IMG/VR virus record: IMGVR_UViG_3300017741_002088 | Coordinates: 1 to 52,467 of that record | Reading direction: 5' to 3' (one strand) | Origin: a virus | DNA: 52,467 nucleotides | In this document: positions 1-52,467 of the stretch, piece after piece | How positions within the stretch are numbered: the stretch's first letter is position 1 | How the letters are laid out: each line of letters opens with the position of its first letter | Notes under the pieces: generated by a model | Seen by the model: the letters and a program-made list of their open reading frames with translations, nothing else | Database searches by the model: none | Told to the model about the DNA's origin: nothing | Program-made: the position numbers and the translations under genes

Positions 1-2745
1 GATCCGAAACAGGTCGAAGTTCAAATTATGAGGGATGGTACATCAGATGGTTCTGGTAACTTTACTGTCAGTATCCCATCGGCATATGCACTTGATAATG
101 CAGGCGACTGGTTATTCTTTGTAGATTCTGCTGGAGGTGGATTGATTGACAACTCTACTCTTAGCGGTTTGACAACAGGTTCAAATACAACAACTGTAAC
201 AGGATTACCAGCAAACAGACCAGTCAAAGCATATGTTTATGGTTCTACCACATCCCCTGTCGTTCGTGCAAAAACTATTGTATCAAATGTGACAGTGACT
301 ACTTCTGTTGTAACAGATCCTATCAGCGGTGAAAAATATATTCCGCTGGGTAAACCAGATATTAGATCGATTGCTGAAGTTCGCGATACGAATTCAACTG
401 GTGCAGATATTGCTTACAAATTCAAACTTGACAATGGCCAACGTGATAACTTCTATGGTCATGGTCGTATGGTACTCAATTCTGGTCAATCAGCACCTTC
501 GGGTAATGTTTTTGTAAAGTTTGATCACTTCAATCATGGTAATGGTAACTTCTTTTCAGCAAGTTCTTACACAGGGGTTGTAAACTACAAAGACATTCCA
601 TATCATGTTCTTAAAACAGGTTTGCGGATTAATCTACGAGACGTCCTTGATTTCCGTCCAGTTATGGATACAACAATCAATACGTTCAGCGAAGCAGATA
701 TTGCATATCTTCCGCAACCATCTGACTTAATTACGTCGGATAATACTTACTATCTCCCTCGTACATATAAACTTGTGATCGATAAAGACGCTAATCTAAA
801 CGTGATCAATGGTGATGCTGGGTTCTATCCGGAACCACCACAAAAATCAGAAAACACTTTACCACTTTACAACTTCCGACTTGGTGGTAACACATTAGAC
901 GACTCTGATGTATCAGTTCAAAAAATTGAACATCGTCGTTATACAATGCAAGATATTGGACATCTAGAAAAAAGAATTAACAATCTAGAAGAATTAACTT
1001 CTTTGTCTATGCTCGAACTAGGAACTAATAACTTTGAAGTCTTAGATAGCGCAGGATTGAATCGTACTAAGTCAGGATTCTTTGTAGATAACTTTACATC
1101 ACACATCTTATCAGCAACAGAGCAAAATGATTATCGCGCTGCTATTGATCCGACTGTTGGGTTGATTCGTCCTACATTTACTGATGACAACATTCGTATG
1201 ATTTTTGACTCTGATAATTCAACAAGTGTTGTGAGAAAAGGTGATAACATCTACGTCGCGCACACTGAAGTTGATTTCATGAACAACCCATTTGCCACAA
1301 AGAAAGTAAAGATTAATCCTTTCACCTCATCAGTATATGAGGGTTCACTTGTTCTTTCACCTGCTTCTGATGAATGGCATGATAAGAACGTTGGAAGTAG
1401 AACAGTCATTGATGGTGGTTCAAAACTTAGTACAGTTCGTGCATACAACTGGGATAACTGGTCATGGAACTGGGGCGGTAAAGACATCGAAGACTTGAAA
1501 GTCGGTGATGGTACTAACACAATCAGTAAGACTAGCGGAAGAACTACTACTAATTCTGTGAACAAAATTGTATCAGAATCAGTTGTTGAAGAAGTTATTG
1601 GCGAAAGAATTTTGCAAATTGCGATCCTACCATTTATTAGGTCTAGAATCGTAAGAATTAAGGCAAGAGGACTTCGCCCGAATTCAAATGTGTTCTTATT
1701 CATGGACAATAAAAACATGAAAGACTTTGTTCGTGAACAAGCATTTAAGAGATATTCAAAGGACACTAAAGATTTTGGTAACACATTACGAGGAAAAACT
1801 TCCCACAAAGATGGTTCTACTGCATTGACAACAGACGCATCTGGTAAAGTTGATATTTCATTCCAAGTTCCTAACAATAGCACGTTCAGGTTTAGAGCGG
1901 GAACTAAAGAAATAAAACTTATGGATATTGATGTGAACCGTGAAGAATTGTCAGGTACGATTGCAAGAGCAATATATACTGCTCAAGGTTTCCTCGATAC
2001 CGTTCATCAAGATATTAGGTCTACTCGTGTTCTTGAAGTAGAGGGTAAAAAATCAACAACAGTTCGTGCAGTGTCATATAATAATGACGGTGGCGGTGAT
2101 GGTGGCGGCACAGGCGGTGGCGTCAGTTGGTTGAATCCTGATGAACATGAAGAAAAATTTGGTACAAGAAATAATAACAGACAAGGTCATAACCTTGGAG
2201 CGATGGGACTTGGTTGGCCAGATGAACTATCTCACCCACCAACCCAAAGTGATCCTGGTCCATCTTCTAAAATTATTTGTACAGCACTTCACCAAATGGG
2301 TCTACTCCCATATGATATCTTTGCCGCTGACCAAGAGTATGGTCGGAAACTTGCAGTAACAGATCCTGATATTGTTGAAGGATATCATTTGTGGGCACAA
2401 ATTGTAGTAGATTGGATGAATGGCGTTGAAGATGCACCAAATATTATGCCATGGGTCAAAGATGATGCTGAACGTATCGAACGCACAAGTCAGTGGGCAG
2501 TAAGATGGGCGCAAGCAATCGCAACTCCATGGGCAGTTCAAATGGCACATGAAATGGGAATACGAGAAAAAGGCAGCAAACTTGGTAAATTCTTGATGAT
2601 GGTTGGTTATCCAATATCTAAGATGGTTGCTAAAACAGGCAAACCGAATCCAGTAAGCATGCTTGCAATATTTGCAGTTCTTCGCTTAATCGTCTCCCTC
2701 AATATGAAGAATAAATACATCGATAATACAGTGGAGCAGAAATAA
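1..2745 (+). CDS. Tail/baseplate structural protein, 5' partial
   Basis: The frame is open to the left edge, so the protein begins outside the window; 914 codons are visible. The middle part (around PFIRSR and RGLRPNSNVFLFMD, near residue 560) resembles the large tail-fibre/baseplate-type structural proteins of marine T4-like phages. A Gly/Asp-rich linker (GGGDGGGTGGG, about 2089-2124) then leads to a separate helical C-terminal domain of about 200 residues with WAQIVVDWMNG and ICTALHQMGLLP. In related phages I recall the segment after the linker being followed directly by a DPLAQ-type domain, which here begins the next gene. Stop and next start share one base (TAATG), implying translational coupling and late co-expression. 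The exact tail component is inferred. Confidence 0.7.
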   Translation, partial: DPKQVEVQIMRDGTSDGSGNFTVSIPSAYALDNAGDWLFFVDSAGGGLIDNSTLSGLTTGSNTTTVTGLPANRPVKAYVYGSTTSPVVRAKTIVSNVTVTTSVVTDPISGEKYIPLGKPDIRSIAEVRDTNSTGADIAYKFKLDNGQRDNFYGHGRMVLNSGQSAPSGNVFVKFDHFNHGNGNFFSASSYTGVVNYKDIPYHVLKTGLRINLRDVLDFRPVMDTTINTFSEADIAYLPQPSDLITSDNTYYLPRTYKLVIDKDANLNVINGDAGFYPEPPQKSENTLPLYNFRLGGNTLDDSDVSVQKIEHRRYTMQDIGHLEKRINNLEELTSLSMLELGTNNFEVLDSAGLNRTKSGFFVDNFTSHILSATEQNDYRAAIDPTVGLIRPTFTDDNIRMIFDSDNSTSVVRKGDNIYVAHTEVDFMNNPFATKKVKINPFTSSVYEGSLVLSPASDEWHDKNVGSRTVIDGGSKLSTVRAYNWDNWSWNWGGKDIEDLKVGDGTNTISKTSGRTTTNSVNKIVSESVVEEVIGERILQIAILPFIRSRIVRIKARGLRPNSNVFLFMDNKNMKDFVREQAFKRYSKDTKDFGNTLRGKTSHKDGSTALTTDASGKVDISFQVPNNSTFRFRAGTKEIKLMDIDVNREELSGTIARAIYTAQGFLDTVHQDIRSTRVLEVEGKKSTTVRAVSYNNDGGGDGGGTGGGVSWLNPDEHEEKFGTRNNNRQGHNLGAMGLGWPDELSHPPTQSDPGPSSKIICTALHQMGLLPYDIFAADQEYGRKLAVTDPDIVEGYHLWAQIVVDWMNGVEDAPNIMPWVKDDAERIERTSQWAVRWAQAIATPWAVQMAHEMGIREKGSKLGKFLMMVGYPISKMVAKTGKPNPVSMLAIFAVLRLIVSLNMKNKYIDNTVEQK

Positions 2746-4334
2746 TGTCGACAAATAGTTTAGGTTACAAGGTTGGAAAAAATCCACTCGCTCAGTCATT
2801 TTATATCGATGAACCGACTGGATTGTTTTTAACAAAGGTTGATTTGTATTTCGCATCAACATTCAATCCGACTGCAAACCTTCAGTTGCCTGTTTCATTA
2901 CACCTCAGACCAATGGTAAATGGTGTTCCCTCCGATACTGTTATCATTCCTGGTTCAACTGTGTATGTTGCGCACAACTCTGTATCAACCTCAGCGACTG
3001 CTACATCACCAACATCGTTTGAGTTTGAAGAACCAATTTATCTTCAGGGATTGAGTGATTATGCAATAGTTGTATATGCTGAAACTCCTGAATATGAGAT
3101 ATGGATATCAGAAATAGATGAGCAAATCATTGGTTCAGCGTCAGCACGTGTAAATAGAAACCCAAATCTTGGTTCTTTATTTTACTCTCAAAATGGTGCA
3201 ACATTTAGCGCAAACCAAAAGCAAGACCTAAAATTTAATTTGTATCGCGCAAAATTTGACACAACAGTAGCAGGAACTGCTTTAATTGAAAATGCGTCTG
3301 TTCCTCGTAAACTTTTGAATGATAACTCTATTCAAACATTTGCTGGTGATTCATCAGTTCGTGTGAGAAGTACAAATCATGGTTTACAAGTAAATGATAC
3401 TGTTTCAATTGAAAATGCAATTGCTGTGGGTGGATTAACTCCAGCACAATTAAATACAGATCACACTATAACAAAAATTGATCTTGGTGGGTTTGAATTT
3501 AAACCAGCAAATGCTCTTGCTGACTCTGATGCAGTCGGTGGTGGATCAAATATCTTAGCGACGCAAAACTTAGCATATTCAATTATGTATCCGAATATCG
3601 CTTCGATTAAACCTGTTGGGACTTCAATGTTTGCTTCATTCAAAGGAACTTCTGGTAAGTCTATGGCAGGAACAGAAACACCATACACAGTAGATGCAGA
3701 CTATTCACCTATCCTTTTGAATAAAAATAACGTTTCACTTGATCACAATTATGTGGTTGCTGCTGACTCTATTGCAGATGCTGAAATTTCTATCGGTGCA
3801 AAAACAGCAATGTTTAAATTTGACATGTCAACGACGAATGAATTCGTTTCACCTATGATTGACTTACAAAGAACATCTATAACAGTAGTCGATAACATTA
3901 TCGATAATCAAGACAGTGCTGCTACTCTAGGATTTAACGTGCCACTTCGATATGTTTCTGAAAATGAACCAACGAGTGGATCAAGTGCAGCAAAACATAT
4001 CACGAGCAGTGTTCAATTAGGAACTGAGGCAGTTGGATTAAAAGTTTTGATCACTGCGCATCGTCCTAAAGAAGCAGACTTCGATGTTTATTTTAGAACA
4101 GGCGTTGACGGTGATATCTTAAACACCGTGAGATACCAACTTGCTTCAAAAGAAGCAAACCTACCATCAGATCAAAACACGAATATTTACCGTGAGTATG
4201 AATATCTTATCGGTGGGCGAGGCGGTACTCTTCCTGCATTCACGCAGTTTCAATTGAAGATTGTTTTCAGGTCTACAAACTCAGCAAGGGTTCCAATCAT
4301 AAAAGATCTAAGAGCAATTGCGCTTGGCGTTTAA
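2745..4334 (+). CDS. Tail structural protein (DPLAQ-type second half)
   Basis: A 529-residue beta-rich protein starting at the ATG that overlaps the previous stop. The N-terminus (KNPLAQSFYIDEPTGLFLTK) and the block around residues 105-165 (YEIWISEIDEQIIGSASA, then KQDLKFNLYRAKF) match a domain known in large tail/baseplate proteins of marine T4-like phages. The end (PAFTQFQLKIVFRS, then VPIIKDLRAIAL) is the usual C-terminus of that protein. Here it is a separate cistron from the upstream half, so the tail protein looks split. Presumed virion component; position in the tail not determined. Confidence 0.7.
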   Translation: MSTNSLGYKVGKNPLAQSFYIDEPTGLFLTKVDLYFASTFNPTANLQLPVSLHLRPMVNGVPSDTVIIPGSTVYVAHNSVSTSATATSPTSFEFEEPIYLQGLSDYAIVVYAETPEYEIWISEIDEQIIGSASARVNRNPNLGSLFYSQNGATFSANQKQDLKFNLYRAKFDTTVAGTALIENASVPRKLLNDNSIQTFAGDSSVRVRSTNHGLQVNDTVSIENAIAVGGLTPAQLNTDHTITKIDLGGFEFKPANALADSDAVGGGSNILATQNLAYSIMYPNIASIKPVGTSMFASFKGTSGKSMAGTETPYTVDADYSPILLNKNNVSLDHNYVVAADSIADAEISIGAKTAMFKFDMSTTNEFVSPMIDLQRTSITVVDNIIDNQDSAATLGFNVPLRYVSENEPTSGSSAAKHITSSVQLGTEAVGLKVLITAHRPKEADFDVYFRTGVDGDILNTVRYQLASKEANLPSDQNTNIYREYEYLIGGRGGTLPAFTQFQLKIVFRSTNSARVPIIKDLRAIALGV

Positions 4335-4335
4335 A

Positions 4336-4536
4336 ATGAAAAAACAAGTTGAGGGTCATCCTGGTTTAGTAAAAGACATATCTACAGGAGTCGTTTTGAA
4401 TATGAATCGTTCTGAAATTGAATCGGCGAAGGCGAGGAAAAAGGCGAGAAAAGAACAAGAACAAGAATTGAGTGATCTCAAAAAAGAAATGGGTGACCTC
4501 AAAGATATGATGAAACGAATCTTAGAGAAGTTGTAA
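4336..4536 (+). CDS. Small coiled-coil protein in tail cluster
   Basis: A 66-residue charged protein. The ATG at 4336 is preferred over one 18 bases upstream because it lies just after the previous stop. Residues 1-20 carry a GHPGLVKDISTGVVLN segment that I associate with small conserved proteins in marine T4-like tail clusters. Residues 30-66 are a Lys/Glu-rich helix with heptad-like spacing, probably a coiled coil. Its stop overlaps the next start (TAATG). Function unknown; a structural or assembly role is inferred only from position. Confidence 0.65.
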   Translation: MKKQVEGHPGLVKDISTGVVLNMNRSEIESAKARKKARKEQEQELSDLKKEMGDLKDMMKRILEKL

Positions 4537-5351
4537 TGGCCAGAAAAGTCAACGTTCAAAATTCAAATACGATCCAAGCATGGATGCAAAAAATCAACCA
4601 GATGCAAGAGTATCTGGGTGACATCGATGATTTGAAAGACTCAACGTTTTCTAATAATGATCAAAGTGCAGTTGATGCACTAGATTTTTTGGGACGACTC
4701 ATACCTAAAATCAATCAGCAATTATTTAATGCGTCCGCACCGATTACAATAACTGCAAACATATTAGCAGATTCTGCTGTATTTGATTTTATGACTCTAA
4801 AGAGTTTGTTGAACCATGATTCCGCGATGCCAGATAGTAGTGTCCATGGAATGTATTTTCTTGGTGACTCCCCTGGAACTGCAGAATTTGATTTCAATGG
4901 AGATAGTATCTCGTTTGGTAATGCTACTGTAACAAATAATCTTACATTCGATTCATTTGGCCAATCTGTTATAATCAATAAACTGACTGTCATGGACAGT
5001 GGGTTGATTGGTAGAATAACTGTTGATTCTTCTTCTACGATTGGTTTCGGCAACGTGACAATGATTGCTAGTGATGGATTAGAAGTAGACAGCGCATTAG
5101 TTTTAAATAAACTTAACCTTACAAACTTGCTTTGCGATAGCGTTCATGATACAGGGTTTAATGCAAACAAAGCATCAATTCCCAATCTAGTCCTAGATAG
5201 TGGTGTTGGAACAATAACATTTTCAGATAGTTCTTCATTAGTATTTACTGGACTGAAATCATTTTTATTAACAGATTCACTGGGGTATGATTCAGTCGGA
5301 CAAGGTGATTCTGGCGTTATATATTTTGCAGCGCATCAATTATTGATATAA
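4536..5351 (+). CDS. Asp-Ser-rich tail fibre-like protein
   Basis: A 271-residue protein. Residues 1-65 are helical, with motifs shared with the next gene (MARK start, YLGDIDDLKDS). The rest is a repetitive beta-type region with recurrent DS and short hydrophobic strands (NKLTVMDSGLIGRITVDSS), the pattern of trimeric phage fibre shafts. The shared N-terminus with the 5362 gene suggests the two are paralogues or partners in one fibre. Late structural protein by context; receptor role is inferred. Confidence 0.6.
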   Translation: MARKVNVQNSNTIQAWMQKINQMQEYLGDIDDLKDSTFSNNDQSAVDALDFLGRLIPKINQQLFNASAPITITANILADSAVFDFMTLKSLLNHDSAMPDSSVHGMYFLGDSPGTAEFDFNGDSISFGNATVTNNLTFDSFGQSVIINKLTVMDSGLIGRITVDSSSTIGFGNVTMIASDGLEVDSALVLNKLNLTNLLCDSVHDTGFNANKASIPNLVLDSGVGTITFSDSSSLVFTGLKSFLLTDSLGYDSVGQGDSGVIYFAAHQLLI

Positions 5352-5361
5352 AGAGGAAGAT

Positions 5362-6033
5362 ATGGCACGTAAAATTCTTATAGACTTAGTTGATGCAGTC
5401 GGCACATTTGTCTCTAAAACAAACACATTATCAGATTATTTCGGAGACTTAGATAATCTTGACAGTTCATTTATTCATGCTGATTCCAGTATTGTTTCAG
5501 CACTGAATAGACTCAGCGATCAATATGACTCAATCAGCAATAGATTATTTGGTCAACCTCCAGGAAACTTATTGGTAACAGGATTGACTGGGGATAGTGG
5601 AGTGTTCAACACATTGCGTGTTGGTAAATTAACTGCTGACTCTGCAACGATCGATAGTGCTACAATTGGAAACTTACATGTTTCTGGTACATTCACTGCT
5701 GATAGTGCAAGGTTTGATCAAATTTATGTCGATAGTATCGCAGTCAGTAATGGTGCAGCACTTTATATTGACAGTGCAGTTATCAATTCAAAAGTAAATA
5801 TCACAAACCTAACAATTGATTCAGCGACAATCAAGACTCTATCGGTGGGTGAAGTTATCGCTGACAGTGCGACAATAGACTCGGCGACTATCACAGATTT
5901 GACTGTAACGTCATTAACAATAGATGGAATCGAACTTGATAATGTCAAACGATTTACTGTAAAAGAAGAATCAGGAACGATAGTTTTAGATGGTTACTTC
6001 TTATCTACAGCGGATTCTGCGCAGGTGGCATAA
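5362..6033 (+). CDS. DSAT-repeat tail fibre-like protein
   Basis: A 223-residue protein with a clear SD (AGAGGAAG) before the ATG. The N-terminus (residues 1-70, SDYFGDLDNLDSSF) parallels the preceding gene. Residues 90-190 are a regular series built on ADSATIDSATIGNLHVSG with strand-turn periodicity, consistent with a beta-helical fibre shaft. The C-terminal segment is acidic. It lies in the late tail cluster and its stop overlaps the next start. The exact fibre role is not known. Confidence 0.6.
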   Translation: MARKILIDLVDAVGTFVSKTNTLSDYFGDLDNLDSSFIHADSSIVSALNRLSDQYDSISNRLFGQPPGNLLVTGLTGDSGVFNTLRVGKLTADSATIDSATIGNLHVSGTFTADSARFDQIYVDSIAVSNGAALYIDSAVINSKVNITNLTIDSATIKTLSVGEVIADSATIDSATITDLTVTSLTIDGIELDNVKRFTVKEESGTIVLDGYFLSTADSAQVA

Positions 6034-6983
6034 TGACACTTTATAGACCTATAGTATCAGACGGAAGCAGAAGAATAAAAGAGTGTACATCTTCAACACT
6101 CAATGCTATGTACAAACGCATAGCATATCTTTATGTTCAAAATCCTTCTGTTATTTTAAGTGTTGTCGCTTCTGGTGGTAATATATCACCAACTATGACA
6201 GACACAAGACTTAAATCTGGTACAGCGAAAAGAAACACTTCAGGGAACTGGCCACAGGTGACTTCATTTCCTAGTCAGGCGCAAACAGGTGAACCGCAAA
6301 CTGTAACTCTTACATATGATAAAATTAATCAGACAACATCAAGTCATGCGACAGTACCAACATATAATTTAAAACCTGTTCGAACAGATGCATCAGGTGT
6401 TAGAGAAATGACTTTCACTGATGTGATCGATTCATTTATTAGTCCAGTTGTGAGCAATATTGTTACTGGTACAACTGACACTTTGGCAGGAGGTGCATAC
6501 TTTATTAGCACAAACACCTCAATATCGAATTGTACAAATTTAGGAACAGTTTATACAGACACTCGAGCAAACGTTTCTGGTTATCTGGCGTCTAACATAG
6601 GTGGGAATAATTCAGTTCAGGATGTTTTCAATTCAACAAACTATCAGTTATTCAGGAATGATGGTGCAGTCGTTGCATATAGAACACCATTGATTATTGA
6701 TGGCACTTCCGGATTGAGACATATGACATTTGCTGAGTTTGATGCATTTTTCCAACCTTTGATTCAAGCATACATTTTTAATCAAGGCGGGAACACACTC
6801 AGATACAATGTAGATGGTAATGGCGTCACAAAAGGAACAGCAATAGTCAATAATGTTCTTACAGGCGGTAATGGAAACTATACTACATACAAAGCATCAG
6901 CAAACGACTATCGTGCGCAAGAATTTCCTAACGGATCAAACTCAGTTGCTAACACATACAGATTAAAGGTGGAAAGAACTTAA
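6033..6983 (+). CDS. Virion structural protein, fibre/appendage type
   Basis: A 316-residue Thr/Ser/Asn-rich protein beginning at a TAATG junction. Two similar halves can be seen: TDASGVREMTFTDVIDSFISPVV near residue 120 and IDGTSGLRHMTFAEFDAFFQPLI near residue 228. An internal duplication is therefore likely. No catalytic motif was found. Position between fibre-like genes suggests a tail appendage or fibre-attachment component; that is inference. Confidence 0.55.
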   Translation: MTLYRPIVSDGSRRIKECTSSTLNAMYKRIAYLYVQNPSVILSVVASGGNISPTMTDTRLKSGTAKRNTSGNWPQVTSFPSQAQTGEPQTVTLTYDKINQTTSSHATVPTYNLKPVRTDASGVREMTFTDVIDSFISPVVSNIVTGTTDTLAGGAYFISTNTSISNCTNLGTVYTDTRANVSGYLASNIGGNNSVQDVFNSTNYQLFRNDGAVVAYRTPLIIDGTSGLRHMTFAEFDAFFQPLIQAYIFNQGGNTLRYNVDGNGVTKGTAIVNNVLTGGNGNYTTYKASANDYRAQEFPNGSNSVANTYRLKVERT

Positions 6984-6985
6984 TT

Positions 6986-7501
6986 ATGGATAATCATGTA
7001 TTCGTTGATGCTTATTTCACTAACAATGAAAGAAGCGTTGTAGAGACAATTTGGTATTCGGAAAGCGAAGATGTTTACAGATCTCATTCTATTGTTGCTG
7101 AAGAAAGTGAAGCAGATTGGATCAAACTATTAGAAACAGTTTCGTTGGATGATTTACACGAACGAACTTATAAAAAGATCGCAGAAGCAAACGAAGAATA
7201 TAAAGAAACTCTAATTGACATTGCAAATAACGATGGTAATGGATGGATCGCCTATAAAGACGACATAAACAGGGATGCTTTAAAAGTGCTCATGAACGTT
7301 ATTTTCGATGAAAACTTATCTGAATCAGATGGTGATGCTAATAAAGAAAAACTGTTTTTGTATAAAATGGAATTCTTTGAAAGAGATTTTGTTAAGAAGT
7401 CAACCAACAAAGAACTGAAACGAAATCTCAGAAAAGCAAAGTCTATGATCGAAGCAACGCAAATTGCTTGTCTTTTATATAATGAATCAGAGTTTTCGTA
7501 A
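6986..7501 (+). CDS. Conserved-looking hypothetical protein closing the left tail cluster
   Basis: A 171-residue acidic, mostly helical protein without signal peptide or membrane segment. It is rich in Glu, Asp and Lys (a DDINRDALKVLMNVIFDENL helix near residue 90). Its last 15 bases overlap the end of the convergent radical SAM gene, so this junction marks the edge of the reverse-strand island. I do not recognise the family. Possible roles include a tail assembly chaperone, but nothing in the sequence shows this. Confidence 0.55.
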   Translation: MDNHVFVDAYFTNNERSVVETIWYSESEDVYRSHSIVAEESEADWIKLLETVSLDDLHERTYKKIAEANEEYKETLIDIANNDGNGWIAYKDDINRDALKVLMNVIFDENLSESDGDANKEKLFLYKMEFFERDFVKKSTNKELKRNLRKAKSMIEATQIACLLYNESEFS

Positions 7502-8674
7502 TTCATTTTTCAATTCTGGAACATGATCTAAAATATCAAACCCTCTAATTTTATTCATCTTATTAGTATAGTTCCAAACATCATATAACCAACTTTTGTA
7601 ACCTTTTTCTTCGTAATAACTTATCGGATCAAAAAAGTTTCTGAATGTGGCACGATCACCATAATAATGTTCTAATGGCATAAGTTTCCATAACTGTTCT
7701 TCAACGACTTCTTCAGGCAAATATAAAGGAGAACACCAAGATGGGTGGTGAACAATATTGTGACATTGCATCCATCTTGTGTATGGTTTGTCATGAAAAT
7801 ATTCAAAGATGCGATCTAAAGACCAAAAATTGTACAACGATATTGTAATCATGATTTGAGATTTTATACCAGTTTCTCCATATAAAATCTCCATATTCTT
7901 TGTTATTTTATCCCAATCACCACCTCTGATCCAATTGTAAATGTTTTCTGTACCATCTACCGAAACCATTGCTCTAAGGTTTTTTAACTTTTTGAAAATG
8001 GGTAAGTGTCTTTTTAGCAATCCTTGCATATTAGTTTGTAAATTGATGGTGCAGTCTGGGTTTGTTTCAGAAGCGACTTTCAAAAATTCAATGTGTTTTT
8101 GATCTGCAAGGGGATCTCCACCTTTCATATAAAAAATGTCTAGGTTAGGAATCAGTTTATTAATTTTCTCAGCGTCTTCTTCTGAGAATCTCCACAACTT
8201 ATGATTTACATGACCAAACTCTTTGTCATATTCTAACCACTGATTAGAATGCCTTCCGCTACACATCACACACATTTGATTACATATGTTTGATGCAGCA
8301 ATTTCCAAGAAACGGATTTTATTTTCACCACCACGTTCCCATTTCCAATCATATGTTCCTTTTTTTAAATTTGATCTATACGATTCAAATACAGTATTGT
8401 TACTTCTTTTTGCTGAACCAAAGCATGTGCTGCATGGATAAAAGTTTCCTTGTTCACCTTTATCATATGCATCCCAAACATCCTGATACTCTTCCACCCA
8501 CCACTTTTGAAGATCATCGATGTCAGATATATTCATTGCGGGTTTGAGTCTATTGCCGTTTCGACCAAAATTTCTCATTCTTGAATTGTCTTGGCAACAA
8601 AAGGTTATATTACCTGTGTTGGGTTCTATAGTAATTCCATGAAACGGAATGTAACAATTTTTATCTAAGTCCAA
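7487..8674 (-). CDS. Radical SAM protein (twitch/SPASM-like)
   Basis: A 395-residue protein. The radical SAM cluster motif CxxxCxxC is C131, C135, C138 (CNQMCVMC), followed by a GGDPL motif near residue 186 in the place of the usual GGEPL, which contacts SAM. Further cysteines at C7, C26, C27, C81 and C84 could ligand an auxiliary cluster; the CxxC pair at 81/84 is suggestive. It starts at TTG with an AAGGAA SD and overlaps the end of the upstream glycosyltransferase by 14 bases, as last gene of a reverse operon. The substrate is unknown. Its company (three glycosyltransferase-like proteins and a methyltransferase) suggests modification of a surface glycan, a tail protein or DNA. Confidence 0.8.
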   Translation of the reverse strand: MDLDKNCYIPFHGITIEPNTGNITFCCQDNSRMRNFGRNGNRLKPAMNISDIDDLQKWWVEEYQDVWDAYDKGEQGNFYPCSTCFGSAKRSNNTVFESYRSNLKKGTYDWKWERGGENKIRFLEIAASNICNQMCVMCSGRHSNQWLEYDKEFGHVNHKLWRFSEEDAEKINKLIPNLDIFYMKGGDPLADQKHIEFLKVASETNPDCTINLQTNMQGLLKRHLPIFKKLKNLRAMVSVDGTENIYNWIRGGDWDKITKNMEILYGETGIKSQIMITISLYNFWSLDRIFEYFHDKPYTRWMQCHNIVHHPSWCSPLYLPEEVVEEQLWKLMPLEHYYGDRATFRNFFDPISYYEEKGYKSWLYDVWNYTNKMNKIRGFDILDHVPELKNELRKL

Positions 8675-9431
8675 CTTCGAATTCCTTATTTACTTGATGA
8701 ATGAAATGTGCTCCATCAGTGTATTTTCTGACTTTTGCGTCGAGAATATAATTCCAAGATATACCTATGTCTATCATAGGAATATCATATTTCTCAATTA
8801 TGTAGGAAAAGAATGCCTCATTATTAGGTGTCCAAACTCGGGAAACTTGTTCAGGATATAGGTTATCTTCACATGCCTCTTTATACACCTCAAGGCAACT
8901 TTCGAATCTACCTATCCAATCAAACCTCTTTATAGATTCCTTAGACCCTAACACCACTCCTGTGTTTGCAACCTTCTCAGTTCCTGATAAATCATCAAGT
9001 AAAAGCATAGACTTTTTCAAAGCGCATTTAACCCATACACTCATGGGATGAAAATTATCGTCCTCGAGTTCCCACCTGAAATTTTTCTTATTGAATGCTC
9101 TATGTACATTATAAACACACATCTTAGTTGTATCAAAGTTTTCGAAAATGTTGATGTTAGTTTTTGGGATCACATCAAGATCTAAGTATAACACTTCATC
9201 ATATTCTTGTGAGAGTTCTTGCATCTTTATAAGTTTATAAAACTGAATATCGGCATAGGTTGTAACATCGGGAGTATAAACCATGTAATCAGCATTTGTA
9301 AATTTTGCATAATCACTTTGCCTTTTCTCCAGTTCACCTCTGTGCCTTTTAAATTGACTCTCTTTGTATGGAGTAACAGAATCATGAACTTCTGTTATGT
9401 CGTTCCAGACACTATATACTATTCTTTTCAT
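8661..9431 (-). CDS. Glycosyltransferase-like protein (GT-A, DxD)
   Basis: A 256-residue protein. The start is the ATG at 9431, preceded by a strong AAGGAG; an in-frame codon 21 bases upstream lacks this. The MKRIVYSVW start and the YLDLDVIP motif (DxD, metal and sugar-nucleotide binding) fit a GT-A fold related to GT8/capsular transferases. It resembles the neighbour at 9412-10329, which has MKRLIYSTY and YLDFDVVP, so the two are probably paralogues. It overlaps both neighbours. Donor and acceptor sugars cannot be read from the sequence. Confidence 0.65.
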   Translation of the reverse strand: MKRIVYSVWNDITEVHDSVTPYKESQFKRHRGELEKRQSDYAKFTNADYMVYTPDVTTYADIQFYKLIKMQELSQEYDEVLYLDLDVIPKTNINIFENFDTTKMCVYNVHRAFNKKNFRWELEDDNFHPMSVWVKCALKKSMLLLDDLSGTEKVANTGVVLGSKESIKRFDWIGRFESCLEVYKEACEDNLYPEQVSRVWTPNNEAFFSYIIEKYDIPMIDIGISWNYILDAKVRKYTDGAHFIHQVNKEFEVGLR

Positions 9432-10329
9432 ACCACTCCTTGATGTAGTCAAATCTTTTATTTACTACGTGTACAAACTCACTTCCTTTCGCTACATAAG
9501 GGAATCTTTCATTGAGTATGAAATGTTGCTTTCGTTCAAGTTTGTTGAGTTGAACTTCTTTTTGTTGCATCTTATAACTATACAATGTCTCGTTATCATA
9601 CCCAAACAGTGACTGAATGTACGGTGGCCAACCACCATTTACTTCGGTTACAAGTTCTTTCATCGTAGATAAGTCAAGATCAAATTCTCCAAAGTAATCT
9701 AACTTTTTTATTTGCTCAGAACTTGCTCCAACAATTCCTGTGTTGTATACATCATTATCACCAGAGAAACCCTCGTCAAGAAGCAATGCTCTTGCGTTCC
9801 ACCATTTTGCTCGTGGACTTCTTATAGAATTGGTCCTACCTTTCTCATCATACTTTTTACGCATTTCAGCAAAGAATGCTGGTTCTAATCCTTCAAGGTA
9901 ATTTTTAGGATCTTTCTCATGATTGACTCTACAAAGTATTCCTGAATCAAAATCCCACTCATCGAAAACATTACATTTTGTTAACGGAACCACATCAAAA
10001 TCCAAGTAAAGGATCTGATCATAAGATTTAGAGTATTCTACCATCAACCAATGTTTGTAAAAATTGATTATATCATACTCTGATATCCAAGGTTTATCTT
10101 CAAACCAGTCTTTAAAATGAGCATAGTGAGTACCATACCCAACAAACCTATATTCAACTCCGATGGACTCAGCATACTTTTTTTGCACGCTGATTAACCA
10201 GTCCTGATATTTAAGCATTAGGTTTGTAGTTTCTTTTGTTTTGAAATTACTCCACTCATCATCAGAATGATCTTTATCTATCGTAGAGTCTGAAATATTG
10301 ATGTATGTTGAATAAATTAATCGTTTCAT
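9412..10329 (-). CDS. Glycosyltransferase-like protein (GT-A, DxD)
   Basis: A 305-residue protein starting at the ATG at 10329, which overlaps the methyltransferase stop by four bases (ATGA). The DxD motif lies in LYLDFDVVPLTKCNVF. Aromatic residues and a C-terminal FVHVVNKRFDYI are shared with the 8661-9431 protein (FIHQVNKEFEV), supporting a duplication. Members of this fold transfer sugars from nucleotide donors. The phage also carries a nucleotide-sugar dehydrogenase and epimerase at 43091-44817 that could supply a donor. Confidence 0.65.
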   Translation of the reverse strand: MKRLIYSTYINISDSTIDKDHSDDEWSNFKTKETTNLMLKYQDWLISVQKKYAESIGVEYRFVGYGTHYAHFKDWFEDKPWISEYDIINFYKHWLMVEYSKSYDQILYLDFDVVPLTKCNVFDEWDFDSGILCRVNHEKDPKNYLEGLEPAFFAEMRKKYDEKGRTNSIRSPRAKWWNARALLLDEGFSGDNDVYNTGIVGASSEQIKKLDYFGEFDLDLSTMKELVTEVNGGWPPYIQSLFGYDNETLYSYKMQQKEVQLNKLERKQHFILNERFPYVAKGSEFVHVVNKRFDYIKEWYEKNSI

Positions 10330-10982
10330 CGAGCAATCACCATGTACCGATCCCACTCTCCTATTTTCAATGTGCCTTTATAAAGTATTTTCATCTTCGG
10401 CAATGTTTCTATGAAATGATCAACAGATGTGTGACAGTTAATATGACTGTCTACATCTACCATATTATTAGACTGCAAAGCAACAATCATATTTTCATTT
10501 TTCATCGACAAGACGCTAAAAAGATCTTCGTGGTCTATGTGTTCACATGCTGTACAAATTACGATTTTTTTCTCGTGGTTTCTTTTCTTATCTTCAAATA
10601 ATTCTAATCCATCCATAGCATCTTCATATTTTATGTTACTATGAACTCTGAGTTTTTTAGCAATCTTAATACAGACATCATCCAACTCGAAATTTATTAT
10701 CTCTTTGTCCCACCCATCCTCTACTAAAATGTGTGACATCAACCCATACCAAGACCCAATAATTAAAATCGAATTGTGATTATCTTCATAAAAAGGTTTG
10801 AGTTCTCTAGACAACCATTCTTTACAAGCGATCTGGCCAGTTGAGAAAGAATCAGTAATGTCTTTGATACGGAATAAATCGTAGTCAGGATCATATGCAG
10901 ATTTTTCAAATATGAATCTGAATATGTTCATGATCTTATCAAAGTATAATGGTGTCATGTATTTCATTCTCAAAAGTCCCAT
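10326..10982 (-). CDS. SAM-dependent methyltransferase-like protein
   Basis: About 218 residues. A class I methyltransferase motif I is seen as ILIIGSWYGLMSHIL near residue 73, with acidic motif II (FELDDVC) about 22 residues later and a VICTACEHI strand near residue 140. The start is uncertain: ATG at 10982, or ATG at 10967 giving five fewer residues. Both overlap the upstream glycosyltransferase gene. The protein is coupled to the next gene by ATGA. It may methylate a sugar, a small molecule or protein; no DNA-methyltransferase catalytic motif was seen. Confidence 0.6.
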   Translation of the reverse strand: MGLLRMKYMTPLYFDKIMNIFRFIFEKSAYDPDYDLFRIKDITDSFSTGQIACKEWLSRELKPFYEDNHNSILIIGSWYGLMSHILVEDGWDKEIINFELDDVCIKIAKKLRVHSNIKYEDAMDGLELFEDKKRNHEKKIVICTACEHIDHEDLFSVLSMKNENMIVALQSNNMVDVDSHINCHTSVDHFIETLPKMKILYKGTLKIGEWDRYMVIAR

Positions 10983-11490
10983 GTTCAAGTTTTTGATCCC
11001 AGATATAACGATCCATCCCCTTATATTTTCGAGTGTTGTAGTCTATATTTTTTGCAAAAATGTCCCAATAATTTGTATTCTTTCCGACAGTCCATGTCAT
11101 AATTGAACTGTTTAACATCGTTTCATAGGCATGAGTTTCCCAATACTTATCTTCTTTCCAATAGTCACAAACGAAATGCGGAACATCCCAGTTTATGTTT
11201 TCTAGTGAAGGGAAAGGAGAACTAATAATATCGATATCGAGATCAAACATGACGCACCGAGAACCATGTATAAAACTATCTCCAAATCCTGGTCTGAAAG
11301 CATGTAATTTATTCCACCACTTAGCGAGTTTCGGTTTATTAGGAATTGGAATACAGTCTATTATAACGTTTTCTGGATCTTCAGTAAAGCAATAAATTGG
11401 ATAATCTGTGTATTTTCTCAAACTTACTGCTTGTTGGTTTACGTCTTGTGCTGTATATTTCTTCCCGTGCTTCAATAATATAATGTTCAT
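10939..11490 (-). CDS. Glycosyltransferase-like protein, first gene of reverse island
   Basis: A 183-residue protein with the start MNIILLKHGKKYTAQDVN, a WWNKLHAFRPGF segment near residue 80 and a MFDLDIDI motif near residue 101 that fits the DxD of a GT-A-like fold. It is shorter than the other two and lacks much of a C-terminal domain. It is the promoter-proximal gene of the - strand island, separated by 69 bases from the divergent + strand fibre operon. No clear promoter or strong SD is visible for it, so how the island is transcribed is open. Confidence 0.6.
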   Translation of the reverse strand: MNIILLKHGKKYTAQDVNQQAVSLRKYTDYPIYCFTEDPENVIIDCIPIPNKPKLAKWWNKLHAFRPGFGDSFIHGSRCVMFDLDIDIISSPFPSLENINWDVPHFVCDYWKEDKYWETHAYETMLNSSIMTWTVGKNTNYWDIFAKNIDYNTRKYKGMDRYIWDQKLEHGTFENEIHDTIIL

Positions 11491-11505
11491 GAGACTATCT
11501 ATTCT

Positions 11506-11513
11506 TATAAATA
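11506..11513 (+). promoter_or_regulatory. T4-type late promoter for the fibre operon
   Basis: Exact TATAAATA, the late -10 element recognised by the gp55 sigma factor in T4-like phages, 47 bases before the ATG at 11560. Transcription would start near 11519-11520. A TATAAT at 11525-11530 lies in the same gap and may be incidental. Confidence 0.65.
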
Positions 11514-11559
11514 ACAGTAATCTATATAATGTCCGAGTTACTTAGCATCGAGATGGAAA

Positions 11560-11904
11560 ATGGCAGAATACGAAAAATTCACCTTTGACAAAGGTTCAGA
11601 CATTGCTGTGCAATTAGAACTTGTAGATACGTCAGGGAATCCAAAAAATCTTACAAATTATAGTGCTGCAGCAAAAATGAAACGGAACTACAATTCCGAT
11701 TCAGCGGACACGACTATCTTTGCTGCTGCCATTGAACCGTTGACTGGTACTGTAACTTTCTCATTGACAAATGTTCAAACAGACGCACTTCGTGTTGGAA
11801 ATTATGTATATGATGCAGAGATAACCTATACTGACTCAAATGGAGCAGATATAGTGGAACGCATCCTTGAAGGAAAGATACGAGTGTCACCATCGGTAAC
11901 TTAA
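11560..11904 (+). CDS. BppU-N-like small virion protein
   Basis: A 114-residue beta-strand-rich protein. The pattern FDKGSDIAVQLELVDTSG, then NLTNYSAAAKMKRN, then GTVTFSLTNVQTDAL and GNYVYDAEI resembles the N-terminal domain of baseplate upper proteins (BppU-N type), which connect receptor-binding proteins to the baseplate. It is the first gene after the late promoter and so is likely expressed late with the fibres. Assignment is by pattern only. Confidence 0.55.
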   Translation: MAEYEKFTFDKGSDIAVQLELVDTSGNPKNLTNYSAAAKMKRNYNSDSADTTIFAAAIEPLTGTVTFSLTNVQTDALRVGNYVYDAEITYTDSNGADIVERILEGKIRVSPSVT

Positions 11905-11905
11905 A

Positions 11906-12124
11906 ATGACAACACCTCCAATACAGACACATGTTAGAAAAATTACGATTGGCACGCCTGTAAGAAAAGTTACAGGTGCGCAAGCGCAAGCGATCGGTGA
12001 CCTCACGGATGTTGATACATCTGCGCTCAAAGATAAAGGTATTCTTCAATTCAATATAAACACAGGGAAGTTTGAAGTGACTACTACTCCAACGGGATTA
12101 ACCCTCAGCGGAGGAAACTTCTAA
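11906..12124 (+). CDS. Small fibre-cluster protein
   Basis: A 72-residue protein two bases after the previous stop. It contains IGDLTDVDTSALKDKGILQF, a segment common in phage fibre proteins of the Asp-Ser/DLxDVD type, and ends LTLSGGNF. Its stop overlaps the next ATG (TAATG). Probably a fibre or fibre-joining component, inferred from motif and neighbours. Confidence 0.5.
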   Translation: MTTPPIQTHVRKITIGTPVRKVTGAQAQAIGDLTDVDTSALKDKGILQFNINTGKFEVTTTPTGLTLSGGNF

Positions 12125-13836
12125 TGTCAGATAATATCTTTCTAATTAAACAATCTGCTACAACATCAACAATCACCCCTTCAAATAATATTCTGAGAAG
12201 TGGTGAAGTTGCATACACATATGCTTCTGGTGATTCCTCTGGCGGTGATAGACTCTTTATTGGTGCAGGTGGTAATGATTCTGCAAATGGATTTGCTACT
12301 CAGATTCACACTATCGGTGGTAAATACTACACCGACATGCTTTCTCATCCTAAAGGTAGGATAGAACCAAACAAAATATTAATCGTAGATAGTGATAACA
12401 AATTAGATACGAACAGCGGTAATCTTGATATTGATCTGTTAAGGTTCAATAACAACACACTGGTGTCAACTTCTGGTTCATTGATATTTGGTGGAGCAAA
12501 TAGTGTTGTTTCGTTCAGCAGTAATAGATTATCTGATGTTGCCGCACCTACTGCTGGCACAGATGCTATCAACAAAGCATATTTTGAAGCATACAATATT
12601 CTTGATGTTTCCGCTGATGTCAGTATTCTTGGCGCAGGTAATCTTTTCCCAGGAAACCAAATACAAATTCGTGGCGGTAAAAATACCAACACCACAAAGA
12701 CTGATATCTCTGGAGGGACTCGAGTAGATGTTCATCTAGATTCAAACCTTCTTGACCTTGCAAGTCTTACTGTTGATAATATCAAGATAGACGGAAACAC
12801 AATCAGTTCTACTTCTGGCAATCTTACTATTGACCCAAGTCCTACAGGTGCTGCTGGAACATTAGTCATTGCTGGTAATCTGCAGGTTGATGGAACGACA
12901 ACAACTATCAACTCAACCACACTTGAGGTCGATGATAAAAATATCACCCTTGCAAGTGGTGCACTGAACGCTGTGGCAGCAGACTCTGCAGGTATTCATG
13001 TAGAAGGTGCAAACGCAAATATCTTCTATAAATCCGGAACTGATACTTGGAACTTCAACAAGAAAGTTATCTCTCCAAATATTGATGTTACTGGTTCAAT
13101 ATCTTCAACTTCTTTCTCTGGTCAGTATCTTGGATTTGATTCTGATCTTGGTGCCACAACAACAGATGCTTTACCTGAAGGAACAACAAACCTATACTAT
13201 ACAAAGACAAGAGTCGACTCTGACTTTGATCTTAGAATAAGCACAAAAACTACTGGTGATCTAACCGAAGGAAGCAACCTTTATTACACTGATGGTAGAG
13301 CAAGAGCAGCAGTAAGCGTTACTGATGCTGGTGGTGACGGTTCACTTGCATATAATAATTCAACTGGCGTTTTCACTTATACTGGTCCAAGTGCTGCAGA
13401 AGTTCGTGCGCACCTGAGTGCTACAGGTGACTTATCATATAACTCAGGCACTGGTGTATTCAGTATTGATATTGAGCAAGTTTATTCAAAGGCGAACTTT
13501 GATTCAGACTTGGGTGCTGCTAATACAGATCAACTCCCAGAAGGTTCAACTAATTTTTACTACACTGAATCTAAATTTAACTCAAGTCTTTCTACAAAAA
13601 GTACATCTGATCTCAGTGAAGGGTCGAATCTATACTACACAACGGCACGTGCTGACAGTGATGCAAAAAATTCTATTAGTGCAACAAATGGCGTATCTTA
13701 TGCTGCAGCGACTGGAATCGTTTCTGGAATAACTGCAACAGATACAGCACTCGGTGTTGCAGCATTTGATTCAATTGACTTTTTAGTCACATCAGGAACT
13801 GTAGAGATAGCAACTATCGATTGCGGAACATATTAA
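12124..13836 (+). CDS. Repetitive tail fibre protein
   Basis: A 570-residue fibre-like protein. The N-terminus (FLIKQSATTSTI, then LRSGEVAYTYASG) resembles the attachment domain of phage fibres. The C-terminal third holds repeats of LPEGTTNLYYTKTRVDSDF: LPEG copies near residues 347 and 470 and SNLYYT copies near 385 and 505. These are typical of T4-like fibre shafts and S-layer-like phage proteins. Low charge and high Ser/Thr/Asp fit an extracellular trimer. Receptor specificity cannot be read. Confidence 0.7.
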   Translation: MSDNIFLIKQSATTSTITPSNNILRSGEVAYTYASGDSSGGDRLFIGAGGNDSANGFATQIHTIGGKYYTDMLSHPKGRIEPNKILIVDSDNKLDTNSGNLDIDLLRFNNNTLVSTSGSLIFGGANSVVSFSSNRLSDVAAPTAGTDAINKAYFEAYNILDVSADVSILGAGNLFPGNQIQIRGGKNTNTTKTDISGGTRVDVHLDSNLLDLASLTVDNIKIDGNTISSTSGNLTIDPSPTGAAGTLVIAGNLQVDGTTTTINSTTLEVDDKNITLASGALNAVAADSAGIHVEGANANIFYKSGTDTWNFNKKVISPNIDVTGSISSTSFSGQYLGFDSDLGATTTDALPEGTTNLYYTKTRVDSDFDLRISTKTTGDLTEGSNLYYTDGRARAAVSVTDAGGDGSLAYNNSTGVFTYTGPSAAEVRAHLSATGDLSYNSGTGVFSIDIEQVYSKANFDSDLGAANTDQLPEGSTNFYYTESKFNSSLSTKSTSDLSEGSNLYYTTARADSDAKNSISATNGVSYAAATGIVSGITATDTALGVAAFDSIDFLVTSGTVEIATIDCGTY

Positions 13837-13855
13837 TCCTTATTAGGAAACGACA

Positions 13856-16800
13856 ATGGCAACAACACCAAAAGTATTACTCAAACGATCCTCGGTAGTA
13901 GGAAGAATTCCAACCGCAAGTGATTTGGAATATGGCGAACTCGCCATTAACTTCGCTGATGGTAAAATTCACTACAAAGATAATACAAACACAATCAAAT
14001 CATTTGTGGACTCTGCAAGAGTACAAGCGATTGCTGACGCTGTCGAGACAGTTGCACTTGCGCAACTTGACTCCAGTGAGATTACATCACTTGTAGATTC
14101 TGCTTATGTAAATGCTCGTTTAGATACATCGTCTTTCTTAGATTCTGCAGAAGCAGTTCAACTTATCGATTCCGCATATGTTCGTAGTAAGATTGATGCA
14201 GCATTTATCAATTCACTCACTATTGACGCTGATACTCTCAATGGTCAAACTAGTGGATATCATTTAGACTATAACAACTTTACGAACACACCGACTGTTC
14301 TTGACAGTGCTCAAGTGATTGCCGAAGTAGCAGCAAATAGTGTAGATTCTGCAAAAGTTCTTTCTCTTATTGACAGCGCATATGTTACTGCACGACAATC
14401 TGATAGTGCTGTAAATGCAACAAATGCACTAACTCTTGGCGGACAAAACTTAAATTTTGTAAGAAACTATAACAACCTAACAAACACGCCTGTAGTATTA
14501 GACACGGTCGACGTTTCAAATATAGTTACAGCAGACGTTGATAAAGCATTTGTTGATGCACTGAATGTTGATGCAGACACGCTAGATGGACAAAACGGCA
14601 CACATTATTTAGATTATACAAATTTCACAAATAAACCTGCTCTTATCGATTCTGGTCTCACCACTCAATTAATTGATTCTGCATATATTCAATTAAGGGA
14701 TACACCGCAAGATTTTGCTTATGCATCATTAACAGGTAAACCAACAATTCCAGCGTTTGGTACTGATTATGTTGATTCCCAGGCAGTTTTAGATATTATC
14801 ACGAGTGAAGGATTAGATTCAGATCTTGTGATTTCGTTGGTCGATAGTGCTTACATTGCACTCAGAGATCGTTTCCAAGATTCATCACTAGTTACATCAA
14901 CTGTCGATGCCACATATGTTGCTGCAAGACAAATACAGTATAACACTTCAGACTTTACTGATAGCGCATTCGTAACTGGTTTGCCTATTAGCACATTCAC
15001 CAATGATACTGGTTATCTTACCGCTGCAACGGCAGGTGGACTTGATTCAGATTTAGTGATTCAAATAATTGATTCTGCATATGTTGCCGCAAGAACAACT
15101 GCTGGAACTGATTCTGCCGCAATTATTCAATTAATTGATTCTGCGTATGTTGCTGCAAGAACATCATCAAACACATCCGTTGATTCTGTCGGTGGATTAT
15201 CTCTTCTCACCAATGTGAAAATTGGTGACCATGCATATGCATATAATGCATTAAGCAATCATGCAGGGGATGTTTACTATGCAACCGCATTAGCAGCATC
15301 TGCTGTTGTAGCAGATGGGCAATTAACTCCAGCATCTGGATCAGCACCAACTGCTCCATATCTACATTTAAGTGGTACAAATAGAGTCACTTATTCTATG
15401 GGCGTAAATATTTCTAATCCTAATGGAGCAGAAGTAACAGGAATTCCTATATCGTTTACTGGTACTGGTGTGAGTGAATCATCACTTAATGCTAAATTCC
15501 CAGTCGGAGGTAGCGTTTCACTTGGTATCTACAGAACAGTTCTTGTTTGTACTCTACCTGATGTAAATGGCACTGACGAAGAACGCAATAACGTAGATGC
15601 TGTTGTTGTATTTGAACCTACATCTACATTCAGTGGAACTACTGGAACATTTAAAATAACAGGATTCATACCTGCCTCTGGTGGCGGTTCAGTTGTCGAT
15701 GTTGCTGGTAATTCTAGAAATCTGATTGGAAACTTCTACGACTACACTCGTTTATTAAGCAGAATGAGTGAACAGCGTATATTCACGACCACTGGTAATA
15801 ATGGTACATATGAAATAGCATCAACTTCCAGTAAACCAGTTCAGTGGTCTAAATTAAGTCGTTTAGATTCTGAGGCAACAACCCAGTTTATCGATAGTGC
15901 ATATATCAATGCTCGAACATCAGCAGGTGCGGATTCTGCAACTGTAATATCAATAATTGATAGTGCATATATCAATGCTCGGACATCAGCAGGTACGGAT
16001 TCTGCAACTGTAATATCATTAATTCAATCTGCTAATGATTCTGATAGCACTAATAGAATAACTGCTAGAGTTCATAGAATTACCTCATTATCTGAACTTA
16101 ATACTCTTGCTACACACACTGGACTAGGCGTTCCAAACGGAACAGCAAAAGTTGGTGATATTGCTTATAAATTAAATCCCTTTGATGGATATGTACTTAC
16201 AAACATCGCTGCACCAGCGGCATATCAAAATAGTGGATTTCATGTACAAACCAATAACGGTACTGTTACAAGGATGTTCTTTGATGTAGTTCCATCAGGT
16301 CAACTTCCTTCTCAGAACTTTTCGATTGGTAGCACAATTGCCGTAAACTCTGGTGGTGGAGATGTGAGAACTGTAACTGCAGTATCTGACACTGGCGGCA
16401 CTTACAGCAAAGGATATCTAGACTTTACACCGAGTGATGCAGGTTATGCTCCTGGATGGGACAATAAAACTGTATGGGTTTCAACTGCAAACCAAACCAC
16501 ATGGCAAACTTTTGGAATTGATTCTGCTTCGGTTACAGGTATCGTTGATTCAGATTATGTGAGACTTCATACTCGCATTGGAGATTCTGATATTGACTTT
16601 GGATCAAATAAGATCCTATATTCAAATGTGTATTCTACAGAAGGTGATCTTCCTTCAGCATCAACTTATCATGGTATGTTTGCTCATGTTCATGGAACTG
16701 GTGCAGCGTATTTTGCTCACGCAGGTGCATGGGTTAAATTAGCAAATTATTCTGACATAAACCCATATAGCGATGCGCATGTGACAACACTTGTTGATAG

Positions 16801-18622
16801 TGCTTACATCGCATTAAGAGATAGATTCCAAGATTCTGCTGGTATTGCTGCTGTTGTTGATAGTGCTTATATTCAAGCAAGGCAAACATCTGGTGGCGGT
16901 GGCGGCACGGTAGACAGTGCAGACATTATTGCGATTGTTGATAGTGCATATGTACAAGCACGGCAAACAGCAAGTGGTGGTGGAGGTATAGACTCTGCTA
17001 CAGTTCTCTCTCTGATTGATTCATCGTATGTACAAAATAGACAAACATCTATCATTACTGGTGATGCGGTAGAGATAACAAAGTTTGTTTATCAGGCAGA
17101 CTCTGCTCAAACAGTATTCACTGGAGCGGATAAAAATAGTGTGCCGCTCGCTTACAATAATATTGCTACAGAAATAAATGTTTATCTAAATGGTATTTTG
17201 CAGGTTGATTCTGATGACTTTGCTCAGACTGATAGTTCAACTGTAACATTAGTACAAGCGGCAAATCTTAATGATATTATTCAGATATTCAGATACACAC
17301 CAACTGGTAACACTTCTATCGATTCTGCATCAACAATTCAACTGATTGACTCTGCATACGTTCAAGCAAGACAAACAGCGGCATCACGCGGAACTTTAGA
17401 TGTAAATAAATTCACCTTTGATACTACAGCAAATCAAACAGTATTCTCAGGAAATGATAAATTTGGCAAATCGTTAATTTTAAAAGCACCTGAGAACACA
17501 GAAGTTTATCTGAACGGTTTGGTACTGATATCTCCAACTGATTATATCGTCGATTCAAATTCTGTTACACTAACTGAAGTGGTTGACTCTGGGTTCATTC
17601 TTTCTGTTACAGAGACAGTTGGTGATGTAAACCTTAAATCAAAGTTTGTAAGAACAGGTTATGAATTCGCTGCTGATTCAGGTCAAACTGTATTTTCTAA
17701 TTCGATGGATTTATCTCAAGGTGCGACTGACGTTTATTTCAACGGCATTTTGTTACAAAATTTAAATGACTATACTATCTCTGCAAATGTTTTAACATTG
17801 ACTTCACCAGCAGATAGTGGAGATCTTGTTGTAATCAATAATAACAAAACTGCAGCAGTTTCTGGTTTAAATCTTGCAACATTCGAGTTTACTAATCAGA
17901 CAACGAATTCGTTATCAAGAAATGGGTTTGCATATACTCCAGGATCAATTCAGGTATTTAAAAACAATCAACTTTTGCAAGGCAAACACTACACTGCGAT
18001 TGATGGAACTACAATTAATCTGAACGTTGCTGCTGTTGATTCTGATGAGTTTACTGTTAATGCATTTTCTTCAACAGGAACGCTCGCCTCTCAGTTTGAT
18101 TTTATAGCGGATAGTGGTGCCACAACAATAACTGGTCTAGACAGAAATAATAACACATTGGTCTATGATGTTGGAAACATAGTTGTGTTTGTAAACGGTA
18201 TCTCTCTTATAGACTCTGCAGATTTTTCTGCGACTAACGGATTTTCAGTTTCGTTTGTCGATGCTCTATCAATAAATGATGAAGTGAAAATTGTAGCATT
18301 TGGAAAAACTGCTTCGGTCACTACGCCACCTGTCAGGTATCTTTCTAGAGATTCTGGTGATACATTGACTGTTGGGGATAAAGCGATATTAGATACAACA
18401 TCAAGTGCTCCAACGATATCACTTCCTGCAACAGCGGCATTGGGTGATGAAGTTAGAGTTATAGACGGAACTGGTAATGCCAATACAAATAACATTACTA
18501 TAGATAGAAATGGTCATAAGATTCAAGGAGTGGCAGATAACTTGATAATTGATGTTGATCGTGCTGCAATTGGATTAGTTTATTATAATTCTACAAATGG
18601 TTGGATCTTGACGGAGAACTAA
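13856..18622 (+). CDS. Giant DSAYV-repeat tail fibre protein
   Basis: A 1588-residue protein with an AGGAAA SD. Residues 10-45 (GRIPTASDLEYGELAINF, then GKIHYKD) are the conserved N-terminal attachment motif of many phage tail fibres. From about residue 78 to 1175 the shaft has about 15 copies of a unit centred on LIDSAYVxARQ, separated by variable inserts. One insert (about 445-680) lacks the repeat and may be a folded domain. The C-terminal third carries a series of Ig-like units marked by VYLNGILQ and VFVNGISL. Last gene but one of the late fibre cluster. Confidence 0.75.
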   Translation: MATTPKVLLKRSSVVGRIPTASDLEYGELAINFADGKIHYKDNTNTIKSFVDSARVQAIADAVETVALAQLDSSEITSLVDSAYVNARLDTSSFLDSAEAVQLIDSAYVRSKIDAAFINSLTIDADTLNGQTSGYHLDYNNFTNTPTVLDSAQVIAEVAANSVDSAKVLSLIDSAYVTARQSDSAVNATNALTLGGQNLNFVRNYNNLTNTPVVLDTVDVSNIVTADVDKAFVDALNVDADTLDGQNGTHYLDYTNFTNKPALIDSGLTTQLIDSAYIQLRDTPQDFAYASLTGKPTIPAFGTDYVDSQAVLDIITSEGLDSDLVISLVDSAYIALRDRFQDSSLVTSTVDATYVAARQIQYNTSDFTDSAFVTGLPISTFTNDTGYLTAATAGGLDSDLVIQIIDSAYVAARTTAGTDSAAIIQLIDSAYVAARTSSNTSVDSVGGLSLLTNVKIGDHAYAYNALSNHAGDVYYATALAASAVVADGQLTPASGSAPTAPYLHLSGTNRVTYSMGVNISNPNGAEVTGIPISFTGTGVSESSLNAKFPVGGSVSLGIYRTVLVCTLPDVNGTDEERNNVDAVVVFEPTSTFSGTTGTFKITGFIPASGGGSVVDVAGNSRNLIGNFYDYTRLLSRMSEQRIFTTTGNNGTYEIASTSSKPVQWSKLSRLDSEATTQFIDSAYINARTSAGADSATVISIIDSAYINARTSAGTDSATVISLIQSANDSDSTNRITARVHRITSLSELNTLATHTGLGVPNGTAKVGDIAYKLNPFDGYVLTNIAAPAAYQNSGFHVQTNNGTVTRMFFDVVPSGQLPSQNFSIGSTIAVNSGGGDVRTVTAVSDTGGTYSKGYLDFTPSDAGYAPGWDNKTVWVSTANQTTWQTFGIDSASVTGIVDSDYVRLHTRIGDSDIDFGSNKILYSNVYSTEGDLPSASTYHGMFAHVHGTGAAYFAHAGAWVKLANYSDINPYSDAHVTTLVDSAYIALRDRFQDSAGIAAVVDSAYIQARQTSGGGGGTVDSADIIAIVDSAYVQARQTASGGGGIDSATVLSLIDSSYVQNRQTSIITGDAVEITKFVYQADSAQTVFTGADKNSVPLAYNNIATEINVYLNGILQVDSDDFAQTDSSTVTLVQAANLNDIIQIFRYTPTGNTSIDSASTIQLIDSAYVQARQTAASRGTLDVNKFTFDTTANQTVFSGNDKFGKSLILKAPENTEVYLNGLVLISPTDYIVDSNSVTLTEVVDSGFILSVTETVGDVNLKSKFVRTGYEFAADSGQTVFSNSMDLSQGATDVYFNGILLQNLNDYTISANVLTLTSPADSGDLVVINNNKTAAVSGLNLATFEFTNQTTNSLSRNGFAYTPGSIQVFKNNQLLQGKHYTAIDGTTINLNVAAVDSDEFTVNAFSSTGTLASQFDFIADSGATTITGLDRNNNTLVYDVGNIVVFVNGISLIDSADFSATNGFSVSFVDALSINDEVKIVAFGKTASVTTPPVRYLSRDSGDTLTVGDKAILDTTSSAPTISLPATAALGDEVRVIDGTGNANTNNITIDRNGHKIQGVADNLIIDVDRAAIGLVYYNSTNGWILTEN
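14089..17379 (+). repeat. Degenerate DSAYV protein repeat array
   Basis: About 15 copies of a roughly 12-codon unit encoding (L/I)(I/V)DSAY(V/I)xAR, irregularly spaced. Codon choice varies between most copies, so the array is old and held by protein selection. It probably forms the fibre shaft. Confidence 0.75.
15893..16024 (+). repeat. Two near-identical 66-bp tandem units
   Basis: Units at 15893-15958 and 15959-16024 differ at only a few positions and keep the frame (22 codons). This is far more similar than other copies of the DSAYV unit, which points to a recent in-frame duplication. Confidence 0.8.
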
Positions 18623-18624
18623 GA

Positions 18625-21144
18625 ATGACTACACTATCTTCTATAAGAGTCTTAGCAGAAACAGATGCTGGAACTACAGGACTAGATTCATCTGATGTTC
18701 TTGGATTAGCAGGAGGTGTGCTTAATGTCTTCAGTTCATTAGATTCACTTCCAGTATCATCATTAACTGCTGGTGATCAGGCATATGTGACAAGCAATAA
18801 TAGATTGTACATTTCTAATGGTTCTGGTTGGTACAATGTTGCATTAGTAAATTTATCTCCAACGATGAGTCTAGATCAATCAGGGACTATTGAATTATCT
18901 TCGGAAGGGGCAACAACTACTGTCACAATTACTGCGGCAGATGCAGATAATCCTGAAGCGATATTATCATACAGCGTTGAATCTAGTGGTGACTTTTTCA
19001 AGATGGCAACATTAAGTCAAGATTCAACTGTCTTTACTATTACACCAAGAACGGAAGATTCATCAGTTGCGCTTGGTGATGATGGTGTTGCATCTTTAAC
19101 ATTCAAAACGACTGATAATATTAATCAAGCGACTGAAGCATTATCATTCACTTTATCTTTTATCACTACCATTGATTCATCACAACATACAACATTTTTG
19201 CTCAAGTCGTCAAATGAAAATTATGGTACATATGCTTCACAGGCATATAAGTTCAGAGATTCTAATAACAATTTATTAGCATGGGATGCTAATGTTGGAG
19301 ACGTACATTCCTCAGCGTTTACTCCATATAAGAACAACTATAGTTTATTGCTAGACGGTAATGGAGATTATGTAAGAACTGGGTTTACCACAGTTGCTGA
19401 TTTACCAGGAGACTACACTATCGAATGTTGGATATACCCAAGAGCATTAACTGGCAATCACTTGATAGTAGACACTTTTGTATCAGGGTACAACGGTTCT
19501 TACCAATTATATTGGAGAAGTACTGGTTCTTCTTTGGCAATGTATAATCCACAAGATGGTGTATTTTTACAAGACCCTAGCAGTTCAACTATCGCAGTGA
19601 ATAATTGGTATCATATTGCTGTAACTAGATCTGGAACTACTGGTAGAATGTTTATAAACGGTGCTCTTGTTGATACTGGCACTCACGATCAGGATTTGAC
19701 ACATGGAAGAAGTTTAGCAATCGGTACTCAACTCGCCAATTCGAATAACTATTTTGATGGGTTTATCAGCAATGTTAGAATAATAAACGGAACAGCAATT
19801 TATACATCAGCATTTACACCCCCAACTGAACCTTTAGAGGCAATCACGAACACATCGTTTCTTGGGATGCATCTCCCTTACCTTGCAGACGGTTCAACAA
19901 ACGATACTACGTTAAGAATGCATGGAAATGGTGCACTTATTCCATGGTCACCGTTTCTTAAAGAACCATATGATGGTTCTAAACATGGAATGTCTTTACA
20001 ATTTAATGGTACTAATCAACGAGTACAACATGACACAACTACAGTAAATCCAGGAACAGGAGATTGTACTTGGGAATGTTGGATATATCCATATAATGAT
20101 ACCACTTCGAGTATAATATTTGAAACACAAAATGGTATGTATGCGTGGATTAGTTACAATAGCATAACGTTATATGGTCCATCTGGTCTAAGGATTGATT
20201 ATTCTCGCGTTGGTGAAGCAGACAGGACATGGCACCATTTCGCTGCAACTAAATCTGGCAGCACTTACACAATGTGGGTGAACGGTAAAAATGCAGGAAC
20301 TGATACTGGTCCAGCAGATGTTACAGGAACTGGTATATCGTTTGGATGTAGATACGGAACTAATTCACTAGACAACGTTGGAGCAGTTGCAGATTTTCAT
20401 ATTACTAAAGAAGTCAAATATACTTCTGAATTCACCCCTCCTACATCAGCAGTTGCTCATAGTCCAGGAAAAACGTTAATGAGATGGGCAGATGATGTAA
20501 AAATTTATGATGCATCAGGAACTCATGAATTACATAAATTGAGTGGTGGTGGTGGACCACAACAAAGCACATCAGTAAGAAAATGGTCTACTCATTCTTC
20601 TACACAATTTACTGGAAACGATGCTATGTTCCTTGGTTCAGAACGTATTTCAGAACAAGAACCAAGTATGATTTTGGACTGTGTTCCTATTGGTACTGAA
20701 GATTTTACTATCGAAGGTTGGTTTTATTGGTCGTCTCACGCGAACAATCGTTACTTGTATTCTCAAAGTTATGCTATACAATTATACACAAATTCCAACG
20801 GTTATATGAATTTGCTTGTAAATGATAGCAATGACAGTTCGTCATACATCATCAGTTTAACAGATAATCTGGCGATCGGAATCAACACTTGGCATCATGT
20901 AGCACTGGTCAGAAACGGTTCTTCCTTTGTTGTTTATGTTAACGGACAATCGTATCTTGCAGGAACATCAAGTGGTGCTCTTCCAGAAGTTAGAACTGCT
21001 GGATTTGGCACTTTTGCTTATGGTGCGTCACAGACAGGTGGTGCTGCTAATTTTGTTGGGTATATGCAAGACCTTAGAATCTCAAAGGGATTAGCGAGAT
21101 ACACCACAAACTTTACTCCACCGACAGAAGAGTTTTTGCAATAA
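18625..21144 (+). CDS. LamG-domain tail fibre/adhesin
   Basis: 839 residues from the ATG at 18625, which has a CGGAG SD; a TTG 24 bases upstream lies inside the previous gene. Residues 1-190 include an Ig/cadherin-like stretch (VTITAADADNPEAILSYSV). Three concanavalin-like LamG_3 domains follow, each marked by YTIECWIYPR, CTWECWIYPY or FTIEGWFYW and a later NWYHIAVTRSG or TWHHFAATKSG. Such domains bind carbohydrate, so this is a candidate receptor-binding tip for the neighbouring giant fibre. It is the last gene of the late fibre operon. Confidence 0.75.
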   Translation: MTTLSSIRVLAETDAGTTGLDSSDVLGLAGGVLNVFSSLDSLPVSSLTAGDQAYVTSNNRLYISNGSGWYNVALVNLSPTMSLDQSGTIELSSEGATTTVTITAADADNPEAILSYSVESSGDFFKMATLSQDSTVFTITPRTEDSSVALGDDGVASLTFKTTDNINQATEALSFTLSFITTIDSSQHTTFLLKSSNENYGTYASQAYKFRDSNNNLLAWDANVGDVHSSAFTPYKNNYSLLLDGNGDYVRTGFTTVADLPGDYTIECWIYPRALTGNHLIVDTFVSGYNGSYQLYWRSTGSSLAMYNPQDGVFLQDPSSSTIAVNNWYHIAVTRSGTTGRMFINGALVDTGTHDQDLTHGRSLAIGTQLANSNNYFDGFISNVRIINGTAIYTSAFTPPTEPLEAITNTSFLGMHLPYLADGSTNDTTLRMHGNGALIPWSPFLKEPYDGSKHGMSLQFNGTNQRVQHDTTTVNPGTGDCTWECWIYPYNDTTSSIIFETQNGMYAWISYNSITLYGPSGLRIDYSRVGEADRTWHHFAATKSGSTYTMWVNGKNAGTDTGPADVTGTGISFGCRYGTNSLDNVGAVADFHITKEVKYTSEFTPPTSAVAHSPGKTLMRWADDVKIYDASGTHELHKLSGGGGPQQSTSVRKWSTHSSTQFTGNDAMFLGSERISEQEPSMILDCVPIGTEDFTIEGWFYWSSHANNRYLYSQSYAIQLYTNSNGYMNLLVNDSNDSSSYIISLTDNLAIGINTWHHVALVRNGSSFVVYVNGQSYLAGTSSGALPEVRTAGFGTFAYGASQTGGAANFVGYMQDLRISKGLARYTTNFTPPTEEFLQ

Positions 21145-21157
21145 CTATAGATAATGC

Positions 21158-21186
21158 TTTACTTCTATGATGCACTGTGATATAAT
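21158..21186 (+). promoter_or_regulatory. Early/middle promoter for uvsY
   Basis: TTTACT at 21158-21163, 17-bp spacer, TATAAT at 21181-21186 with a TGA just before it (extended -10). The predicted start of transcription, 21193, is the A of the uvsY ATG. Confidence 0.75.
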
Positions 21187-21192
21187 AACTTT

Positions 21193-21639
21193 ATGATTGA
21201 TTTGAAAAGTATACATGAGATGTGGCAACAAGATTGCCAAATAAACAACATGAAATTAGATGTGGCATCTTCACAGACTCCTACGCTGCATGCTAAATAT
21301 CTTGAACTTTTGACGACTGCTAAACTTCAATTGAAGCGAACAGAGCAAGCGCAGAAGATATTACTCAAACAAAAATGGTTATATTATAATGGTAAAATGT
21401 CAGAAGAAGATATTTTAGAAACAGGTTGGGAACTCGACCCATTTAATGGATTGAAAATATTAAAAGGTGAGATGGACTATTATTATGACTCAGACCCAGA
21501 GATACAAAAGTCTGAAGACAAAATACAGTACATGAAAACGATTGTAGAAACACTTATAGATATTGTTGATTCATTAAAGTGGCGTCATCAGACAATTGGT
21601 AATATAATCAAGTGGAAACAATTCGAGTCGGGAAACTAA
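21193..21639 (+). CDS. uvsY: UvsY recombination mediator
   Basis: A 148-residue protein aligning by eye with T4 UvsY (137 aa): KLDVASSQTPTLHAKYLEL near residue 21, LLKQKWLYYNGKMS near 57, and the C-terminal IGNIIKWKQFESG, which matches the T4 ending IKHIQDMRAFEAG. UvsY loads UvsX recombinase onto gp32-coated single-stranded DNA. The gene precedes uvsW with a 28-base overlap, the order seen in marine T4-like phages. No SD precedes the ATG, and the promoter places the RNA start on the ATG itself, so the mRNA is predicted to be leaderless. Confidence 0.85.
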   Translation: MIDLKSIHEMWQQDCQINNMKLDVASSQTPTLHAKYLELLTTAKLQLKRTEQAQKILLKQKWLYYNGKMSEEDILETGWELDPFNGLKILKGEMDYYYDSDPEIQKSEDKIQYMKTIVETLIDIVDSLKWRHQTIGNIIKWKQFESGN

Positions 21640-23090
21640 ATCATAGTGAAATCATCGTTCAGTGTGACGGTGGAACATCCCAAGAACTTAACGAGTTCTT
21701 CTCTTTCTTCGTACCAGGATATAAGTTTATGCCTGCATTCAAATCAAGAATGTGGGACGGAAAAATACGTTTGTTCAATAGGCAAACAGGTACTCTCCCT
21801 GCAGGTTTATTTTATCATCTAGAATCGTTTTGTGTTCAACGCGGTTATGTTTGCGATGTAGTAGATTCAGATTATGGAACGCCTGATGATAAAAACGAAA
21901 TACGACCTGACACATTAAAACAATATGTTGATGATTTAAAATTACCATTTCCGATGCGAGATTATCAGTTTCAGTGCGTTGGTGAAGCAATCACTAGAAA
22001 ACGTGCGATCCTTTTATCTCCTACAGGTTCAGGTAAATCTTTGATGATTTATGGACTAGCGAGAATATGGAATCAACATCTAGCGAGTAATGCAGGACGT
22101 GTTCTTGTTATCGTCCCCACTACTTCTCTCGTTGAACAGATGTATAATGACTTCAAAGGGTATGGAATGCCCGAGAATGAAATGCATAGGATATACTCAG
22201 GGAAAGATAAAGATGTAGATTGCAACTATGTCATATCAACTTGGCAGTCAATTTATAAATTACCTAAAGTTTGGTTTGAACAGTTCGGTTGTGTATTCGG
22301 TGATGAAGTTCACGGATTCAAATCTAAATCTCTTAGCGGTATCATGAATAAATGTACACAGGCAGAATATCGTTTCGGAACAACAGGAACATTAGATGGA
22401 GCGCAAACACATGAATTGGTTTTACAAGGACTCTTCGGGAAAATCTACAGAGTCACGACAACAAAAAAATTACAAGATAACGACACGCTCGCAAAATTAT
22501 CTATCAGGCGACTCGTTCTTAATTATCCGCAAACGCTCAGGAAAACCTTCGGGAAACAAACGTATCAAGACGAACTCGACTTTATCGTTGGTCACGAAAA
22601 GCGGAATAGATTTATCACGAATCTTGCGCTGGATCTAAAAGGTAACACTCTCGTCCTATATAATTATGTGGAAAAGCATGGGAAACCATTGTTTCAATCA
22701 ATAAAGGAAAGGGCAGATGAAAATCGTAAAATATTTTTTGTCTCTGGTGGAACAGATACCTCCGACCGCGAAGCAATACGAGGAATTGTGGAAAAGTTGT
22801 CAGGAGCAATCATTGTTGCTTCATTAGGAACTTTCTCTACAGGGATTAATATTAAGAACCTACATAATATTATATTTGCCTCGCCGAGTAAAAGTCAAAT
22901 TAGAGTTTTACAGTCTATAGGCAGGGGTCTTAGAAAATCAGACGATGGAAGAGTCACCACATTATATGATATCACAGACGATATCAGTTGGCAAAAACGA
23001 CAAAATTTTGCTCTGCTACATAGTTTCGAAAGATTGAAAATGTATAAAGCAGAACAGTTTACTTGTAACACCACGAAAGTTGAGATATGA
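21612..23090 (+). CDS. uvsW: UvsW DNA/RNA helicase
   Basis: 492 residues beginning at GTG within the end of uvsY. The N-terminal domain (FFSFFVPGYKFMP, then SRMWDGKIRLF) matches T4 UvsW. The helicase core has Walker A SPTGSGKS at 136-143, a DEVH box at 231-234, motif III FGTTGTL near 256 and motif VI QSIGRGLRKS near 436. UvsW unwinds recombination intermediates and R-loops and drives the switch from origin- to recombination-dependent replication. Coupled to the next gene by ATGA. Confidence 0.92.
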   Translation: METIRVGKLNHSEIIVQCDGGTSQELNEFFSFFVPGYKFMPAFKSRMWDGKIRLFNRQTGTLPAGLFYHLESFCVQRGYVCDVVDSDYGTPDDKNEIRPDTLKQYVDDLKLPFPMRDYQFQCVGEAITRKRAILLSPTGSGKSLMIYGLARIWNQHLASNAGRVLVIVPTTSLVEQMYNDFKGYGMPENEMHRIYSGKDKDVDCNYVISTWQSIYKLPKVWFEQFGCVFGDEVHGFKSKSLSGIMNKCTQAEYRFGTTGTLDGAQTHELVLQGLFGKIYRVTTTKKLQDNDTLAKLSIRRLVLNYPQTLRKTFGKQTYQDELDFIVGHEKRNRFITNLALDLKGNTLVLYNYVEKHGKPLFQSIKERADENRKIFFVSGGTDTSDREAIRGIVEKLSGAIIVASLGTFSTGINIKNLHNIIFASPSKSQIRVLQSIGRGLRKSDDGRVTTLYDITDDISWQKRQNFALLHSFERLKMYKAEQFTCNTTKVEI

Positions 23091-23575
23091 ATCTGAAACA
23101 GTTAAAACTAACTAACAATGAAGAAATCATTTGTGAAGTTTTAGAACAAAACGATGATCATGGAGACTTGATTGTTCGAAAAATTTTGCGCGTTGTAACA
23201 CAGGATGACTTTGATCAAAATATTAGATACTATTCTTTCAGACCATGGGTATCTTTTCAAGATGATATAGAAGAACTTTCTGTTCTTAACACTGGGCATA
23301 TTATTACGGAAACTGCACCATCGAATATTCTTATCAGTCATTGGAATGGTGCGTGGAAAGAAATAGCGGAAACTAATATCGCGAAACGTGAACTAAATTT
23401 AGATCAAATCCTTGCTGAAAATCCAGACTTCGATGAGGATGATATACAAGAATTGATCCTAGAAAAAATCGCGGAAGCAGAGATAGAAAAAGAAGAAATC
23501 CGTCTCGGTCAATTTTCTGCAGATTCTAGCGCAACAAACATTATACATTTCAAACCAACAGACACGAAGCATTAG
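23087..23575 (+). CDS. Conserved phage hypothetical protein after uvsW
   Basis: A 162-residue protein. The first 95 residues are beta-rich (LKLTNNEEIICEVLEQ, FRPWVSFQ, ILISHWN) and could form a small Sm/SH3-like barrel. Residues 110-150 are an acidic helix (DEDDIQELILEKIAEAEIEKEE). It begins at an ATGA junction with uvsW. A protein of this type is often found between uvsW and gp55 in marine T4-like phages as I recall. Function unknown. Confidence 0.6.
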   Translation: MNLKQLKLTNNEEIICEVLEQNDDHGDLIVRKILRVVTQDDFDQNIRYYSFRPWVSFQDDIEELSVLNTGHIITETAPSNILISHWNGAWKEIAETNIAKRELNLDQILAENPDFDEDDIQELILEKIAEAEIEKEEIRLGQFSADSSATNIIHFKPTDTKH

Positions 23576-23668
23576 GGTATTCCCCCTTTCCCGACGATTA
23601 CTCTATTATATCATAAAAATCGGGATCGGACAAGGAATATCTTTTTGTTTAACAAGATAACATAATCC

Positions 23669-23697
23669 TTTATATTTTTTAAATAATGTGATATAAT
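23669..23697 (+). promoter_or_regulatory. Promoter for gp55
   Basis: TTTATA at 23669-23674, 17-bp spacer, TATAAT at 23692-23697 preceded by TGA. Transcription would start near 23704, giving a 21-base leader that contains AAAGGAGGTG. Confidence 0.65.
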
Positions 23698-23724
23698 ATG
23701 TGTGAAGTGAAAGGAGGTGCCCGA

Positions 23725-24321
23725 ATGGCACGTACGAAAAGAGCAAGTATCCATTATGTAAATAATGCAGACTTCTCACAAGCAGTGGTTGACTATGTAA
23801 TGTCAGTCAACGAAGCAAAGGCAGCAGGAAAAAAACATCCAATCGTAACCGATTATATTGCTCAGTGTTTCCTACGAATCGCTGAAGGTTTGTCTCACAA
23901 ATCTAATTTTATTCGCTACACATATCGCGAAGAGATGGTTATGGATGCAGTTGAAAACTGTTTGCAAGCAATAGAAAATTATAATATCGAAGCAGCGACA
24001 AGAACTGGTAAACCGAATGCATTTGCATACTTCACGCAAATCACTTGGTATGCTTTTTTGAGACGTATCGCTAAAGAAAAGAAACAGCAGGATATCAAAC
24101 TAAAATATCTCACAAAATCTGGCATAGAGAACTTCATTGATAATGAAATGGGTGACGATATGTCACAGCAAGTTGCAGGTGCATTTGTTGATGGTCTACG
24201 AGATAGAATCGAAAAAGTTCGTACTATCGATGAAGAAGTGAAAGATTTTACTAAGATAGAAAAGAAACGGCAGAAACGAACACGTTCTGTTGATTCGGAT
24301 TTACAGGAGTTCCTAAAGTGA
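23725..24321 (+). CDS. 55: gp55 late sigma factor
   Basis: 198 residues from the ATG at 23725, behind a near-perfect SD (AAAGGAGGTG); an in-frame ATG 27 bases upstream would begin before the RNA. The region-2-like segment NAFAYFTQITWYAFLRRIAKEK (residues about 92-113), needed for -10 recognition, is intact and the C-terminus is basic with a final acidic-hydrophobic tail (SDLQEFLK) of the kind that binds the clamp gp45. gp55 directs host RNA polymerase to TATAAATA promoters, two of which are in this window. It overlaps gp47 by four bases. Confidence 0.9.
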   Translation: MARTKRASIHYVNNADFSQAVVDYVMSVNEAKAAGKKHPIVTDYIAQCFLRIAEGLSHKSNFIRYTYREEMVMDAVENCLQAIENYNIEAATRTGKPNAFAYFTQITWYAFLRRIAKEKKQQDIKLKYLTKSGIENFIDNEMGDDMSQQVAGAFVDGLRDRIEKVRTIDEEVKDFTKIEKKRQKRTRSVDSDLQEFLK

Positions 24322-25382
24322 AGATTGCCGTATTGAACGACACACACTGCGGTATTCGTAATTCTAATGAAATCTTTTTAAAGAACGCTGCTGACTTTTA
24401 TGGAAAATTATTCTTTCCTTATTGCGAAGAACATGGCATCACCCAGATAGTGCATCTGGGTGACTACTACGATCATAGAAAGTTTGTAAATTTCAAAGCA
24501 CTCAATCATAATCGTAAAAACTTTTTAGACCCAATGCGTAAACTTGGAATGAGTATGGATATCATTCCTGGCAACCACGATACGTTTTATAAAAATACAA
24601 ACGACCTGAATAGTTTGAAAGAACTGCTTGGTTATTATATGAACGAAGTTAACATCATCATGGATCCAAGAGTTATGGAATATGGTTCGCTGAAGATTGC
24701 AATGTTACCTTGGATCAATCCAGAGAATTATGAATCTTCTATGAAGTTTGTTTCAGAATGTAAAGCAGACTGGTTGGGTGGCCATCTAGAACTTGAAGGG
24801 TTTGAACTTCTCCGTGGCGTTAAAAGTACACACGGTTTAGATCATAAAGTTTTCGAGCGTTTTGAACTTGTAATGTCAGGACACTACCATGCATCAAGTC
24901 GCCAAGACAACATATGGTATCTCGGAACTCAACTCGAATTCTTTTGGAATGATGCGCATGATCCTAAAGGATTTCACGTCATCGATACTGAAACGCGAGA
25001 AGTAGAACGAATCGTGAACCCACACACTTTATTTGAGAAAGTCCTTTACGACGACGAAAAAATAGAGTATAATGATTATGATGTATCGAAATTTGATAAC
25101 AAGTTTGTAAAGATTATTGTTGTTAATAAAAATGATCAGTTCCTTTTTGATCGGTTCGTTGACCGTGTTCAAAACAGGGACATACATGAATTAAAAATCG
25201 CTGAGAACTTTAATGAATTTCTTGGTGAGAACGTGGGCGTGGAAGACGATATCAATTTTGATGACACGTCTGAGATCGTTGATACATATATAGAAGCAGT
25301 GGATACTGACCTAGATAAAGATCGCATCAAAAATCAGATGCGGGAATTGATGACTGAAGCACATGCACTGGAAATTGTATGA
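24318..25382 (+). CDS. 47: gp47 recombination endonuclease subunit (Mre11-like)
   Basis: 354 residues, a calcineurin-like phosphoesterase with all main motifs: NDTHCGIRNS (7-16), HLGDYYDHR near 47, PGNHDTFYKN near 87 and a later GHYHAS near 190. Together with gp46 it forms the SbcCD/Mre11-Rad50-type nuclease that resects DNA ends and degrades host DNA for recombination-dependent replication. ATGA overlaps both with gp55 before and gp46 after. Confidence 0.92.
   Translation: MKIAVLNDTHCGIRNSNEIFLKNAADFYGKLFFPYCEEHGITQIVHLGDYYDHRKFVNFKALNHNRKNFLDPMRKLGMSMDIIPGNHDTFYKNTNDLNSLKELLGYYMNEVNIIMDPRVMEYGSLKIAMLPWINPENYESSMKFVSECKADWLGGHLELEGFELLRGVKSTHGLDHKVFERFELVMSGHYHASSRQDNIWYLGTQLEFFWNDAHDPKGFHVIDTETREVERIVNPHTLFEKVLYDDEKIEYNDYDVSKFDNKFVKIIVVNKNDQFLFDRFVDRVQNRDIHELKIAENFNEFLGENVGVEDDINFDDTSEIVDTYIEAVDTDLDKDRIKNQMRELMTEAHALEIV
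25045..25073 (+). promoter_or_regulatory. Possible internal promoter in gp47 for gp46
   Basis: TTTACG at 25045-25050 (preceded by CC as in other copies), exactly 17 bp, then TATAAT at 25068-25073. It lacks the TG of the extended -10. It lies 306 bases before gp46. Confidence 0.4.
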
Positions 25383-27091
25383 TATTATTTAAGACTGTTC
25401 GTTATAAGAATTTTTTATCGACAGGTAATACTTTCACAGAAATAGATCTAAGAAGATATCAATCAACCCTTGTGGTTGGTCAAAATGGCGCAGGTAAGTC
25501 TACTATGCTTGATGCCATTTCGTTTGGTCTATTTGGTAAAGCGCACCGAAACATAAACAAAAAACAACTCATAAACTCAGTGAATAAGAAACAATGTGTT
25601 GTCGAAGTCGAGTTTATGATTGGGGCAAACAACTTCAAAGTTATTCGTGGAATCAGACCAGGAGTTTTCGAGATATGGAAAAACGACACCCTGATCAACC
25701 AAGCGAGTCACAATAGAGAATACCAACAAGTCCTTGAAAACAATATAATGAAACTCAACCACAAAACGTTTCATCAAGTTGTTGTCCTTGGATCATCATC
25801 GTTCATTCCTTTTATGCAACTTCAAGGAAGTCACCGAAGAGAAGTCATCGAAGATTTACTCGACATAAACGTATTCAGTGCAATGAATACACTACTGAAA
25901 GAAAAAACTAATGTTCTTAAAGAAACCCTCAAAGATTTAAATTACAATATTGACATTCAAAACAATAAAATCGACGCTCAGGACAAATACATACGAGATG
26001 TTGCTGCTCTGACTGAGGAAAGTAAGAAGGAATATGAATCTAGGATACATGCATCGCAGAATAGTATCGATGAACTACAGAATGCGAATAACGTCCTTAG
26101 CATGGGTCTCGAAGAATCTATCGGAGAAACCGAAGAAAGGCATTCATCTTTATCGGATAAACGCCAAGGACTTATGCTCAGAGGTCAAGATCGGCAGACA
26201 AATCTCGCCAACATCAGGCAGCGGATCACCTTTTTCGAAGAGAATGAGGTTTGTTCCGTATGCGACCAAACCATCTCAGACTCGCATAAACATGTCATTC
26301 TCGAAGATGCGAAACAAGAAGCGGAAGGAATCCAATCATCGCTGCGTCAGATCGGGTCGGAAGGGACATCCGTGGAGAAAGAGATTAATGAGAATGGATT
26401 GTTACTTCAATCGTTACGATCTAAAGTATCTCAACTCGGTGAGAACAACCGCGAGATCTCTACGCTCCAGGATCAAATCCGTCAATATCAGAAATCATTA
26501 GATAAAGATGTTGGTGCTGACCTGACTAATGCAAAATCAGATCGTGATGCCATGAAGGTTGAAAAAGATGGCATGCTAGAGAAAAAAATTAATGCGTCGG
26601 AACAGTTTAATTATAATTCTGTTATCGGTGAGATGCTAAAAGATACTGGCATCAAGACAAAGATTATCAAGCAATATCTTCCAGCGATAAATAAACTTGT
26701 TAATCAGTATCTACAGGTTCTTGACTTCTTTGTCCATTTCAATTTGGATGAGTCGTTTCAAGAAACTATTCGCTCTCGACACAGAGACGAGTTTACATAT
26801 GACTCTTTCAGTGAAGGTGAAAAACAACGAATTGATTTGGCGTTGCTATTTACATGGCGCCAAATCGCTAAAATGAAAAATAGTGTAGCAACAAATCTTT
26901 TGATCCTTGATGAGACATTCGACTCCTCTCTTGATCATGAAGGTGTTGAAAATCTGATGAAGATATTAAATACGCTTGACGATGACACTAACATCTTTGT
27001 CATCTCCCATAAAGGTGAGATCCTTGACGGTAGATTTAAAACAAAGATTGAATTTAAGAAAGAAAAGAATTTCAGCAAAATGGTTGCTTAA
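25379..27091 (+). CDS. 46: gp46 recombination endonuclease subunit (Rad50-like)
   Basis: 570 residues, an SMC-like ATPase. Walker A is GQNGAGKST at 34-42. Long coiled-coil arms lie on either side of a zinc hook (CSVC, C292 and C295). The C-terminal half has the signature FSEGEKQRIDLAL near 477 and Walker B LLILDETFD near 512. Partner of gp47. The length is near T4 gp46 (560 aa). Confidence 0.93.
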   Translation: MILFKTVRYKNFLSTGNTFTEIDLRRYQSTLVVGQNGAGKSTMLDAISFGLFGKAHRNINKKQLINSVNKKQCVVEVEFMIGANNFKVIRGIRPGVFEIWKNDTLINQASHNREYQQVLENNIMKLNHKTFHQVVVLGSSSFIPFMQLQGSHRREVIEDLLDINVFSAMNTLLKEKTNVLKETLKDLNYNIDIQNNKIDAQDKYIRDVAALTEESKKEYESRIHASQNSIDELQNANNVLSMGLEESIGETEERHSSLSDKRQGLMLRGQDRQTNLANIRQRITFFEENEVCSVCDQTISDSHKHVILEDAKQEAEGIQSSLRQIGSEGTSVEKEINENGLLLQSLRSKVSQLGENNREISTLQDQIRQYQKSLDKDVGADLTNAKSDRDAMKVEKDGMLEKKINASEQFNYNSVIGEMLKDTGIKTKIIKQYLPAINKLVNQYLQVLDFFVHFNLDESFQETIRSRHRDEFTYDSFSEGEKQRIDLALLFTWRQIAKMKNSVATNLLILDETFDSSLDHEGVENLMKILNTLDDDTNIFVISHKGEILDGRFKTKIEFKKEKNFSKMVA

Positions 27092-27094
27092 TCC

Positions 27095-27123
27095 TTTACT
27101 TTCTACACATAATGTAGTATAAT
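27095..27123 (+). promoter_or_regulatory. Promoter for the sliding clamp gene
   Basis: TTTACT at 27095-27100, 17-bp spacer, TATAAT at 27118-27123. Transcription would start near 27130, giving a short leader with ACGGAG before the ATG at 27153. Confidence 0.7.
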
Positions 27124-27152
27124 ATGATCATAATAATTTCACGGAGTAGATT

Positions 27153-27830
27153 ATGGAATTGAGTCAAAACACACTTGATGTTCTGAAAAACTTTTCAGGC
27201 ATCAATCAAAACCTTCTAATCAAAGAAGGTAATACAATTAAAACTATTTCTGAAGCGAAGAATGTAGTTGCAACTGCACACGTCGCTGAAGAGTTTCCGC
27301 AAACTTTGGGCATTTATGACCTGAACGAATTTATCGGTGTACTCGGTTTGGTTGATAATCCAAATCTAAAATTCACTGATTCATCAGTTCTTGTTGGTGA
27401 TGCCAGCGGACGTTCGCAAGTTCGTTATTTCTTCTCTCCTGAGGAGACATTGACTTCGCCAACGAAAGATATTAACATGCCTTCTTCCGAAGTCAAGTTC
27501 ACTCTAGATAATGAGACAATGGGTAAAATCAAACGTGCTGCCTCTACTCTAGGACATAACGAACTTTCTGTCACACAAAGTGACGGTGTGTTACGACTCT
27601 CTGTTCTTGACACTACGAATTCAACATCGAATTCATATGTCATCGATATGGAGGGTGAGTTTGCTGAGGGTGCAGTGTTCAACTTTATTCTTAGCATCTC
27701 AAACCTTAAAATGATTTCTGGCGATTATGAAGTCAGTATCTCTTCAAAACTCATTTCTGAATTCAAGAACAAAGATATGAATGTCAGTTACTGGGTTGCA
27801 CTTGAAAAATCCTCAACATTTGGAGCATAA
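27153..27830 (+). CDS. 45: gp45 sliding clamp
   Basis: 225 residues, the length of T4 gp45 (228). The pattern LSQNTLDVLKNFSGINQN, GIYDLNEFIGVLGL and SVLVGDASGRSQVRYFF is that of T4-like clamps. The trimeric ring tethers DNA polymerase gp43 and, with gp55, activates late transcription. Own promoter; followed by a small gene and then the clamp loader genes, the usual order. Confidence 0.9.
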   Translation: MELSQNTLDVLKNFSGINQNLLIKEGNTIKTISEAKNVVATAHVAEEFPQTLGIYDLNEFIGVLGLVDNPNLKFTDSSVLVGDASGRSQVRYFFSPEETLTSPTKDINMPSSEVKFTLDNETMGKIKRAASTLGHNELSVTQSDGVLRLSVLDTTNSTSNSYVIDMEGEFAEGAVFNFILSISNLKMISGDYEVSISSKLISEFKNKDMNVSYWVALEKSSTFGA

Positions 27831-27835
27831 TAGAC

Positions 27836-28039
27836 ATGTCTGATAATACGCAAGAACTCATGAAACTTGCTAACCAAGTCTCTCGCTCAACCATTGCAGT
27901 GGTTGACGCTGTCACACAACGTGGCGGATTTAAAGGAGAAGAACTTTCTACTATCGGTCAACTGCGTGATCAAGCAGTTCAGATCGTATCTTTGGTAGAG
28001 CAAATGCAGCAAGAAGCAGCAATGGAAGACGGTGATTAA
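27836..28039 (+). CDS. Small helical protein between gp45 and gp44
   Basis: A 67-residue acidic helical protein (QELMKLANQVSRSTIAVVDA, TIGQLRDQAVQIVSLVEQM) five bases after gp45, sharing its transcript. No recognised domain. A replication-accessory role is suggested only by its place between clamp and clamp loader. Confidence 0.55.
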   Translation: MSDNTQELMKLANQVSRSTIAVVDAVTQRGGFKGEELSTIGQLRDQAVQIVSLVEQMQQEAAMEDGD

Positions 28040-28041
28040 TC

Positions 28042-28070
28042 TTTACTTTCTCCTGTTTTTGAGTTATAAT
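28042..28070 (+). promoter_or_regulatory. Promoter for the clamp loader genes
   Basis: TTTACT at 28042-28047, 17-bp spacer, TATAAT at 28065-28070. The start would be near 28077 and the leader carries TTTGGAG before the gp44 ATG at 28094. Confidence 0.65.
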
Positions 28071-28093
28071 TATATTATGTTTGGAGTTTGTAA

Positions 28094-29032
28094 ATGAGTA
28101 ATGAATTTTTGTGGGTTGAAAAGTATCGCCCACGCACTGTTGAAGATTGTATTCTTCCACCTAGTCTAAAAAAGACTTTTAAAAAAATTGTGGAATCCGG
28201 AGAGTTACCTAATATGCTCTTTTCGGGAACCGCAGGTCTTGGTAAAACAACTGTTGCCAAGGCAATATGTAACGAACTTGATCTTGATCATATTGTCATC
28301 AACGGATCGGAAGAGGGCAATATTGACACTCTCCGTGGTAAAATCAAGCAGTTCGCGAGTACTGTCTCATTGCAGGGTGGCGTTAAAGTCGTCATCCTCG
28401 ATGAGGCAGACTACTTAAATCCTCAGTCAACTCAACCTGCTTTGCGCGGTTTCATCGAAGAGTTTTCTAACAACTGTCGGTTTATCCTCACATGTAATTT
28501 TAAGAATCGTATCATTGAACCTCTACACTCTCGGTGTGGCGTATATGATTTCAATGGCGGTGATAAGGCAACACTGTGCGGTGAGTTTATGACTCGATGT
28601 CAGCAAATCCTTCTTGACGAGCAGATCACAGTTGACAGTCAACAGGTTCTTGCTGATCTGATTATGAAACACTTTCCTGACTGGAGGCGTGTACTTAACG
28701 AACTCCAGCGGTATGGTATTGCTAATCAGTCTATTGATGACCAGATCCTAGTAAATGTTTCAGACCAAAACTACGATGAATTATTCGTGTCTTTGAAAAA
28801 TAAAGATTTCAAGAACATGCGGAAGTGGGTCGTTAACAATATAGATACAGATGCGTCTGCAATCTTTCGGTCGATTTATGATCGTATGCAGGAAAAAATT
28901 GCACCACAATCTATACCGCAACTCGTTTTAATCCTCGCTGACTACCAGTACAAGAATGCCTTTGTTGCTGATCACGAATTAAATGTTGTTGCTTGCTTAA
29001 CGGAGGTCATGGCAAATGTCGAATTTTCTTAA
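28094..29032 (+). CDS. 44: gp44 clamp loader large subunit
   Basis: 312 residues, an AAA+ ATPase of the RFC family. It starts with WVEKYRPRTVEDCILPP, has Walker A GTAGLGKT at 45-52, Walker B VVILDEADYL near 100 and an arginine-finger region (LHSRCGVYDF) near 145. Four copies with one gp62 open and load gp45. Close in length to T4 gp44 (319). The end overlaps the glutaredoxin gene by 17 bases. Confidence 0.93.
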   Translation: MSNEFLWVEKYRPRTVEDCILPPSLKKTFKKIVESGELPNMLFSGTAGLGKTTVAKAICNELDLDHIVINGSEEGNIDTLRGKIKQFASTVSLQGGVKVVILDEADYLNPQSTQPALRGFIEEFSNNCRFILTCNFKNRIIEPLHSRCGVYDFNGGDKATLCGEFMTRCQQILLDEQITVDSQQVLADLIMKHFPDWRRVLNELQRYGIANQSIDDQILVNVSDQNYDELFVSLKNKDFKNMRKWVVNNIDTDASAIFRSIYDRMQEKIAPQSIPQLVLILADYQYKNAFVADHELNVVACLTEVMANVEFS

Positions 29033-29294
29033 ACTTTATACCCAAAACGATTGTCCCTTTTGTGTTACTATGAAGAACAAACTTGACGAGTGGGGGTTTG
29101 ATTATATTACTGTGAATGTGAGTTATAATCAGGAAGCGAAAACGTTTTTGAAAAATCAAGGACACCGCACTGTTCCTCAACTATATGACGGCAATGTAAA
29201 CCTGAACAAAGATATCAACACCAGTGACCTGACAAAACGTCATCTTGAAATGATGATGCTCGAACAAGATGGTGGCGTGGAGATGTTTGGTTGA
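29016..29294 (+). CDS. Glutaredoxin
   Basis: A 92-residue thioredoxin-fold protein with CPFC redox site (C13, C16) and the cis-proline TVPQ near residue 53. Glutaredoxins reduce ribonucleotide reductase and other dithiol enzymes. No ribonucleotide reductase lies in this window, though many T4-like phages carry one. It is inserted inside the clamp loader operon, overlapping gp44, as in marine relatives I recall. Confidence 0.85.
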   Translation: MSNFLKLYTQNDCPFCVTMKNKLDEWGFDYITVNVSYNQEAKTFLKNQGHRTVPQLYDGNVNLNKDINTSDLTKRHLEMMMLEQDGGVEMFG

Positions 29295-29458
29295 GACGTG
29301 CTTGGAATATTTGGTGTAAAACAATTGGGAGTAAGATAACAGATGATAATTGTGAAAATGACATTGCAGCAGTCATTCGTACTATATGGGTTGTTACTCA
29401 TATGGTCGCTTGCTTTTTTATTATCATTCATAACGGCATAAAGATTGGTTGGTTCTAA
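29291..29458 (+). CDS. Small one-helix membrane protein, TTG start
   Basis: A 55-residue reading frame starting at TTG in a TTGA overlap with the glutaredoxin stop, with GGAG eight bases upstream, and ending at TAATG with gp62. The joins at both ends support it as a real gene. Residues 1-30 are polar and acidic (SKITDDNCENDIAAVIR). Residues 32-50 (TIWVVTHMVACFFIIIHNG) form one membrane helix. Function unknown. Confidence 0.6.
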   Translation: MRRAWNIWCKTIGSKITDDNCENDIAAVIRTIWVVTHMVACFFIIIHNGIKIGWF

Positions 29459-29835
29459 TGAATCCATTTGAGTATGTTAATGCGATTAATTTTAAGAAAC
29501 AAGATATCATGGTTGATGATCTTGCAGAAAAAGGTTATGCCGCATATATGATCAACAGATCTTTATCTTATTTCCCTGATACAGTTATGATGGCGAATGA
29601 GATGAATATCAACCACCATCTTGATAATCGTTTACAATTTGACTTTCTTATAAATATAGTACGAAAGAAAAAACGGTTCTCTAAATGGGCAAAACCTGAG
29701 AGCATAAGTGACGTGGAAGTTGTCAAGGAATATTATGGTTATAGTAATGAAAAAGCAAAAAATGCCTTGTCCCTTCTCACATCAGATCAGATTGATGAAT
29801 TAAAGAAGAAGGTTTTTAAAGGTGGAACAAAATAA
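29458..29835 (+). CDS. 62: gp62 clamp loader small subunit
   Basis: 125 residues from the ATG at 29458; an in-frame codon nine bases upstream would lie in the preceding small gene. MNPFEYVNAIN, YMINRSLSYFPDTVM, HLDNRLQFDFL and RKKKRFSKWAKPE match gp62 of marine T4-like phages. It pairs with gp44. Placement after gp44 and before regA is the classic order. A TATAAATA inside the gene is probably chance. Confidence 0.88.
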   Translation: MNPFEYVNAINFKKQDIMVDDLAEKGYAAYMINRSLSYFPDTVMMANEMNINHHLDNRLQFDFLINIVRKKKRFSKWAKPESISDVEVVKEYYGYSNEKAKNALSLLTSDQIDELKKKVFKGGTK

Positions 29836-30229
29836 AATTATTGAGTGGAACCCAAGTGCAATGCTTGAGATTACACTAAACGAACCAGATGATTTTCTAA
29901 AAGTTCGTGAGACACTAACACGTATCGGTGTTGCGTCCCGAAAAGACAAGAAGTTATACCAGTCCTGTCATATTCTACATAAGCAGGGAAGATATTTCAT
30001 TGTACATTTTAAAGAGTTATTTCTCTTAGATGGAAAGAAGTCTAATCTTGAAGAGAATGATATCGCACGTCGTAATACTATCGCCACTCTTATGAGTGAT
30101 TGGGGATTGATTAGCATAGAAGGTTCGACTACAGAACCGCTTGCACCAATGCGACAAATCAAAATTATTCCTTACAAAGAAAAGCAGGAATGGGAGTTAT
30201 GTCCCAAGTATAACATTGGTAATAAATGA
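29822..30229 (+). CDS. regA: RegA translational repressor
   Basis: 135 residues if started at GTG 29822; the ATG at 29861 (MLEITLNEPDDFLKV) would give 122 residues, matching the T4 start. The core KDKKLYQSCHILHKQGRYFI near residue 40 and the end CPKYNIGNK match T4 RegA closely. RegA binds the start regions of many early mRNAs and blocks translation. The first gene downstream overlaps its last bases. Confidence 0.92.
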   Translation: MEQNKIIEWNPSAMLEITLNEPDDFLKVRETLTRIGVASRKDKKLYQSCHILHKQGRYFIVHFKELFLLDGKKSNLEENDIARRNTIATLMSDWGLISIEGSTTEPLAPMRQIKIIPYKEKQEWELCPKYNIGNK

Positions 30230-30866
30230 TATCCCATTTATCGAACTTGATATCGATATAGATTATGACAAACTATTAAGTGAATGGAAAGCAGTAGAAG
30301 ATAAATATTCTTTTGCCAAATATAAAACCAAATATTGGCAGGTCAGAAGAAAATATGCTAAAGCATGGTCAGGAATCTCATTAGTAGGATCAGATGGTGA
30401 CTTATACTCTGATATGTACGAAGGTGATTCTTCTGCGGCATCTAAGACTGAACTGAGAGATGTTTGTCCATATTATTATGAACTGATATCAAAACTTGGA
30501 GGAGATGGTTTTAGAGCAAGGATTATGAGGATTTCACCAAAGGAATCCTTGGTATGGCATAGTCATGTACAAGAACACAGGCAACCCGAATGGCAACTAA
30601 CTTGCCAGATTCCGATTGTCATGCCAAATGATTTTGAATATTGTGTTTTACATAAAGATGAATTTAGATGGTGGAAAAGGTTTCATAGACCAGATTGGTT
30701 AAAGAGAGTCTGGCGAAAAAAACTTGATGTTGGTAAGGCATACATTTTTAATTCTTACCACTATCATAACGTGTACAACTACAGTAATGAATACAGGGTT
30801 ACTTTGATGTTGTACTTAGATTTAAGAGATCCAAAAGTTCGCGATTTGATTGAAAGAAGTTTATAA
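30216..30866 (+). CDS. 2OG-Fe(II) oxygenase-like (aspartyl hydroxylase family)
   Basis: About 216 residues from TTG at 30216; the frame is open back to 30141, so the start is uncertain and no good SD is seen. The C-terminal half has WHSHVQEHRQPEW (first metal His), then GKAYIFNSYHYHNVYN (second His) and EYRVTLMLYLD (2OG-binding Arg). This two-histidine layout is that of aspartyl/asparaginyl beta-hydroxylases. The substrate is unknown. The next gene starts at its stop (TAATG), which suggests a shared function with the riboflavin-kinase-like protein only by position. Confidence 0.55.
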   Translation: MVINDIPFIELDIDIDYDKLLSEWKAVEDKYSFAKYKTKYWQVRRKYAKAWSGISLVGSDGDLYSDMYEGDSSAASKTELRDVCPYYYELISKLGGDGFRARIMRISPKESLVWHSHVQEHRQPEWQLTCQIPIVMPNDFEYCVLHKDEFRWWKRFHRPDWLKRVWRKKLDVGKAYIFNSYHYHNVYNYSNEYRVTLMLYLDLRDPKVRDLIERSL

Positions 30867-31162
30867 TGGACTATTTACATGGCAATGTAAGAAAAGGAAT
30901 TCAGTTGTCTAGGCAACTGGGATTCCCCACAATAAATATTGACAACGATAGGTGGGGAAAAGATGAATATGGTGTTTATATTATAAATCATATTCAGTAT
31001 GGTAATGGGATTGCATTCGTTATGCCATCCCTGATTGAGATACATTTTTTCGAAAATGTGTTATTTGATGATGATACGATTGATGTCAAAGTTGTCCGCA
31101 AAGTTAATGCACCATCAACTGGCATCTTGCATCATTTTTATAAAGGTCTATACAATGTATAG
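30866..31162 (+). CDS. Riboflavin-kinase-like protein, minimal
   Basis: A 98-residue protein that aligns by eye with the C-terminal kinase domain of RibF. HGNVRKGIQLSRQLGFPTIN covers the glycine-rich turn and the Mg/ATP-binding PTxN motif (usually PTAN). YGVYII follows, then IEIHFFENVLF with the Glu in the place of the catalytic base (usual LEVH), and IDVKVVRKV for the last strand. The family domain is about 125-150 residues, so the C-terminal helices are mostly missing. If active it would convert riboflavin to FMN; the phage ThyX and possible oxidoreductases use flavin. Activity is uncertain. Confidence 0.6.
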   Translation: MDYLHGNVRKGIQLSRQLGFPTINIDNDRWGKDEYGVYIINHIQYGNGIAFVMPSLIEIHFFENVLFDDDTIDVKVVRKVNAPSTGILHHFYKGLYNV

Positions 31163-31586
31163 GATAACAGGGATATTTAAAAACAAGAAGGTCGTACAAG
31201 TGTTCTACAACATTTACGATGCTATTGAGTTTAAAGATATCGTTGATGCAAATTATCCTATAAAAGTGAAATTTGAAAAAGGAGTATATCCGATGAGAAC
31301 ATTTATTGTTGATATGTGGAATTCAGTAATGAACCACGAAGCAAACCCACTGAGTAAAATCCCAGATATGCAAACACGTCATGTTGTTATGCAATTACTA
31401 GCATGGATGTGGTGTATCATTTTTTCTACAAGTGTTGGTAGCATCACAGTTTTTGCTGCAAGCGCAGTTGCCCATGCTCTGCTCATTGCTGGCATTGTAA
31501 TAACTGTTGCCACCTTTGAAACTGCTAGACGCAAACCGCAATACTTTGGTGGATTAGGTCGTGGTAATGGCGGTGAGCACGAATAA
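31155..31586 (+). CDS. Two-helix membrane protein with possible internal start
   Basis: 143 residues from the ATG at 31155 (AAAGG upstream, overlapping the previous gene). A second ATG in frame at 31293 has a far better SD (AAGGAG, eight bases away) and would give a 97-residue protein with two membrane helices (VVMQLLAWMWCIIFSTSV and VAHALLIAGIVITVATF) and a basic, Gly-rich tail. The upstream 46 residues look coding (YRITGIFKNKKVVQVFYN). Two products from one frame are possible. Holin-like topology is compatible but not shown. Confidence 0.55.
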   Translation: MYRITGIFKNKKVVQVFYNIYDAIEFKDIVDANYPIKVKFEKGVYPMRTFIVDMWNSVMNHEANPLSKIPDMQTRHVVMQLLAWMWCIIFSTSVGSITVFAASAVAHALLIAGIVITVATFETARRKPQYFGGLGRGNGGEHE

Positions 31587-31625
31587 TAGTTACTAACTAT
31601 TGTCATTTAAGAATAAATGATTATA

Positions 31626-31631
31626 TATAAT
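31626..31631 (+). promoter_or_regulatory. -10 element before hsp20
   Basis: TATAAT in an AT-rich stretch. TTGTCA at 31600-31605 is a possible -35 but the spacer would be 20 bp, so the full promoter is uncertain. Transcription would start near 31638. Confidence 0.4.
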
Positions 31632-31632
31632 G

Positions 31633-31657
31633 TGAGACGCCGAATGATCGGGTCTCA
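31633..31657 (+). terminator. Hairpin before hsp20 (terminator or 5' UTR element)
   Basis: TGAGAC (31633-31638) and CCG pair with CGG and GTCTCA (31652-31657): nine base pairs with one bulged G and a six-base loop. It is followed by TTATTAAA, which is only weakly T-rich, so it could end the upstream operon or protect the hsp20 mRNA. Confidence 0.45.
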
Positions 31658-31689
31658 TTATTAAACCTTGCATAGTCATGGAGGTACAT

Positions 31690-32166
31690 ATGACTGGATT
31701 AGTTTACCCACGCAGTGGGTTCATCGGTTTCGACCACATCTTCGATCAACTTGAGAATATTCACAAGCATGCGAAGGATACCTATCCCCCACACAACGTA
31801 GTAAAAGACGATGAGTTTAAATTCTGTCTAGAACTAGCAGTGGCAGGATTCAAACAAGATCATATCGATATTGAAGTCAAAGACCACGTGTTAACGATCA
31901 AAGGTGATCGCCCACAACGTCGCGAACAAGATAGATATGTTCACAAAGGTATCAGTGCAAGAAACTGGAAAAAGTCATTTAGACTGTCCGAATACACGGA
32001 AGTCATCGGTGCTGATCTACAGGACGGAATATTGACTGTCGACTTAGAAGTCGTCCTTCCTAAAGAAAAGCGACCTCGTAAAATCACAATTGGTCAGAAC
32101 GAGGAAAACGAAAATGACAACAATAGCACTAAAGGGTTACACAACCCTCGCAACAATACTGGGTGA
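31690..32166 (+). CDS. Hsp20 small heat-shock protein
   Basis: 158 residues from the ATG at 31690 behind TGGAGGT. The alpha-crystallin domain spans about 36-135: FKFCLELAVAGFKQDHIDIEV, LTIKGDR and the terminal signature GADLQDGILTVDL (usual GxLxI/V). Such ATP-independent chaperones are conserved in marine T4-like phages, where they are thought to help scaffold or virion assembly. The C-terminus is Asn/Glu-rich. The 5' UTR could pair with the SD (see findings). Confidence 0.9.
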   Translation: MTGLVYPRSGFIGFDHIFDQLENIHKHAKDTYPPHNVVKDDEFKFCLELAVAGFKQDHIDIEVKDHVLTIKGDRPQRREQDRYVHKGISARNWKKSFRLSEYTEVIGADLQDGILTVDLEVVLPKEKRPRKITIGQNEENENDNNSTKGLHNPRNNTG

Positions 32167-32335
32167 ACTCGCCCGAGTATTCGATCAACTAGGAAAAGCA
32201 GTTATCATGTCACGAGGAACTGAAGCAAACTTCAAGATTGCTCAGCAACTAAAACATGAATATCCGAATAACAGTGTAGCAGAAATTGCTCATATGTTAA
32301 ACGCAAATTTGCGAAAGGATGTTTACGGTGATTAA
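32114..32335 (+). CDS. Small hypothetical protein overlapping hsp20
   Basis: 73 residues from the ATG at 32114, with GAGG nine bases upstream, inside the end of hsp20 in another frame. Helical (LGELARVFDQLGKAVIM, NFKIAQQLKHEY, VAEIAHMLNANL), with a small helix-turn-helix feel in the last 35 residues, but I cannot assign a DNA-binding family. Confidence 0.55.
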   Translation: MTTIALKGYTTLATILGELARVFDQLGKAVIMSRGTEANFKIAQQLKHEYPNNSVAEIAHMLNANLRKDVYGD

Positions 32336-32462
32336 ATTGTTTAAAATTCTTATGAAAAGAATGTCACAAGATCCAGTAGAACGTTATCTTGCTGAATCAG
32401 AAGACCTAGCAGACCTTGAAAATCGTATGAAATCATTACGTCATAAAGGAATCTGGGTATGA
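32328..32462 (+). CDS. DUF3563-like small protein, GTG start
   Basis: 44 residues starting at GTG, overlapping the previous stop by eight bases, and ending within the pseudoazurin start. The segment RYLAESEDLADLENRMKSLR matches the conserved core of the DUF3563 family (YLAEAxDLxDLExRM) found in proteobacteria and phages. Function unknown. It may help couple translation into the pseudoazurin gene. Confidence 0.6.
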   Translation: MIKLFKILMKRMSQDPVERYLAESEDLADLENRMKSLRHKGIWV

Positions 32463-32890
32463 TGAAAACATTCTTTGCTACTCTTTTAGGATTAGTTTTA
32501 ATTTCTAATATTGCTTATGGCAAAACAATAGAAGTTGAAATGTTGAACAAAGATAGTTCAGGTCGTAAAATGGTATTCAGTCAAGAGGTAGTTCGTGCCG
32601 ATACTGGTGATACAGTAACATGGGTGCCAACATCAAAGGGTCACAACGTAGAAATCGTTGCTGCACCTGATGGTTTTGCTATCCCAAAGAAAAGTAAAAA
32701 TGGCAAAGAAGTCAGTATTGATTTCACAGTGCCAGGAATTTACTATTACTGGTGTACACCGCATAAAGGCATGGGCATGATTGGTCTTGTTGTAGTTGGT
32801 AACGATACATCTAATAAAGATGATATCGCAAAGGCAAAGGCACTAGGCAAATCAAAGAAGAAACTCAAAGAACTTTTGGGTGACCTCTAA
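32459..32890 (+). CDS. Pseudoazurin-type blue copper protein
   Basis: 143 residues with a signal peptide (MMKTFFATLLGLVLISNIAY, cleavage near residue 21), so periplasmic. The mature part matches pseudoazurins: EVEMLNKDSSG, GDTVTWVPTSKGHNVE and WCTPHKGMGMIGLVVVG. All four type 1 copper ligands are present with pseudoazurin spacing: H62, C99, H102, M107. A C-terminal helix pair (KAKALGKSKKKLKELLGDL) is also a pseudoazurin feature. Pseudoazurins carry electrons to copper nitrite reductase, nitrous-oxide reductase or other periplasmic acceptors. SD AAAGGA. A host-derived auxiliary gene. Confidence 0.85.
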   Translation: MMKTFFATLLGLVLISNIAYGKTIEVEMLNKDSSGRKMVFSQEVVRADTGDTVTWVPTSKGHNVEIVAAPDGFAIPKKSKNGKEVSIDFTVPGIYYYWCTPHKGMGMIGLVVVGNDTSNKDDIAKAKALGKSKKKLKELLGDL

Positions 32891-32949
32891 TGTGGGCATA
32901 TACCTACGAAGAAGCAAAATGGTTGATGAACAACTAACCTAAATAAGCA

Positions 32950-32978
32950 GGAGCATCGCAAAGATGCTCCTTCTAATT
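32950..32978 (+). terminator. Hairpin terminator after pseudoazurin
   Basis: GGAGCATC and GATGCTCC form a perfect eight-pair stem around a GCAAA loop, followed by TTCTAATT. The stem is strong; the T-tract is short, so termination may be partial. Confidence 0.6.
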
Positions 32979-32990
32979 ACGGGAGGTGGT

Positions 32991-33140
32991 ATGCAAGGAG
33001 AAGAACGAAAGTGTACAAAATGTGGTCATAGATGCCACTGTTATCAACCTGATTGTGAAGAATGTCATAATGACGTTTGTGTTAAATGTGTATGTAAAGA
33101 AAAAAAAGATATCCCTACCAGTATGCTGAATGGGTTATAG
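32991..33140 (+). CDS. Small cysteine-rich (zinc-finger-like) protein
   Basis: 49 residues behind an excellent SD (GGGAGGTGG). Nine cysteines at 8, 11, 15, 17, 22, 25, 30, 33 and 35 plus histidines at 13, 16 and 26 give several CxxC pairs (CTKC, CEEC, CVKC), enough for two metal sites. No membrane segment or signal. It sits between the hairpin after pseudoazurin and the lysozyme gene. Function unknown; zinc or iron-sulfur binding is inferred from spacing. Confidence 0.6.
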   Translation: MQGEERKCTKCGHRCHCYQPDCEECHNDVCVKCVCKEKKDIPTSMLNGL

Positions 33141-33149
33141 GAGAATTAA

Positions 33150-33611
33150 ATGAATATTGAAAAGTTGCGCGTAGACTTAGAAAATGACGAAGGAGTTAAA
33201 TATGAAATTTATCTTGATCATCTTGACTTGCCTACTTTTGGCATCGGTCATCTGGTTAGGGATGAAGATCCAGAACAAGGATTACCAGTTGGCACGGCAG
33301 TCAGCGCAGATCGAGTCGCTGAAGTATTCGAATCAGATATTGAAATCACGATTGGAGACTGCGAAAGACTCTATCCGGACTTTTACGAACTACCAGACGA
33401 AGTCCAACTTATCGTCGCAAACATGTGTTTCAATCTCGGGTTTCCACGTTTGTCTGCCTTCAAAGGTATGAAACGTGGCATCGACGCTCAGGATTGGGAT
33501 GCTGCAGCAGATGAGATGGTAGATTCTAAATGGTATTACCAAGTGCCTAATCGTGCAGAGCGATTAGTTCAACGAATGCGAGCAGTTACATTATCTGAAA
33601 TTGCATACTAA
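33150..33611 (+). CDS. T4-type lysozyme (GH24 endolysin)
   Basis: 153 residues with the catalytic triad E14, D23, T29 in the same spacing as T4 lysozyme E11, D20, T26 (DEGVKYEIYLDH then PTFGIGH). The C-terminal SKWYYQVPNRAERLVQRMR matches T4 SRWYNQTPNRAKRVI. It hydrolyses the glycan backbone of peptidoglycan at lysis. There is no signal peptide, so a holin is needed. SD AGGAGAA before the ATG. A second gene lies inside it in another frame. Confidence 0.9.
   Translation: MNIEKLRVDLENDEGVKYEIYLDHLDLPTFGIGHLVRDEDPEQGLPVGTAVSADRVAEVFESDIEITIGDCERLYPDFYELPDEVQLIVANMCFNLGFPRLSAFKGMKRGIDAQDWDAAADEMVDSKWYYQVPNRAERLVQRMRAVTLSEIAY
33202..33471 (+). CDS. Spanin-like membrane protein embedded in the lysozyme gene
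   Basis: 89 residues read in a different frame wholly within the lysozyme gene. The ATG at 33202 has a perfect AAGGAG SD six bases away. Residues 2-20 (KFILIILTCLLLASVIWLG) form one N-terminal membrane helix. Residues 22-62 are a polar heptad-like helix (LARQSAQIESLKYSNQILK, then SRLETAKDSI). The end has a cysteine pair (TCVSISGFHVC). This is the architecture of inner-membrane spanins (Rz), which fuse the membranes at the last step of lysis. No matching outer-membrane lipoprotein partner was recognised. Confidence 0.65.
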   Translation: MKFILIILTCLLLASVIWLGMKIQNKDYQLARQSAQIESLKYSNQILKSRLETAKDSIRTFTNYQTKSNLSSQTCVSISGFHVCLPSKV

Positions 33612-33618
33612 TATCTCC

Positions 33619-33647
33619 TTTACTTCTCACTGAGAATGTGATATAAT
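33619..33647 (+). promoter_or_regulatory. Promoter for DNA polymerase
   Basis: TTTACT at 33619-33624, 17-bp spacer, TATAAT at 33642-33647 with TGA before it. Transcription would begin near 33654; the leader holds ATGGAGGTG. Confidence 0.75.
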
Positions 33648-33669
33648 AGTTTTTTGTTATGGAGGTGAT

Positions 33670-36198
33670 ATGAGTGCATTTTACACATCGGTTGTTCGTT
33701 ATGGCAACAATTTTCTCTATCGTGGTTACGATGGGAATGGAAAACGAGTAACGAAGAAAGAAACATTTAAACCGACGCTATTTACTCCTACACAAAAAGA
33801 TGAGGGGTGGCGCGGTTTAGACGGAACTCGGATTGCACCTATTGAATTCGAGACGATGCGTGAAGCAAAAGAATGGTCAGAGCAATATAAAGATGTTGCT
33901 GACTTTCGCATATATGGTTCGTCTAATATGACGCATCAATACATCACCAAGAAATTTAAATATGATATCGAGTTTGATCGTGACCTGATTAACGTCATGA
34001 CAATTGATATTGAGACAGAGTATGAGGGTGGGTTTCCCGATCCCTCTGTCGCTGATCAACAAGTTCTCGCCATCACCGTAAAGTCAAACAAGAGTGATCT
34101 GTTTTGGGTTTGGGGATATGGCGATTATGACACTGAGAAAGCACTTATCAAACCAGTTCGCTATATCAAATGTGAAGACGAGTGGGATCTTCTTTTAAAG
34201 TTTCTTGATTTTTTCCAAGATCCTAGTAAGTGCCCAGATGTTATTACAGGTTGGAACGTTCGCTTCTTTGATATTCCATACCTTGTGAATCGCGTCTCAA
34301 AAGTTCTAGGCATTGAGCAAGCGAAAAAGTTCTCTCCTTGGGGAATGGTTGACTATCATAAGATCAAACGTATGAACCGCGAAGAAGAGGTGTATGAACT
34401 TCGCGGAATACAAACTCTTGATTATCTTGAATTGTTTCAAAAGTTTGGTTATGCCTATGGCAAACAAGAGTCATATAAACTTGATCACATCGCCTATGTC
34501 GTCCTTGGTGAAAAGAAACTATCATACGAAGAATCTGGTTCACTTCGTAATTTGTATAAAGATGACTTCCAAAAATATATTGACTACAACATGAAAGATG
34601 TTGAGTTGGTTGATCGCATTGAAGCAAAGATGGGGTTGATCACTCTCGCTATGACTGTTGCCTATCGTGGTGGTGTGAACTATCAAGACACCTTTGGTGT
34701 TACATCGATATGGGAAAGCATCATCTATCGTAAACTGAATCGCGATAAAGTTGTTCCGCCATTCCATAATAGTGTGAGTCAGAAGAGCGCAAAGTTTGCT
34801 GGTGGGTTTGTTAAAGAACCACAGGTCGGTAGACACGACTGGGTCGTTTCTTTTGACTTGAACTCTTTGTATCCTAATATTATTGTTCAATGGAATATGT
34901 CTCCTGAAACTATCGGTAAGATGCCATATGATAGAGTGACTGGTGGTGTTGACTTCTACTTAAACTTCCACGGAAGTGAGTCTGATCCTATGCATCCCGC
35001 CCAGCGTGAACGTGATGTAACAGTTGCCGCTAATGGTACAACATACCGTAAAGATGTTGACGGTGTCGTGCCAGCAACTATTATAGACTTCTATGATGAT
35101 CGTCGGTCAGCAAAGAATCAGATGCTCGCTGCTGAACAGGCATATGAAAAGAATAAATCTTACGAGTTAGAAAAACAAATCAACACTTTACATAACCAGC
35201 AGATGGCGATTAAAATTCTTATGAACTCTCTCTATGGTGCACTCGGTAATCAATTTTTCAAATATTTTGATCTTGATGTTGCTGAGGGTGTAACGTTGAC
35301 AGGTCAAATGGTTATTCAGTGGGCAGAGCGGTCGATCAATAATGCTATGAATGGTTTGATGAAAACTGAAAAAGATTATGTGATTGCGATTGATACCGAC
35401 TCTTTGTATATTGACTTTGGTCCAATGATTGAGAAACTAAAACCGAATGATCCAGTAAAGTTCCTCGATAAAATTTGCAAAGATCATTTCGAACCTATCC
35501 TTGAAAATGCATACAAAGATCTCTATGGTAAACTAAACTGCCACAAACCACGTATGGAGATGGCACGTGAAGTTATCGCTGATCGTGGTATCTGGACAGC
35601 AAAGAAACGTTATATCCTAAACGTCCACAACAGTGAGGGTGTCCAGTATGATGAACCGAAACTCAAGATCATGGGCATTGAGGCAATCAAGTCATCAACA
35701 CCAGAGGTGGTACGAGCAAAGTTTAAGGAAGCATTCAAGATTATCATAGGTGGGTCTGAGTCAGACACTCAAGAGTTTATCCAGCAGTTTAAAAGAGAAT
35801 TCAAATCACTTCCTCCAGAATCTGTCGCCTTTCCACGATCTGTGTCAAACATCACTGACTGGCATGATCGTAAACTTATTTACAAGAAGGGAACACCCAT
35901 TCACGTTCGTGGATCTCTTTTGTATAATAAGTATCTAAAAGAATACAAACAAACTCAAAAATACGAACTGATCGAGAATGGCACTCGCATCAAGTTTTGT
36001 TATTTAAAAATGCCAAACACAATCAAAGAAAACATCGTTGCCTTTCCTGACGTTCTCCCTGAGGAGTTTGGATTGCATCGTTTCATTGATTATGATCTAC
36101 AGTTCAATAAAACATTTGTTGAACCACTTAAACTTATTCTTGACGCCATTGACTGGACTGTCGAGGAGCAAACTTCTTTGGAGGATTTCTTTGCCTAA
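33670..36198 (+). CDS. 43: gp43 family B DNA polymerase
   Basis: 842 residues. The 3'-5' exonuclease domain has ExoI TIDIETEYEGG near 114 and ITGWNVRFFDIPYL near 195. The polymerase domain has motif A SFDLNSLYPNIIVQW near 394, motif B KILMNSLYGALGNQFF near 513 and motif C AIDTDSLYIDFG near 574. Slightly shorter than T4 gp43 (898). It replicates the phage genome with clamp gp45. Own promoter and strong SD (GGAGGTG). The last bases overlap the MazG-like gene. Confidence 0.95.
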   Translation: MSAFYTSVVRYGNNFLYRGYDGNGKRVTKKETFKPTLFTPTQKDEGWRGLDGTRIAPIEFETMREAKEWSEQYKDVADFRIYGSSNMTHQYITKKFKYDIEFDRDLINVMTIDIETEYEGGFPDPSVADQQVLAITVKSNKSDLFWVWGYGDYDTEKALIKPVRYIKCEDEWDLLLKFLDFFQDPSKCPDVITGWNVRFFDIPYLVNRVSKVLGIEQAKKFSPWGMVDYHKIKRMNREEEVYELRGIQTLDYLELFQKFGYAYGKQESYKLDHIAYVVLGEKKLSYEESGSLRNLYKDDFQKYIDYNMKDVELVDRIEAKMGLITLAMTVAYRGGVNYQDTFGVTSIWESIIYRKLNRDKVVPPFHNSVSQKSAKFAGGFVKEPQVGRHDWVVSFDLNSLYPNIIVQWNMSPETIGKMPYDRVTGGVDFYLNFHGSESDPMHPAQRERDVTVAANGTTYRKDVDGVVPATIIDFYDDRRSAKNQMLAAEQAYEKNKSYELEKQINTLHNQQMAIKILMNSLYGALGNQFFKYFDLDVAEGVTLTGQMVIQWAERSINNAMNGLMKTEKDYVIAIDTDSLYIDFGPMIEKLKPNDPVKFLDKICKDHFEPILENAYKDLYGKLNCHKPRMEMAREVIADRGIWTAKKRYILNVHNSEGVQYDEPKLKIMGIEAIKSSTPEVVRAKFKEAFKIIIGGSESDTQEFIQQFKREFKSLPPESVAFPRSVSNITDWHDRKLIYKKGTPIHVRGSLLYNKYLKEYKQTQKYELIENGTRIKFCYLKMPNTIKENIVAFPDVLPEEFGLHRFIDYDLQFNKTFVEPLKLILDAIDWTVEEQTSLEDFFA

Positions 36199-36562
36199 AA
36201 GTAATTTTGATATGGTCGAAGACTTTATGAATGCGTTCGGACAGGACGTTGAAAAAACAACAGGATGGACTAGTGTTGCTGAACTTCGCTACGAACTCAT
36301 CCGTGAAGAACTAGAAGAAATGCGTGAGGCATTGGATAGCAAAGATATGGTTGGGATTGCCGATGCACTTTCTGATTTATTGTATGTAGTGTATGGCGCA
36401 GGTCATTCATTTGGTATCAATCTAGATGCTTGCTTCAATGAAGTTCATCGAAGTAACATGAGCAAACTTGGTGCTGATGGCAAACCGATTTATCGTGAAG
36501 ATGGTAAGGTATTGAAAGGTCCAGATTATTCTGAACCAGACCTAAAGAAAATCCTTTCATAA
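36191..36562 (+). CDS. MazG-like nucleotide pyrophosphohydrolase
   Basis: 123 residues from a TTG that has TTTGGAGGA upstream and overlaps the polymerase stop by eight bases. The all-alpha NTP-PPase pattern is EELEEMREAL (ExxE pair) followed by DALSDLLYVVYG (DxxxD metal site), with EVHRSNMSKL afterwards. MazG-type enzymes hydrolyse (d)NTPs, possibly ppGpp or modified nucleotides. Similar proteins are common next to gp43 in marine T4-like phages. The C-terminal part carries GKPIYREDGKVLKGP, also found in that family. Confidence 0.8.
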   Translation: MPKSNFDMVEDFMNAFGQDVEKTTGWTSVAELRYELIREELEEMREALDSKDMVGIADALSDLLYVVYGAGHSFGINLDACFNEVHRSNMSKLGADGKPIYREDGKVLKGPDYSEPDLKKILS

Positions 36563-36583
36563 TGATCAAAAGTGTGATATAAT
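36555..36583 (+). promoter_or_regulatory. Promoter for the 36614 gene
   Basis: TTTCAT at 36555-36560, 17-bp spacer, TATAAT at 36578-36583 with TGA before it. Downstream bases ATGTATAAACTGA are shared with two other promoters. Confidence 0.65.
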
Positions 36584-36613
36584 GCATGTATAAACTGAAT
36601 GAGGAATTATATT

Positions 36614-36805
36614 ATGAATGTTACACTTCGCGAAATGCTTTTACAAGACGCACAGGAACTAGCGCAAGAAAACTATGACCTTTCGAGATCAGAGTTTGTA
36701 CAACTTGCCGCTAAAAAGTTTTTGAGAACCAGCGATGCTAAATATTTCGGAATTGCAGTTCGCGCATATGATGAAATAAATAGTGATCTTCGGAATGTCG
36801 CTTAA
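36614..36805 (+). CDS. Small hypothetical helical protein
   Basis: 63 residues from the ATG at 36614 with GAGGA upstream; an in-frame ATG 15 bases earlier lacks an SD. Helical and acidic (LREMLLQDAQELAQENYDL, KYFGIAVRAYDEIN). Its end overlaps the next gene by 11 bases. No recognised domain. Confidence 0.5.
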   Translation: MNVTLREMLLQDAQELAQENYDLSRSEFVQLAAKKFLRTSDAKYFGIAVRAYDEINSDLRNVA

Positions 36806-37721
36806 CGTATCTACATTCAAAAACATATTTGATAACAAACCCAAGATGATCGAGTTTACGGACTTTGATCATTTTGAGTCTGTTCTATACAAAATGTCTG
36901 AAAAGAAAATGCCGAGTAAGAAAGATGCGTTTCTTATTTCACCTGCAGTTTATGCTTCGGGTGATACACGTGCAAATAAAAACGTTCTACATTGGGGTGG
37001 TTGGGTTGCCTTAGATGTTGACGATTATATGTTTGAAGGAGAACTCAAAGATGCAATTCGCACTGCAACTGGTAACTGGCGTTGCATTTGTTATAGCACT
37101 GCCAGCAGCACTGAGTCTGTACCAAAGTTTAGACTTGTCTTCCCGATATCGCGCGAAGTACAAAATGATGAGATCTCTGCTTTTAACAGCGCAATACAAA
37201 AGGCACTCGGAAATATCGGAGACGAACAGACTAAGGACTTGTCTCGAATGTATTACATTCCTGCAAGTTATGATGGTGCTTACAACTTTATCTTCTCTCT
37301 TGATGGCGATATTATTGATCCTACAGCATTGATGAGTAAATATCCCTATGCGGAAAAAACAAACCTAAACAACTTCTTTGATCGGTTGCCCGAAGAAATG
37401 CAATCTCAAATAATTGAACATCGTAAATCAAAGATGGAGAACACTAGTTATCACTGGACGTCGTATCGCGACTGCCCTTTCTTTCCTCGTAAACTTGAGG
37501 CAGAGTATCGTACCATATCAAACACTGGTTGGTATGCTAAGATGTTTTCAATTATGGTATCACTCGCTGGTAATGCGATCAAGAAAGAATATCCCATAAC
37601 CGCTGGAGAGATCGCAGTTATGTGTAAAGAATTTGATGCCGAGACAGGTAATTGGTATGCCAACCGACCTATGGATAAAGAAGCGGATCGAGCGATAGAA
37701 TTCGTTTACAAAAATATGTGA
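36795..37721 (+). CDS. Possible primase/AEP-fold replication protein
   Basis: 308 residues. The central region has VALDVDDYMF near residue 75 (hhDhD acidic motif), CYSTASSTESVPKFRLVFP near 98 and DLSRMYYIPASYDG near 146. This order resembles archaeo-eukaryotic primase/BT4734-like domains of replication initiators. A conserved helical C-terminus (TAGEIAVMCKEFDAETG) follows. It lies beside the polymerase. No T4 gp61-type primase is in this window. Assignment is by motif impression and could be wrong. Confidence 0.4.
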   Translation: MSLNVSTFKNIFDNKPKMIEFTDFDHFESVLYKMSEKKMPSKKDAFLISPAVYASGDTRANKNVLHWGGWVALDVDDYMFEGELKDAIRTATGNWRCICYSTASSTESVPKFRLVFPISREVQNDEISAFNSAIQKALGNIGDEQTKDLSRMYYIPASYDGAYNFIFSLDGDIIDPTALMSKYPYAEKTNLNNFFDRLPEEMQSQIIEHRKSKMENTSYHWTSYRDCPFFPRKLEAEYRTISNTGWYAKMFSIMVSLAGNAIKKEYPITAGEIAVMCKEFDAETGNWYANRPMDKEADRAIEFVYKNM

Positions 37722-37749
37722 TTTTTTTTCATTTTGATTGTTTTTTTCC

Positions 37750-37778
37750 TTTACTTCTTCTCAAATGTATGATATAAT
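37750..37778 (+). promoter_or_regulatory. Promoter for the 37816 gene
   Basis: TTTACT at 37750-37755, 17-bp spacer, TATAAT at 37773-37778 with TGA before it. It follows two T-runs (37723-37747) that may help end upstream transcription. Confidence 0.75.
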
Positions 37779-37815
37779 CTATGTATAAAATGAGAGATGA
37801 ACTGAGGAGTTTCAA

Positions 37816-38076
37816 ATGACTATCCATACTACACCAATCAAAGATACTGGTATTGACTTTCTTTCCGCTGTAAACGGTGGACTTGAACTTTCTAATAGCG
37901 GACGTTCTACAGTTTTTTGGTCAAAGTCAGTTTCTGATATTGTTGAGTTTGTTCGTGAAGTTGGATTAGCAGATCACGTTTATGCTTCATCTACTATGGA
38001 CTTCGCTTCTGAAGAAGGTTTCGCTGATGATGACGGTGCAAACGAAATGTGGACCCAAGTTGTGGAGGCACTATAA
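37816..38076 (+). CDS. Hypothetical acidic protein
   Basis: 86 residues, SD GAGGAG. Mixed alpha/beta with a strongly acidic second half (FASEEGFADDDGANEMWTQV). It has its own promoter, so early expression is likely. I do not recognise the family. Confidence 0.55.
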   Translation: MTIHTTPIKDTGIDFLSAVNGGLELSNSGRSTVFWSKSVSDIVEFVREVGLADHVYASSTMDFASEEGFADDDGANEMWTQVVEAL

Positions 38077-38078
38077 TT

Positions 38079-38225
38079 ATGGATTATGATACAACTGAAG
38101 AAATCAAATTTTTAGGTATGACTATGACTGAGTTTCAAACTACTCCGATTCATAGGTATGATGATGAAGAAGATTGTAATTGTTATGGTTGCGCAACAAT
38201 GAGGCATCGTTGTTTAAATGACTAA
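38079..38225 (+). CDS. Small Cys-containing acidic protein
   Basis: 48 residues with GGAGG ten bases upstream, ending eight bases inside the next gene. Residues 28-46 contain DDEEDCNCYGCATMRHRC: four cysteines and a histidine that could bind a metal. The tight join to both neighbours supports it as coding. Function unknown. Confidence 0.5.
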   Translation: MDYDTTEEIKFLGMTMTEFQTTPIHRYDDEEDCNCYGCATMRHRCLND

Positions 38226-38898
38226 ACTTCCCACATCGGCATTTATGCGTCAACTTGGAAAGTATGTTTATTGCTTCACTAAGACTGATAACTACAAAGA
38301 TGCATACTATGGCGGAAAAAGCGGATTTACAGCAACTGGAACTCGTTGCTTAGATCACATTAAAGACAAGGGATATGACTACGATGATATCATGATCATC
38401 GCTAGGAATCTCGAAACATTTGACAATCGACCAGAAGAGTTATTAGAATCCTGGTTGATTATGACTGAAGATTTTGATGACAATAAAAAAAGTGGTTCAC
38501 ACAAGGAGTGTTTTATTATGGGTAAGTTAAGTTTTCTTTTTTCACAGCACGAAGCATTGCAACGTAATATGTTGACAGAGGGTCCACGCTATGTCCTCGA
38601 TAATGAAGATGCGCTTTCAAATCGTAATTCTGTCACTGGCACCAAATCTAGTTACAAAATTGGTTCTTCTGCAATCAAGTCTTGTTACATCAATATTGAA
38701 TTGAATTCAACTAAAGAGTTTCCAGTTGTTCATTTTAGTAATAATAAAGATGTGAAAGAGTTTCAAAAGATAGCACAACCTGCATTTGCTGAAGAATATC
38801 CTGACCTTGAGGTTCGTAAGAACACATATGGGTTTGAAGTAGACACTGAATCATTTGAACAAGCACTTGAGATGTGGGATGAGTTTCACAGATCGTAG
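38218..38898 (+). CDS. Hypothetical protein, possible GIY-YIG-like N-terminus
   Basis: 226 residues. The N-terminal part YVYCFTKT, AYYGGKSG, TRCLDHI and, further on, PEELLESWLI follows the order of the Y-Y-G-K, Arg/His and Glu positions of GIY-YIG nucleases, but the GIY triad itself is altered. The C-terminal 100 residues are unlike any domain I know. If a nuclease, it could act on host or rival DNA. It lies just before the promoter of the DNA-modification-like operon. Confidence 0.4.
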   Translation: MTKLPTSAFMRQLGKYVYCFTKTDNYKDAYYGGKSGFTATGTRCLDHIKDKGYDYDDIMIIARNLETFDNRPEELLESWLIMTEDFDDNKKSGSHKECFIMGKLSFLFSQHEALQRNMLTEGPRYVLDNEDALSNRNSVTGTKSSYKIGSSAIKSCYINIELNSTKEFPVVHFSNNKDVKEFQKIAQPAFAEEYPDLEVRKNTYGFEVDTESFEQALEMWDEFHRS

Positions 38899-38907
38899 AA
38901 AAATTCC

Positions 38908-38936
38908 TTTGCATAAATACCAGATTATGATATAAT
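38908..38936 (+). promoter_or_regulatory. Promoter for the TET/JBP operon
   Basis: TTTGCA at 38908-38913, 17-bp spacer, TATAAT at 38931-38936 with TGA before it. The start would be near 38943; ACAGGAGA lies before the ATG at 38956. Confidence 0.7.
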
Positions 38937-38955
38937 ACTAATACAGGAGAATTGT

Positions 38956-40311
38956 ATGAGTAATTTCGAAGTAACAACAGTCGATGGCGTGAGAACTATA
39001 ACCGCCAAAAAGAAATTTGATTGTGAGCATCTACTCAATGAGTTTATGACTGACGATCATTATGACATCGTGATTGATGGCGATACAGATTTTTATGCTC
39101 CACCTATTGCAACAATTGATGGTGCATTCAATAATGAATCTAATCTAGGATTTCGTTTTCGTAAAAACGTTTTCACCAAAGAAGAAATGGAAGGTGCGTA
39201 TGAAGGTTTGTTAGATGCAGCGACATCAACAAACAACCGTGGCACTTCAACTGGTCAAATTGGTGTACAACGTCAAGGAAACCGCGATTGGGTTTATCCG
39301 TGGCAGTTTGATATTATGAAAATGATCCAGCATGGACGTCTTGATGATAAAACTCCACAGGATGTGATGGATGAATATGTTGCTAAGTGGGGTGATCTAG
39401 AGTTTCATTGGGATAAACGTGGTGCTCTTTGGCATCGTGGTAAAATCACCCAAGCAGGATATGACTATGATAATTTCTTTATGAATCAATTCGAATCAGG
39501 ATTGACTTCAGAAAAGATCGCTGAACTTAAAACGTTCATCCCAGATACTATGTACACCGCAAGTATCTACTCAGGAATCGCAGGTTTCTATGATCGTTAT
39601 CCTCGGATCCCATATGGTCGTGCAACTAACTTTACCGAATCAAATATGGATAAGTTTGCGAAAGCATACCCATATATGCGTAGACTGAATGCTTTGTTTG
39701 CTGAACTTGTTCCTCAACGATATGCTAAACAAAAGAAAGTCGCTGAGTCAATTGACAAACGATTCGTTGTTGCTGAGGATACTGCATTCTCAACTATTAC
39801 AGTCAACAAGAACTATCGTACGACTGCGCATCGAGATGGAGCAAACTATACTCCTGGATTCTCTAACCTGTCAACAGTGACTAAAGGTGACATCGGTTGG
39901 GAAGGTGGACTGTTTGTTCTTCCGGAATATCGTGTTGCTATCAACTTGCGTCCTGGTGATGCTCTATTGGTTGATAACGCTGGAATCATTCATGGTAATA
40001 CTGAAATGATCCCACCATCAGGTTTGGACATTGAAGATATGGAACGCATCTCTATGGTGTCATATATGCGTGACGGTATGCAGTCTCTTCGCTCAAAAGA
40101 ATATGAAGATGCTCGTCGCGAATATGTTACCGATCGTTCACGCAACAAAGATCACCCACTATGGCGTGAACGTTGGAATGGTGTGTCCGAAGGTATGTGG
40201 GCAGAAGATGAATGGTTAGAATTTCTTAATTCTAAAAACTTAACAGACGAAGATGGTGTAGTCGGGACTGCAAAAACTGATTCTCCCAACTCATTAGAGG
40301 AATTCTTCTAA
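38956..40311 (+). CDS. TET/JBP-like 2OG-Fe(II) dioxygenase
   Basis: 451 residues. The double-stranded beta-helix core is at about 278-372. It has VNKNYRTTAHRDGANYTPGF with the HxD metal pair H292/D294, then GGLFVLPEYRVAINLRPGD, a second metal His in IIHGNTEM (H346) and R364 in RISMVSYMR for 2-oxoglutarate. This spacing and the NKNYRT..HRD..GFSN block are those of TET/JBP enzymes, which hydroxylate 5-methylcytosine or thymine in DNA. The N-terminal 270 residues and acidic C-terminus are phage-specific. First gene of an operon of overlapping genes with base-modification-like neighbours. The target base is not known. Confidence 0.75.
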   Translation: MSNFEVTTVDGVRTITAKKKFDCEHLLNEFMTDDHYDIVIDGDTDFYAPPIATIDGAFNNESNLGFRFRKNVFTKEEMEGAYEGLLDAATSTNNRGTSTGQIGVQRQGNRDWVYPWQFDIMKMIQHGRLDDKTPQDVMDEYVAKWGDLEFHWDKRGALWHRGKITQAGYDYDNFFMNQFESGLTSEKIAELKTFIPDTMYTASIYSGIAGFYDRYPRIPYGRATNFTESNMDKFAKAYPYMRRLNALFAELVPQRYAKQKKVAESIDKRFVVAEDTAFSTITVNKNYRTTAHRDGANYTPGFSNLSTVTKGDIGWEGGLFVLPEYRVAINLRPGDALLVDNAGIIHGNTEMIPPSGLDIEDMERISMVSYMRDGMQSLRSKEYEDARREYVTDRSRNKDHPLWRERWNGVSEGMWAEDEWLEFLNSKNLTDEDGVVGTAKTDSPNSLEEFF

Positions 40312-40907
40312 TGTGCGCAGTCCTTGGGGTCTCGGGAAAGATCGACAGTCAAGTGATCCGTCGACTTTTTCTCGAGTCCCAGATTCGTGGTAGGCATGCC
40401 ACAGGAGTATCGTACTACAAGGAAGGCAAAGTTCATACGATAAAAGAACCTTTGCCTGCCGAGAAGTTTTTAGAGAAACACGACCCAAAAGATTGGTACG
40501 AGGGAGATGAAATTGTTATGATTGGACACTGTAGATATTCTACATCTGATCTTGAATTCAATCAACCCATCGCTAATGATCAATCAAGCATTGTACATAA
40601 CGGTGTGATCTCACAAGAGATGCCTGACCGTTGGAAACAACTGTACAATATTGATTGTGAAACTCGTAACGATACGGAACTTCTTTTCCATAGTAGTCCA
40701 GAAGATTGGCCAGATGCATCTATTGCTGCAGTTTTTCTTACAGGAAAAGAAATGACGTGGACTCGTAATGGAAAACGACCTTTATGGTTTACTTCTCTTG
40801 AAGAATGTGATATAATAACTTCTACAAATGACATTGCAGTTCGTGCTGGTTTATCGAACTCAGTCAAGACATATTATGACGGAAACGATCTACAAAATGA
40901 TTATTGA
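40311..40907 (+). CDS. Class II glutamine amidotransferase domain protein
   Basis: 198 residues beginning MCAVLG; Cys2 becomes the N-terminal nucleophile after Met removal, as in GATase type 2 enzymes. GRHATGVSYY, MIGHCRYST near residue 68 and IVHNGVIS near 98 are the usual Arg/Gly/Asn substrate-binding and oxyanion motifs. There is no synthetase domain, so ammonia would be passed to a partner. It begins at a TAATG join with the dioxygenase and is followed by a GNAT, suggesting that a nitrogen is added to a modified base. That is inference. Confidence 0.75.
   Translation: MCAVLGVSGKIDSQVIRRLFLESQIRGRHATGVSYYKEGKVHTIKEPLPAEKFLEKHDPKDWYEGDEIVMIGHCRYSTSDLEFNQPIANDQSSIVHNGVISQEMPDRWKQLYNIDCETRNDTELLFHSSPEDWPDASIAAVFLTGKEMTWTRNGKRPLWFTSLEECDIITSTNDIAVRAGLSNSVKTYYDGNDLQNDY
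40788..40817 (+). promoter_or_regulatory. Internal promoter before GNAT gene
   Basis: TTTACT at 40788-40793, 18-bp spacer, TATAAT at 40812-40817 preceded by TGTGA. It lies inside the amidotransferase gene, 80 bases before the GNAT ATG. Confidence 0.5.
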
Positions 40908-41553
40908 GAAAATTGATCAACAAGAACTTGAGGATACTCTTGCTCGTAAATTAGAAGAGAATGATGGCGCCAAACTAAACAACATGAATGGTTTGTATCA
41001 TTTGAAACAAACATGTTATGAGTGGGGCATGGAAAACAACTGGCAATCTCCCAGAGCGCAGCAGTGGGTAGCACGCAATGATGAAGGTACTATCATGGGC
41101 GGCACATTTATCACTGTCACCTCGCGCAAACCAGTTCATGTCACCTTTCGCCACATCTTTCTATTTGAAGAAGCAAGAGGTCATGGTGTCGCAGAGACGC
41201 TGTACAATTGGCGGTATCGCTGGGTCATTGAAAACACCCAGTGTAGACGTGTCAGATTGTTTGCGAATAAACCTGCGACACCATGGCATAATAAATGCGG
41301 AATGCGTTTCTTAGGGATGAATAAAGCAAAACAACCTTTTACATATCTGCCTTTATTCGATTGCCCATCTATGCGTGACTATGGAGCAAAACTAGATTCA
41401 ATTGGTCCACGAGCAGCAATGGATATGGTAGAACCTGAAGTCACTAAGCAAGTCGAAAAGATTGTGAGTAAAGGTGGTCGTTGGTACACTCAAGAAGAAT
41501 TCAAGAGTGAATGGGGATCTGAACTAGAAGAAAGGTTTGAACCCTTTGCTTGA
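40897..41553 (+). CDS. GNAT acetyltransferase-like protein
   Basis: 218 residues from the ATG at 40897, overlapping the amidotransferase end by 11 bases. The GNAT core has the acetyl-CoA loop EEARGHGVAETLYNWRY near residue 97 (R/QxxGxG/A form), followed by VRLFANKPATPWHNKCGMRF, typical of strand 5 and the final helix. The N-terminus (about 60 residues) and C-terminal tail are charged. It would transfer an acyl group, possibly to an amine on a modified base given the neighbours. Confidence 0.65.
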   Translation: MIIEKIDQQELEDTLARKLEENDGAKLNNMNGLYHLKQTCYEWGMENNWQSPRAQQWVARNDEGTIMGGTFITVTSRKPVHVTFRHIFLFEEARGHGVAETLYNWRYRWVIENTQCRRVRLFANKPATPWHNKCGMRFLGMNKAKQPFTYLPLFDCPSMRDYGAKLDSIGPRAAMDMVEPEVTKQVEKIVSKGGRWYTQEEFKSEWGSELEERFEPFA

Positions 41554-42538
41554 TCGTCGCGAATTGTTTGTTCGATGGTATGGTTGGTCTCTTGAATACA
41601 AAGATGTTGATCCTGCAGTTTGGTTGACCAATTACCTGCATAAACGATACGAACATAATGAAGAACAACGATACTGGTTGGCGTGGTTATATGGAAACAC
41701 ATATTACCTGCCAACAAGTTGGGTCTTGATGAATGAGTTTCCTGACTTTGAACTTGCGACTTATGATAGAATAAAAGACTGGAACGACCACAACTATACG
41801 CGACTTCGATATCAAACTGACACCAAATGGTCAAAAGGTCATTTGCCTGAGATGTTTAAATCCTATAAAGAGATGATCGGTAACAAGACCCAAAAGGAAT
41901 TCTTTGATGGGTTTGATGGTTTCGATGATCTCTTTGATCATGTAAAAACTAAACAATTCAAATTCGGTAGATACTCAACTTGGTTTTATTTGCAACATCT
42001 AGAGGGAACCTGCGGCATGCGCCACATCAACCCGAAGACTTTGTTGTTAAATGATCGTAGTGGAAGTCGAAGTCATCGAAATGGATTGTGTATGGCATTG
42101 AAAAAAGATGACTGGTATGATAAAAAATTAGACAAAAGTCAGATAGATATATTAGAAGGAATGGGTGCTGATATCTTAACCGAGATGTCAGATCGTTTTC
42201 CGAAGCATAAGAATGAAGTGAATGCATTTACTATGGAAACTGCACTTTGTTCTTTTAAGAAGATCTTTCGTAAACATCACGGAAGATATCTCGGATACTA
42301 TCTTGATCGCCAAGCAGAGGAGATCACTAAAGTGTCTAAAGATGGTTGGAACGGTATTGAGTGGAATGTACTTTGGCAAGCAAGGTCAGAATCACTCGAT
42401 AAAAGATTAACATCTAAGGGTGGCATTATCAAAGACAAATTTGATACATTTGTCGATACTGGATCACTAGATAGGATAGAATGGATGTTCACAGATATCC
42501 AGAAAAGTCCTTCACCTTTAGACAATTTTATGATATAA
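41537..42538 (+). CDS. Thymine pyrophosphorylase-like protein (aGPT-PPlase2 type)
   Basis: About 333 residues from TTG at 41537; a TTG nine bases later is better spaced from AAAGG. The pattern EEQRYWLAWLYGNTYYLPTS near residue 42, LRYQTDTKWSKGHLPEMF near 91, SGSRSHRNGLCMALKKDDW near 176 and METALCSFKKIFR near 231 fits the family named alpha-glutamyl/putrescinyl thymine pyrophosphorylase clade 2. This family is linked to replacing the 5-hydroxymethyl of phosphorylated hmU in phage DNA. I recognise it from memory, without a search. It is flanked by GNAT and a P-loop kinase, the partners expected for that pathway. Confidence 0.55.
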   Translation: MNPLLDRRELFVRWYGWSLEYKDVDPAVWLTNYLHKRYEHNEEQRYWLAWLYGNTYYLPTSWVLMNEFPDFELATYDRIKDWNDHNYTRLRYQTDTKWSKGHLPEMFKSYKEMIGNKTQKEFFDGFDGFDDLFDHVKTKQFKFGRYSTWFYLQHLEGTCGMRHINPKTLLLNDRSGSRSHRNGLCMALKKDDWYDKKLDKSQIDILEGMGADILTEMSDRFPKHKNEVNAFTMETALCSFKKIFRKHHGRYLGYYLDRQAEEITKVSKDGWNGIEWNVLWQARSESLDKRLTSKGGIIKDKFDTFVDTGSLDRIEWMFTDIQKSPSPLDNFMI

Positions 42539-42539
42539 T
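42511..42539 (+). promoter_or_regulatory. Promoter for the P-loop kinase gene
   Basis: TTCACC at 42511-42516, 17-bp spacer, TATAAT at 42534-42539 with TGA before it, overlapping the end of the preceding gene. The predicted RNA start, 42546, is the A of the kinase ATG. Confidence 0.55.
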
Positions 42540-42545
42540 GATACT

Positions 42546-43094
42546 ATGAATAAATTACTCGCAATAATTGGTGCTCCAGGAACTGGTAAGACAACCCTCG
42601 TTCGTGAGTGGATGAAGTCACGAAAATGGTCAAAGGATAAACCAGTTGATCTTCTCGACACTCATGTATCGGACGATATTCGGTTGCTTGGTAAATATGA
42701 GCATGATTCTCTCTTCAGCGGTACAGATAAACTGTCTATGGCAGTACAACCGAAAGCAGTAGAATATCTAGACAACCCATCCCCTGTAACTATATTTGAA
42801 GGCGATCGACTGACTTCGATTAAATTCTTTGAAGCAGCGCAGTCAAAAGGATTTGAAATTAAAATCATTCAACTCACTGTTCCCGATGAAGTTAGAGAAC
42901 AACGTTACAAAGAACGTGGTTCAGAACAAAACCCAACTTGGTTGAATGGCAGATTGACAAAAGTTAAAAATGTTTCAAATGCCTTTTCCGGAAACCCTCT
43001 GTTCGATGAACCGAGCATAGTAGAGGAGTGTGAGCATAAAACTCCTGAAGATACAAAATCAATCATAACAATCATTGAGGATTTTATAAAATGA
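42546..43094 (+). CDS. P-loop kinase, candidate hmU DNA kinase
   Basis: 182 residues. Walker A is GAPGTGKTT at 9-17. Next come LLGKYEHDSLFSGTDKLSMA near residue 48, then TIFEGDRL near 81, and an LID-like basic stretch EQRYKERGSEQNPTWLNGR near 118. The FSGTDxLSMAVQP block is what I recall from phage 5-hydroxymethyluracil DNA kinases, which phosphorylate the base in the polymer before substitution. A nucleotide kinase role is the alternative. No SD precedes the ATG and the promoter suggests a leaderless mRNA. ATGA overlap with the next gene. Confidence 0.6.
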   Translation: MNKLLAIIGAPGTGKTTLVREWMKSRKWSKDKPVDLLDTHVSDDIRLLGKYEHDSLFSGTDKLSMAVQPKAVEYLDNPSPVTIFEGDRLTSIKFFEAAQSKGFEIKIIQLTVPDEVREQRYKERGSEQNPTWLNGRLTKVKNVSNAFSGNPLFDEPSIVEECEHKTPEDTKSIITIIEDFIK

Positions 43095-43900
43095 AGATAG
43101 CGATTATTGGACATGGGTTTGTTGGCAAAGCAGTAGATTATGGATTCTCCCATCCGGAGATCCAAAAGATTATTATCGATCCAATTTATGGGTCTAAGAT
43201 TGATAAACGAATTAAAAACTGCCAGTTTATATTTGTTAGTGTACCAACTCCTATGGGAGATGATGGTACGATTGATGACTCTATCCTTCGTGAAGTAATT
43301 AAAGACATCGAGAAGTATAGTCACAACTCGATTATCATTGTCAAAAGCACAGTCATCCCTGAAGTGATCGCTAACCTATCAGATCGTATCGTTTACAATC
43401 CAGAGTTTCTCACAGAGAAAAGCGCAAACGAACAGTTTGTAAATCCTGTGTTTCATATTCTAGGAGGGCATCCTGCTGACTGTACGATGGTCGCAGACTT
43501 CTACGATAAGTATTCGCTATGTAATCACACAGATTTTTATTGTATGACAATTGAAGAAGCATCCTTCACTAAGTATGCCATCAATTGTTTTCTAGCAACT
43601 AAGGTTCTTTTCTTTAATCAGTTGTATGATGCTGCATTAAAAGAAAACAATGTAAACTTCAGCGTTGTCGCAAAAACCGTTGGAGCAGACCCACGCATAA
43701 CACCATCCCATACAAAGGTGCCAGGATTTGATGGTAAACAGGGTTTCGGTGGTGCGTGTTTCCCCAAAGATGTGTCAGCATTTCTTGCTGCATATCCAGA
43801 GATGGGAATCCTTGATTTCGTAAAGAAAACTAATAATGACTATCGGAATCAATATGAAAAGGATTCTCGTGAAATAGAACAAAACATAGATTTTGCTTAA
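43091..43900 (+). CDS. Short UDP-glucose/GDP-mannose dehydrogenase
   Basis: 269 residues against 390-450 for cellular enzymes. The N-terminal Rossmann motif is IIGHGFVGKAV (5-15), then FVSVPTPMG near 55, and VKSTVIP with NPEFLTE near 91-113. Catalytic C223 lies in GFGGACFPKD. The C-terminal nucleotide-sugar domain is largely missing, as in other short phage forms. It oxidises a nucleotide sugar to the uronic acid with NAD. Translationally coupled to the kinase; an epimerase follows. Confidence 0.8.
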   Translation: MKIAIIGHGFVGKAVDYGFSHPEIQKIIIDPIYGSKIDKRIKNCQFIFVSVPTPMGDDGTIDDSILREVIKDIEKYSHNSIIIVKSTVIPEVIANLSDRIVYNPEFLTEKSANEQFVNPVFHILGGHPADCTMVADFYDKYSLCNHTDFYCMTIEEASFTKYAINCFLATKVLFFNQLYDAALKENNVNFSVVAKTVGADPRITPSHTKVPGFDGKQGFGGACFPKDVSAFLAAYPEMGILDFVKKTNNDYRNQYEKDSREIEQNIDFA

Positions 43901-43912
43901 TGGAGGCATTAA

Positions 43913-44074
43913 ATGTCAGCAACTCAAGAATGGATTAAAGAGCAGTTCACTAAAGATTCACCAAGAATCATTACTGAATATTCGTTACAAAAACAAGTCG
44001 ACGATCTTTTAACTCGAGTAAAACAACTTGAAACTGATATGGCGTATAGTGTGAAACCAGAGGAAAGAACTTGA
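43913..44074 (+). CDS. Small coiled-coil protein
   Basis: 53 residues with TGGAGG upstream. Residues 22-45 (EYSLQKQVDDLLTRVKQLE) form a heptad-repeat helix. Its TGA overlaps the TTG start of the epimerase. Function unknown. Confidence 0.55.
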   Translation: MSATQEWIKEQFTKDSPRIITEYSLQKQVDDLLTRVKQLETDMAYSVKPEERT

Positions 44075-44817
44075 GTATTATAATCACGGGATCCGATGGG
44101 TTTATCGGATCCCATTTAACTAAGCATTTCGAAGCAAAAGACATTGAAGTTATACCGTGGGACATCAAGAATGGTGGCACCCAAGATATTCATAACCTGT
44201 TCATTCCCCCAGATGTCACCTTTGTTATTCACCTTGCAGCAATCGCTGACGTTCGAAGAAGTATTCGTGAACCAGATATCTATTGGGAACAAAATGTTCT
44301 AGGAACTAAACATGTTCAAGAGAAATGTGCACAAAAAGATATTCCTTTGTTATATGCTTCATCCTCTTGCGTCCATGCGTGGGGCAAAAGTCCATACGGT
44401 ATGTCAAAGAAAGTAAATGAATTGACTGCGCAACCTGAACAAATTGGAATGAGGTTTACTACAGTCTATGGTGATGGTGCGCGAGACTCTATGTTCATAG
44501 GTAAGTTACAAAGGGGTGAGATAGAATATGTGACAACACACATTCGTGACTTCATCCATGTTTCCGATGTGATTCAAGCGATTGAATTGTTGATGGATAA
44601 CTATGCAACGCTTGAAGAATATTCTTATAACATAGGAACAGGAGTTGGTAATGAAGTTCGTAAACTCGGTGAACTAAATAATTTTTATGGACCAGTCAAA
44701 TCAGGTCATGAATGCGAAGCACTTGATAACACTGCAGACAATTCAGCAATAAGAAAACTAGGATGGAAACAAACAGTTTTTGTTGACGAATATATCAATA
44801 AAGGGTTTACTTTATAG
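44071..44817 (+). CDS. NAD-dependent nucleotide-sugar epimerase/dehydratase
   Basis: 248 residues from TTG, preceded by AGAGGAAAG and overlapping the small gene by four bases. The extended-SDR pattern is TGSDGFIGSH (GxxGxxG, 6-15), HLAAIADVRRS near 54, SSSC near 97 and YGMSKK near 109 (YxxxK). Shorter than the usual 310-330. It acts on a nucleotide sugar, plausibly the product of the preceding dehydrogenase. The resulting donor might feed the glycosyltransferases of the reverse island or glycosylated DNA; both are inference. Confidence 0.8.
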   Translation: MSIIITGSDGFIGSHLTKHFEAKDIEVIPWDIKNGGTQDIHNLFIPPDVTFVIHLAAIADVRRSIREPDIYWEQNVLGTKHVQEKCAQKDIPLLYASSSCVHAWGKSPYGMSKKVNELTAQPEQIGMRFTTVYGDGARDSMFIGKLQRGEIEYVTTHIRDFIHVSDVIQAIELLMDNYATLEEYSYNIGTGVGNEVRKLGELNNFYGPVKSGHECEALDNTADNSAIRKLGWKQTVFVDEYINKGFTL

Positions 44818-44834
44818 ATGAAATGTGATATAAT
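44806..44834 (+). promoter_or_regulatory. Promoter for uvsX
   Basis: TTTACT at 44806-44811, 17-bp spacer, TATAAT at 44829-44834 with TGA before it. The start would be near 44841, and TAGGAGA lies before the ATG at 44862. Confidence 0.75.
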
Positions 44835-44861
44835 ACTGTCACAAATTGATTAGGAGACATT

Positions 44862-45905
44862 ATGAGCATAATGGATAAACTGAAGAAAAACAGTAAGGTT
44901 TCGCACACCTCTGTTTTATCTGAATCAAAATTCTTTAACGAGAAAGATATGGTTCCAACAAACGTGCCTATGATGAATGTTGCATTGTCAGGTTCGCTTG
45001 ACGGAGGACTTGCTCCTGGACTAACAGTCCTTGCTGGTCCATCTAAACATTTCAAAACATCATTCGCCTTAATTATGGCAGCAGCATATCTTCGTAAGTA
45101 TGAAGATTCTGTAATTCTTTTTTATGATTCTGAGTTTGGTTCACCACAATCTTACTTTGAACAATATGGTATTGACACTGATCGTGTACTTCATACTCCA
45201 ATCACAAACGTTGAAGAATTGAAGTTTGATCTTATTGGTCAACTTGAAGGTCTTGAACGAAATGATAAAGTTGTCGTTGTCATCGACTCGGTCGGTAACT
45301 TAGCATCTAAAAAAGAACTCGAGGATGCAATCAATGAAAAATCAGTAGCAGATATGTCACGTGCAAAAGCACTTAAAGGTCTGTTCCGGATGAGTACTCC
45401 ATATCTTAATATGAAGAACATTCCATTGATTGCTGTTAATCACACATACAAAGAGATTGGACTGTTCCCTAAAGATATTGTCTCAGGTGGAACAGGTATC
45501 TACTACTCAGCGGATAACATCTGGATTCTTGGTAGACAGCAAGATAAAAAGAGTGGTGAGATTAAGGGATATCACTTTGTAATCAACGTGGAGAAATCGC
45601 GTTATGTCAAAGAAAAGTCTAAAATTCCTATTTCTGTTTCTTGGGATGGTGGGGTCTCTACTCATAGTGGTCTCCTCGATGTCGCTTTGGCAGGTAATTA
45701 TGTCGCTAAACCTAGCAATGGTTGGTATTGCCGTGTCGATCGAGATACTGGAGAACTTCTCGACCCAAAGGTTCGGGAATCAGATACACTCGAACCATCG
45801 TTCTGGGAACCAATCTTGGAGGGGACAGATTTCAAGAACTATGTCAACGAGAAATTCTCTATCGGTGGAACTATATCTAATGAACTCGAACTTGAAGAAG
45901 CATGA
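44862..45905 (+). CDS. uvsX: UvsX RecA-like recombinase
   Basis: 347 residues. Walker A GPSKHFKT at 59-66 is the UvsX form (T4 GPSKSFKS), with YDSEFGSP near 88, Walker B VVVVIDSVGNL near 124 and LIAVNHTYKEIG near 173. UvsX forms filaments on single-stranded DNA and drives strand exchange in recombination-dependent replication, with UvsY as mediator. The C-terminus is acidic. The end overlaps the next gene. Confidence 0.93.
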   Translation: MSIMDKLKKNSKVSHTSVLSESKFFNEKDMVPTNVPMMNVALSGSLDGGLAPGLTVLAGPSKHFKTSFALIMAAAYLRKYEDSVILFYDSEFGSPQSYFEQYGIDTDRVLHTPITNVEELKFDLIGQLEGLERNDKVVVVIDSVGNLASKKELEDAINEKSVADMSRAKALKGLFRMSTPYLNMKNIPLIAVNHTYKEIGLFPKDIVSGGTGIYYSADNIWILGRQQDKKSGEIKGYHFVINVEKSRYVKEKSKIPISVSWDGGVSTHSGLLDVALAGNYVAKPSNGWYCRVDRDTGELLDPKVRESDTLEPSFWEPILEGTDFKNYVNEKFSIGGTISNELELEEA

Positions 45906-46209
45906 GGAAAACGTAACATATGAATTCATTCCTGGTCAAGATGAAGATGATCAGGCATGGAACATTCGTATCCTCGAAGGAATGTATAGCGAAACAATAA
46001 TTCAGTATGGAGCAATTGCTTTCAACGAAACAGAGCAGGGTGTGATGACATTTAATTACAACATCATCTCATCTCCTGATACTGACTTGACCGAAGCAGA
46101 CCTCTCATTACAAGAATGCGTTGGCGATATATTACAAGAAATCATTCGTGCTAGTATTGAAGCGGATGATGGAACTATTGCGATGCGCGAAGCATCAGAT
46201 AAGGAATAA
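45880..46209 (+). CDS. Conserved-looking hypothetical protein after uvsX
   Basis: 109 residues from the ATG at 45880, overlapping uvsX by 26 bases; the frame stays open further upstream, so the start is a choice by context. Beta-rich N-terminal half (YEFIPGQDEDDQAWNIRI, TIIQYGAIAFN) and an acidic helical end. I recall similar proteins after uvsX in marine T4-like phages. Function unknown. Confidence 0.55.
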   Translation: MNSNLKKHEENVTYEFIPGQDEDDQAWNIRILEGMYSETIIQYGAIAFNETEQGVMTFNYNIISSPDTDLTEADLSLQECVGDILQEIIRASIEADDGTIAMREASDKE

Positions 46210-46213
46210 CATT

Positions 46214-46465
46214 ATGGAAGCGGCACTTATTTTAGGTCTATTAGGTTATGGTATGCACCAATATATTGGTCATCCAGAAGAAGAAACAAGTAGAAATACG
46301 CAATACATGTATTCTACTCAAACGACTGAAAGTATTTCAGAACCGACGACTCAATATCTAAAAGATAAAAGCATTGCTCAAATCGACTGGAGCAAAGCAG
46401 GCAACTTTGTACACGGAGACTCACCCAAGACTGGTGTACAATGGGTTTTTGTAACAGGAAACTAA
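46214..46465 (+). CDS. Small hypothetical protein with hydrophobic N-terminus
   Basis: 83 residues with AAGGA upstream of the ATG at 46214. Residues 1-17 (MEAALILGLLGYGMHQY) are hydrophobic and could be a short membrane anchor. The rest is polar, with DWSKAGNFVHGDSPKTGVQW near the end. Proteins with a short anchor and a polar region of this type occur as small virion or envelope proteins in large phages; not assignable here. Confidence 0.5.
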   Translation: MEAALILGLLGYGMHQYIGHPEEETSRNTQYMYSTQTTESISEPTTQYLKDKSIAQIDWSKAGNFVHGDSPKTGVQWVFVTGN

Positions 46466-46466
46466 A

Positions 46467-46898
46467 ATGAAAATCCTCATCTTTGGGTTGCCAGGAGCAG
46501 GTAAAACTTATTTGTCAGAGCGTTTGCAAAAACATTTTAAGTGCGCTTGGTATAATGGTGATGAAATTAGAAAGATGGCAGACGACTGGGAATTCAGTCC
46601 TGAAGGTCGTCTGAGGCAAGCATCACGGATGAGAAACCTTGCTAATTTCGAAAAAGATTCTGGTCGGTGGGTGCTATGTGATTTCATATGCCCCACCAAT
46701 CATTATCGAGATTTATTTGATGCTGATATTTCTATATGGGTAGACACAATAAGAGAGGGAAGATTTGATGATACAAACAAAATGTTTGAGTTCCCTTCTA
46801 TGGTTGACTATAAAATAGCAAAGTTTTTATCTGATGAAGAAATAAAAAAACTAGCAAATATGATTATAAATGAAAGTGAAGAAGATGTCAGCATTTGA
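46467..46898 (+). CDS. Adenylylsulfate-kinase-like P-loop kinase
   Basis: 143 residues. FGLPGAGKTYLSERL (6-20) is the Walker A of APS-kinase-like proteins (GLxGAGKT), followed by YNGDEIRKMADDWEFSPEG near 29, in the place of the DGD..R motif, and CDFICPT near 71. True APS kinases phosphorylate adenylylsulfate; phage homologues may phosphorylate other small molecules. It overlaps the nucleotidyltransferase-like gene by 14 bases, so the two may act in one pathway. Confidence 0.65.
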   Translation: MKILIFGLPGAGKTYLSERLQKHFKCAWYNGDEIRKMADDWEFSPEGRLRQASRMRNLANFEKDSGRWVLCDFICPTNHYRDLFDADISIWVDTIREGRFDDTNKMFEFPSMVDYKIAKFLSDEEIKKLANMIINESEEDVSI

Positions 46899-47301
46899 TT
46901 ATTTAAACCCAACGTCCCTGATGATTGGTAGATACCAACCATGGCATGAAGGTCATTTAGAACTGTTTCAACGTGCGTACGAATTAGCAGGTCAGGTATT
47001 GATTCTCGTTCGGGAAGTTCCTGAATCACGAGAAGCGAATAGTCGCGTTCCAGGGCAAGATGATAATCCCTTTTCACCTTCAGAAGTTTTCGCTATGATC
47101 ACACAAAATTTATCAGAAAATGGGTTTACTTTTGATGAAGATTACGTTATAATGAGTGCTCCTAATATCGTTGACATTAGTTATGGACGCGATGTTGGAT
47201 ACACATTCACTGAGCATGATCTCGGTGATCTTAATAAAATTAGTGCAACTGACATCAGGGCACAGATGAGAGCAGAGGGTAAACTTGCAAACAAATCTTG
47301 A
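46885..47301 (+). CDS. Nucleotidyltransferase-like protein (HxGH)
   Basis: 138 residues from the ATG at 46885; an ATG 15 bases upstream is also possible. MIGRYQPWHEGHLELFQRA near residue 13 contains the HxGH motif and ISATDIRAQMRAEGK near 120 is the ISxTxIR motif of the NMNAT/cytidylyltransferase superfamily. It would couple a phosphorylated small molecule to a nucleotide. The substrate is unknown; nicotinamide mononucleotide and sugar or polyol phosphates are options. Confidence 0.7.
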   Translation: MSAFDYLNPTSLMIGRYQPWHEGHLELFQRAYELAGQVLILVREVPESREANSRVPGQDDNPFSPSEVFAMITQNLSENGFTFDEDYVIMSAPNIVDISYGRDVGYTFTEHDLGDLNKISATDIRAQMRAEGKLANKS

Positions 47302-48661
47302 ACAGATTATCTTACGAAATTTGCTGACAAACGAAGAGTACATGCGCAAAGTATTGCCTTTCGTCAAACCAGATTATTTCGAAGGTGTCTATCGTATATT
47401 ATTTAAAGAAGCAGGAAAGTTCATTGGCAAATACAATAAATTGCCAACACTTGAATCTTTCAAAGTCGAACTCGATCAGTCCGATAGATTGACAGGTGAC
47501 AACTATACTATCGCTGTAGATATCCTACCAAACATTTTTGCGAAAGAAGAAAGCGATTCTGAATGGTTGATGGACTCTACTGAGAAGTGGTGTCAGGATC
47601 GTGCGATCTATAATGCCATCATGGAGTCTATCTCTATCATTGACGGTAAACATGAGTCAATGACCAAAGGTGCATTACCTGACTTGTTGAGTAAAGCACT
47701 CGGTGTTGCCTTTGATACTAATGTCGGTCACGACTATGTTGACAACGCAGAGCAAAGATGGGACTTCTATAATAAAGAAGAATCTCGTATCCCATTTGAT
47801 CTTGAATTGTTCAACACTATTACCAAAGGTGGTGTTCCCAATAAAACATTGAACATTGCTCTCGCTGGTACTGGTGTCGGTAAATCATTATTCATGTGCC
47901 ACGTTGCTTCGTCATCATTGGTAGAAGGTAAGAATGTTCTATACATTACTATGGAAATGGCAGAGGAGAGGATTGCTGAACGTATCGATGCAAACTTGCT
48001 GAACATTCCAATTGATCAACTTGAAACATTACCAAAGACGATGTTTACTGAAAAAGTTTCTCAGTTGTCTAAGAAAACTACAGGCAAACTCATCATCAAG
48101 GAGTATCCGACAGGGTCTGCTCATGCTGGACACTTTCGCGCTCTACTAAATGAATTGAAACTAAAGCGACAGTTTGAACCAGATATCATTTTTATTGACT
48201 ATCTTAATATCTGCGCTTCATCTCGTATGAAAGGAATGGGTGGTGCAATCAACTCATACTCTTACATTAAAGCAATTGCTGAGGAACTACGTGGTCTTGC
48301 GGTCGAGTACGACGTTCCGATCTTCTCTGCAACGCAAACGACTCGTTCTGGTTATGGTAACTCAGATGTTGGGTTGGAGGATACGTCCGAGTCTTTTGGA
48401 CTTCCCGCGACCGCTGACTTGATGTTTGCTTTGATCTCTACCGAAGAACTAGAGAACGTTGGGCAAATCATGGTTAAGCAATTGAAGAATCGCTATAATG
48501 ATCCGACCAATAATAAACGGTTTGTTGTCGGGATAGATAGAAGTAAGATGAGGTTGTTTGACGCTGATCCACAAGAGCAAACATTAGCAGACGACACACC
48601 TGTTTTTGATAAGAGCGAAACTCATGACCAACTATCTAAATTCAAGGATTTTAAACTATGA
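47285..48661 (+). CDS. 41: gp41 replicative helicase
   Basis: 458 residues from TTG, with AGAGGG upstream and a 17-base overlap with the previous gene. DnaB-family RecA-like motor: Walker A GTGVGKS at 195-201, YITMEMAEERIAERI near 221, Walker B IIFIDYLNICAS near 300 and FSATQTTRSGY near 344. The N-terminal domain (EQIILRNLLTNEEYMRKVLP) matches gp41. The hexamer unwinds DNA at the fork. Close to T4 gp41 length (475). Confidence 0.93.
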   Translation: MQTNLEQIILRNLLTNEEYMRKVLPFVKPDYFEGVYRILFKEAGKFIGKYNKLPTLESFKVELDQSDRLTGDNYTIAVDILPNIFAKEESDSEWLMDSTEKWCQDRAIYNAIMESISIIDGKHESMTKGALPDLLSKALGVAFDTNVGHDYVDNAEQRWDFYNKEESRIPFDLELFNTITKGGVPNKTLNIALAGTGVGKSLFMCHVASSSLVEGKNVLYITMEMAEERIAERIDANLLNIPIDQLETLPKTMFTEKVSQLSKKTTGKLIIKEYPTGSAHAGHFRALLNELKLKRQFEPDIIFIDYLNICASSRMKGMGGAINSYSYIKAIAEELRGLAVEYDVPIFSATQTTRSGYGNSDVGLEDTSESFGLPATADLMFALISTEELENVGQIMVKQLKNRYNDPTNNKRFVVGIDRSKMRLFDADPQEQTLADDTPVFDKSETHDQLSKFKDFKL

Positions 48662-48906
48662 TGATTAAGATTTCTGATGAGTATGCGCACGACATTTTAA
48701 TAGTAAAACTTCAAGAGGACTTCCTTGAGATAAGCAGCGACATTGAAATGATTGAAACTATGAATGATTTGGGGGAGACTCAAATTTCATCTGCAAAGTT
48801 TCATGTTGTTCGCGACTCTATAGTGAATGTATTGAAGTATCACATGGAAGAAGAAGATTTCCTCGACTTCTTTTCCGAATATGAGGACATGAAATCATGG
48901 ATATGA
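48658..48906 (+). CDS. Small acidic protein after gp41
   Basis: 82 residues joined to gp41 by an ATGA overlap. Acidic, mainly helical (LIVKLQEDFLEISSDIEMIE, EEEDFLDFFSEYEDM). I recall a protein of this kind after gp41 in marine T4-like phages; no known domain. Confidence 0.55.
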   Translation: MMIKISDEYAHDILIVKLQEDFLEISSDIEMIETMNDLGETQISSAKFHVVRDSIVNVLKYHMEEEDFLDFFSEYEDMKSWI

Positions 48907-49106
48907 AAGAACAATTAATTAAAGCAGTAAAGATGCACGCTAAAGGTGATTTAGAACGTGCTAAAACAAACGTCATGGTGTATATGAATCAGAGTGTTGG
49001 TATCGGTGAACACAGTGATGTTGTTGAAGCAATTCAACTAGAACTTGATAAGATGGCAGCAGCAGAAGATCGTCTTTGTATGATTGCTGAATTTGAAAGC
49101 AGATGA
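48897..49106 (+). CDS. Small helical hypothetical protein
   Basis: 69 residues, overlapping the preceding gene by ten bases and the next by four. Almost wholly helical (EQLIKAVKMHAKGDLERAKT, VVEAIQLELDKMAAAEDRL). A start six bases later is also possible. Function unknown. Confidence 0.55.
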   Translation: MDMKEQLIKAVKMHAKGDLERAKTNVMVYMNQSVGIGEHSDVVEAIQLELDKMAAAEDRLCMIAEFESR

Positions 49107-49303
49107 GTGATCCTAATTTCCACACCTTCTGGGGACAAGGCGAGTACGAAAATCGAAAAGCAATTGTCTTAAAAAGCAGTGAAGGATTCTATGTAGAATT
49201 CTATAAAGGTGAAAATATTGTTGAGCGTCGTACAGTGTACGAACACAGTGAAAGATATGCAGAAGATACTGCAGAAAACTTTGTAATGGGGATTATACCA
49301 TAA
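49103..49303 (+). CDS. Small beta-rich hypothetical protein
   Basis: 66 residues, ATGA start and TAATG end. Strand pattern KAIVLKSSEGFYVEFYKGEN followed by a charged helix (HSERYAEDTAENFVMG). Seen in similar position in marine T4-like phages as far as I recall. Function unknown. Confidence 0.55.
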   Translation: MSDPNFHTFWGQGEYENRKAIVLKSSEGFYVEFYKGENIVERRTVYEHSERYAEDTAENFVMGIIP

Positions 49304-49437
49304 TGAATAAAATTTTGAGAAGACTTGGATTGAAAGACGACTATGGTTATTGCGATATGTCCATTGTTGGGTTTATTGTTATATGGTCGTTTTTTCTTTA
49401 TGGTGTTTATATTGCGATCGGAGACTTAATTAAATGA
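49303..49437 (+). CDS. Small one-helix membrane protein
   Basis: 44 residues, joined to both neighbours by overlaps (TAATG before, ATGA with thyX after), which supports it as coding. A basic N-terminus (NKILRRLGLKDDYGYC) is followed by one membrane helix (MSIVGFIVIWSFFLYGVYIA). Function unknown. Confidence 0.6.
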   Translation: MNKILRRLGLKDDYGYCDMSIVGFIVIWSFFLYGVYIAIGDLIK

Positions 49438-50099
49438 ATGTTAGATTAATCAGTTATTCACAAACAGCGGAGAACCTACATGTCGGTGAAGATATCCAAG
49501 AACTCATTGCGTATTGTGCCCGTGTCTCGAACCCCTCGAACCAAACTAACCAAGAAACGTCCGAACGTTTATTATCCTATCTCGCAAAACACAAGCACTG
49601 GTCGCCTTTCGAGATGGTGTCTGCTTGCTTAGAGATTGAAACGACTCGTGATATTGCTCGTCAAATCCTTAGGCATCGTTCGTTTTCATTTCAGGAGTTT
49701 AGTCAGAGATATGCTAATCCTGTAGAAGATTTAGATTATGTTATGAGGGAAGCGCGACTACAAGATACGAAAAATCGTCAAAACAGTATTGTTACTGATG
49801 ATGCTGATTTACAACTAGAATGGTATAAGCAACAAGCAGAAGTTCAACTTGCCTCTAAAAAAGCATATCAATGGGCGATTGAAAATGGTATTGCTAAAGA
49901 GCAAGCACGTGCGGTGTTGCCCGAAGGTATGATGGGATCACGACTTTATATGAATGGAACCATCAGGTCTTGGATTCATTTTATTGAATTGCGCAGTGCT
50001 AATGGCACACAAAAAGAATGTCAGGATGTTGCCATTGCTTGCGCAAAAGCGATTACTGAGATATTCCCTCTTGCTCAAAAGTTCTTGGAGACAGAATAA
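49434..50099 (+). CDS. thyX: ThyX flavin-dependent thymidylate synthase
   Basis: 221 residues. The ThyX motif RHRSFSFQEFSQRYA begins at R80 (usual RHRxxSxNExSxRY, here with Gln for Asn). SPFEMVSACLEIETTRDIAR precedes it and ARAVLPEGMMGSRLYMNGTIRSW-type dUMP-binding residues follow near 160-180. It makes dTMP from dUMP using FAD, NADPH and methylene-folate. The flavin need fits the riboflavin-kinase-like gene at 30866. Confidence 0.93.
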   Translation: MNVRLISYSQTAENLHVGEDIQELIAYCARVSNPSNQTNQETSERLLSYLAKHKHWSPFEMVSACLEIETTRDIARQILRHRSFSFQEFSQRYANPVEDLDYVMREARLQDTKNRQNSIVTDDADLQLEWYKQQAEVQLASKKAYQWAIENGIAKEQARAVLPEGMMGSRLYMNGTIRSWIHFIELRSANGTQKECQDVAIACAKAITEIFPLAQKFLETE

Positions 50100-50122
50100 T
50101 TCAAGAAAAACGCATTTTTTCC

Positions 50123-50151
50123 TTTACTTCTCATAAAAACTATGATATAAT
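50123..50151 (+). promoter_or_regulatory. Promoter for the 50181 operon
   Basis: TTTACT at 50123-50128, 17-bp spacer, TATAAT at 50146-50151 with TGA before it. Downstream ATGTATAAACTGAGAG is shared with promoters near 36578 and 37773. Confidence 0.75.
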
Positions 50152-50180
50152 CTATGTATAAACTGAGAGAGAGAGAAAAA

Positions 50181-50414
50181 ATGACTAAACCTATATCACC
50201 TTCTAAACTTCGTAAAAACCTTCTATCACTTCCTGATGAAAAGCGTCGTGAATCTATCGAACGTGCGTTTCGCGTTTATCCACGTTGGATCATGGAAGAA
50301 ACTGGTCGTACAGATGGATTGTATAACCCAAAGGTTGTAAAACATCTCGAGAAGTCATACGAAGTCTATAGAAAACTTTGGACTGAAATGTTGGTATCTC
50401 GCCATGCGTCTTAA
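50181..50414 (+). CDS. Small basic hypothetical protein
   Basis: 77 residues from the ATG at 50181; a longer frame from 50154 would begin upstream of the predicted RNA start. Basic and helical (SPSKLRKNLLSLPDEKRRES, HLEKSYEVYRKLWTEML). It overlaps the wall hydrolase gene by 11 bases. No recognised domain. Confidence 0.55.
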   Translation: MTKPISPSKLRKNLLSLPDEKRRESIERAFRVYPRWIMEETGRTDGLYNPKVVKHLEKSYEVYRKLWTEMLVSRHAS

Positions 50415-50946
50415 AGTTTTACCAGTTGTTGTCTGTGCTGCCGTTCTTTGTTTCCTTTCTAATGGCGCACAGGCAGCATCCCCTGCAAAAGCATCAACTT
50501 TTCATTCTGAATACACAGAACAAAAATGTTTAGCAGATAACATTTACTGGGAAGCACGAAATCAAATAACGAAAGGAATGATCGGTGTCGCTCTTGTTAC
50601 TCGCAATCGTGTTAATGATAATCGTTTTCCTCATTCATATTGTGAGGTTGTTGAGCAAGGACCAACGCGAACGTCGTGGAAAAATTCTAACATTGACATC
50701 CCTATTCGCCACCGTTGTCAGTTCAGTTGGTATTGCGATGGCAAGTCTGATGTTATCCCTACTGTTGATCTTGACGTCTATGATCTTGCTCGCGCCATTG
50801 CTTTCAAAATATATAATGGAGAGTTTACAGACTTTACCAAAGGTGCAACTCATTATCATGCAGACTATGTAAATCCTGAATGGGCATCATCAAAAACGCA
50901 GACTACAGTGATTGACGAACATATCTTTTATAGATGGGAAAAATAA
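50404..50946 (+). CDS. SleB-type cell wall hydrolase, exported
   Basis: 180 residues with a signal peptide (RLKVLPVVVCAAVLCFLSNG, cleavage after AQA near residue 24). The mature part has the SleB/CwlJ (Hydrolase_2) pattern: CLADNIYWEARNQITKGMIG with catalytic Glu, ALVTRNRVND, CQFSWYCDGKSD and ATHYHADYV. These enzymes cut peptidoglycan. Being exported and under an early-type promoter, it may act on the host wall apart from the GH24 endolysin. Confidence 0.8.
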   Translation: MRLKVLPVVVCAAVLCFLSNGAQAASPAKASTFHSEYTEQKCLADNIYWEARNQITKGMIGVALVTRNRVNDNRFPHSYCEVVEQGPTRTSWKNSNIDIPIRHRCQFSWYCDGKSDVIPTVDLDVYDLARAIAFKIYNGEFTDFTKGATHYHADYVNPEWASSKTQTTVIDEHIFYRWEK

Positions 50947-51236
50947 TGAAAGAAACTAAAATGAAACCTGCATACAAATTTCGAGAAGATGAATTAATCG
51001 CTGAATTTGCGAAGTATGTAGAGGGAACATATAATGCCCATTACTCCCAAGAGAAACTGCAAGCGGCAGAAGTCATCTTTGATGGCGGACATGGGACTGG
51101 GTTCAATATGGGAAACGTCATGAAGTACGCACAAAGATACGGCAAGAAAGGAACCGATGCAGATGCCCGAAAAGACCTTCTTAAAGTCATCCATTACGGA
51201 TTCCTTCAACTTTATGTTCATGACTCCTCTAACTAG
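50946..51236 (+). CDS. DUF3310-like protein
   Basis: 96 residues starting at the TAATG join with the hydrolase. FNMGNVMKYAQRYGKKG near 56 and ARKDLLKVIHYGFLQLY near 76 match DUF3310, found in many phages (T7 gp1.7 has this domain with nucleotide kinase activity). Here only the domain is present. The end overlaps the convergent gene by eight bases. Confidence 0.65.
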   Translation: MKETKMKPAYKFREDELIAEFAKYVEGTYNAHYSQEKLQAAEVIFDGGHGTGFNMGNVMKYAQRYGKKGTDADARKDLLKVIHYGFLQLYVHDSSN

Positions 51237-51708
51237 AAGCGAGGTATATTACGAAACCAAAAGACCCTACCATCACTGCGCAAACAAGAAATATAAGGAT
51301 TCCATTTTTCATCATTTCTTCAAATTCTTTTTGTTCCTTTAACTTTGCGCGTTTTAATTCTTGAAGTGCTTCTCTCTCCTCTTGAATTCTCTTCGCGCGA
51401 AGGTCTATGATTGATTGCCAAGTTCCATGCCCGAAGCGCATGTCAACTAGGTTTCTCATTTCATTAAGTGCTTCTGCTGCTAATTTTGCATCGATCACTT
51501 CTTGAGCGACTGATTTGATTCCGAATTGATCTCTTAATGTGACGCCTGCTTTTTTGCCGCGTTTTTGCTGAACCTGCTCTTCACCGACGAACAGGTTTTC
51601 GATTTGTTCAGTAATTTGTCCAATATCTTGTACTGTGTTGATATTACTCTTGATAAAATCAACGCTTTGTTTGACGAGGGCAATCCCTGTCATTACTTCT
51701 GCAAACAT
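51229..51708 (-). CDS. Coiled-coil, tail-anchored protein, late-expressed
   Basis: 159 residues read leftwards, SD AGGAAG. Residues 1-35 are amphipathic (EVMTGIALVKQSVDFIKSNI). Residues 95-135 form a long charged coiled coil (RAKRIQEEREALQELKRAKL). Residues 136-157 are one C-terminal membrane helix (GILIFLVCAVMVGSFGFVIY). A T4-type late promoter precedes it, so expression is late. I recall similar proteins in marine T4-like phages; a virion or lysis-related role is possible but not shown. Confidence 0.65.
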   Translation of the reverse strand: MFAEVMTGIALVKQSVDFIKSNINTVQDIGQITEQIENLFVGEEQVQQKRGKKAGVTLRDQFGIKSVAQEVIDAKLAAEALNEMRNLVDMRFGHGTWQSIIDLRAKRIQEEREALQELKRAKLKEQKEFEEMMKNGILIFLVCAVMVGSFGFVIYLASS

Positions 51709-51779
51709 ATCGATCTTCCTTATTTGGATAGATGTATGTCAATGAATTGATGATAAATTTCAATAAACTCTCTACAATC

Positions 51780-51787
51780 TATTTATA
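51780..51787 (-). promoter_or_regulatory. T4-type late promoter on the reverse strand
   Basis: TATTTATA on the + strand reads TATAAATA on the - strand, 72 bases before the ATG at 51708. Exact late consensus for gp55-dependent transcription. Confidence 0.65.
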
Positions 51788-51825
51788 TAGATAATGATTT
51801 AAATTAACTAAAGGAGACTCTCAAT

Positions 51826-52467
51826 ATGAGATTTTTAATCGCTGCAGCAATTGCAGTAATGTCTTGGGTCAGCGTCGCTCAGGCAGAACCACTCAAAGTT
51901 GGATTCGTTTATGTTGGTCCAGTCGGTGATCATGGTTGGACATATATGCATGATATCGGTCGTCAAGCAGCAGTAGAAAAGTTTGGTGACTCTATCGAAA
52001 CAATCTTTGTTGAATCAGTACCAGAAGGTCCAGATGCAGAACGTGTAATGCGTGATATGATTTCGCAGGGTGCGGATATGATCTTTACGACATCGTTTGG
52101 TTATATGGAGCAAACTCTACGAGTCGCAAAAAATAATCCTGATGTGATTTTTGAGCATGCAACTGGTTATAAAACTGCACCAAACGTATCGGTCTATTCA
52201 TCACGTTTCTATGAAGGTCGTTATGTACAAGGTGTAATTGCTGGTCATATGTCAAAGACAGGCAAAGCAGGTTACATTGCATCGTTTCCGATTCCAGAAG
52301 TGATTCGTGGTATCAATGCTTTTTATCTTGGTGCGACAGCAGTAAATCCTGCGTTTGATATTGACGTTGTATGGGTCAATACTTGGTATGATCCTGGCAA
52401 AGAAGCAGATGCTGCGAAAGTATTGATTGCTGGTGGTGCAGATATCATCACGCAACATACTGATTCA
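51826..52467 (+). CDS. BMP-family ABC transporter substrate-binding protein, 3' partial
   Basis: 214 residues are visible; the frame is open to the right edge. SD AAGGAG. A signal peptide (MRFLIAAAIAVMSWVSVAQA, cleavage at A20/E21) without a lipobox Cys makes it a free periplasmic protein. The mature part follows the BMP/PnrA family: VGFVYVGPVGDHGWTYMHD, GADMIFTTSFGYM, VSVYSSRFYEGRYVQGVIAG and GYIASFPIPEVIRGINAF. Such proteins bind nucleosides or related ligands and deliver them to an ABC permease. No permease or ATPase gene is in the window, so it probably boosts a host transporter. Confidence 0.85.
   Translation, partial: MRFLIAAAIAVMSWVSVAQAEPLKVGFVYVGPVGDHGWTYMHDIGRQAAVEKFGDSIETIFVESVPEGPDAERVMRDMISQGADMIFTTSFGYMEQTLRVAKNNPDVIFEHATGYKTAPNVSVYSSRFYEGRYVQGVIAGHMSKTGKAGYIASFPIPEVIRGINAFYLGATAVNPAFDIDVVWVNTWYDPGKEADAAKVLIAGGADIITQHTDS

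What the first reader, a model, noticed from the sequence alone, without database searches (positions are those of the whole stretch)
7487..11490. Inverted glycosyltransferase/methyltransferase/radical SAM island inside the tail-fibre cluster
Five overlapping - strand genes interrupt a run of + strand late structural genes. Two of the transferases look like paralogues, and a radical SAM enzyme ends the operon. The set could build or rearrange a sugar on tail fibres, on the host surface (superinfection exclusion) or on DNA. Its convergent overlap with the 6986 gene and divergent promoter region suggest insertion as a module.
Basis: partly seen in the sequence, partly recalled or inferred. Interest (0 to 1): 0.7.

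Follow-up and report, generated by a model that had tools for sequence, protein, structure and literature searches.

The report
Swappable sugar-building cassette beside tail fibres
A marine T4-like phage carries, beside its tail-fibre genes, a compact five-gene enzyme set that looks built to make and decorate a short sugar chain; relatives carry different versions at the same spot, so it probably affects which cells the phage can stick to, although what the sugar is attached to is not yet known.

Summary
Five overlapping minus-strand genes (7487-11490) interrupt the plus-strand tail-fibre run of a T4-like phage. They encode three GT8-like glycosyltransferases (two paralogous; a GT-A fold was modelled for one), a class I methyltransferase fold and a radical SAM enzyme with an N-terminal BtrN-like twitch domain. 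Fold, DxD motifs, sugar-type neighbours in relatives and a nucleotide-sugar dehydrogenase and epimerase in the window support a sugar role. The island is one allele of a known hypervariable locus, the "host recognition cluster" of pelagimyophages (PMC7029224). New here: (1) in a VrlC-anchored sample its core occurs only with the nearby fibre-region gene 6033 (24 of 24 with, 0 of 17 without), with 3-6 joint changes on the tree; (2) it is replaced as a cassette (nearest VrlC relative 69% identical, island 30-36%; AU tests reject one history), with no sign of a mobile element; (3) strand and order vary. Target: I favour the phage's own fibres (about 0.5) over host surface glycan (about 0.33, the published view). 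Against me: island divergence tracks the fibre genes weakly or not at all, and the window's island has no exact late promoter. DNA is an unlikely target. Known kind, useful detail.

The parts
10939..11490 (-). GTa: small GT8-like, GT-A fold glycosyltransferase (183 aa), first gene of the island
   Evidence: PHROG_1962 glycosyltransferase 1.1e-5; AF2 model pLDDT 92.5; VIA matches LARGE1 Z 14.4 (rmsd 3.0, 175 aligned), glycogenin-1 13.9 (2.8, 161), LgtC 13.8 (3.0, 176); D83 and D85 invariant in 40 rows
10326..10967 (-). MT: class I SAM-dependent methyltransferase fold, substrate unknown
   Evidence: No credible Pfam family alone; profile of 54 rows finds a PDB methyltransferase at 4.5e-5; AF2 pLDDT 95.6; VIA Z up to 15.9; Foldseek ranks MtmC and KijD1 at the top, TMq about 0.57-0.62 (that they act on sugars is partly recalled)
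9412..10329 (-). GTb: GT8-like glycosyltransferase
   Evidence: Glyco_transf_8 in 8 of 25 family members at E<=0.01, not in the window member; D112 and D114 invariant in 25 rows
8661..9431 (-). GTc: GT8-like glycosyltransferase, paralogue of GTb
   Evidence: PF01501 4.8e-4; 5 of 13 members; D86 and D88 invariant in 13 rows; BLASTP to GTb 2e-28
7487..8674 (-). radical SAM enzyme with N-terminal auxiliary-cluster (twitch) domain
   Evidence: PF04055 5.4e-11; NF033640 above cut-off; C131, C135, C138 invariant in 37 rows; C7 and C26 invariant, C27, C81, C84 nearly so, in 20 rows; N-terminal profile matches the BtrN C-terminal domain at 2.7e-5
6986..7501 (+). g6986: 171-aa gene that borders the island, convergent overlap of 15 nt
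   Evidence: present in 21 of 21 core-positive loci of the VrlC-anchored subset with >=8 kb downstream, and in 5 of 14 core-negative ones
6033..6983 (+). g6033: fibre-region protein, co-occurring with the island core
   Evidence: 24 of 24 core-positive and 0 of 17 core-negative loci; lies among collagen-like fibre ORFs in L168 and L214
11560..11904 (+). g11560: tail-fibre assembly-type gene on the other border
   Evidence: phrog_3304 'L-shaped tail fiber protein assembly' 2.8e-15; phrog_1084, unknown function, 1.4e-23
11506..11513 (+). T4-type late promoter motif (TATAAATA) before g11560
   Evidence: exact motif within 120 bp upstream in 50 of 56 distinct g11560 upstream regions, 2.3 expected from shuffles
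28..4334 (+). VrlC, two ORFs in the window: left border of the host recognition cluster
   Evidence: phrog_358; ORF 2745-4334 matches annotated VrlC of HTVC008M and others, and Mosig 'putative VrlC'
43091..43900 (+). nucleotide-sugar dehydrogenase (UDP-glucose 6-dehydrogenase-like), possible donor supply
   Evidence: TIGR03026 3.2e-38, below its cut-off
44071..44817 (+). NAD-dependent sugar-nucleotide epimerase type, possible donor supply
   Evidence: GalE-type hit 2e-19, below cut-off; 41-42% identical to epimerases between g6986 and g6033 homologues in L219 and Mosig

Best explanation
The island is one allele of a fibre-linked, replaceable glycan-tailoring cassette in the host recognition cluster of a T4-like, pelagimyophage-like virus. 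Shown by computation: enzymes of these families or folds, one slot, co-occurrence with gene 6033, cassette exchange. Inferred: the phage's dehydrogenase and epimerase help make a UDP-sugar donor; GTa, GTb and GTc add two or three sugars one after another; MT methylates, and the radical SAM enzyme oxidises or epimerises, a sugar (BtrN-like chemistry). Inferred and least certain: the acceptor is the virion's own fibre or fibre-tip protein encoded nearby, so that the cassette sets a fibre glycotype that is re-assorted between phages by recombination in the conserved flanks.
For: Families, folds and motifs. Same slot: core genes downstream of gene 6033 in 54 of 80 loci anchored on that gene; 8 have at least 3 kb without them and 18 are too short. 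Co-occurrence with g6033: 24 of 24 against 0 of 17 in a VrlC-anchored sample, with 6 joint changes on the best VrlC tree, 3 of them forced by starred branches; Fisher test on the 8-kb subset, g6033 or g6986 against core, p=2.8e-5. In 50,697 phage records the only match for GTb and the only match for g6033 is Mosig. Exchange: L222 has VrlC 69% but island 30-36%, L013 has VrlC 39% but GTa 72%; AU tests reject one history. Slot genes of relatives include carbamoyltransferase, DegT aminotransferase, sulfotransferase and further methyltransferases. No membrane-like stretch: highest Kyte-Doolittle mean over 19 residues is 1.07 in the five proteins. The late-promoter motif faces the island gene on 12 of 44 divergent sides in relatives, about 1.8 expected. 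Second-best PDB match of the radical SAM profile is cytosylglucuronate decarboxylase.
Against: No direct evidence of the acceptor. Divergence of GTa does not track g6033 or g6986 once VrlC is allowed for (partial Mantel 0.06, p 0.16; 0.07, p 0.095), MT does only weakly (0.18 each, p 0.003 and 0.001), and GTa tracks VrlC more (0.33, p 0.001) (82 of 127 loci). The window's island has no exact late promoter on its strand, and over all arrangements GTa (3 of 159 upstream regions, 5.3 expected) and rSAM (0 of 165, 3.7 expected) show no excess; MT does (15 of 111, 2.9 expected). Co-occurrence is confounded by adjacency and clade: 3 firmly supported independent contrasts, sign test p 0.25. The published view is host O-chain modification (PMC7029224). 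In one architecture g6033 lies about 23 kb from GTb or no GTb is on the contig.
Confidence: 0.5

Rival explanations
1. The cassette modifies the host's surface glycan (LPS O-chain) during infection and blocks adsorption of competing or sister phages; it travels with the fibre genes because both concern the same host glycan.
For: Published reading for GT8-rich pelagimyophages (PMC7029224, passages). GT8 includes the LPS enzyme LgtC, which is among GTa's best fold matches. The weak sequence tracking between island and fibre genes fits an indirect link.
Against: No membrane-like protein among the five and no flippase-type family hit. Late-promoter motifs on some relatives' island side would be late for exclusion. 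The 3 relatives of GTb found in genome contigs lie on phage-like contigs, not in host LPS loci (one scan, pattern-limited).
Confidence: 0.33
2. The cassette glycosylates or hypermodifies phage DNA; the window's TET/JBP oxygenase would create the hydroxyl acceptor.
For: A TET/JBP gene lies at 38956-40311 (PF12851 7.8e-21).
Against: TET/JBP was found in 1 of 18 island-bearing records (this window) and in 2 of 8 records without the core (many records are fragments). The island sits and exchanges with fibre-region genes.
Confidence: 0.05
3. The radical SAM enzyme is the main actor and modifies a peptide (a fibre or a RiPP-like product), with the transferases adding to the modified residue.
For: After NF033640, several NCBIfam matches, all below cut-off in the window, are peptide maturases, and SkfB is the top PDB match of the profile.
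Against: A radical SAM gene was found anywhere in the locus in only 31 of 54 loci that have GT/MT core genes. The N-terminal domain matches BtrN, a cyclitol dehydrogenase (recalled).
Confidence: 0.1

Closest known systems
Host recognition cluster (HRC) of pelagimyophages (Zaragoza-Solas et al. 2020, PMC7029224; passages seen)
   Same: Hypervariable region between VrlC and the neck gene, with tail fibres, GT8 glycosyltransferases and radical SAM cassettes, in T4-like marine phages
   Different: In the passages I saw there is no fixed GTa-MT-GTb/GTc core tied to one fibre-region gene, no switching of strand, and no tree conflict with VrlC
Pelagibacter phage Mosig EXVC030M, genes Mosig_00082 to 00097
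   Same: Homologues of GTb, g6986, g6033 and VrlC; annotated methyltransferase and molybdenum-cofactor-type (MoaA) genes and an epimerase in the same slot
   Different: Much larger island (carbamoyltransferase, aminotransferase, nitroreductases); GTb only 35% identical; GTa, MT, GTc and rSAM of the window gave no tblastn match at 1e-5 there
GT8 family (glycogenin, LgtC, LARGE1)
   Same: GT-A fold with DxD; predicted structure of GTa aligns at Z about 14
   Different: About 9-14% identity; GTa is only 183 aa; window members score below Pfam's cut-off
BtrN
   Same: Auxiliary-cluster (twitch) domain matches at 2.7e-5
   Different: N-terminal here, C-terminal in BtrN; the whole protein belongs to NF033640, whose substrate I do not know
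Mycobacteriophage virion glycosylation (Freeman et al. 2023; seen only as cited in PMC12619734)
   Same: Precedent for glycans on phage virion proteins
   Different: Capsid and tail-tube subunits of Mycobacterium phages, not fibres of marine T4-like phages

Membership tests
Pelagimyophage host recognition cluster (PMC7029224) | Lies downstream of VrlC within the structural region | tested here: met
   VrlC at 28-4334, island about 3.2 kb further on
Pelagimyophage host recognition cluster (PMC7029224) | Bounded on the other side by the neck gene gp14 | not tested
   I did not look for the neck gene in the window
Pelagimyophage host recognition cluster (PMC7029224) | Hypervariable, with tail fibres and glycosyltransferases | tested here: met
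Pelagimyophage host recognition cluster (PMC7029224) | Host is SAR11 | not testable with these tools
   Only the isolate Mosig links such an island to Pelagibacter
GT8 / GT-A glycosyltransferase | GT-A fold | tested here: met
   GTa only: AF2 plus VIA, LARGE1 Z 14.4, glycogenin-1 13.9, LgtC 13.8; GTb and GTc not modelled
GT8 / GT-A glycosyltransferase | Conserved DxD | tested here: met
   Invariant Asp pairs in 40, 25 and 13 rows
GT8 / GT-A glycosyltransferase | Score above the Pfam GT8 cut-off | tested here: not met
   GTc 20.2 and GTb 11.6 bits against 24.3; GTa no hit: I therefore say GT8-like
Class I SAM-dependent methyltransferase | Class I fold | tested here: met
   AF2 pLDDT 95.6; VIA Z up to 15.9
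Class I SAM-dependent methyltransferase | Methyl transfer activity | not testable with these tools
   none
NF033640 N_Twi_rSAM | Score above curated cut-off | tested here: met
   184.3 against 170 bits over residues 6-390
NF033640 N_Twi_rSAM | CxxxCxxC plus N-terminal twitch cysteines | tested here: met
gtr-type seroconversion cassette | Flippase and bactoprenol glucosyltransferase membrane proteins (recalled) | tested here: not met
   No membrane-like stretch in the five proteins, no such family hit
Mobile element insertion | Integrase or transposase, end repeats, tRNA target | tested here: not met
   No tRNA; none in the proteins tested (one search shows only 25 of 50 families of the rest); border repeats unremarkable

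The most novel reading that the evidence does not exclude
T4-like marine phages carry an exchangeable fibre-glycosylation locus: each phage builds its own methylated, radical-SAM-tailored glycan on its fibre proteins, and phages swap these cassettes together with a fibre gene, giving a carbohydrate layer of phage antigenicity and host range that protein sequence does not show.
Probability: 0.3. Interest if true: 0.75.

Novelty: new member of a known kind. Interest (0 to 1): 0.42.

Why it matters
Phages of SAR11-type bacteria are very common in the sea, and their hypervariable host recognition clusters are usually read as lists of auxiliary genes. A recurring enzyme core tied to one fibre-region gene and swapped as a cassette makes a clear, testable question: is the sugar on the virion or on the host? 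Either answer bears on host range and on competition between phages. The isolate Mosig makes it testable now.

Tried and rejected
Single-protein searches found few relatives, so alignments were used. The radical SAM alignment found only L003's contig again. PADLOC found no defence family. Solved-structure search by sequence gave nothing for GTb and nothing significant for GTa and GTc.

A mobile-element reading was rejected. Imperfect inverted pairs of 17 nt link gene 6986 with the GTa end: three such 17-mer pairs, reached in 2 of 200 base shuffles, but 7 of 96 coding segments elsewhere in the window do as well, so I give them no weight. A DNA-modification reading was weakened. Close co-evolution of island and g6033/g6986 sequences was tested and mostly failed. 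DSA-type motifs of the fibres as glycosylation sites were considered and not tested. A late promoter on the window's island strand was looked for and not found. Transcriptomes in PMC12753301 concern HTVC022P and HTVC027P; HTVC008M and glycosyltransferase gave no hit in it. The Mosig announcement PMC7892664 gave no hit for five terms on these genes.

GTb and GTc profiles overlap, so those labels are not always separable in relatives. In one search the 54 loci with core were counted whatever their length; 'radical SAM' was counted anywhere in the locus. Of the 8 longer loci without core, I read ORFs of two (L168, L214), where g6033 lies at the far end among fibre ORFs; the GTb profile is found in 1 of the 8 records (that of L206). 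L210's record also has both far apart. Five records with GTa and MT labels (L151, L152, L156, L158, L162) have no GTb match. Of 20 GTb-anchored loci without g6033 in the locus, 3 have it elsewhere on the record; many of the rest are cut short, but in L072 and L082 gene 6986 is followed by VrlC with no g6033 between. Two of 14 core-negative records have distant GT8-like hits (6.0e-9 and 1.3e-8). Groups for the AU tests were named after the trees were seen, and long branches (L235, L258) are present; 2 of the 20 loci chosen (L009, L030) lacked a needed gene and were dropped from the trees. PMC10783043 (phages of Alphaproteobacteria) appeared in a listing and was not opened.
Full report
What is there. 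The window is a virus record of 52,467 bases with T4-type genes: VrlC (28-4334), UvsW-type helicase, gp46/47-like genes and DNA polymerase, and matches to UvsY, clamp, clamp-loader and UvsX. The best match of its VrlC in annotated phages is Pelagibacter phage Mosig (34.5% identity), a Kyanoviridae; the host of the window itself is not known. The five minus-strand genes at 7487-11490 are real, tightly overlapping and in the order GTa, MT, GTb, GTc, rSAM.

What the genes encode. GTa: weak PHROG glycosyltransferase match, confident model (pLDDT 92.5), GT-A fold nearest to LARGE1 (Z 14.4), glycogenin-1 (13.9) and LgtC (13.8) (Foldseek), invariant DxD. GTb and GTc: paralogues (2e-28), GT8-like by sequence in 8 of 25 and 5 of 13 family members at E<=0.01, with invariant Asp pairs; below Pfam's cut-off in the window. 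MT: class I methyltransferase fold (pLDDT 95.6; Z up to 15.9), no credible Pfam family on its own. rSAM: NF033640 above cut-off; 31 of 37 relatives match that family at E<=1e-5. A profile of its N-terminal 100 residues (20 rows) matches the C-terminal domain of BtrN (2.7e-5), so the twitch domain lies at the other end of the protein; the NCBI family name appears to say the same.

Same slot, variable content. In a sample anchored on gene 6033, not on the island (best 80 of 462), 54 loci have GT/MT core genes downstream, 8 have at least 3 kb of sequence without them, and 18 without them are shorter. In the 54, core genes are all opposite to gene 6033 in 28, all in the same direction in 20, and mixed in 6; both GTa and MT are present in 49; a radical SAM gene is somewhere in the locus in 31. 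Between gene 6986 or 6033 and gene 11560, 78 loci gave 56 rows that differ in length or arrangement (a few of these have no core). Of 71 non-redundant extra ORFs there, Pfam matches (25 of 27 families shown) include SPASM, radical SAM, carbamoyltransferase, TauD, Asp/Arg hydroxylase, QueC, DegT aminotransferase, sulfotransferases and methyltransferases.

Tied to a fibre-region gene. The best VrlC tree needs 6 joint changes, of which 3 are forced by starred branches; the 3 independent contrasts agree, too few for significance. In the subset with 8 kb, 21 loci have 6033, 6986 and core, 9 have none, 5 have 6986 alone. Whole-record searches of the 14 core-negative records found no MT match and two distant GT8-like matches. 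Among 50,697 phage records the only match for GTb (E<=0.01), and the only one for gene 6033 (E<=1e-5), is Mosig. The three MAG contigs with GTb also carry genes 6033 and 6986, so they look like phage contigs. The tie is not absolute in position: in one architecture gene 6033 lies at the far end of the cluster.

Replaced as a cassette. L222 is the nearest VrlC relative held (69%), and gene 5362 is 63% identical, but gene 6033 is 44%, gene 6986 33% and the island 30-36%. L013 is the reverse: VrlC 39%, GTa 72%, gene 11560 79%. Trees of VrlC and of GTa+MT+GTb (19 rows) conflict: holding the VrlC clade together on the island data costs 214 log-likelihood units (AU p 3.6e-108), and the converse 148 (p 6.9e-69) (groups named after seeing the trees). 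Over 82 loci, GTa and VrlC distances still correlate (0.32), so exchange is frequent but not complete.

Timing. TATAAATA is a good late-promoter marker here: 50 of 56 distinct gene-11560 upstream regions have it, 2.3 expected. In 29 divergent regions it faces the island gene on 12 of 44 sides (about 1.8 expected) and gene 11560 on 12 of 12 (some contigs occur twice in opposite orientation). Over all arrangements, MT has an excess (15 of 111, 2.9 expected), GTa (3 of 159, 5.3 expected) and rSAM (0 of 165, 3.7 expected) do not. The window's island side has none. Late expression is therefore likely in some relatives and unproven in the window.

What it modifies. Possible sugar supply exists in the window: a nucleotide-sugar dehydrogenase (43091-43900) and an epimerase (44071-44817), the latter 41-42% identical to epimerases that lie between the 6986 and 6033 homologues in L219 and Mosig. 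Fibre proteins and host surface cannot be told apart by sequence: both predict linkage to fibre genes. Divergence of GTa does not follow genes 6033 or 6986 once VrlC is allowed for, and MT follows only weakly, which is against a tightly matched enzyme-substrate pair. DNA is unlikely: the TET/JBP gene is in 1 of 18 island-bearing records and 2 of 8 without the core. I favour virion fibres at about 0.5 because of position, apparently soluble enzymes and late promoters in some relatives; the published preference is the host O-chain (PMC7029224, passages).

Prior knowledge. PMC7029224 describes the host recognition cluster, its GT8 genes and radical SAM cassettes. In the rows shown by my other paper searches (some lists were capped) I saw no other paper on this combination in pelagimyophages; most subscription journals are not held. 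The finding is a member of a known kind with new detail.

Noticed in passing
window 38956-40311 (+): TET/JBP-type 2OG oxygenase in a T4-like marine phage; also in the Melnitz and C48C1 records but in none of the 17 other island-bearing records searched.
   Followed up: partly
window 32459-32890 and 31678-32166 (+): Plastocyanin/azurin-type copper protein and HSP20 matches among the window's genes (assigned to these ORFs by reading the translations).
   Followed up: no
L095, L098, L100, L216: Three radical SAM-type genes in a row inside the slot, up to five in one slot (L098); SPASM matches in 9 of 71 other slot ORFs suggest some split enzymes.
   Followed up: no
L168 and L214: Gene 6033 homologue embedded among fibre ORFs with long collagen-like GFTGSKGD repeats, with no GT genes beside it.
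   Followed up: partly
L224:15729-16484 (+): PP-loop ATPase-like ORF, by eye; QueC matches occur in 3 of 71 slot ORFs of other loci.
   Followed up: no
L219, L220, L221: Contigs filed under bacterial MAGs that carry tail-fibre-region phage genes, probably phage contigs binned with bacteria.
   Followed up: partly

What the first reader, a model, noticed from the sequence alone, without database searches (positions are those of the whole stretch)
30866..31162. Very small riboflavin-kinase-like protein
At 98 residues it keeps the flavokinase PTxN motif, the glycine-rich turn and a Glu at the catalytic-base position, but lacks most C-terminal helices. Phage riboflavin kinases are not, to my knowledge, commonly described. 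It would make FMN for flavoenzymes in the infected cell (ThyX uses FAD) or may have a new nucleotide-binding role.
Basis: partly seen in the sequence, partly recalled or inferred. Interest (0 to 1): 0.7.

Follow-up and report, generated by a model that had tools for sequence, protein, structure and literature searches.

The report
Shortened phage riboflavin-kinase-like protein
A marine T4-like phage carries a real but very short relative of the vitamin-B2 kinase, which keeps the phosphate-transfer residues, has lost much of the flavin pocket, and is encoded directly behind a hydroxylase gene that may be its working partner.

Summary
ORF 30866-31162 (98 aa) matches Pfam Flavokinase above the curated cut-off and keeps G-x-V-x-x-G, R-x-L-G-F-P-T-I-N, G-V-Y and a Glu at the catalytic-base position. 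It lacks the LYG loop, the NIGxRPTF loop, the R-x-E motif and nearly all of the C-terminal helix. An 80% identical ORF (L103) sits in the same place in a second phage-like contig, and dN/dS of about 0.2 shows that it is a maintained gene. Otherwise it is extremely rare: no other close relative was found in IMG/VR or INPHARED. An alignment-guided AlphaFold model ranks riboflavin kinases first in the PDB, but its alignment contained true kinases; a single-sequence model was inconclusive. FMN production for ThyX is possible but weakly supported, because flavin-ring and adenine contacts are missing while phosphate/Mg and base residues remain. The start codon overlaps the stop of a 2OG-Fe(II) Asp/Asn-hydroxylase gene in both phages. 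In a structure search, three giant-virus proteins of 271-296 aa also matched, two of them named Asp/Asn hydroxylases, suggesting domain fusions (sequences not seen). I favour a riboflavin-kinase-fold partner of that hydroxylase, probably a phosphotransferase with a changed substrate. New variant of a known kind.

The parts
30866..31162 (+). 98-aa riboflavin-kinase-like protein; motifs G6-x-V8-x-x-G11, R16-x-L-G-F-P21-T22-I-N24, G36-V-Y38, P54, E58
   Evidence: PF01687 E 3.6e-7; 80% identical orthologue L103:3001-3297; dN/dS 0.19; 17 of 37 strongly conserved RFK columns kept
30219..30866 (+). Asp/Asn beta-hydroxylase-like 2OG-Fe(II) oxygenase gene (PF05118); its stop overlaps the start of the kinase-like gene by one base (TAATG); listed ORF opens at 30141, start at 30219 inferred from relatives
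   Evidence: PF05118 E 1.3e-9; alignment of ten phage relatives; identical TAATG junction in L103
31155..31586 (+). next ORF (ATG 31155 overlaps the end of the kinase-like gene), unknown function; absent from L103, where hsp20 follows directly
   Evidence: no Pfam family; matches in other T4-like loci lie elsewhere, mostly after hsp20
29822..30229 (+). regA translation repressor, left border of the variable region
   Evidence: PF01818 E 5.4e-44
31678..32166 (+). hsp20, right border of the variable region
   Evidence: PF00011 E 7.7e-19
49434..50099 (+).
   Evidence: Thy1 E 2.6e-43; thyX equivalog above cut-off

Best explanation
It is a maintained, minimal member of the riboflavin-kinase fold that works as the partner of the 2OG-Fe(II) hydroxylase encoded directly in front of it. 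Shown: homology of the N-terminal half, conserved Thr22/Asn24 and Glu58, loss of the flavin-ring and adenine-ring elements, purifying selection, and the one-base stop/start overlap with the hydroxylase in two phages. Inferred: Thr22 and Asn24 still hold Mg-ATP phosphates and Glu58 still activates a hydroxyl. Inferred further: because the flavin pocket is cut away, the hydroxyl acceptor is not necessarily riboflavin, and an attractive acceptor is the hydroxyl that the partner enzyme installs (hydroxylate, then phosphorylate) or a cofactor or substrate shared with it. The gene is cargo of a variable region between regA and hsp20.
For: Homology. Residues kept and lost: with roles from PMC2573891. 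Selection. TAATG overlap in both phages; same gene order. Structure search against BFVD: matches with probability 1.00 in Indivirus A0A1V0SE75 (296 aa, named Asp/Asn beta-hydroxylase, 29% identity), Tupanvirus A0A6N1NRH0 (286 aa, named Asp/Asn/Pro hydroxylase) and mimivirus L888 (271 aa, no functional name), beside Fadolivirus and Indivirus 'riboflavin kinase'. The sizes suit a roughly 100-aa kinase-like plus a roughly 200-aa hydroxylase domain (inference). Variable region.
Against: The giant-virus proteins were seen only as names, lengths and scores; which domain was matched was not shown. In phages the pairing is known only in these two related loci: none of the 35 hydroxylase loci and none of 30 Bacteroidota PF05118 loci contains a kinase-like ORF, so the hydroxylase clearly works without it elsewhere. 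The C-terminal half adds nothing to the profile score. The substrate is a guess. The good model used an alignment with four true riboflavin kinase modules.
Confidence: 0.4

Rival explanations
1. A true, minimal riboflavin kinase: it makes FMN in the infected cell, which host RibF turns into FAD for ThyX and other flavoenzymes.
For: PTIN and Glu kept; PTIN occurs in RFKs presumed active on genomic grounds (passage of PMC2972280); G-V-Y kept; ThyX in the window; the tail HHFYKGL aligns with the start of the last helix and is nearly invariant between the two phages.
Against: Loss of the NIGxRPTF loop, LYG and R-x-E, and of most of the last helix with its Asp. A plant module with a short C-terminus and no last helix, which also lacks PTAN, is inactive. 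L103 has GAY instead of GVY. A bacterial host normally has its own RibF (61 of 61 Bacteroidota genomes; the host of this phage is unknown).
Confidence: 0.25
2. A non-catalytic module: the barrel binds a nucleotide, flavin or protein, for instance as a targeting part of the hydroxylase, or as a decoy that disturbs host RibF assembly.
For: Both substrate-ring pockets are reduced; the C-half is weakly conserved towards the kinases; L148, another phage protein, has Ser where the Glu should be (by eye) and an insertion inside the domain.
Against: Thr, Asn and Glu are all conserved in both copies, which a pure binding module need not keep; only two sequences are available.
Confidence: 0.26
3. A decaying fragment of a captured ribF gene.
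For: Short, rare, and no full-length version in 50 related contigs.
Against: dN/dS 0.19, intact frame in two phages, conserved tail.
Confidence: 0.07

Closest known systems
RFK module of bacterial bifunctional RibF / FAD synthetase (C. ammoniagenes, T. maritima, S. pneumoniae)
   Same: N-terminal half, PTxN, GxY, Glu; predicted barrel
   Different: 98 aa alone, no FMN adenylyltransferase domain; LYG, NIGxRPTF, R-x-E and most of the last helix missing
Monofunctional eukaryotic riboflavin kinase (S. pombe 1n06, human 1nb0)
   Same: Top PDB matches of the alignment-guided model; stand-alone domain
   Different: 142-155 residue chains in those entries against 98 here
Giant-virus riboflavin-kinase-like proteins (Yasminevirus A0A5K0UA81, Fadolivirus A0A7D3R2S5) and the presumed hydroxylase fusions (Indivirus A0A1V0SE75, Tupanvirus A0A6N1NRH0, mimivirus L888)
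   Same: Best structural matches of all, TM 0.55-0.69 by query length
   Different: Viruses of eukaryotes; presumed fusion instead of neighbouring genes; sequences not seen here
Phage LR756502.1 (642 kb) stand-alone flavokinase-like ORF, L105:3992-4636
   Same: Phage, no adenylyltransferase domain in the same ORF, PF01687 80 bits
   Different: 214 aa, keeps Glu, the IYD loop and the C-terminal part, has GFATAN instead of GFPTAN

Membership tests
Riboflavin kinase (PF01687, EC 2.7.1.26) | Sequence match above the curated Pfam cut-off | tested here: met
   30.9 bits against 19.6; L103 28.1 bits
Riboflavin kinase (PF01687, EC 2.7.1.26) | G-[FY]-P-T-[ALIV]-N motif (ATP phosphates, Mg) | tested here: met
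   GFPTIN 19-24 in both sequences; motif as given in PMC2573891
Riboflavin kinase (PF01687, EC 2.7.1.26) | Invariant catalytic-base Glu in [LVI]-E-x-[HFYN] | tested here: met
   IEIH (AEIH in L103) 57-60; shuffle support is moderate, 2 of 300
Riboflavin kinase (PF01687, EC 2.7.1.26) | G-x-psi-P-T-[FVI] loop at the floor of the flavin pocket | tested here: not met
   FVMPS in its place
Riboflavin kinase (PF01687, EC 2.7.1.26) | [DNE]-x-Y-[GDN] adenine loop | tested here: not met
   Tyr is a gap in the alignment
Riboflavin kinase (PF01687, EC 2.7.1.26) | R-x-E plus last helix with conserved Leu and Asp over the flavin | tested here: not met
   N-x-P; protein ends before the Asp
Riboflavin kinase (PF01687, EC 2.7.1.26) | Six-stranded riboflavin-kinase barrel | tested here: inconclusive
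   Model with RFK-containing alignment: pLDDT 69, riboflavin kinases rank first, best Z 8.8; single-sequence model pLDDT 52 did not find them
Riboflavin kinase (PF01687, EC 2.7.1.26) | Phosphorylation of riboflavin | not testable with these tools
   needs an assay
Bifunctional RibF / FAD synthetase | N-terminal FMN adenylyltransferase domain | tested here: not met
   98-aa ORF with the flavokinase match only; the window's own nucleotidyltransferase 46870-47301 is NadM-like, not RibF-like

The most novel reading that the evidence does not exclude
A two-part modification enzyme shared by phages and giant viruses: a 2OG-Fe(II) hydroxylase installs a hydroxyl group and a stripped-down riboflavin-kinase barrel phosphorylates it, so that the fold has become a non-flavin kinase.
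Probability: 0.15. Interest if true: 0.8.

Novelty: new variant of a known kind. Interest (0 to 1): 0.48.

Why it matters
If it is active, it would be a very small riboflavin-kinase-fold enzyme and would show which parts of the barrel suffice for phosphate transfer. If it serves the hydroxylase, it would give the riboflavin-kinase fold a second job and a first handle on the function of a hydroxylase family seen in many marine T4-like phage contigs. The pair can be tested directly: two small proteins from one operon.

Tried and rejected
Chance or false ORF: rejected (orthologue, dN/dS, open frame). Close relatives in IMG/VR by three routes: none (a pattern for RxLGFPTIN gave 2 stretches, whose ORFs are unrelated). 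INPHARED tblastn with P0001 gave one 32-residue match at E 2, read as chance; with L103, none. With E. coli RFK: 34 records; those I read as host ribF or chance from the table were not examined one by one, and only LR756502.1 was followed to its ORF (two more were fetched but not read). RFK alignment scan of IMG/VR: 11 stretches, 6 loci. Five of these (L143-L147) look like ordinary bacterial RibF (L143 and L147 cut by a contig end); L148 is the exception.

Split RibF idea: the 46870-47301 nucleotidyltransferase is closest to NMN adenylyltransferase, so rejected. Hydroxylase relatives in INPHARED: none. Promoter/terminator scan of 30100-31800: near the shuffle means for promoters (9 against 7.2) and terminators (1 against 0.7). 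The first RFK alignment had wrongly picked domains and was replaced; its numbers are not used. Foldseek with the single-sequence model gave no riboflavin kinase in the 50 rows shown, best E 0.6. Literature on phage or giant-virus riboflavin kinases: listings; passages read.

Full report
What is there. The window is a 52,467-base IMG/VR virus record of a T4-like phage: clamp loader A subunit, regA, UvsX, DnaB-like helicase and ThyX are among its genes. No tRNA was found. At 30866-31162 (+) lies an ATG-started ORF of 98 codons. Its A of ATG is the last base of the TAA stop of the gene before it.

Is it a riboflavin-kinase relative? Pfam Flavokinase PF01687 is its only family, E 3.6e-7, 30.9 bits against a cut-off of 19.6, over residues 4-46. 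NCBIfam RibF models match the same stretch weakly and below their cut-offs. PDB phmmer gives T. maritima RibF first, at E 0.16 only; with a three-sequence profile that includes E. coli RibF it becomes 1.2e-7 and covers residues 4-87, but E. coli RibF in the profile helps this. PHROGs has no match.

An orthologue. The one genome-contig scan found L103, 80% identical over 97 residues, on a 5.3-kb contig filed under a Bacteroidia MAG. Its genes are those of the phage, in the same order: clamp loader, glutaredoxin-like, clamp loader A, regA, hydroxylase, kinase-like ORF, then hsp20. The MAG has its own full-length RibF elsewhere. Whether the MAG organism is the host or the contig is mis-binned is unknown. 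Nucleotide differences fall 19/3/25 over codon positions, dN 0.108, dS 0.554, dN/dS 0.19. L103 matches PF01687 over residues 4-76, so past the Glu.

Which residues stay. Against 31 RFK domains of Bacteroidota genomes plus E. coli (32 sequences), 17 of 37 columns conserved at 80% or more are kept: G6, V8, G11, R16, G19, F20, P21, T22, N24, K32, G36, V37, Y38, G46, P54, E58, F67. Not kept are the second Gly of the turn (Ser15), the N-I-G-x-R-P-T loop, the Tyr of LYG, the Arg and Glu of R-x-E, and the last helix with Gln and Asp. PMC2573891 (passages) assigns Thr and Asn of PTxN to phosphate and metal and the Glu to base catalysis, with alanine at the Glu abolishing activity. It assigns the Asp/Tyr loop to adenine, the GxxPTF region to the flavin pocket, and the Arg-Asp salt bridge to fixing the last helix over it. 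So the reactive centre is kept and both ring pockets are reduced. PMC2972280 (passages) reports PTIN among natural variants presumed active on genomic grounds, and plant RibF modules that are 40-60 residues shorter, lack PTAN and the last helix, and show no kinase activity.

How strong is the Glu assignment? Profile comparison gives 92-93% probability, E 3e-7 to 7e-7, with E58 on the Glu. 0 of 300 full shuffles reach the score. But 292 of 300 sequences with real N-half and shuffled C-half also reach it, and for the C-half alone 22 of 300 shuffles reach the score, 24 put a Glu there, 2 do both. BLAST with the RibF of L143 aligns IEIHFF with IEIHFF and, from L103, runs to the C-terminus with HHFYKGLENI on EHKFKSLEEL.

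Structure. Single-sequence AlphaFold2 gave pLDDT 52 and no riboflavin kinase in the 50 Foldseek rows shown. With an alignment of P0001, L103 and four RFK modules from viral-contig loci, pLDDT is 69, pTM 0.60, six strands and a last helix. Foldseek against the PDB then lists riboflavin kinases or FAD synthetases in the first 14 rows, best E 6.8e-3, none below 0.001. VIA-align puts them in the first 12 rows, best Z 8.8 for S. pneumoniae 3op1, with V-ATPase and helicase barrels at Z 6-6.5. Since the alignment held true kinases, this is consistency, not independent proof.

The partner. The gene in front is a 2OG-Fe(II) hydroxylase of the Asp/Asn family (PF05118, E 1.3e-9) with WHSH and YHYHN motifs conserved in ten phage relatives. 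In BFVD the model's best matches are Yasminevirus A0A5K0UA81 (5.8e-5) and Fadolivirus 'riboflavin kinase' (6e-4). Then come Indivirus A0A1V0SE75, named Aspartyl/asparaginyl beta-hydroxylase (296 aa, 29% identity, 2.1e-3), mimivirus L888 (271 aa, 2.6e-3), Indivirus 'riboflavin kinase', an unnamed protein, and Tupanvirus A0A6N1NRH0, named Asp/Asn/Pro hydroxylase (286 aa, 9.4e-3), all with probability 1.00. The simplest reading is that giant viruses carry the same two domains in one chain. I could not fetch those proteins, so this remains a lead. Against it, no kinase-like ORF turned up in the other loci scanned (162 loci plus the window, some contigs repeated, hits only in the window and L103); these include all 35 and the 30 Bacteroidota PF05118 loci given out of the 43 matches. 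In two contigs, L102 and L170, the hydroxylase is beside or near ThyX, so a flavin link is not excluded.

Region. In 76 of 84 regA-bearing loci, hsp20 follows regA at 65 to 4198 bases (median 497); 5 of the 76 hold the hydroxylase and 1, L103, the kinase-like gene. It is rare cargo of a variable region. PF01687 was absent from 50 related phage contigs searched whole (50 of 100 fetched). Third-position identity between window and L103 is 0.74 for the kinase-like gene against 0.57 for regA and 0.54 for the hydroxylase, 0.84 in the first half of the gene, which suggests recent exchange of this piece.

Other phage flavokinase-like proteins. LR756502.1 (642 kb) has a 214-aa ORF with PF01687 at 80 bits and GFATAN. 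L148, beside a terminase gene, has the domain in two stretches around an insertion and Ser in place of Glu by eye. In print, passages mention a RibF in Burkholderia phage phiE067 (PMC7266877), riboflavin kinase in the Shark Bay virome annotation (PMC6008428) and an archaeal-type one in Baikal sponge viromes (PMC8876492).

Judgement. I place the protein in the riboflavin-kinase superfamily by homology and do not call it a riboflavin kinase, since three defining elements were tested and not met.

Noticed in passing
window 31631-31695: ROSE-like RNA thermometer in front of the phage hsp20 gene: Rfam RF02523 ROSE_3, 31.1 bits (gathering 43), E 6.8e-4. The hairpin and an ACCTTGC element recur upstream of hsp20 in related contigs; stem letters change on both sides between window and L103. 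A literature search gave no phage case in its listing.
   Followed up: partly
L148:149-832: Phage protein next to a terminase gene with PF01687 in two stretches around an insertion of about 100 residues (ParB-like by eye only, no Pfam match), Ser at the Glu position. No relatives found.
   Followed up: partly
L105:3992-4636 (LR756502.1): Stand-alone 214-aa flavokinase-like ORF in a 642-kb phage record, GFATAN instead of GFPTAN, Glu kept.
   Followed up: partly
window 38956-43094: Tet_JBP dioxygenase followed by glutamine amidotransferase-like, GNAT and P-loop nucleotide kinase-like genes, which looks like a DNA hypermodification cluster (function recalled, not tested).
   Followed up: no
window 46467-47301: Kinase-like ORF overlapping a short NadM-like nucleotidyltransferase ORF.
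   Followed up: partly
window 32459-32890: Plastocyanin/azurin-like copper protein with a signal-like N-terminus (by eye) in a phage (PF00127 E 1.5e-16).
   Followed up: no
L168, L169, L171, L173, L174, L176: Relatives of the hydroxylase occur in tandem (L168, L169, L171, L173, by eye) and beside radical SAM/B12-type genes (L173 by Pfam; L171, L174, L176 by eye).
   Followed up: no

What the first reader, a model, noticed from the sequence alone, without database searches (positions are those of the whole stretch)
32459..32890. Phage-encoded pseudoazurin with all copper ligands
The protein has a signal peptide, the four type 1 copper ligands in pseudoazurin spacing and the pseudoazurin C-terminal helices. 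Cyanophages carry plastocyanin for photosynthetic electron flow; a pseudoazurin would instead serve periplasmic electron transfer, such as nitrite or nitrous-oxide reduction or another respiratory chain in a heterotroph. It suggests the phage supports host energy metabolism during infection.
Basis: partly seen in the sequence, partly recalled or inferred. Interest (0 to 1): 0.75.

Follow-up and report, generated by a model that had tools for sequence, protein, structure and literature searches.

The report
Phage-encoded pseudoazurin, a periplasmic copper carrier
A virus of (probably marine) bacteria carries an intact-looking gene for pseudoazurin, a small blue copper protein that ferries electrons in the periplasm, and dozens of related virus sequences keep the same gene, which suggests that these viruses prop up their hosts' respiration during infection.

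Summary
ORF 32459-32890 (+, 143 aa) encodes a pseudoazurin: TIGR02375 E 5.6e-32 (109.9 bits, cut-off 109.85), a predicted fold whose 27 best PDB chains are all pseudoazurins, and ligands H62, C99, H102, M107. It lies in a T4-like replication cluster and overlaps the preceding gene by four bases.

It is not a one-off. IMG/VR gave 85 relatives; 80 were kept (55-80% identity). With the window they make 56 distinct proteins, ligands invariant, median dN/dS 0.13. In 26 of 80 loci the same neighbours flank both sides. In 50,697 phage records the matches were 239 cyanophage records, plastocyanins as far as listed.

Phage genes share a clade with SAR116 and Rhodobacteraceae genes. In SAR116, 6 of 14 pseudoazurin genes lie by sox (thiosulfate oxidation) genes, 10 of 13 genomes with pseudoazurin have soxB, and 0 of 61 have copper nitrite reductase. 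A nearby phage gene also points to SAR116. I therefore favour electron transfer from Sox, or another periplasmic donor, to oxygen respiration over denitrification. Host and partner are inferred; no sox gene was found on the phage contigs.

The parts
32459..32890 (+). pseudoazurin gene, 143 aa precursor
32459..32521 (+). predicted signal peptide (residues 1-21, ...NIAYG|KT)
   Evidence: read from sequence; a hydrophobic leader by a broad simple rule in all 55 untruncated phage proteins (window included), a rough A-x-A/G motif in 47 of 55
32642..32644 (+). copper ligand His62
   Evidence: invariant in 56 of 56 phage proteins
32753..32779 (+). copper-ligand loop C99-x2-H102-x4-M107
   Evidence: ligands invariant in 56 of 56 phage proteins
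32319..32462 (+). small DUF3563 protein; its stop overlaps the pseudoazurin start by 4 bases (ATGA), so the two are probably translationally coupled
   Evidence: recurring neighbour
31678..32166 (+). Hsp20 small heat-shock protein, recurring upstream neighbour
31155..31586 (+). membrane-protein-like gene (my reading of its hydrophobic stretches) of unknown function; relatives in 31 of 61 SAR116-family genomes (host marker)
32949..32971 (.). hairpin (9 pairs, loop 5) downstream of the pseudoazurin; possible end of the transcript
   Evidence: listed there as terminator-like on the minus strand only; such sites were no more frequent than in shuffles (2 found, mean 1.7)
33150..33611 (+). phage lysozyme, recurring downstream neighbour
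33670..36198 (+). T4-type DNA polymerase gp43
   Evidence: 51% to Phage C48C1
29016..30229 (+). glutaredoxin, clamp loader gp62 and RegA, T4-like replication cluster upstream

Best explanation
The gene makes a genuine type 1 copper pseudoazurin that is exported to the host's periplasm, loads copper there and shuttles single electrons. It is a conserved auxiliary metabolic gene of T4-like (and some other) phages of alphaproteobacterial heterotrophs, most likely SAR116-type cells. Most likely partner: it takes electrons from periplasmic sulfur oxidation (SoxAX/SoxCD) and passes them to the terminal oxidase, so that ATP production keeps running while host gene expression fails. Shown: family, ligands, fold (predicted), phage context, purifying selection, sox linkage of part of the cellular relatives. 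Inferred: export, copper loading, host, electron donor and acceptor, benefit to the phage.
For: Family and fold. Phage context and synteny: both flanks conserved in 26 of 80 loci (gene order). Four ligands invariant in 56 of 56; median dN/dS 0.13, maximum 0.38 over the 724 of 1540 pairs with dS between 0.1 and 2. Tree: phage and alphaproteobacterial genes form one clade, support 100/99, apart from the 20 sampled canonical pseudoazurins and from cyanophage plastocyanin. SAR116 genes between soxD and soxB; sox genes beside 6 of 14 SAR116 pseudoazurins; soxB in 10 of 13 genomes with pseudoazurin against 11 of 48 without, Fisher p 0.0006. In Hyphomicrobium denitrificans, pseudoazurin/cupredoxin transcripts rise when the sulfur-responsive repressors sHdrR or SoxR are deleted (PMC12423496, passage). 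Host marker gene 31155-31586: 31 of 61 SAR116-family genomes, 5 of 120 of the Rhodobacteraceae-type family, 4 of 398 of a phylum sample, one of them SAR116 itself.
Against: SoxY in 0 of 43 phage records and no homologue of the L087 sox proteins in the 80 phage loci, although these are fragments. Phage genes are not nested in the main SAR116 group (18 host rows, 92/96), and the tree has few columns, 40 open forks and an unsettled bootstrap. The most similar named cellular genes include Rhodobacteraceae ones (L083 66%, L084 67%), so the host could be of that kind. Some carriers resemble the Methylophilales phage Melnitz (RNR 79%), whose host is not SAR116. gp43 was found in 0 of 61 SAR116-family genomes, so no infected cell was seen. 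Three of 13 SAR116 genomes have pseudoazurin without a detected soxB, and in a fourth (G012) the soxB match is partial and under the cut-off. Genomes of one family are not independent points.
Confidence: 0.55

Rival explanations
1. Same protein, different partner: it carries electrons from the bc1 complex or from another periplasmic dehydrogenase (for example methanol or amine oxidation in a methylotroph) to a cytochrome oxidase, without Sox.
For: Some carriers resemble Melnitz, a phage of a Methylophilales host; 8 of 14 SAR116 pseudoazurins have no sox gene in the short flank held. [quoted passage not shown]
Against: The one recurring metabolic context that I found for cellular members is sox; the other flanks were not scanned for oxidases or dehydrogenases, so this is weak.
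Confidence: 0.27
2. Electron donor to copper nitrite reductase or nitrous-oxide reductase.
For: Best-known role of such cupredoxins, as stated in a passage of PMC12423496.
Against: Copper nitrite reductase in 0 of 61 SAR116-family genomes, with 2 of 14 control genomes ringing. NosZ was not searched, and the Rhodobacteraceae-type family was tested for neither.
Confidence: 0.07
3. A copper-binding protein without electron transfer: copper buffering, protection against copper or oxidants, or a role in the particle.
For: Not excluded by any test here; a heat-shock gene is its neighbour.
Against: All four redox-site ligands are invariant in 56 of 56, more than buffering should need; leader peptide and pseudoazurin-type C-terminal helices are kept.
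Confidence: 0.09
4. Host DNA, a chimeric assembly or a decaying gene.
For: Single contig of 52,467 bases.
Against: The same flanking genes on both sides in 26 of 80 IMG/VR loci, some of them near-duplicates; overlap with the preceding gene; dN/dS about 0.07 against L001.
Confidence: 0.02

Closest known systems
Pseudoazurin (TIGR02375; e.g. Paracoccus, Alcaligenes, Sinorhizobium; PDB 1adw, 1paz, 3tu6)
   Same: fold, four ligands in the same loop, leader peptide, two C-terminal helices
   Different: 37-43% identical over the structural alignments; belongs to a separate clade with a shorter loop after the first His and a C-terminal GKSKKK motif; phage-borne
Cyanophage plastocyanin PetE (phrog_515)
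   Same: phage-encoded type 1 copper electron carrier in marine T4-like phages; PHROGs E 4.8e-11
   Different: 38% identity at most in the 60 listed of 239 records; net charge by a rough count +3 here against -12 to -13 in three PetE; PetE lies near ptox in the three records looked at, and no photosynthesis gene was met in the window proteins scanned
SAR116 sox-cluster pseudoazurin (L087-L091)
   Same: same clade, best segments 62-70% identical
   Different: shorter loop before the Cys (no PKK); cellular; next to soxC/soxD/soxB
Phage sulfur genes dsrA, dsrC, soxC, soxD, soxYZ (PMC8190135; start of abstract and passages seen)
   Same: phage genes thought to raise the speed or yield of sulfur oxidation
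   Different: those are enzymes and sulfur carriers; this would be the electron carrier downstream; a text search of that paper found no 'azurin', 'plastocyanin', 'cupredoxin' or 'copper'

Membership tests
Pseudoazurin | score over the curated TIGR02375 cut-off | tested here: met
   109.9 against 109.85 bits, a bare pass; relatives L013, L084 and L087 fall below it, L056 and L094 above
Pseudoazurin | His...Cys-x2-His-x4-Met type 1 copper ligands | tested here: met
   56 of 56 phage proteins
Pseudoazurin | cupredoxin fold with two C-terminal helices | tested here: met
   predicted model
Pseudoazurin | signal peptide for export | tested here: inconclusive
   leader read from sequence and a rough motif count; no predictor run
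Pseudoazurin | blue copper absorbance and reversible redox | not testable with these tools
   needs protein
Pseudoazurin | tree position with cellular pseudoazurins | tested here: met
   one 100/99 clade with cellular genes that hit TIGR02375, outgroup PetE; few columns, bootstrap not settled
Plastocyanin | score over TIGR02656 cut-off | tested here: not met
   40.6 against 87.85 bits
Amicyanin | score over TIGR02657 cut-off | tested here: not met
   38.4 against 110.2 bits
Phage auxiliary metabolic gene | host-like metabolic gene inside a phage genome, kept under selection | tested here: met
Phage auxiliary metabolic gene | expressed and beneficial during infection | not testable with these tools
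   no transcripts held
Phage sulfur-oxidation gene set | other sox genes on the same phage | tested here: not met
   SoxY in 0 of 43 records; no sox homologue in 80 loci; all are fragments

The most novel reading that the evidence does not exclude
T4-like phages of SAR116-type marine bacteria carry the electron-accepting copper protein of the Sox pathway and so relieve the off-take of electrons from thiosulfate or organic-sulfur oxidation during infection: a non-photosynthetic counterpart of cyanophage plastocyanin, gained or exchanged several times between phage lineages.
Probability: 0.4. Interest if true: 0.8.

Novelty: new variant of a known kind. Interest (0 to 1): 0.62.

Why it matters
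Phage-borne blue copper carriers are known from cyanophages, where they serve photosynthesis. A widespread pseudoazurin would show that phages of heterotrophs also rewire the periplasmic electron chain, and it would place a copper demand on infected cells. It gives a direct test: does infection change sulfur-dependent respiration in SAR116-like hosts? In four searches of an open-access library (7, 0, 5 and 0 papers listed) no title or start of abstract treats a phage pseudoazurin; I did not open those papers, subscription papers and supplementary tables were not searched, and large surveys may list such genes as copper-binding proteins or plastocyanin.

Tried and rejected
Rejected: plastocyanin or amicyanin; nitrite reduction in SAR116; assembly artefact. 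Led nowhere: SoxY in 43 phage records, 0 hits (43 of the 80 loci, picked by eye, mostly the longer records); gp43 in 61 SAR116-family genomes to catch an infected cell, 0 hits and no positive control; late-promoter motif TATAAATA (motif recalled), three in the window, none in the pseudoazurin cluster (nearest 29649); sigma-70-like sites no more than in shuffles (12 found, mean 9.8); PHROGs on 20 large proteins of other carrier contigs named only some; searches on Sox and pseudoazurin gave no direct biochemical statement in what I saw (of these papers I read passages of PMC12423496 only). That pseudoazurin can accept electrons from Sox proteins in Paracoccus is recalled, not seen in a call.

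Rows dropped: IMG/VR returned 80 of its 85 relatives. For the tree I used the window, 55 distinct phage proteins, L098 (a phage contig binned in a Muricauda MAG), 28 host rows, 20 of the 52 canonical loci (L105, L107, L138-L187) and 3 PetE; left out were the other 32, among them L144 (lacks ligands), further L134 (broken), L130 and L133 (divergent group), and re-fetched copies of L083-L104. L103 is labelled host there but may be a phage contig. One phage protein, L042, is truncated. In one search four labels were wrong and are corrected: 'gp62' is glutaredoxin, 'regA?' is gp62, 'w29822' is RegA, 'dpdA-like' is a Tet/JBP dioxygenase. L080 was counted among the 30 loci with a T4 replication neighbour by a loose rule although its wider context differs; I quote the stricter 26.

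Full report
Observation. Its 143 residues match Pfam Copper-bind (E 1.5e-16) and, among the cupredoxin families of NCBIfam, pseudoazurin by far best: E 5.6e-32, 109.9 bits against a curated cut-off of 109.85, while halocyanin, plastocyanin and amicyanin stay far below theirs. The 22 best distinct PDB sequences are pseudoazurins (best E 8e-25; one is named only 'Blue copper protein' there, 3ef4, titled pseudoazurin), then plastocyanin at E 2e-10. An AlphaFold2 model from 34 sequences has mean pLDDT 90.5 and pTM 0.81, with the two C-terminal helices, and Foldseek ranks 27 pseudoazurin chains first. The ligands are H62, C99, H102, M107.

Phage context. The record is a virus contig of 52,467 bases. 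The gene lies in a T4-like replication cluster: gp47, gp46, gp45, gp44, glutaredoxin, gp62, RegA, an Asp/Arg hydroxylase, a riboflavin-kinase-like fragment, a membrane-protein-like gene, Hsp20, DUF3563, pseudoazurin, lysozyme, gp43, primase (gp47 is named by its position next to gp46, as in Phage C48C1). gp43 is closest to Phage C48C1 (51%), then to cyanophages and unannotated marine single-cell viruses. The pseudoazurin start overlaps the DUF3563 stop by four bases. A hairpin follows at 32949-32971.

Distribution. tblastn against 50,697 phage records gave 239 records, all cyanophages by organism name and all under 60% identity; in the 60 listed the identity is at most 38%, and the features were named plastocyanin/PetE in all but one, a RefSeq copy (NC_070962) labelled tail tip protein whose GenBank twin says plastocyanin. 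No pseudoazurin was seen there. In IMG/VR, 85 stretches encode relatives; 80 were kept, best segments 55-80% identical. They give 55 distinct proteins besides the window (one, L042, truncated); the four ligands are the same in 56 of 56. dN/dS of the mature part has a median of 0.13 and a maximum of 0.38 over the 724 of 1540 pairs with dS between 0.1 and 2. A hydrophobic leader is seen in all 55 that are not truncated, by a broad rule; a rough A-x-A/G motif in 47 of 55. I did not look up the sampling sites of these contigs; 'marine' rests on the kin phages and on the titles of the cellular relatives.

Positions in the carriers. By a simple rule on neighbours within 4.5 kb, 30 of 80 loci have a T4 replication neighbour (26 on both sides; some contigs are near-duplicates), 19 of 80 have ribonucleotide reductase or glutaredoxin upstream, and 31 of 80 have neither. 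The large RNR gene of L013 is 79% identical to that of the Methylophilales phage Melnitz. L032 has a tail sheath protein; one large protein each of L058 and L045 has only distant kin among named phages. So the gene sits at several positions and in several phage lineages; in the tree the label 'phage' needs 4 changes.

Cellular relatives. The scan of 84,980 species genomes used patterns tied to two conserved motifs, so it reaches mainly this clade. It gave 22 loci: 10 titled SAR116 or Puniceispirillum, 6 Rhodobacteraceae types (Rhodobacteraceae, Ascidiaceihabitans, Planktomarina), 3 unnamed Alphaproteobacteria, 1 Rhodospirillales, 2 in Bacteroidota MAGs, one of which (L098) looks like a phage contig. 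Pseudoazurins of any clade (TIGR02375, E at most 1e-24) are in 13 of 61 SAR116-family, 27 of 120 Rhodobacteraceae-type and 21 of 249 phylum-sample genomes. In a tree of 108 rows and 144 columns, 57 phage and 28 host rows form one clade (100/99), outside the 20 sampled canonical pseudoazurins; most SAR116 genes lie in a group of 18 host rows (92/96) beside the phage groups; Rhodobacteraceae L083-L085 lie inside a mixed group with phages (99/98). The window groups with L001, L003, L006 and L010 (97/88), which share its gene order as far as they reach. Forty forks are open, long branches meet and the bootstrap had not settled, so the direction of transfer is not resolved.

What the cellular relatives do. 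In SAR116 L087 the order is soxZ, soxC, a cytochrome-like soxD, pseudoazurin, soxB (TIGR04490, TIGR04555 and TIGR04486 over their cut-offs; soxD is named by position, its only family match was a weak one to a bc1 cytochrome c). The same holds for L088-L091, and soxZ and soxC also flank the divergent L136. Of 14 pseudoazurin places in 13 of 61 SAR116-family genomes, 6 have sox genes in the flank held. soxB is in 10 of those 13 genomes (one of the ten partial and under the cut-off) and in 11 of the other 48 (Fisher p 0.0006; related genomes, so a rough guide). Copper nitrite reductase is in 0 of 61, while 2 of 14 control genomes rang. In Hyphomicrobium, pseudoazurin/cupredoxin transcripts rise when sulfur-responsive repressors are removed (PMC12423496, passage). 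This turns the likely role from denitrification to sulfur oxidation or aerobic respiration.

Host. The phage gene at 31155-31586, 0.9 kb upstream, has relatives (E at most 1e-6) in 31 of 61 SAR116-family genomes, up to 71% identical, some of them broken copies, against 5 of 120 in the Rhodobacteraceae-type family at 47-53% and 4 of 398 in a phylum sample, one of these being SAR116 itself. In L093, L095 and L096 it sits near the SAR116 pseudoazurin. Among phage records only four Melnitz isolates have it. This favours SAR116 but could mark shared mobile DNA; no infected SAR116 cell was found (0 of 61).

Mechanism. Export to the periplasm, copper loading there, reduction by SoxAX/SoxCD (or bc1) and oxidation by a cytochrome oxidase is the chain I propose. 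The mature protein is mildly positive by a rough count (+3; median +3, range -3 to +9 in 56; 20 host rows median +6.5, range -1 to +10), unlike cyanophage PetE at -12 to -13, which fits docking to different partners. The weak points: no sox gene found on the phages, host not proven, no biochemical data.

Known or new. Phage plastocyanin and phage sox/dsr genes are known (the latter from PMC8190135: start of abstract in the listing, passages, no 'azurin' in its text). A phage pseudoazurin was not found in print, judged from listings, which cover an open-access library only.

Noticed in passing
window 31155-31586: Membrane-protein-like gene without Pfam match, shared with half of the SAR116-family genomes (31 of 61) and with Methylophilales phage Melnitz; multicopy and sometimes broken in SAR116.
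   Followed up: partly
window 38956-43094: Tet/JBP-type 2-oxoglutarate dioxygenase (PF12851), a glutamine amidotransferase domain and a P-loop nucleotide kinase close together, with a thymidylate synthase (phrog_85) at 49434-50099 further on: may be a DNA base-modification pathway.
   Followed up: partly
window 30141-31162: Asp/Arg beta-hydroxylase followed by a short riboflavin-kinase-like fragment.
   Followed up: no
window 7487-8674 (-): Radical SAM protein on the minus strand among unnamed genes.
   Followed up: no
L098: A contig in a Muricauda MAG with phage-like genes and a phage-type pseudoazurin, so probably mis-binned phage DNA.
   Followed up: partly
L083, L084, L085: Rhodobacteraceae pseudoazurins fall inside a mixed group with phages in the tree and have the phage-type loop: transfer between phage and host, direction open.
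   Followed up: partly
L136 (unnamed SAR116-family genome G094): A more divergent pseudoazurin also beside soxZ and soxC, so the sox link may be older than the L087-L091 group.
   Followed up: no

What the first reader, a model, noticed from the sequence alone, without database searches (positions are those of the whole stretch)
38956..43094. Candidate DNA-base hypermodification operon: TET/JBP oxygenase, amidotransferase, GNAT, pyrophosphorylase-like protein, P-loop kinase
Five consecutive genes overlap or nearly touch. The first has all TET/JBP ligands (H292, D294, H346, R364). The fourth and fifth resemble proteins linked by comparative genomics and biochemistry to thymine hypermodification (5-hydroxymethyl-U kinase and the pyrophosphorylase that swaps the phosphate for a nucleophile). 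In known thymine-hypermodified phages the hydroxymethyl group is made at the nucleotide level. Here no hydroxymethylase is seen and the phage has ThyX, so a post-replicative route is suggested: oxidise T (or mC) in DNA, phosphorylate, substitute, then aminate/acylate. The amidotransferase and GNAT would define the final group. TET/JBP clusters of this kind have been predicted before; this exact set on a T4-like marine phage may be new.
Basis: partly seen in the sequence, partly recalled or inferred. Interest (0 to 1): 0.9.

Follow-up and report, generated by a model that had tools for sequence, protein, structure and literature searches.

The report
Phage gene cassette that remodels thymine
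A T4-like water phage carries a conserved set of genes that most likely oxidises thymine in its own finished DNA, phosphorylates it and swaps the phosphate for a nitrogen-containing group, a disguise against bacterial defences that feeds a known pathway through an unproven first step.

Summary
TET/JBP dioxygenase, class-II glutaminase (GATase), GNAT, amino acid:DNA transferase (ADDT) and PF18751 P-loop kinase lie in order at 38956-43094. The disputed 41537 protein is ADDT-like: it has 30-56% identity to relatives that match PF18724, and its model's best PDB match is the phage 5-phosphomethyl-dU glycinyltransferase.

The set is not peculiar to this phage. Seeded with the GATase alone, 41 of 41 non-redundant groups carry the TET, and all 23 with full flanks carry ADDT and kinase, in near-fixed order: TET-GATase-(amidoligase)-GNAT-ADDT-kinase.

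No cytosine-C5 methyltransferase was found in 69 records (3.0 Mb), including contigs of 120-162 kb and four complete isolate genomes. No ThyA-type hydroxymethylase was found in 23 larger relatives; ThyX is common. Control ADDT phages without TET do carry the ThyA-type gene. So TET probably hydroxylates thymine in DNA, replacing the nucleotide-level route.

The TET stays while its tailoring cassette changes: kinase+ADDT in some relatives, glycosyltransferases in others. The GATase tracks one ADDT subclade (10/10 versus 0/13). I propose a split, PurF-like ammonia transfer giving 5-aminomethyl-dU, then N-acylation; that chemistry is inferred, not shown. New variant of a known kind.

The parts
38956..40311 (+). 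TET/JBP 2-oxoglutarate/Fe(II) dioxygenase (451 aa); proposed thymine-in-DNA 5-hydroxylase
   Evidence: PF12851 E=2.4e-18, cut-off exceeded; H292/D294/H346/R364 invariant in 12 homologues; profile matches human TET2; 70-80% identical orthologues in IMG/VR
40311..40907 (+). Free-standing class-II (Ntn) glutamine amidotransferase / glutaminase domain (198 aa, Cys2 nucleophile); proposed ammonia donor for ADDT
   Evidence: PF13522 1.5e-9; C2, R75, N97-G98, D121 invariant in 11 members (A3); model pLDDT 85.7 matches GlmS and PurF glutaminase domains
40828..41553 (+). GNAT-fold acyltransferase; 40828 is the first ATG in frame, 40876 or 40897 are alternative starts; proposed N-acylation of the base amine
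   Evidence: PF00583 3.5e-7; a profile of this protein hits the GNATs in the same position of other modules; start codons
41537..42538 (+). ADDT (amino acid:DNA transferase, aGPT-PPlase clade 2-like; 333 aa, TTG start preceded by AGAAAGG)
   Evidence: phrog_3271 3.5e-55; 56% identical to a PF18724-positive protein; AF2 pLDDT 90.5, best PDB match 8z2n 5-PmdU glycinyltransferase, BFVD ADDT TM 0.85
42546..43094 (+). P-loop kinase (PF18751), proposed 5-hydroxymethyl-dU DNA kinase
   Evidence: PF18751 3.3e-19; P-loop residues, GTDxxSMAV and EGDR conserved in 15 members (A4); next to ADDT in nearly all related cassettes
38928..38936 (+). TGATATAAT extended -10-like motif upstream of TET (other copies at 40808, 42531, 44826)
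   Evidence: 15 TGNTATAAT in window against 3.9 expected, 0 of 100 shuffles reach 15
49434..50099 (+). ThyX flavin-dependent thymidylate synthase (source of ordinary dTMP)
   Evidence: PF02511 5.7e-45; phrog_85
44862..45905 (+). UvsX recombinase: right-hand border of the variable cassette in close relatives
   Evidence: 82-85% identical UvsX flanks the variable cassettes
33670..36198 (+). T4-type DNA polymerase gp43 on the left of the conserved replication block
   Evidence: phrog_262 E=0; conserved in L002, L003, L005-L007

Best explanation
The genes encode a post-replicative thymine hypermodification pathway. (1) TET/JBP hydroxylates the 5-methyl group of T already in phage DNA to 5-hydroxymethyl-U (inferred; motif and gene-content evidence). 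(2) The P-loop kinase phosphorylates that hydroxyl (inferred from family and constant pairing with ADDT). (3) ADDT, on a DNA-glycosylase-like helical fold that would flip the base out, displaces the phosphate with a nitrogen nucleophile (family and fold supported; nucleophile inferred). (4) In this subclass the GATase releases ammonia from glutamine for ADDT, a two-protein analogue of PurF, giving 5-aminomethyl-dU. (5) The GNAT, or an ATP-dependent amidoligase in relatives, caps the amine with an acyl group, for example 5-acetamidomethyl-dU. Steps 4 and 5 are hypothesis. Function: masking the genome from host nucleases. I put about 0.8 on steps 1-3 and about 0.35 on step 4 as stated.
For: Module is real: from 80 GATase-seeded loci (41 groups at 90% identity) all 41 carry TET; all 23 with complete flanks carry ADDT and KIN, 21 a GNAT, 18 an amidoligase; order TET-GAT-(AML)-(GNAT)-ADDT-KIN in 22 of 23. 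ADDT identity. TET residues. T as substrate: PF00145 in 0 of 49 and 0 of 23 records (controls ring in 10 of 14 genomes), window included. No nucleotide route: PF00303 in 0 of 23 larger TET records, ThyX in 12 of 23; control ADDT phages ZQ1 and Montesquieu have PF00303 and no TET found, whereas Tonitrus and Fortunato have TET+ADDT+KIN and no PF00303. Handle then tailoring: ADDT+KIN and TAGT glycosyltransferase cassettes are alternatives beside the same TET; the only overlap is Cr30, below cut-off. GATase-ADDT coupling: GAT in 10/10 of one ADDT subclade, 0/13 of others, Fisher 9e-7, while cassette type is scattered on the TET tree. PurF/GlmS-like glutaminase fold.
Against: No nucleoside analysis of any of these phages was found. 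A phage TET with demonstrated activity acts on 5mC in DNA (Burke et al. 2021, cited in PMC11347163). The window is a 52 kb fragment, so an absent gene could lie outside it. Free ammonia would need a channel or contact between two separate proteins; none was tested. The solved ADDT relative uses glycine, so an amino acid could be the nucleophile here too. L026 has the same ADDT subclade with a ParB-like gene upstream and no visible GATase. Fisher values ignore shared ancestry.
Confidence: 0.72

Rival explanations
1. Same T -> 5hmU -> 5-phosphomethyl-U route, but ADDT attaches a free amino acid (as PUGT does with glycine) and the GATase instead amidates, hydrolyses or transglutaminates the attached amino acid; GNAT and amidoligase then extend it.
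For: Closest solved ADDT is a glycinyltransferase; the GATase also resembles the Ntn hydrolase EgtC; GATase+amidoligase pairs occur in other phage clusters such as PaP3.
Against: Two groups with full flanks have no GNAT detected and five no amidoligase, and L094 has neither between GATase and ADDT, so the constant partners of the GATase are ADDT, kinase and TET; no PLP decarboxylase, radical SAM or flavin lyase lies in the module.
Confidence: 0.4
2. The TET acts on 5-methylcytosine and the product is a hypermodified cytosine, as in TET phages paired with C5-methyltransferases.
For: A phage TET was reported active in C5-cytosine hypermodification (Burke et al. 2021, cited in PMC11347163).
Against: No C5-methyltransferase in any of 69 records, 3.0 Mb in all, including four complete isolate genomes of 139-168 kb and contigs of 120-162 kb; the ADDT and kinase families with known products work on thymine derivatives.
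Confidence: 0.08
3. The cassette acts on RNA, protein or cell-surface sugars, and the GATase, GNAT and kinase are unrelated auxiliary metabolic genes that merely sit together.
For: Sugar-nucleotide genes (43091 dehydrogenase, 44071 epimerase) lie directly downstream.
Against: Near-invariant gene order over 23 groups; ADDT fold matches DNA-base glycinyltransferase and DNA glycosylases; location inside the replication block.
Confidence: 0.05

Closest known systems
Thymidine hypermodification of M6, ViI and phiW-14 (kinase + ADDT/aGPT-PPlase on 5hmdU; PMC6449724; Lee et al. 2018, 2022 from own knowledge)
   Same: Kinase followed by ADDT acting on a 5-hydroxymethyl pyrimidine in DNA, followed by tailoring enzymes
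   Different: Those phages make 5hmdU at the nucleotide level with a ThyA-type hydroxymethylase; here a TET takes its place, ThyX is present, and a GATase is added
Rhodococcus phage Tonitrus five-gene system (ParB, TET, aGPT-Pplase2, 5-hmU kinase, hypothetical; PMC11955845)
   Same: TET + ADDT + kinase with no PF00303
   Different: No GATase or GNAT found in the stretch scanned; TET and ADDT are remote (2.7e-33 and 2.7e-5 with my profiles)
Phage TET with C5-MTase and TET-associated glycosyltransferase (Burke et al. 2021; Pfam TAGT PF20691)
   Same: TET creates a hydroxymethyl handle that is then decorated; close relatives of this phage carry TAGT in the same slot
   Different: No C5-methyltransferase here; kinase/ADDT route instead of glycosylation in this window
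Caulobacter phage Cr30 (complete, cultured)
   Same: TET, ADDT, PF18751-like kinase in a T4-like genome
   Different: No GATase found near it; has inositol-1-phosphate synthase and a TAGT-like gene between ADDT and kinase
Base J synthesis in kinetoplastids (JBP1/2 + glucosyltransferase; PMC6449724)
   Same: Thymine hydroxylated in DNA by a TET/JBP enzyme
   Different: Base J is glucosylated; here phosphorylation and substitution
Arthrobacter phage Ottawa (cultured)
   Same: TET, kinase, GATase-like (8e-12) and amidoligase-like (1.5e-5) genes, no PF00303
   Different: ADDT not detected by my profile in the stretch scanned; 63.5 kb genome

Membership tests
TET/JBP dioxygenases | Tet_JBP profile above curated cut-off | tested here: met
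   66.3 bits against 34.9
TET/JBP dioxygenases | HxD...H iron ligands and 2OG-binding Arg | tested here: met
   H292, D294, H346, R364 invariant in 12; aligned with TET2
JBP-type (thymine-hydroxylating) TET | Acts on T in DNA | not testable with these tools
   Indirect only: no C5-MTase, no hydroxymethylase family in relatives
5mC-type phage TET systems | Companion cytosine-C5 methyltransferase | tested here: not met
   PF00145 absent from the window and from all TET records searched
ADDT / aGPT-PPlase clade 2 (PF18724) | Profile match | tested here: inconclusive
   No direct Pfam hit at E<=1; 56% identical to PF18724-positive L069 protein and 30% to PF18724-positive L006 protein
ADDT / aGPT-PPlase clade 2 (PF18724) | Fold of a characterised member | tested here: met
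   8z2n/8z2m prob 1.00, TMt 0.61-0.64, though E only 9e-3; BFVD ADDT TM 0.85, E 7e-14
5-hmdU DNA kinase | Same Pfam family as the named helical-domain 5-hmdU DNA kinases | tested here: not met
   Best family is PF18751 Ploopntkinase3, not a 5-hmdU DNA kinase helical domain; so 'works like', not 'is a member of'
5-hmdU DNA kinase | P-loop and pairing with ADDT | tested here: met
   Conserved motifs; co-occurs with ADDT in 21 of 23 ADDT records
Class-II (Ntn) glutamine amidotransferase | N-terminal Cys, glutamine-binding Arg, Asn-Gly, Asp | tested here: met
   C2, R75, N97-G98, D121 invariant; GlmS/PurF fold
Class-II (Ntn) glutamine amidotransferase | Fused synthase domain receiving the ammonia | tested here: not met
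   198 aa, glutaminase domain only; proposed partner is ADDT
Classical thymidine hypermodification (M6/ViI type) | Nucleotide-level ThyA-type hydroxymethylase | tested here: not met
   PF00303 absent in window and 0 of 23 relatives; present in control ADDT phages

The most novel reading that the evidence does not exclude
GATase and ADDT form a split, PurF-like ammonia transferase that aminates a phosphorylated thymine in DNA to 5-aminomethyl-dU, entered through a TET hydroxylating thymine, and GNAT or amidoligase partners then acylate the amine; TET is a general handle-maker on which phages exchange amination, inositol and glycosylation cassettes.
Probability: 0.33. Interest if true: 0.88.

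Novelty: new variant of a known kind. Interest (0 to 1): 0.73.

Why it matters
It gives strong comparative evidence that phage TET/JBP enzymes can hydroxylate thymine in DNA and so replace the nucleotide-level hydroxymethylase as entry to the kinase/ADDT pathway. It names a widespread but chemically undefined module, predicts a specific ammonia-derived base, and points to cultured phages (Cr30, Tonitrus, Fortunato, Ottawa) where the related open questions can be tested directly. A TET acting on thymine in DNA would also be of use in sequencing chemistry.

Tried and rejected
Direct Pfam assignment of the 41537 protein failed; it was resolved by relatives and fold. A GATase single-protein scan found nothing; the alignment-based scan found hundreds. 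Stenotrophomonas DLP6 as experimental support: the paper lists 18 restriction enzymes but the result sentence is garbled in the held text, so it is not used. Isolate tblastn for the GNAT gave nothing. Sequence searches of PDB for ADDT, GATase and kinase gave no useful hit. T4 late promoter TATAAATA is at chance level. Lee 2018, Lee 2022, Burke 2021 and Wen 2024 are not held; what I say of them rests on citing papers, the PDB title or own knowledge. The sugar-nucleotide genes downstream (43091, 44071) were considered as part of the pathway and left out: the epimerase occurs with both cassette types and the dehydrogenase in none of the other TET groups compared. Radical SAM at 7487-8674 was considered as a tailoring enzyme and not included: far away, no linkage seen.
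Full report
Observation. The five genes at 38956-43094 are as described. Profiles give Tet_JBP 2.4e-18, GATase_6 1.5e-9, GNAT 3.5e-7, nothing for the 41537 protein, and Ploopntkinase3 3.3e-19. The dioxygenase ligands H292, D294, H346 and R364 are invariant in twelve homologues spanning 26-80% identity, and the profile's only PDB matches are human TET2 entries, aligned over the HxD and H...R motifs. The window is a linear 52 kb virus record of a T4-type phage: sliding clamp, clamp loader, gp46/47, late sigma factor, UvsW-like helicase, gp43, replicative helicase and ThyX, UvsX by homology and RegA.

The fourth gene. PHROGs place the 41537 protein in phrog_3271 (3.5e-55). tblastn finds proteins annotated alpha-glutamyl/putrescinyl thymine pyrophosphorylase clade 2. 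Relatives in the same genomic slot match Pfam ADDT (3e-16 and 1.2e-21), and a PF18724-positive homologue is 56% identical. An AlphaFold2 model (pLDDT 90.5) is all-helical. Its best PDB matches are 8z2n/8z2m, the phage 5-phosphomethyl-dU glycinyltransferase (probability 1.00, TM 0.61-0.64 over the target, E about 0.01), followed by 8-oxoguanine DNA glycosylases. In BFVD it matches amino acid:DNA transferase proteins at TM 0.85, E 7e-14. I regard it as an ADDT-like transferase.

A conserved module. A scan seeded only with the GATase alignment returned 80 loci, 41 groups at 90% identity. All 41 contain TET. All 23 groups with complete flanks contain ADDT and kinase; 21 have a GNAT and 18 an amidoligase-like gene. 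The order is TET-GATase-(amidoligase)-(GNAT)-ADDT-kinase in 22 of 23 and permuted in one. The amidoligase assignment is weak (PF12224, 20.9 bits against a cut-off of 22). The window's exact order (TET-GATase-GNAT-ADDT-kinase) occurs in five groups. A profile of the window GNAT hits the GNATs in the same position.

Handle and interchangeable cassettes. In close relatives the TET (70-80% identical), the replication genes to its left and, in the closest ones, UvsX to its right are fixed, while the genes between TET and UvsX differ. Among 49 TET records, ADDT occurs in 23, PF18751 kinase in 22 (21 shared) and the TET-associated glycosyltransferase in 16; the only record with both ADDT and that glycosyltransferase is Cr30, below cut-off. 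Over 49 TET groups I class 10 as GATase+ADDT+kinase, 13 as other ADDT/kinase, 21 as glycosylation-type and 5 as undetermined. Part of the glycosylation class (GT348 with UDP-galactopyranose mutase, and the c48 proteins) rests on neighbours and inspection rather than a profile hit. On the TET tree these classes change as often as shuffled labels (18 changes against 19.5), so cassettes are exchanged freely. GATase-linked ADDTs fall within one well-supported clade; GATase presence is 10/10 in that subclade and 0/13 elsewhere (Fisher 9e-7, ancestry not corrected). In L063 the GATase was seen on reading the upstream frame.

Which base. PF00145 (cytosine-C5 methyltransferase) is absent from the window, from 49 TET records and from 23 records, 19 of them new. 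In total that is 69 records and about 3.05 Mb (summed), including Cr30, DLP6, C48C1 and S-CBWM1 complete and contigs of 162, 152, 140 and 120 kb. The same search rings in 10 of 14 control genomes. The ThyA/hydroxymethylase family PF00303 is absent from the window and from 23 of 23 larger TET records, most of them module carriers, while ThyX is in 12 of them and in the window. Cr30 has a PF00303 gene annotated thymidylate synthase (3.9e-113). As a contrast, ADDT-bearing phages without a detected TET (Escherichia phage ZQ1, Glutamicibacter phage Montesquieu) do carry PF00303, whereas TET+ADDT+kinase phages (Tonitrus, Fortunato) do not. The profile scan for TET in these isolates covered only the fetched stretch around the genes; one search found no close TET in ZQ1 or Montesquieu genome-wide. 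TET and hydroxymethylase therefore look like alternative entries to one pathway. Thymine is the only 5-methylpyrimidine that these phages are seen to make.

Mechanism proposed. T in DNA to 5hmU (TET), 5-phosphomethyl-U (kinase), substitution by a nitrogen nucleophile (ADDT). The characterised route has 5hmdU incorporated, then phosphorylated by a 5hmdU DNA kinase and modified further (PMC6449724). The GATase is a bare glutaminase domain with an intact active site, structurally closest to GlmS and PurF. PurF uses glutamine-derived ammonia to displace a pyrophosphate from carbon (own knowledge), the same kind of reaction as ADDT's displacement of phosphate. Its constant partner is one ADDT subclade. 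The other frequent partners, GNAT and amidoligase, both form amide bonds on amines. I therefore propose 5-aminomethyl-dU followed by N-acylation. This step is inference and carries about one chance in three.

Novelty. TET/JBP clusters of this general kind have been predicted (Iyer et al. [quoted passage not shown] A phage TET with shown activity acts on cytosine (Burke et al. 2021, cited in PMC11347163). Carboxymethylcytosine is another recently described handle (PMC12783734). I found no description of the GATase-containing module, but the key papers are not held here, so its novelty is not certain. I file this as a new variant of a known kind.

Limits. No biochemical data; the window is a fragment; loci come from similarity-ranked samples of IMG/VR; statistical tests ignore shared ancestry; the kinase belongs to PF18751 rather than the named helical-domain kinase family, so its substrate is inferred. 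Trees were built with the quick method and contain long branches.

Noticed in passing
L003:10473-14045, L007:7019-10591, L038:1953-5687, L081:8190-11580, L015 (Cr30):5789-11656 reverse strand: ADDT and kinase flank a myo-inositol-1-phosphate synthase (TIGR03450 4e-59 in L003) and a small HAD-like gene beside TET, suggesting inositol as the group attached to DNA.
   Followed up: partly
L048:11368-12030 and homologues in L050, L060, L067, L085: An N6/N4-type DNA methylase (PF01555 5.9e-16) sits between TET and ADDT-kinase in five groups; its role in the pathway is unexplained.
   Followed up: no
L002, L004, L011, L013, L008-L010 and others: TET-associated glycosyltransferase (PF20691) cassettes, some with sugar-nucleotide genes and no C5-methyltransferase, suggest glycosylated 5hmU (base-J-like) phage DNA.
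   Followed up: partly
window 33639, 36575, 37770, 38928, 40808, 42531, 44826, 50143 (+) and others: TGATATAAT is strongly over-represented (15 TGNTATAAT against 3.9) and often lies just before start codons, as close as 7 nt for the kinase gene: probable phage promoters with very short leaders.
   Followed up: partly
window 7487-11490 (-): Minus-strand block with a radical SAM protein (PF04055 5.4e-11) and a weakly GT8-like protein; no linkage to the TET module seen.
   Followed up: no
window 30141-30866 (+): Aspartyl/asparaginyl beta-hydroxylase (PF05118 1.3e-9), described as core in pelagimyophages (PMC7029224); the window may belong to that group.
   Followed up: no
L195 (Mycobacterium phage Fortunato), open frame from 431: A TET-like frame (5e-27) in the stretch between the annotated genes 1 and 2, next to ADDT and kinase; not annotated as TET.
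   Followed up: no
window 43091-43900 (+): Nucleotide-sugar dehydrogenase of only 269 aa (profiles are about 380-440), directly overlapping the kinase stop; not seen in related cassettes.
   Followed up: no
L018 (Arthrobacter phage Ottawa) 1-6904: Cultured phage with TET, kinase, GATase-like and amidoligase-like genes but no ADDT found by my profile; a practical test organism.
   Followed up: partly
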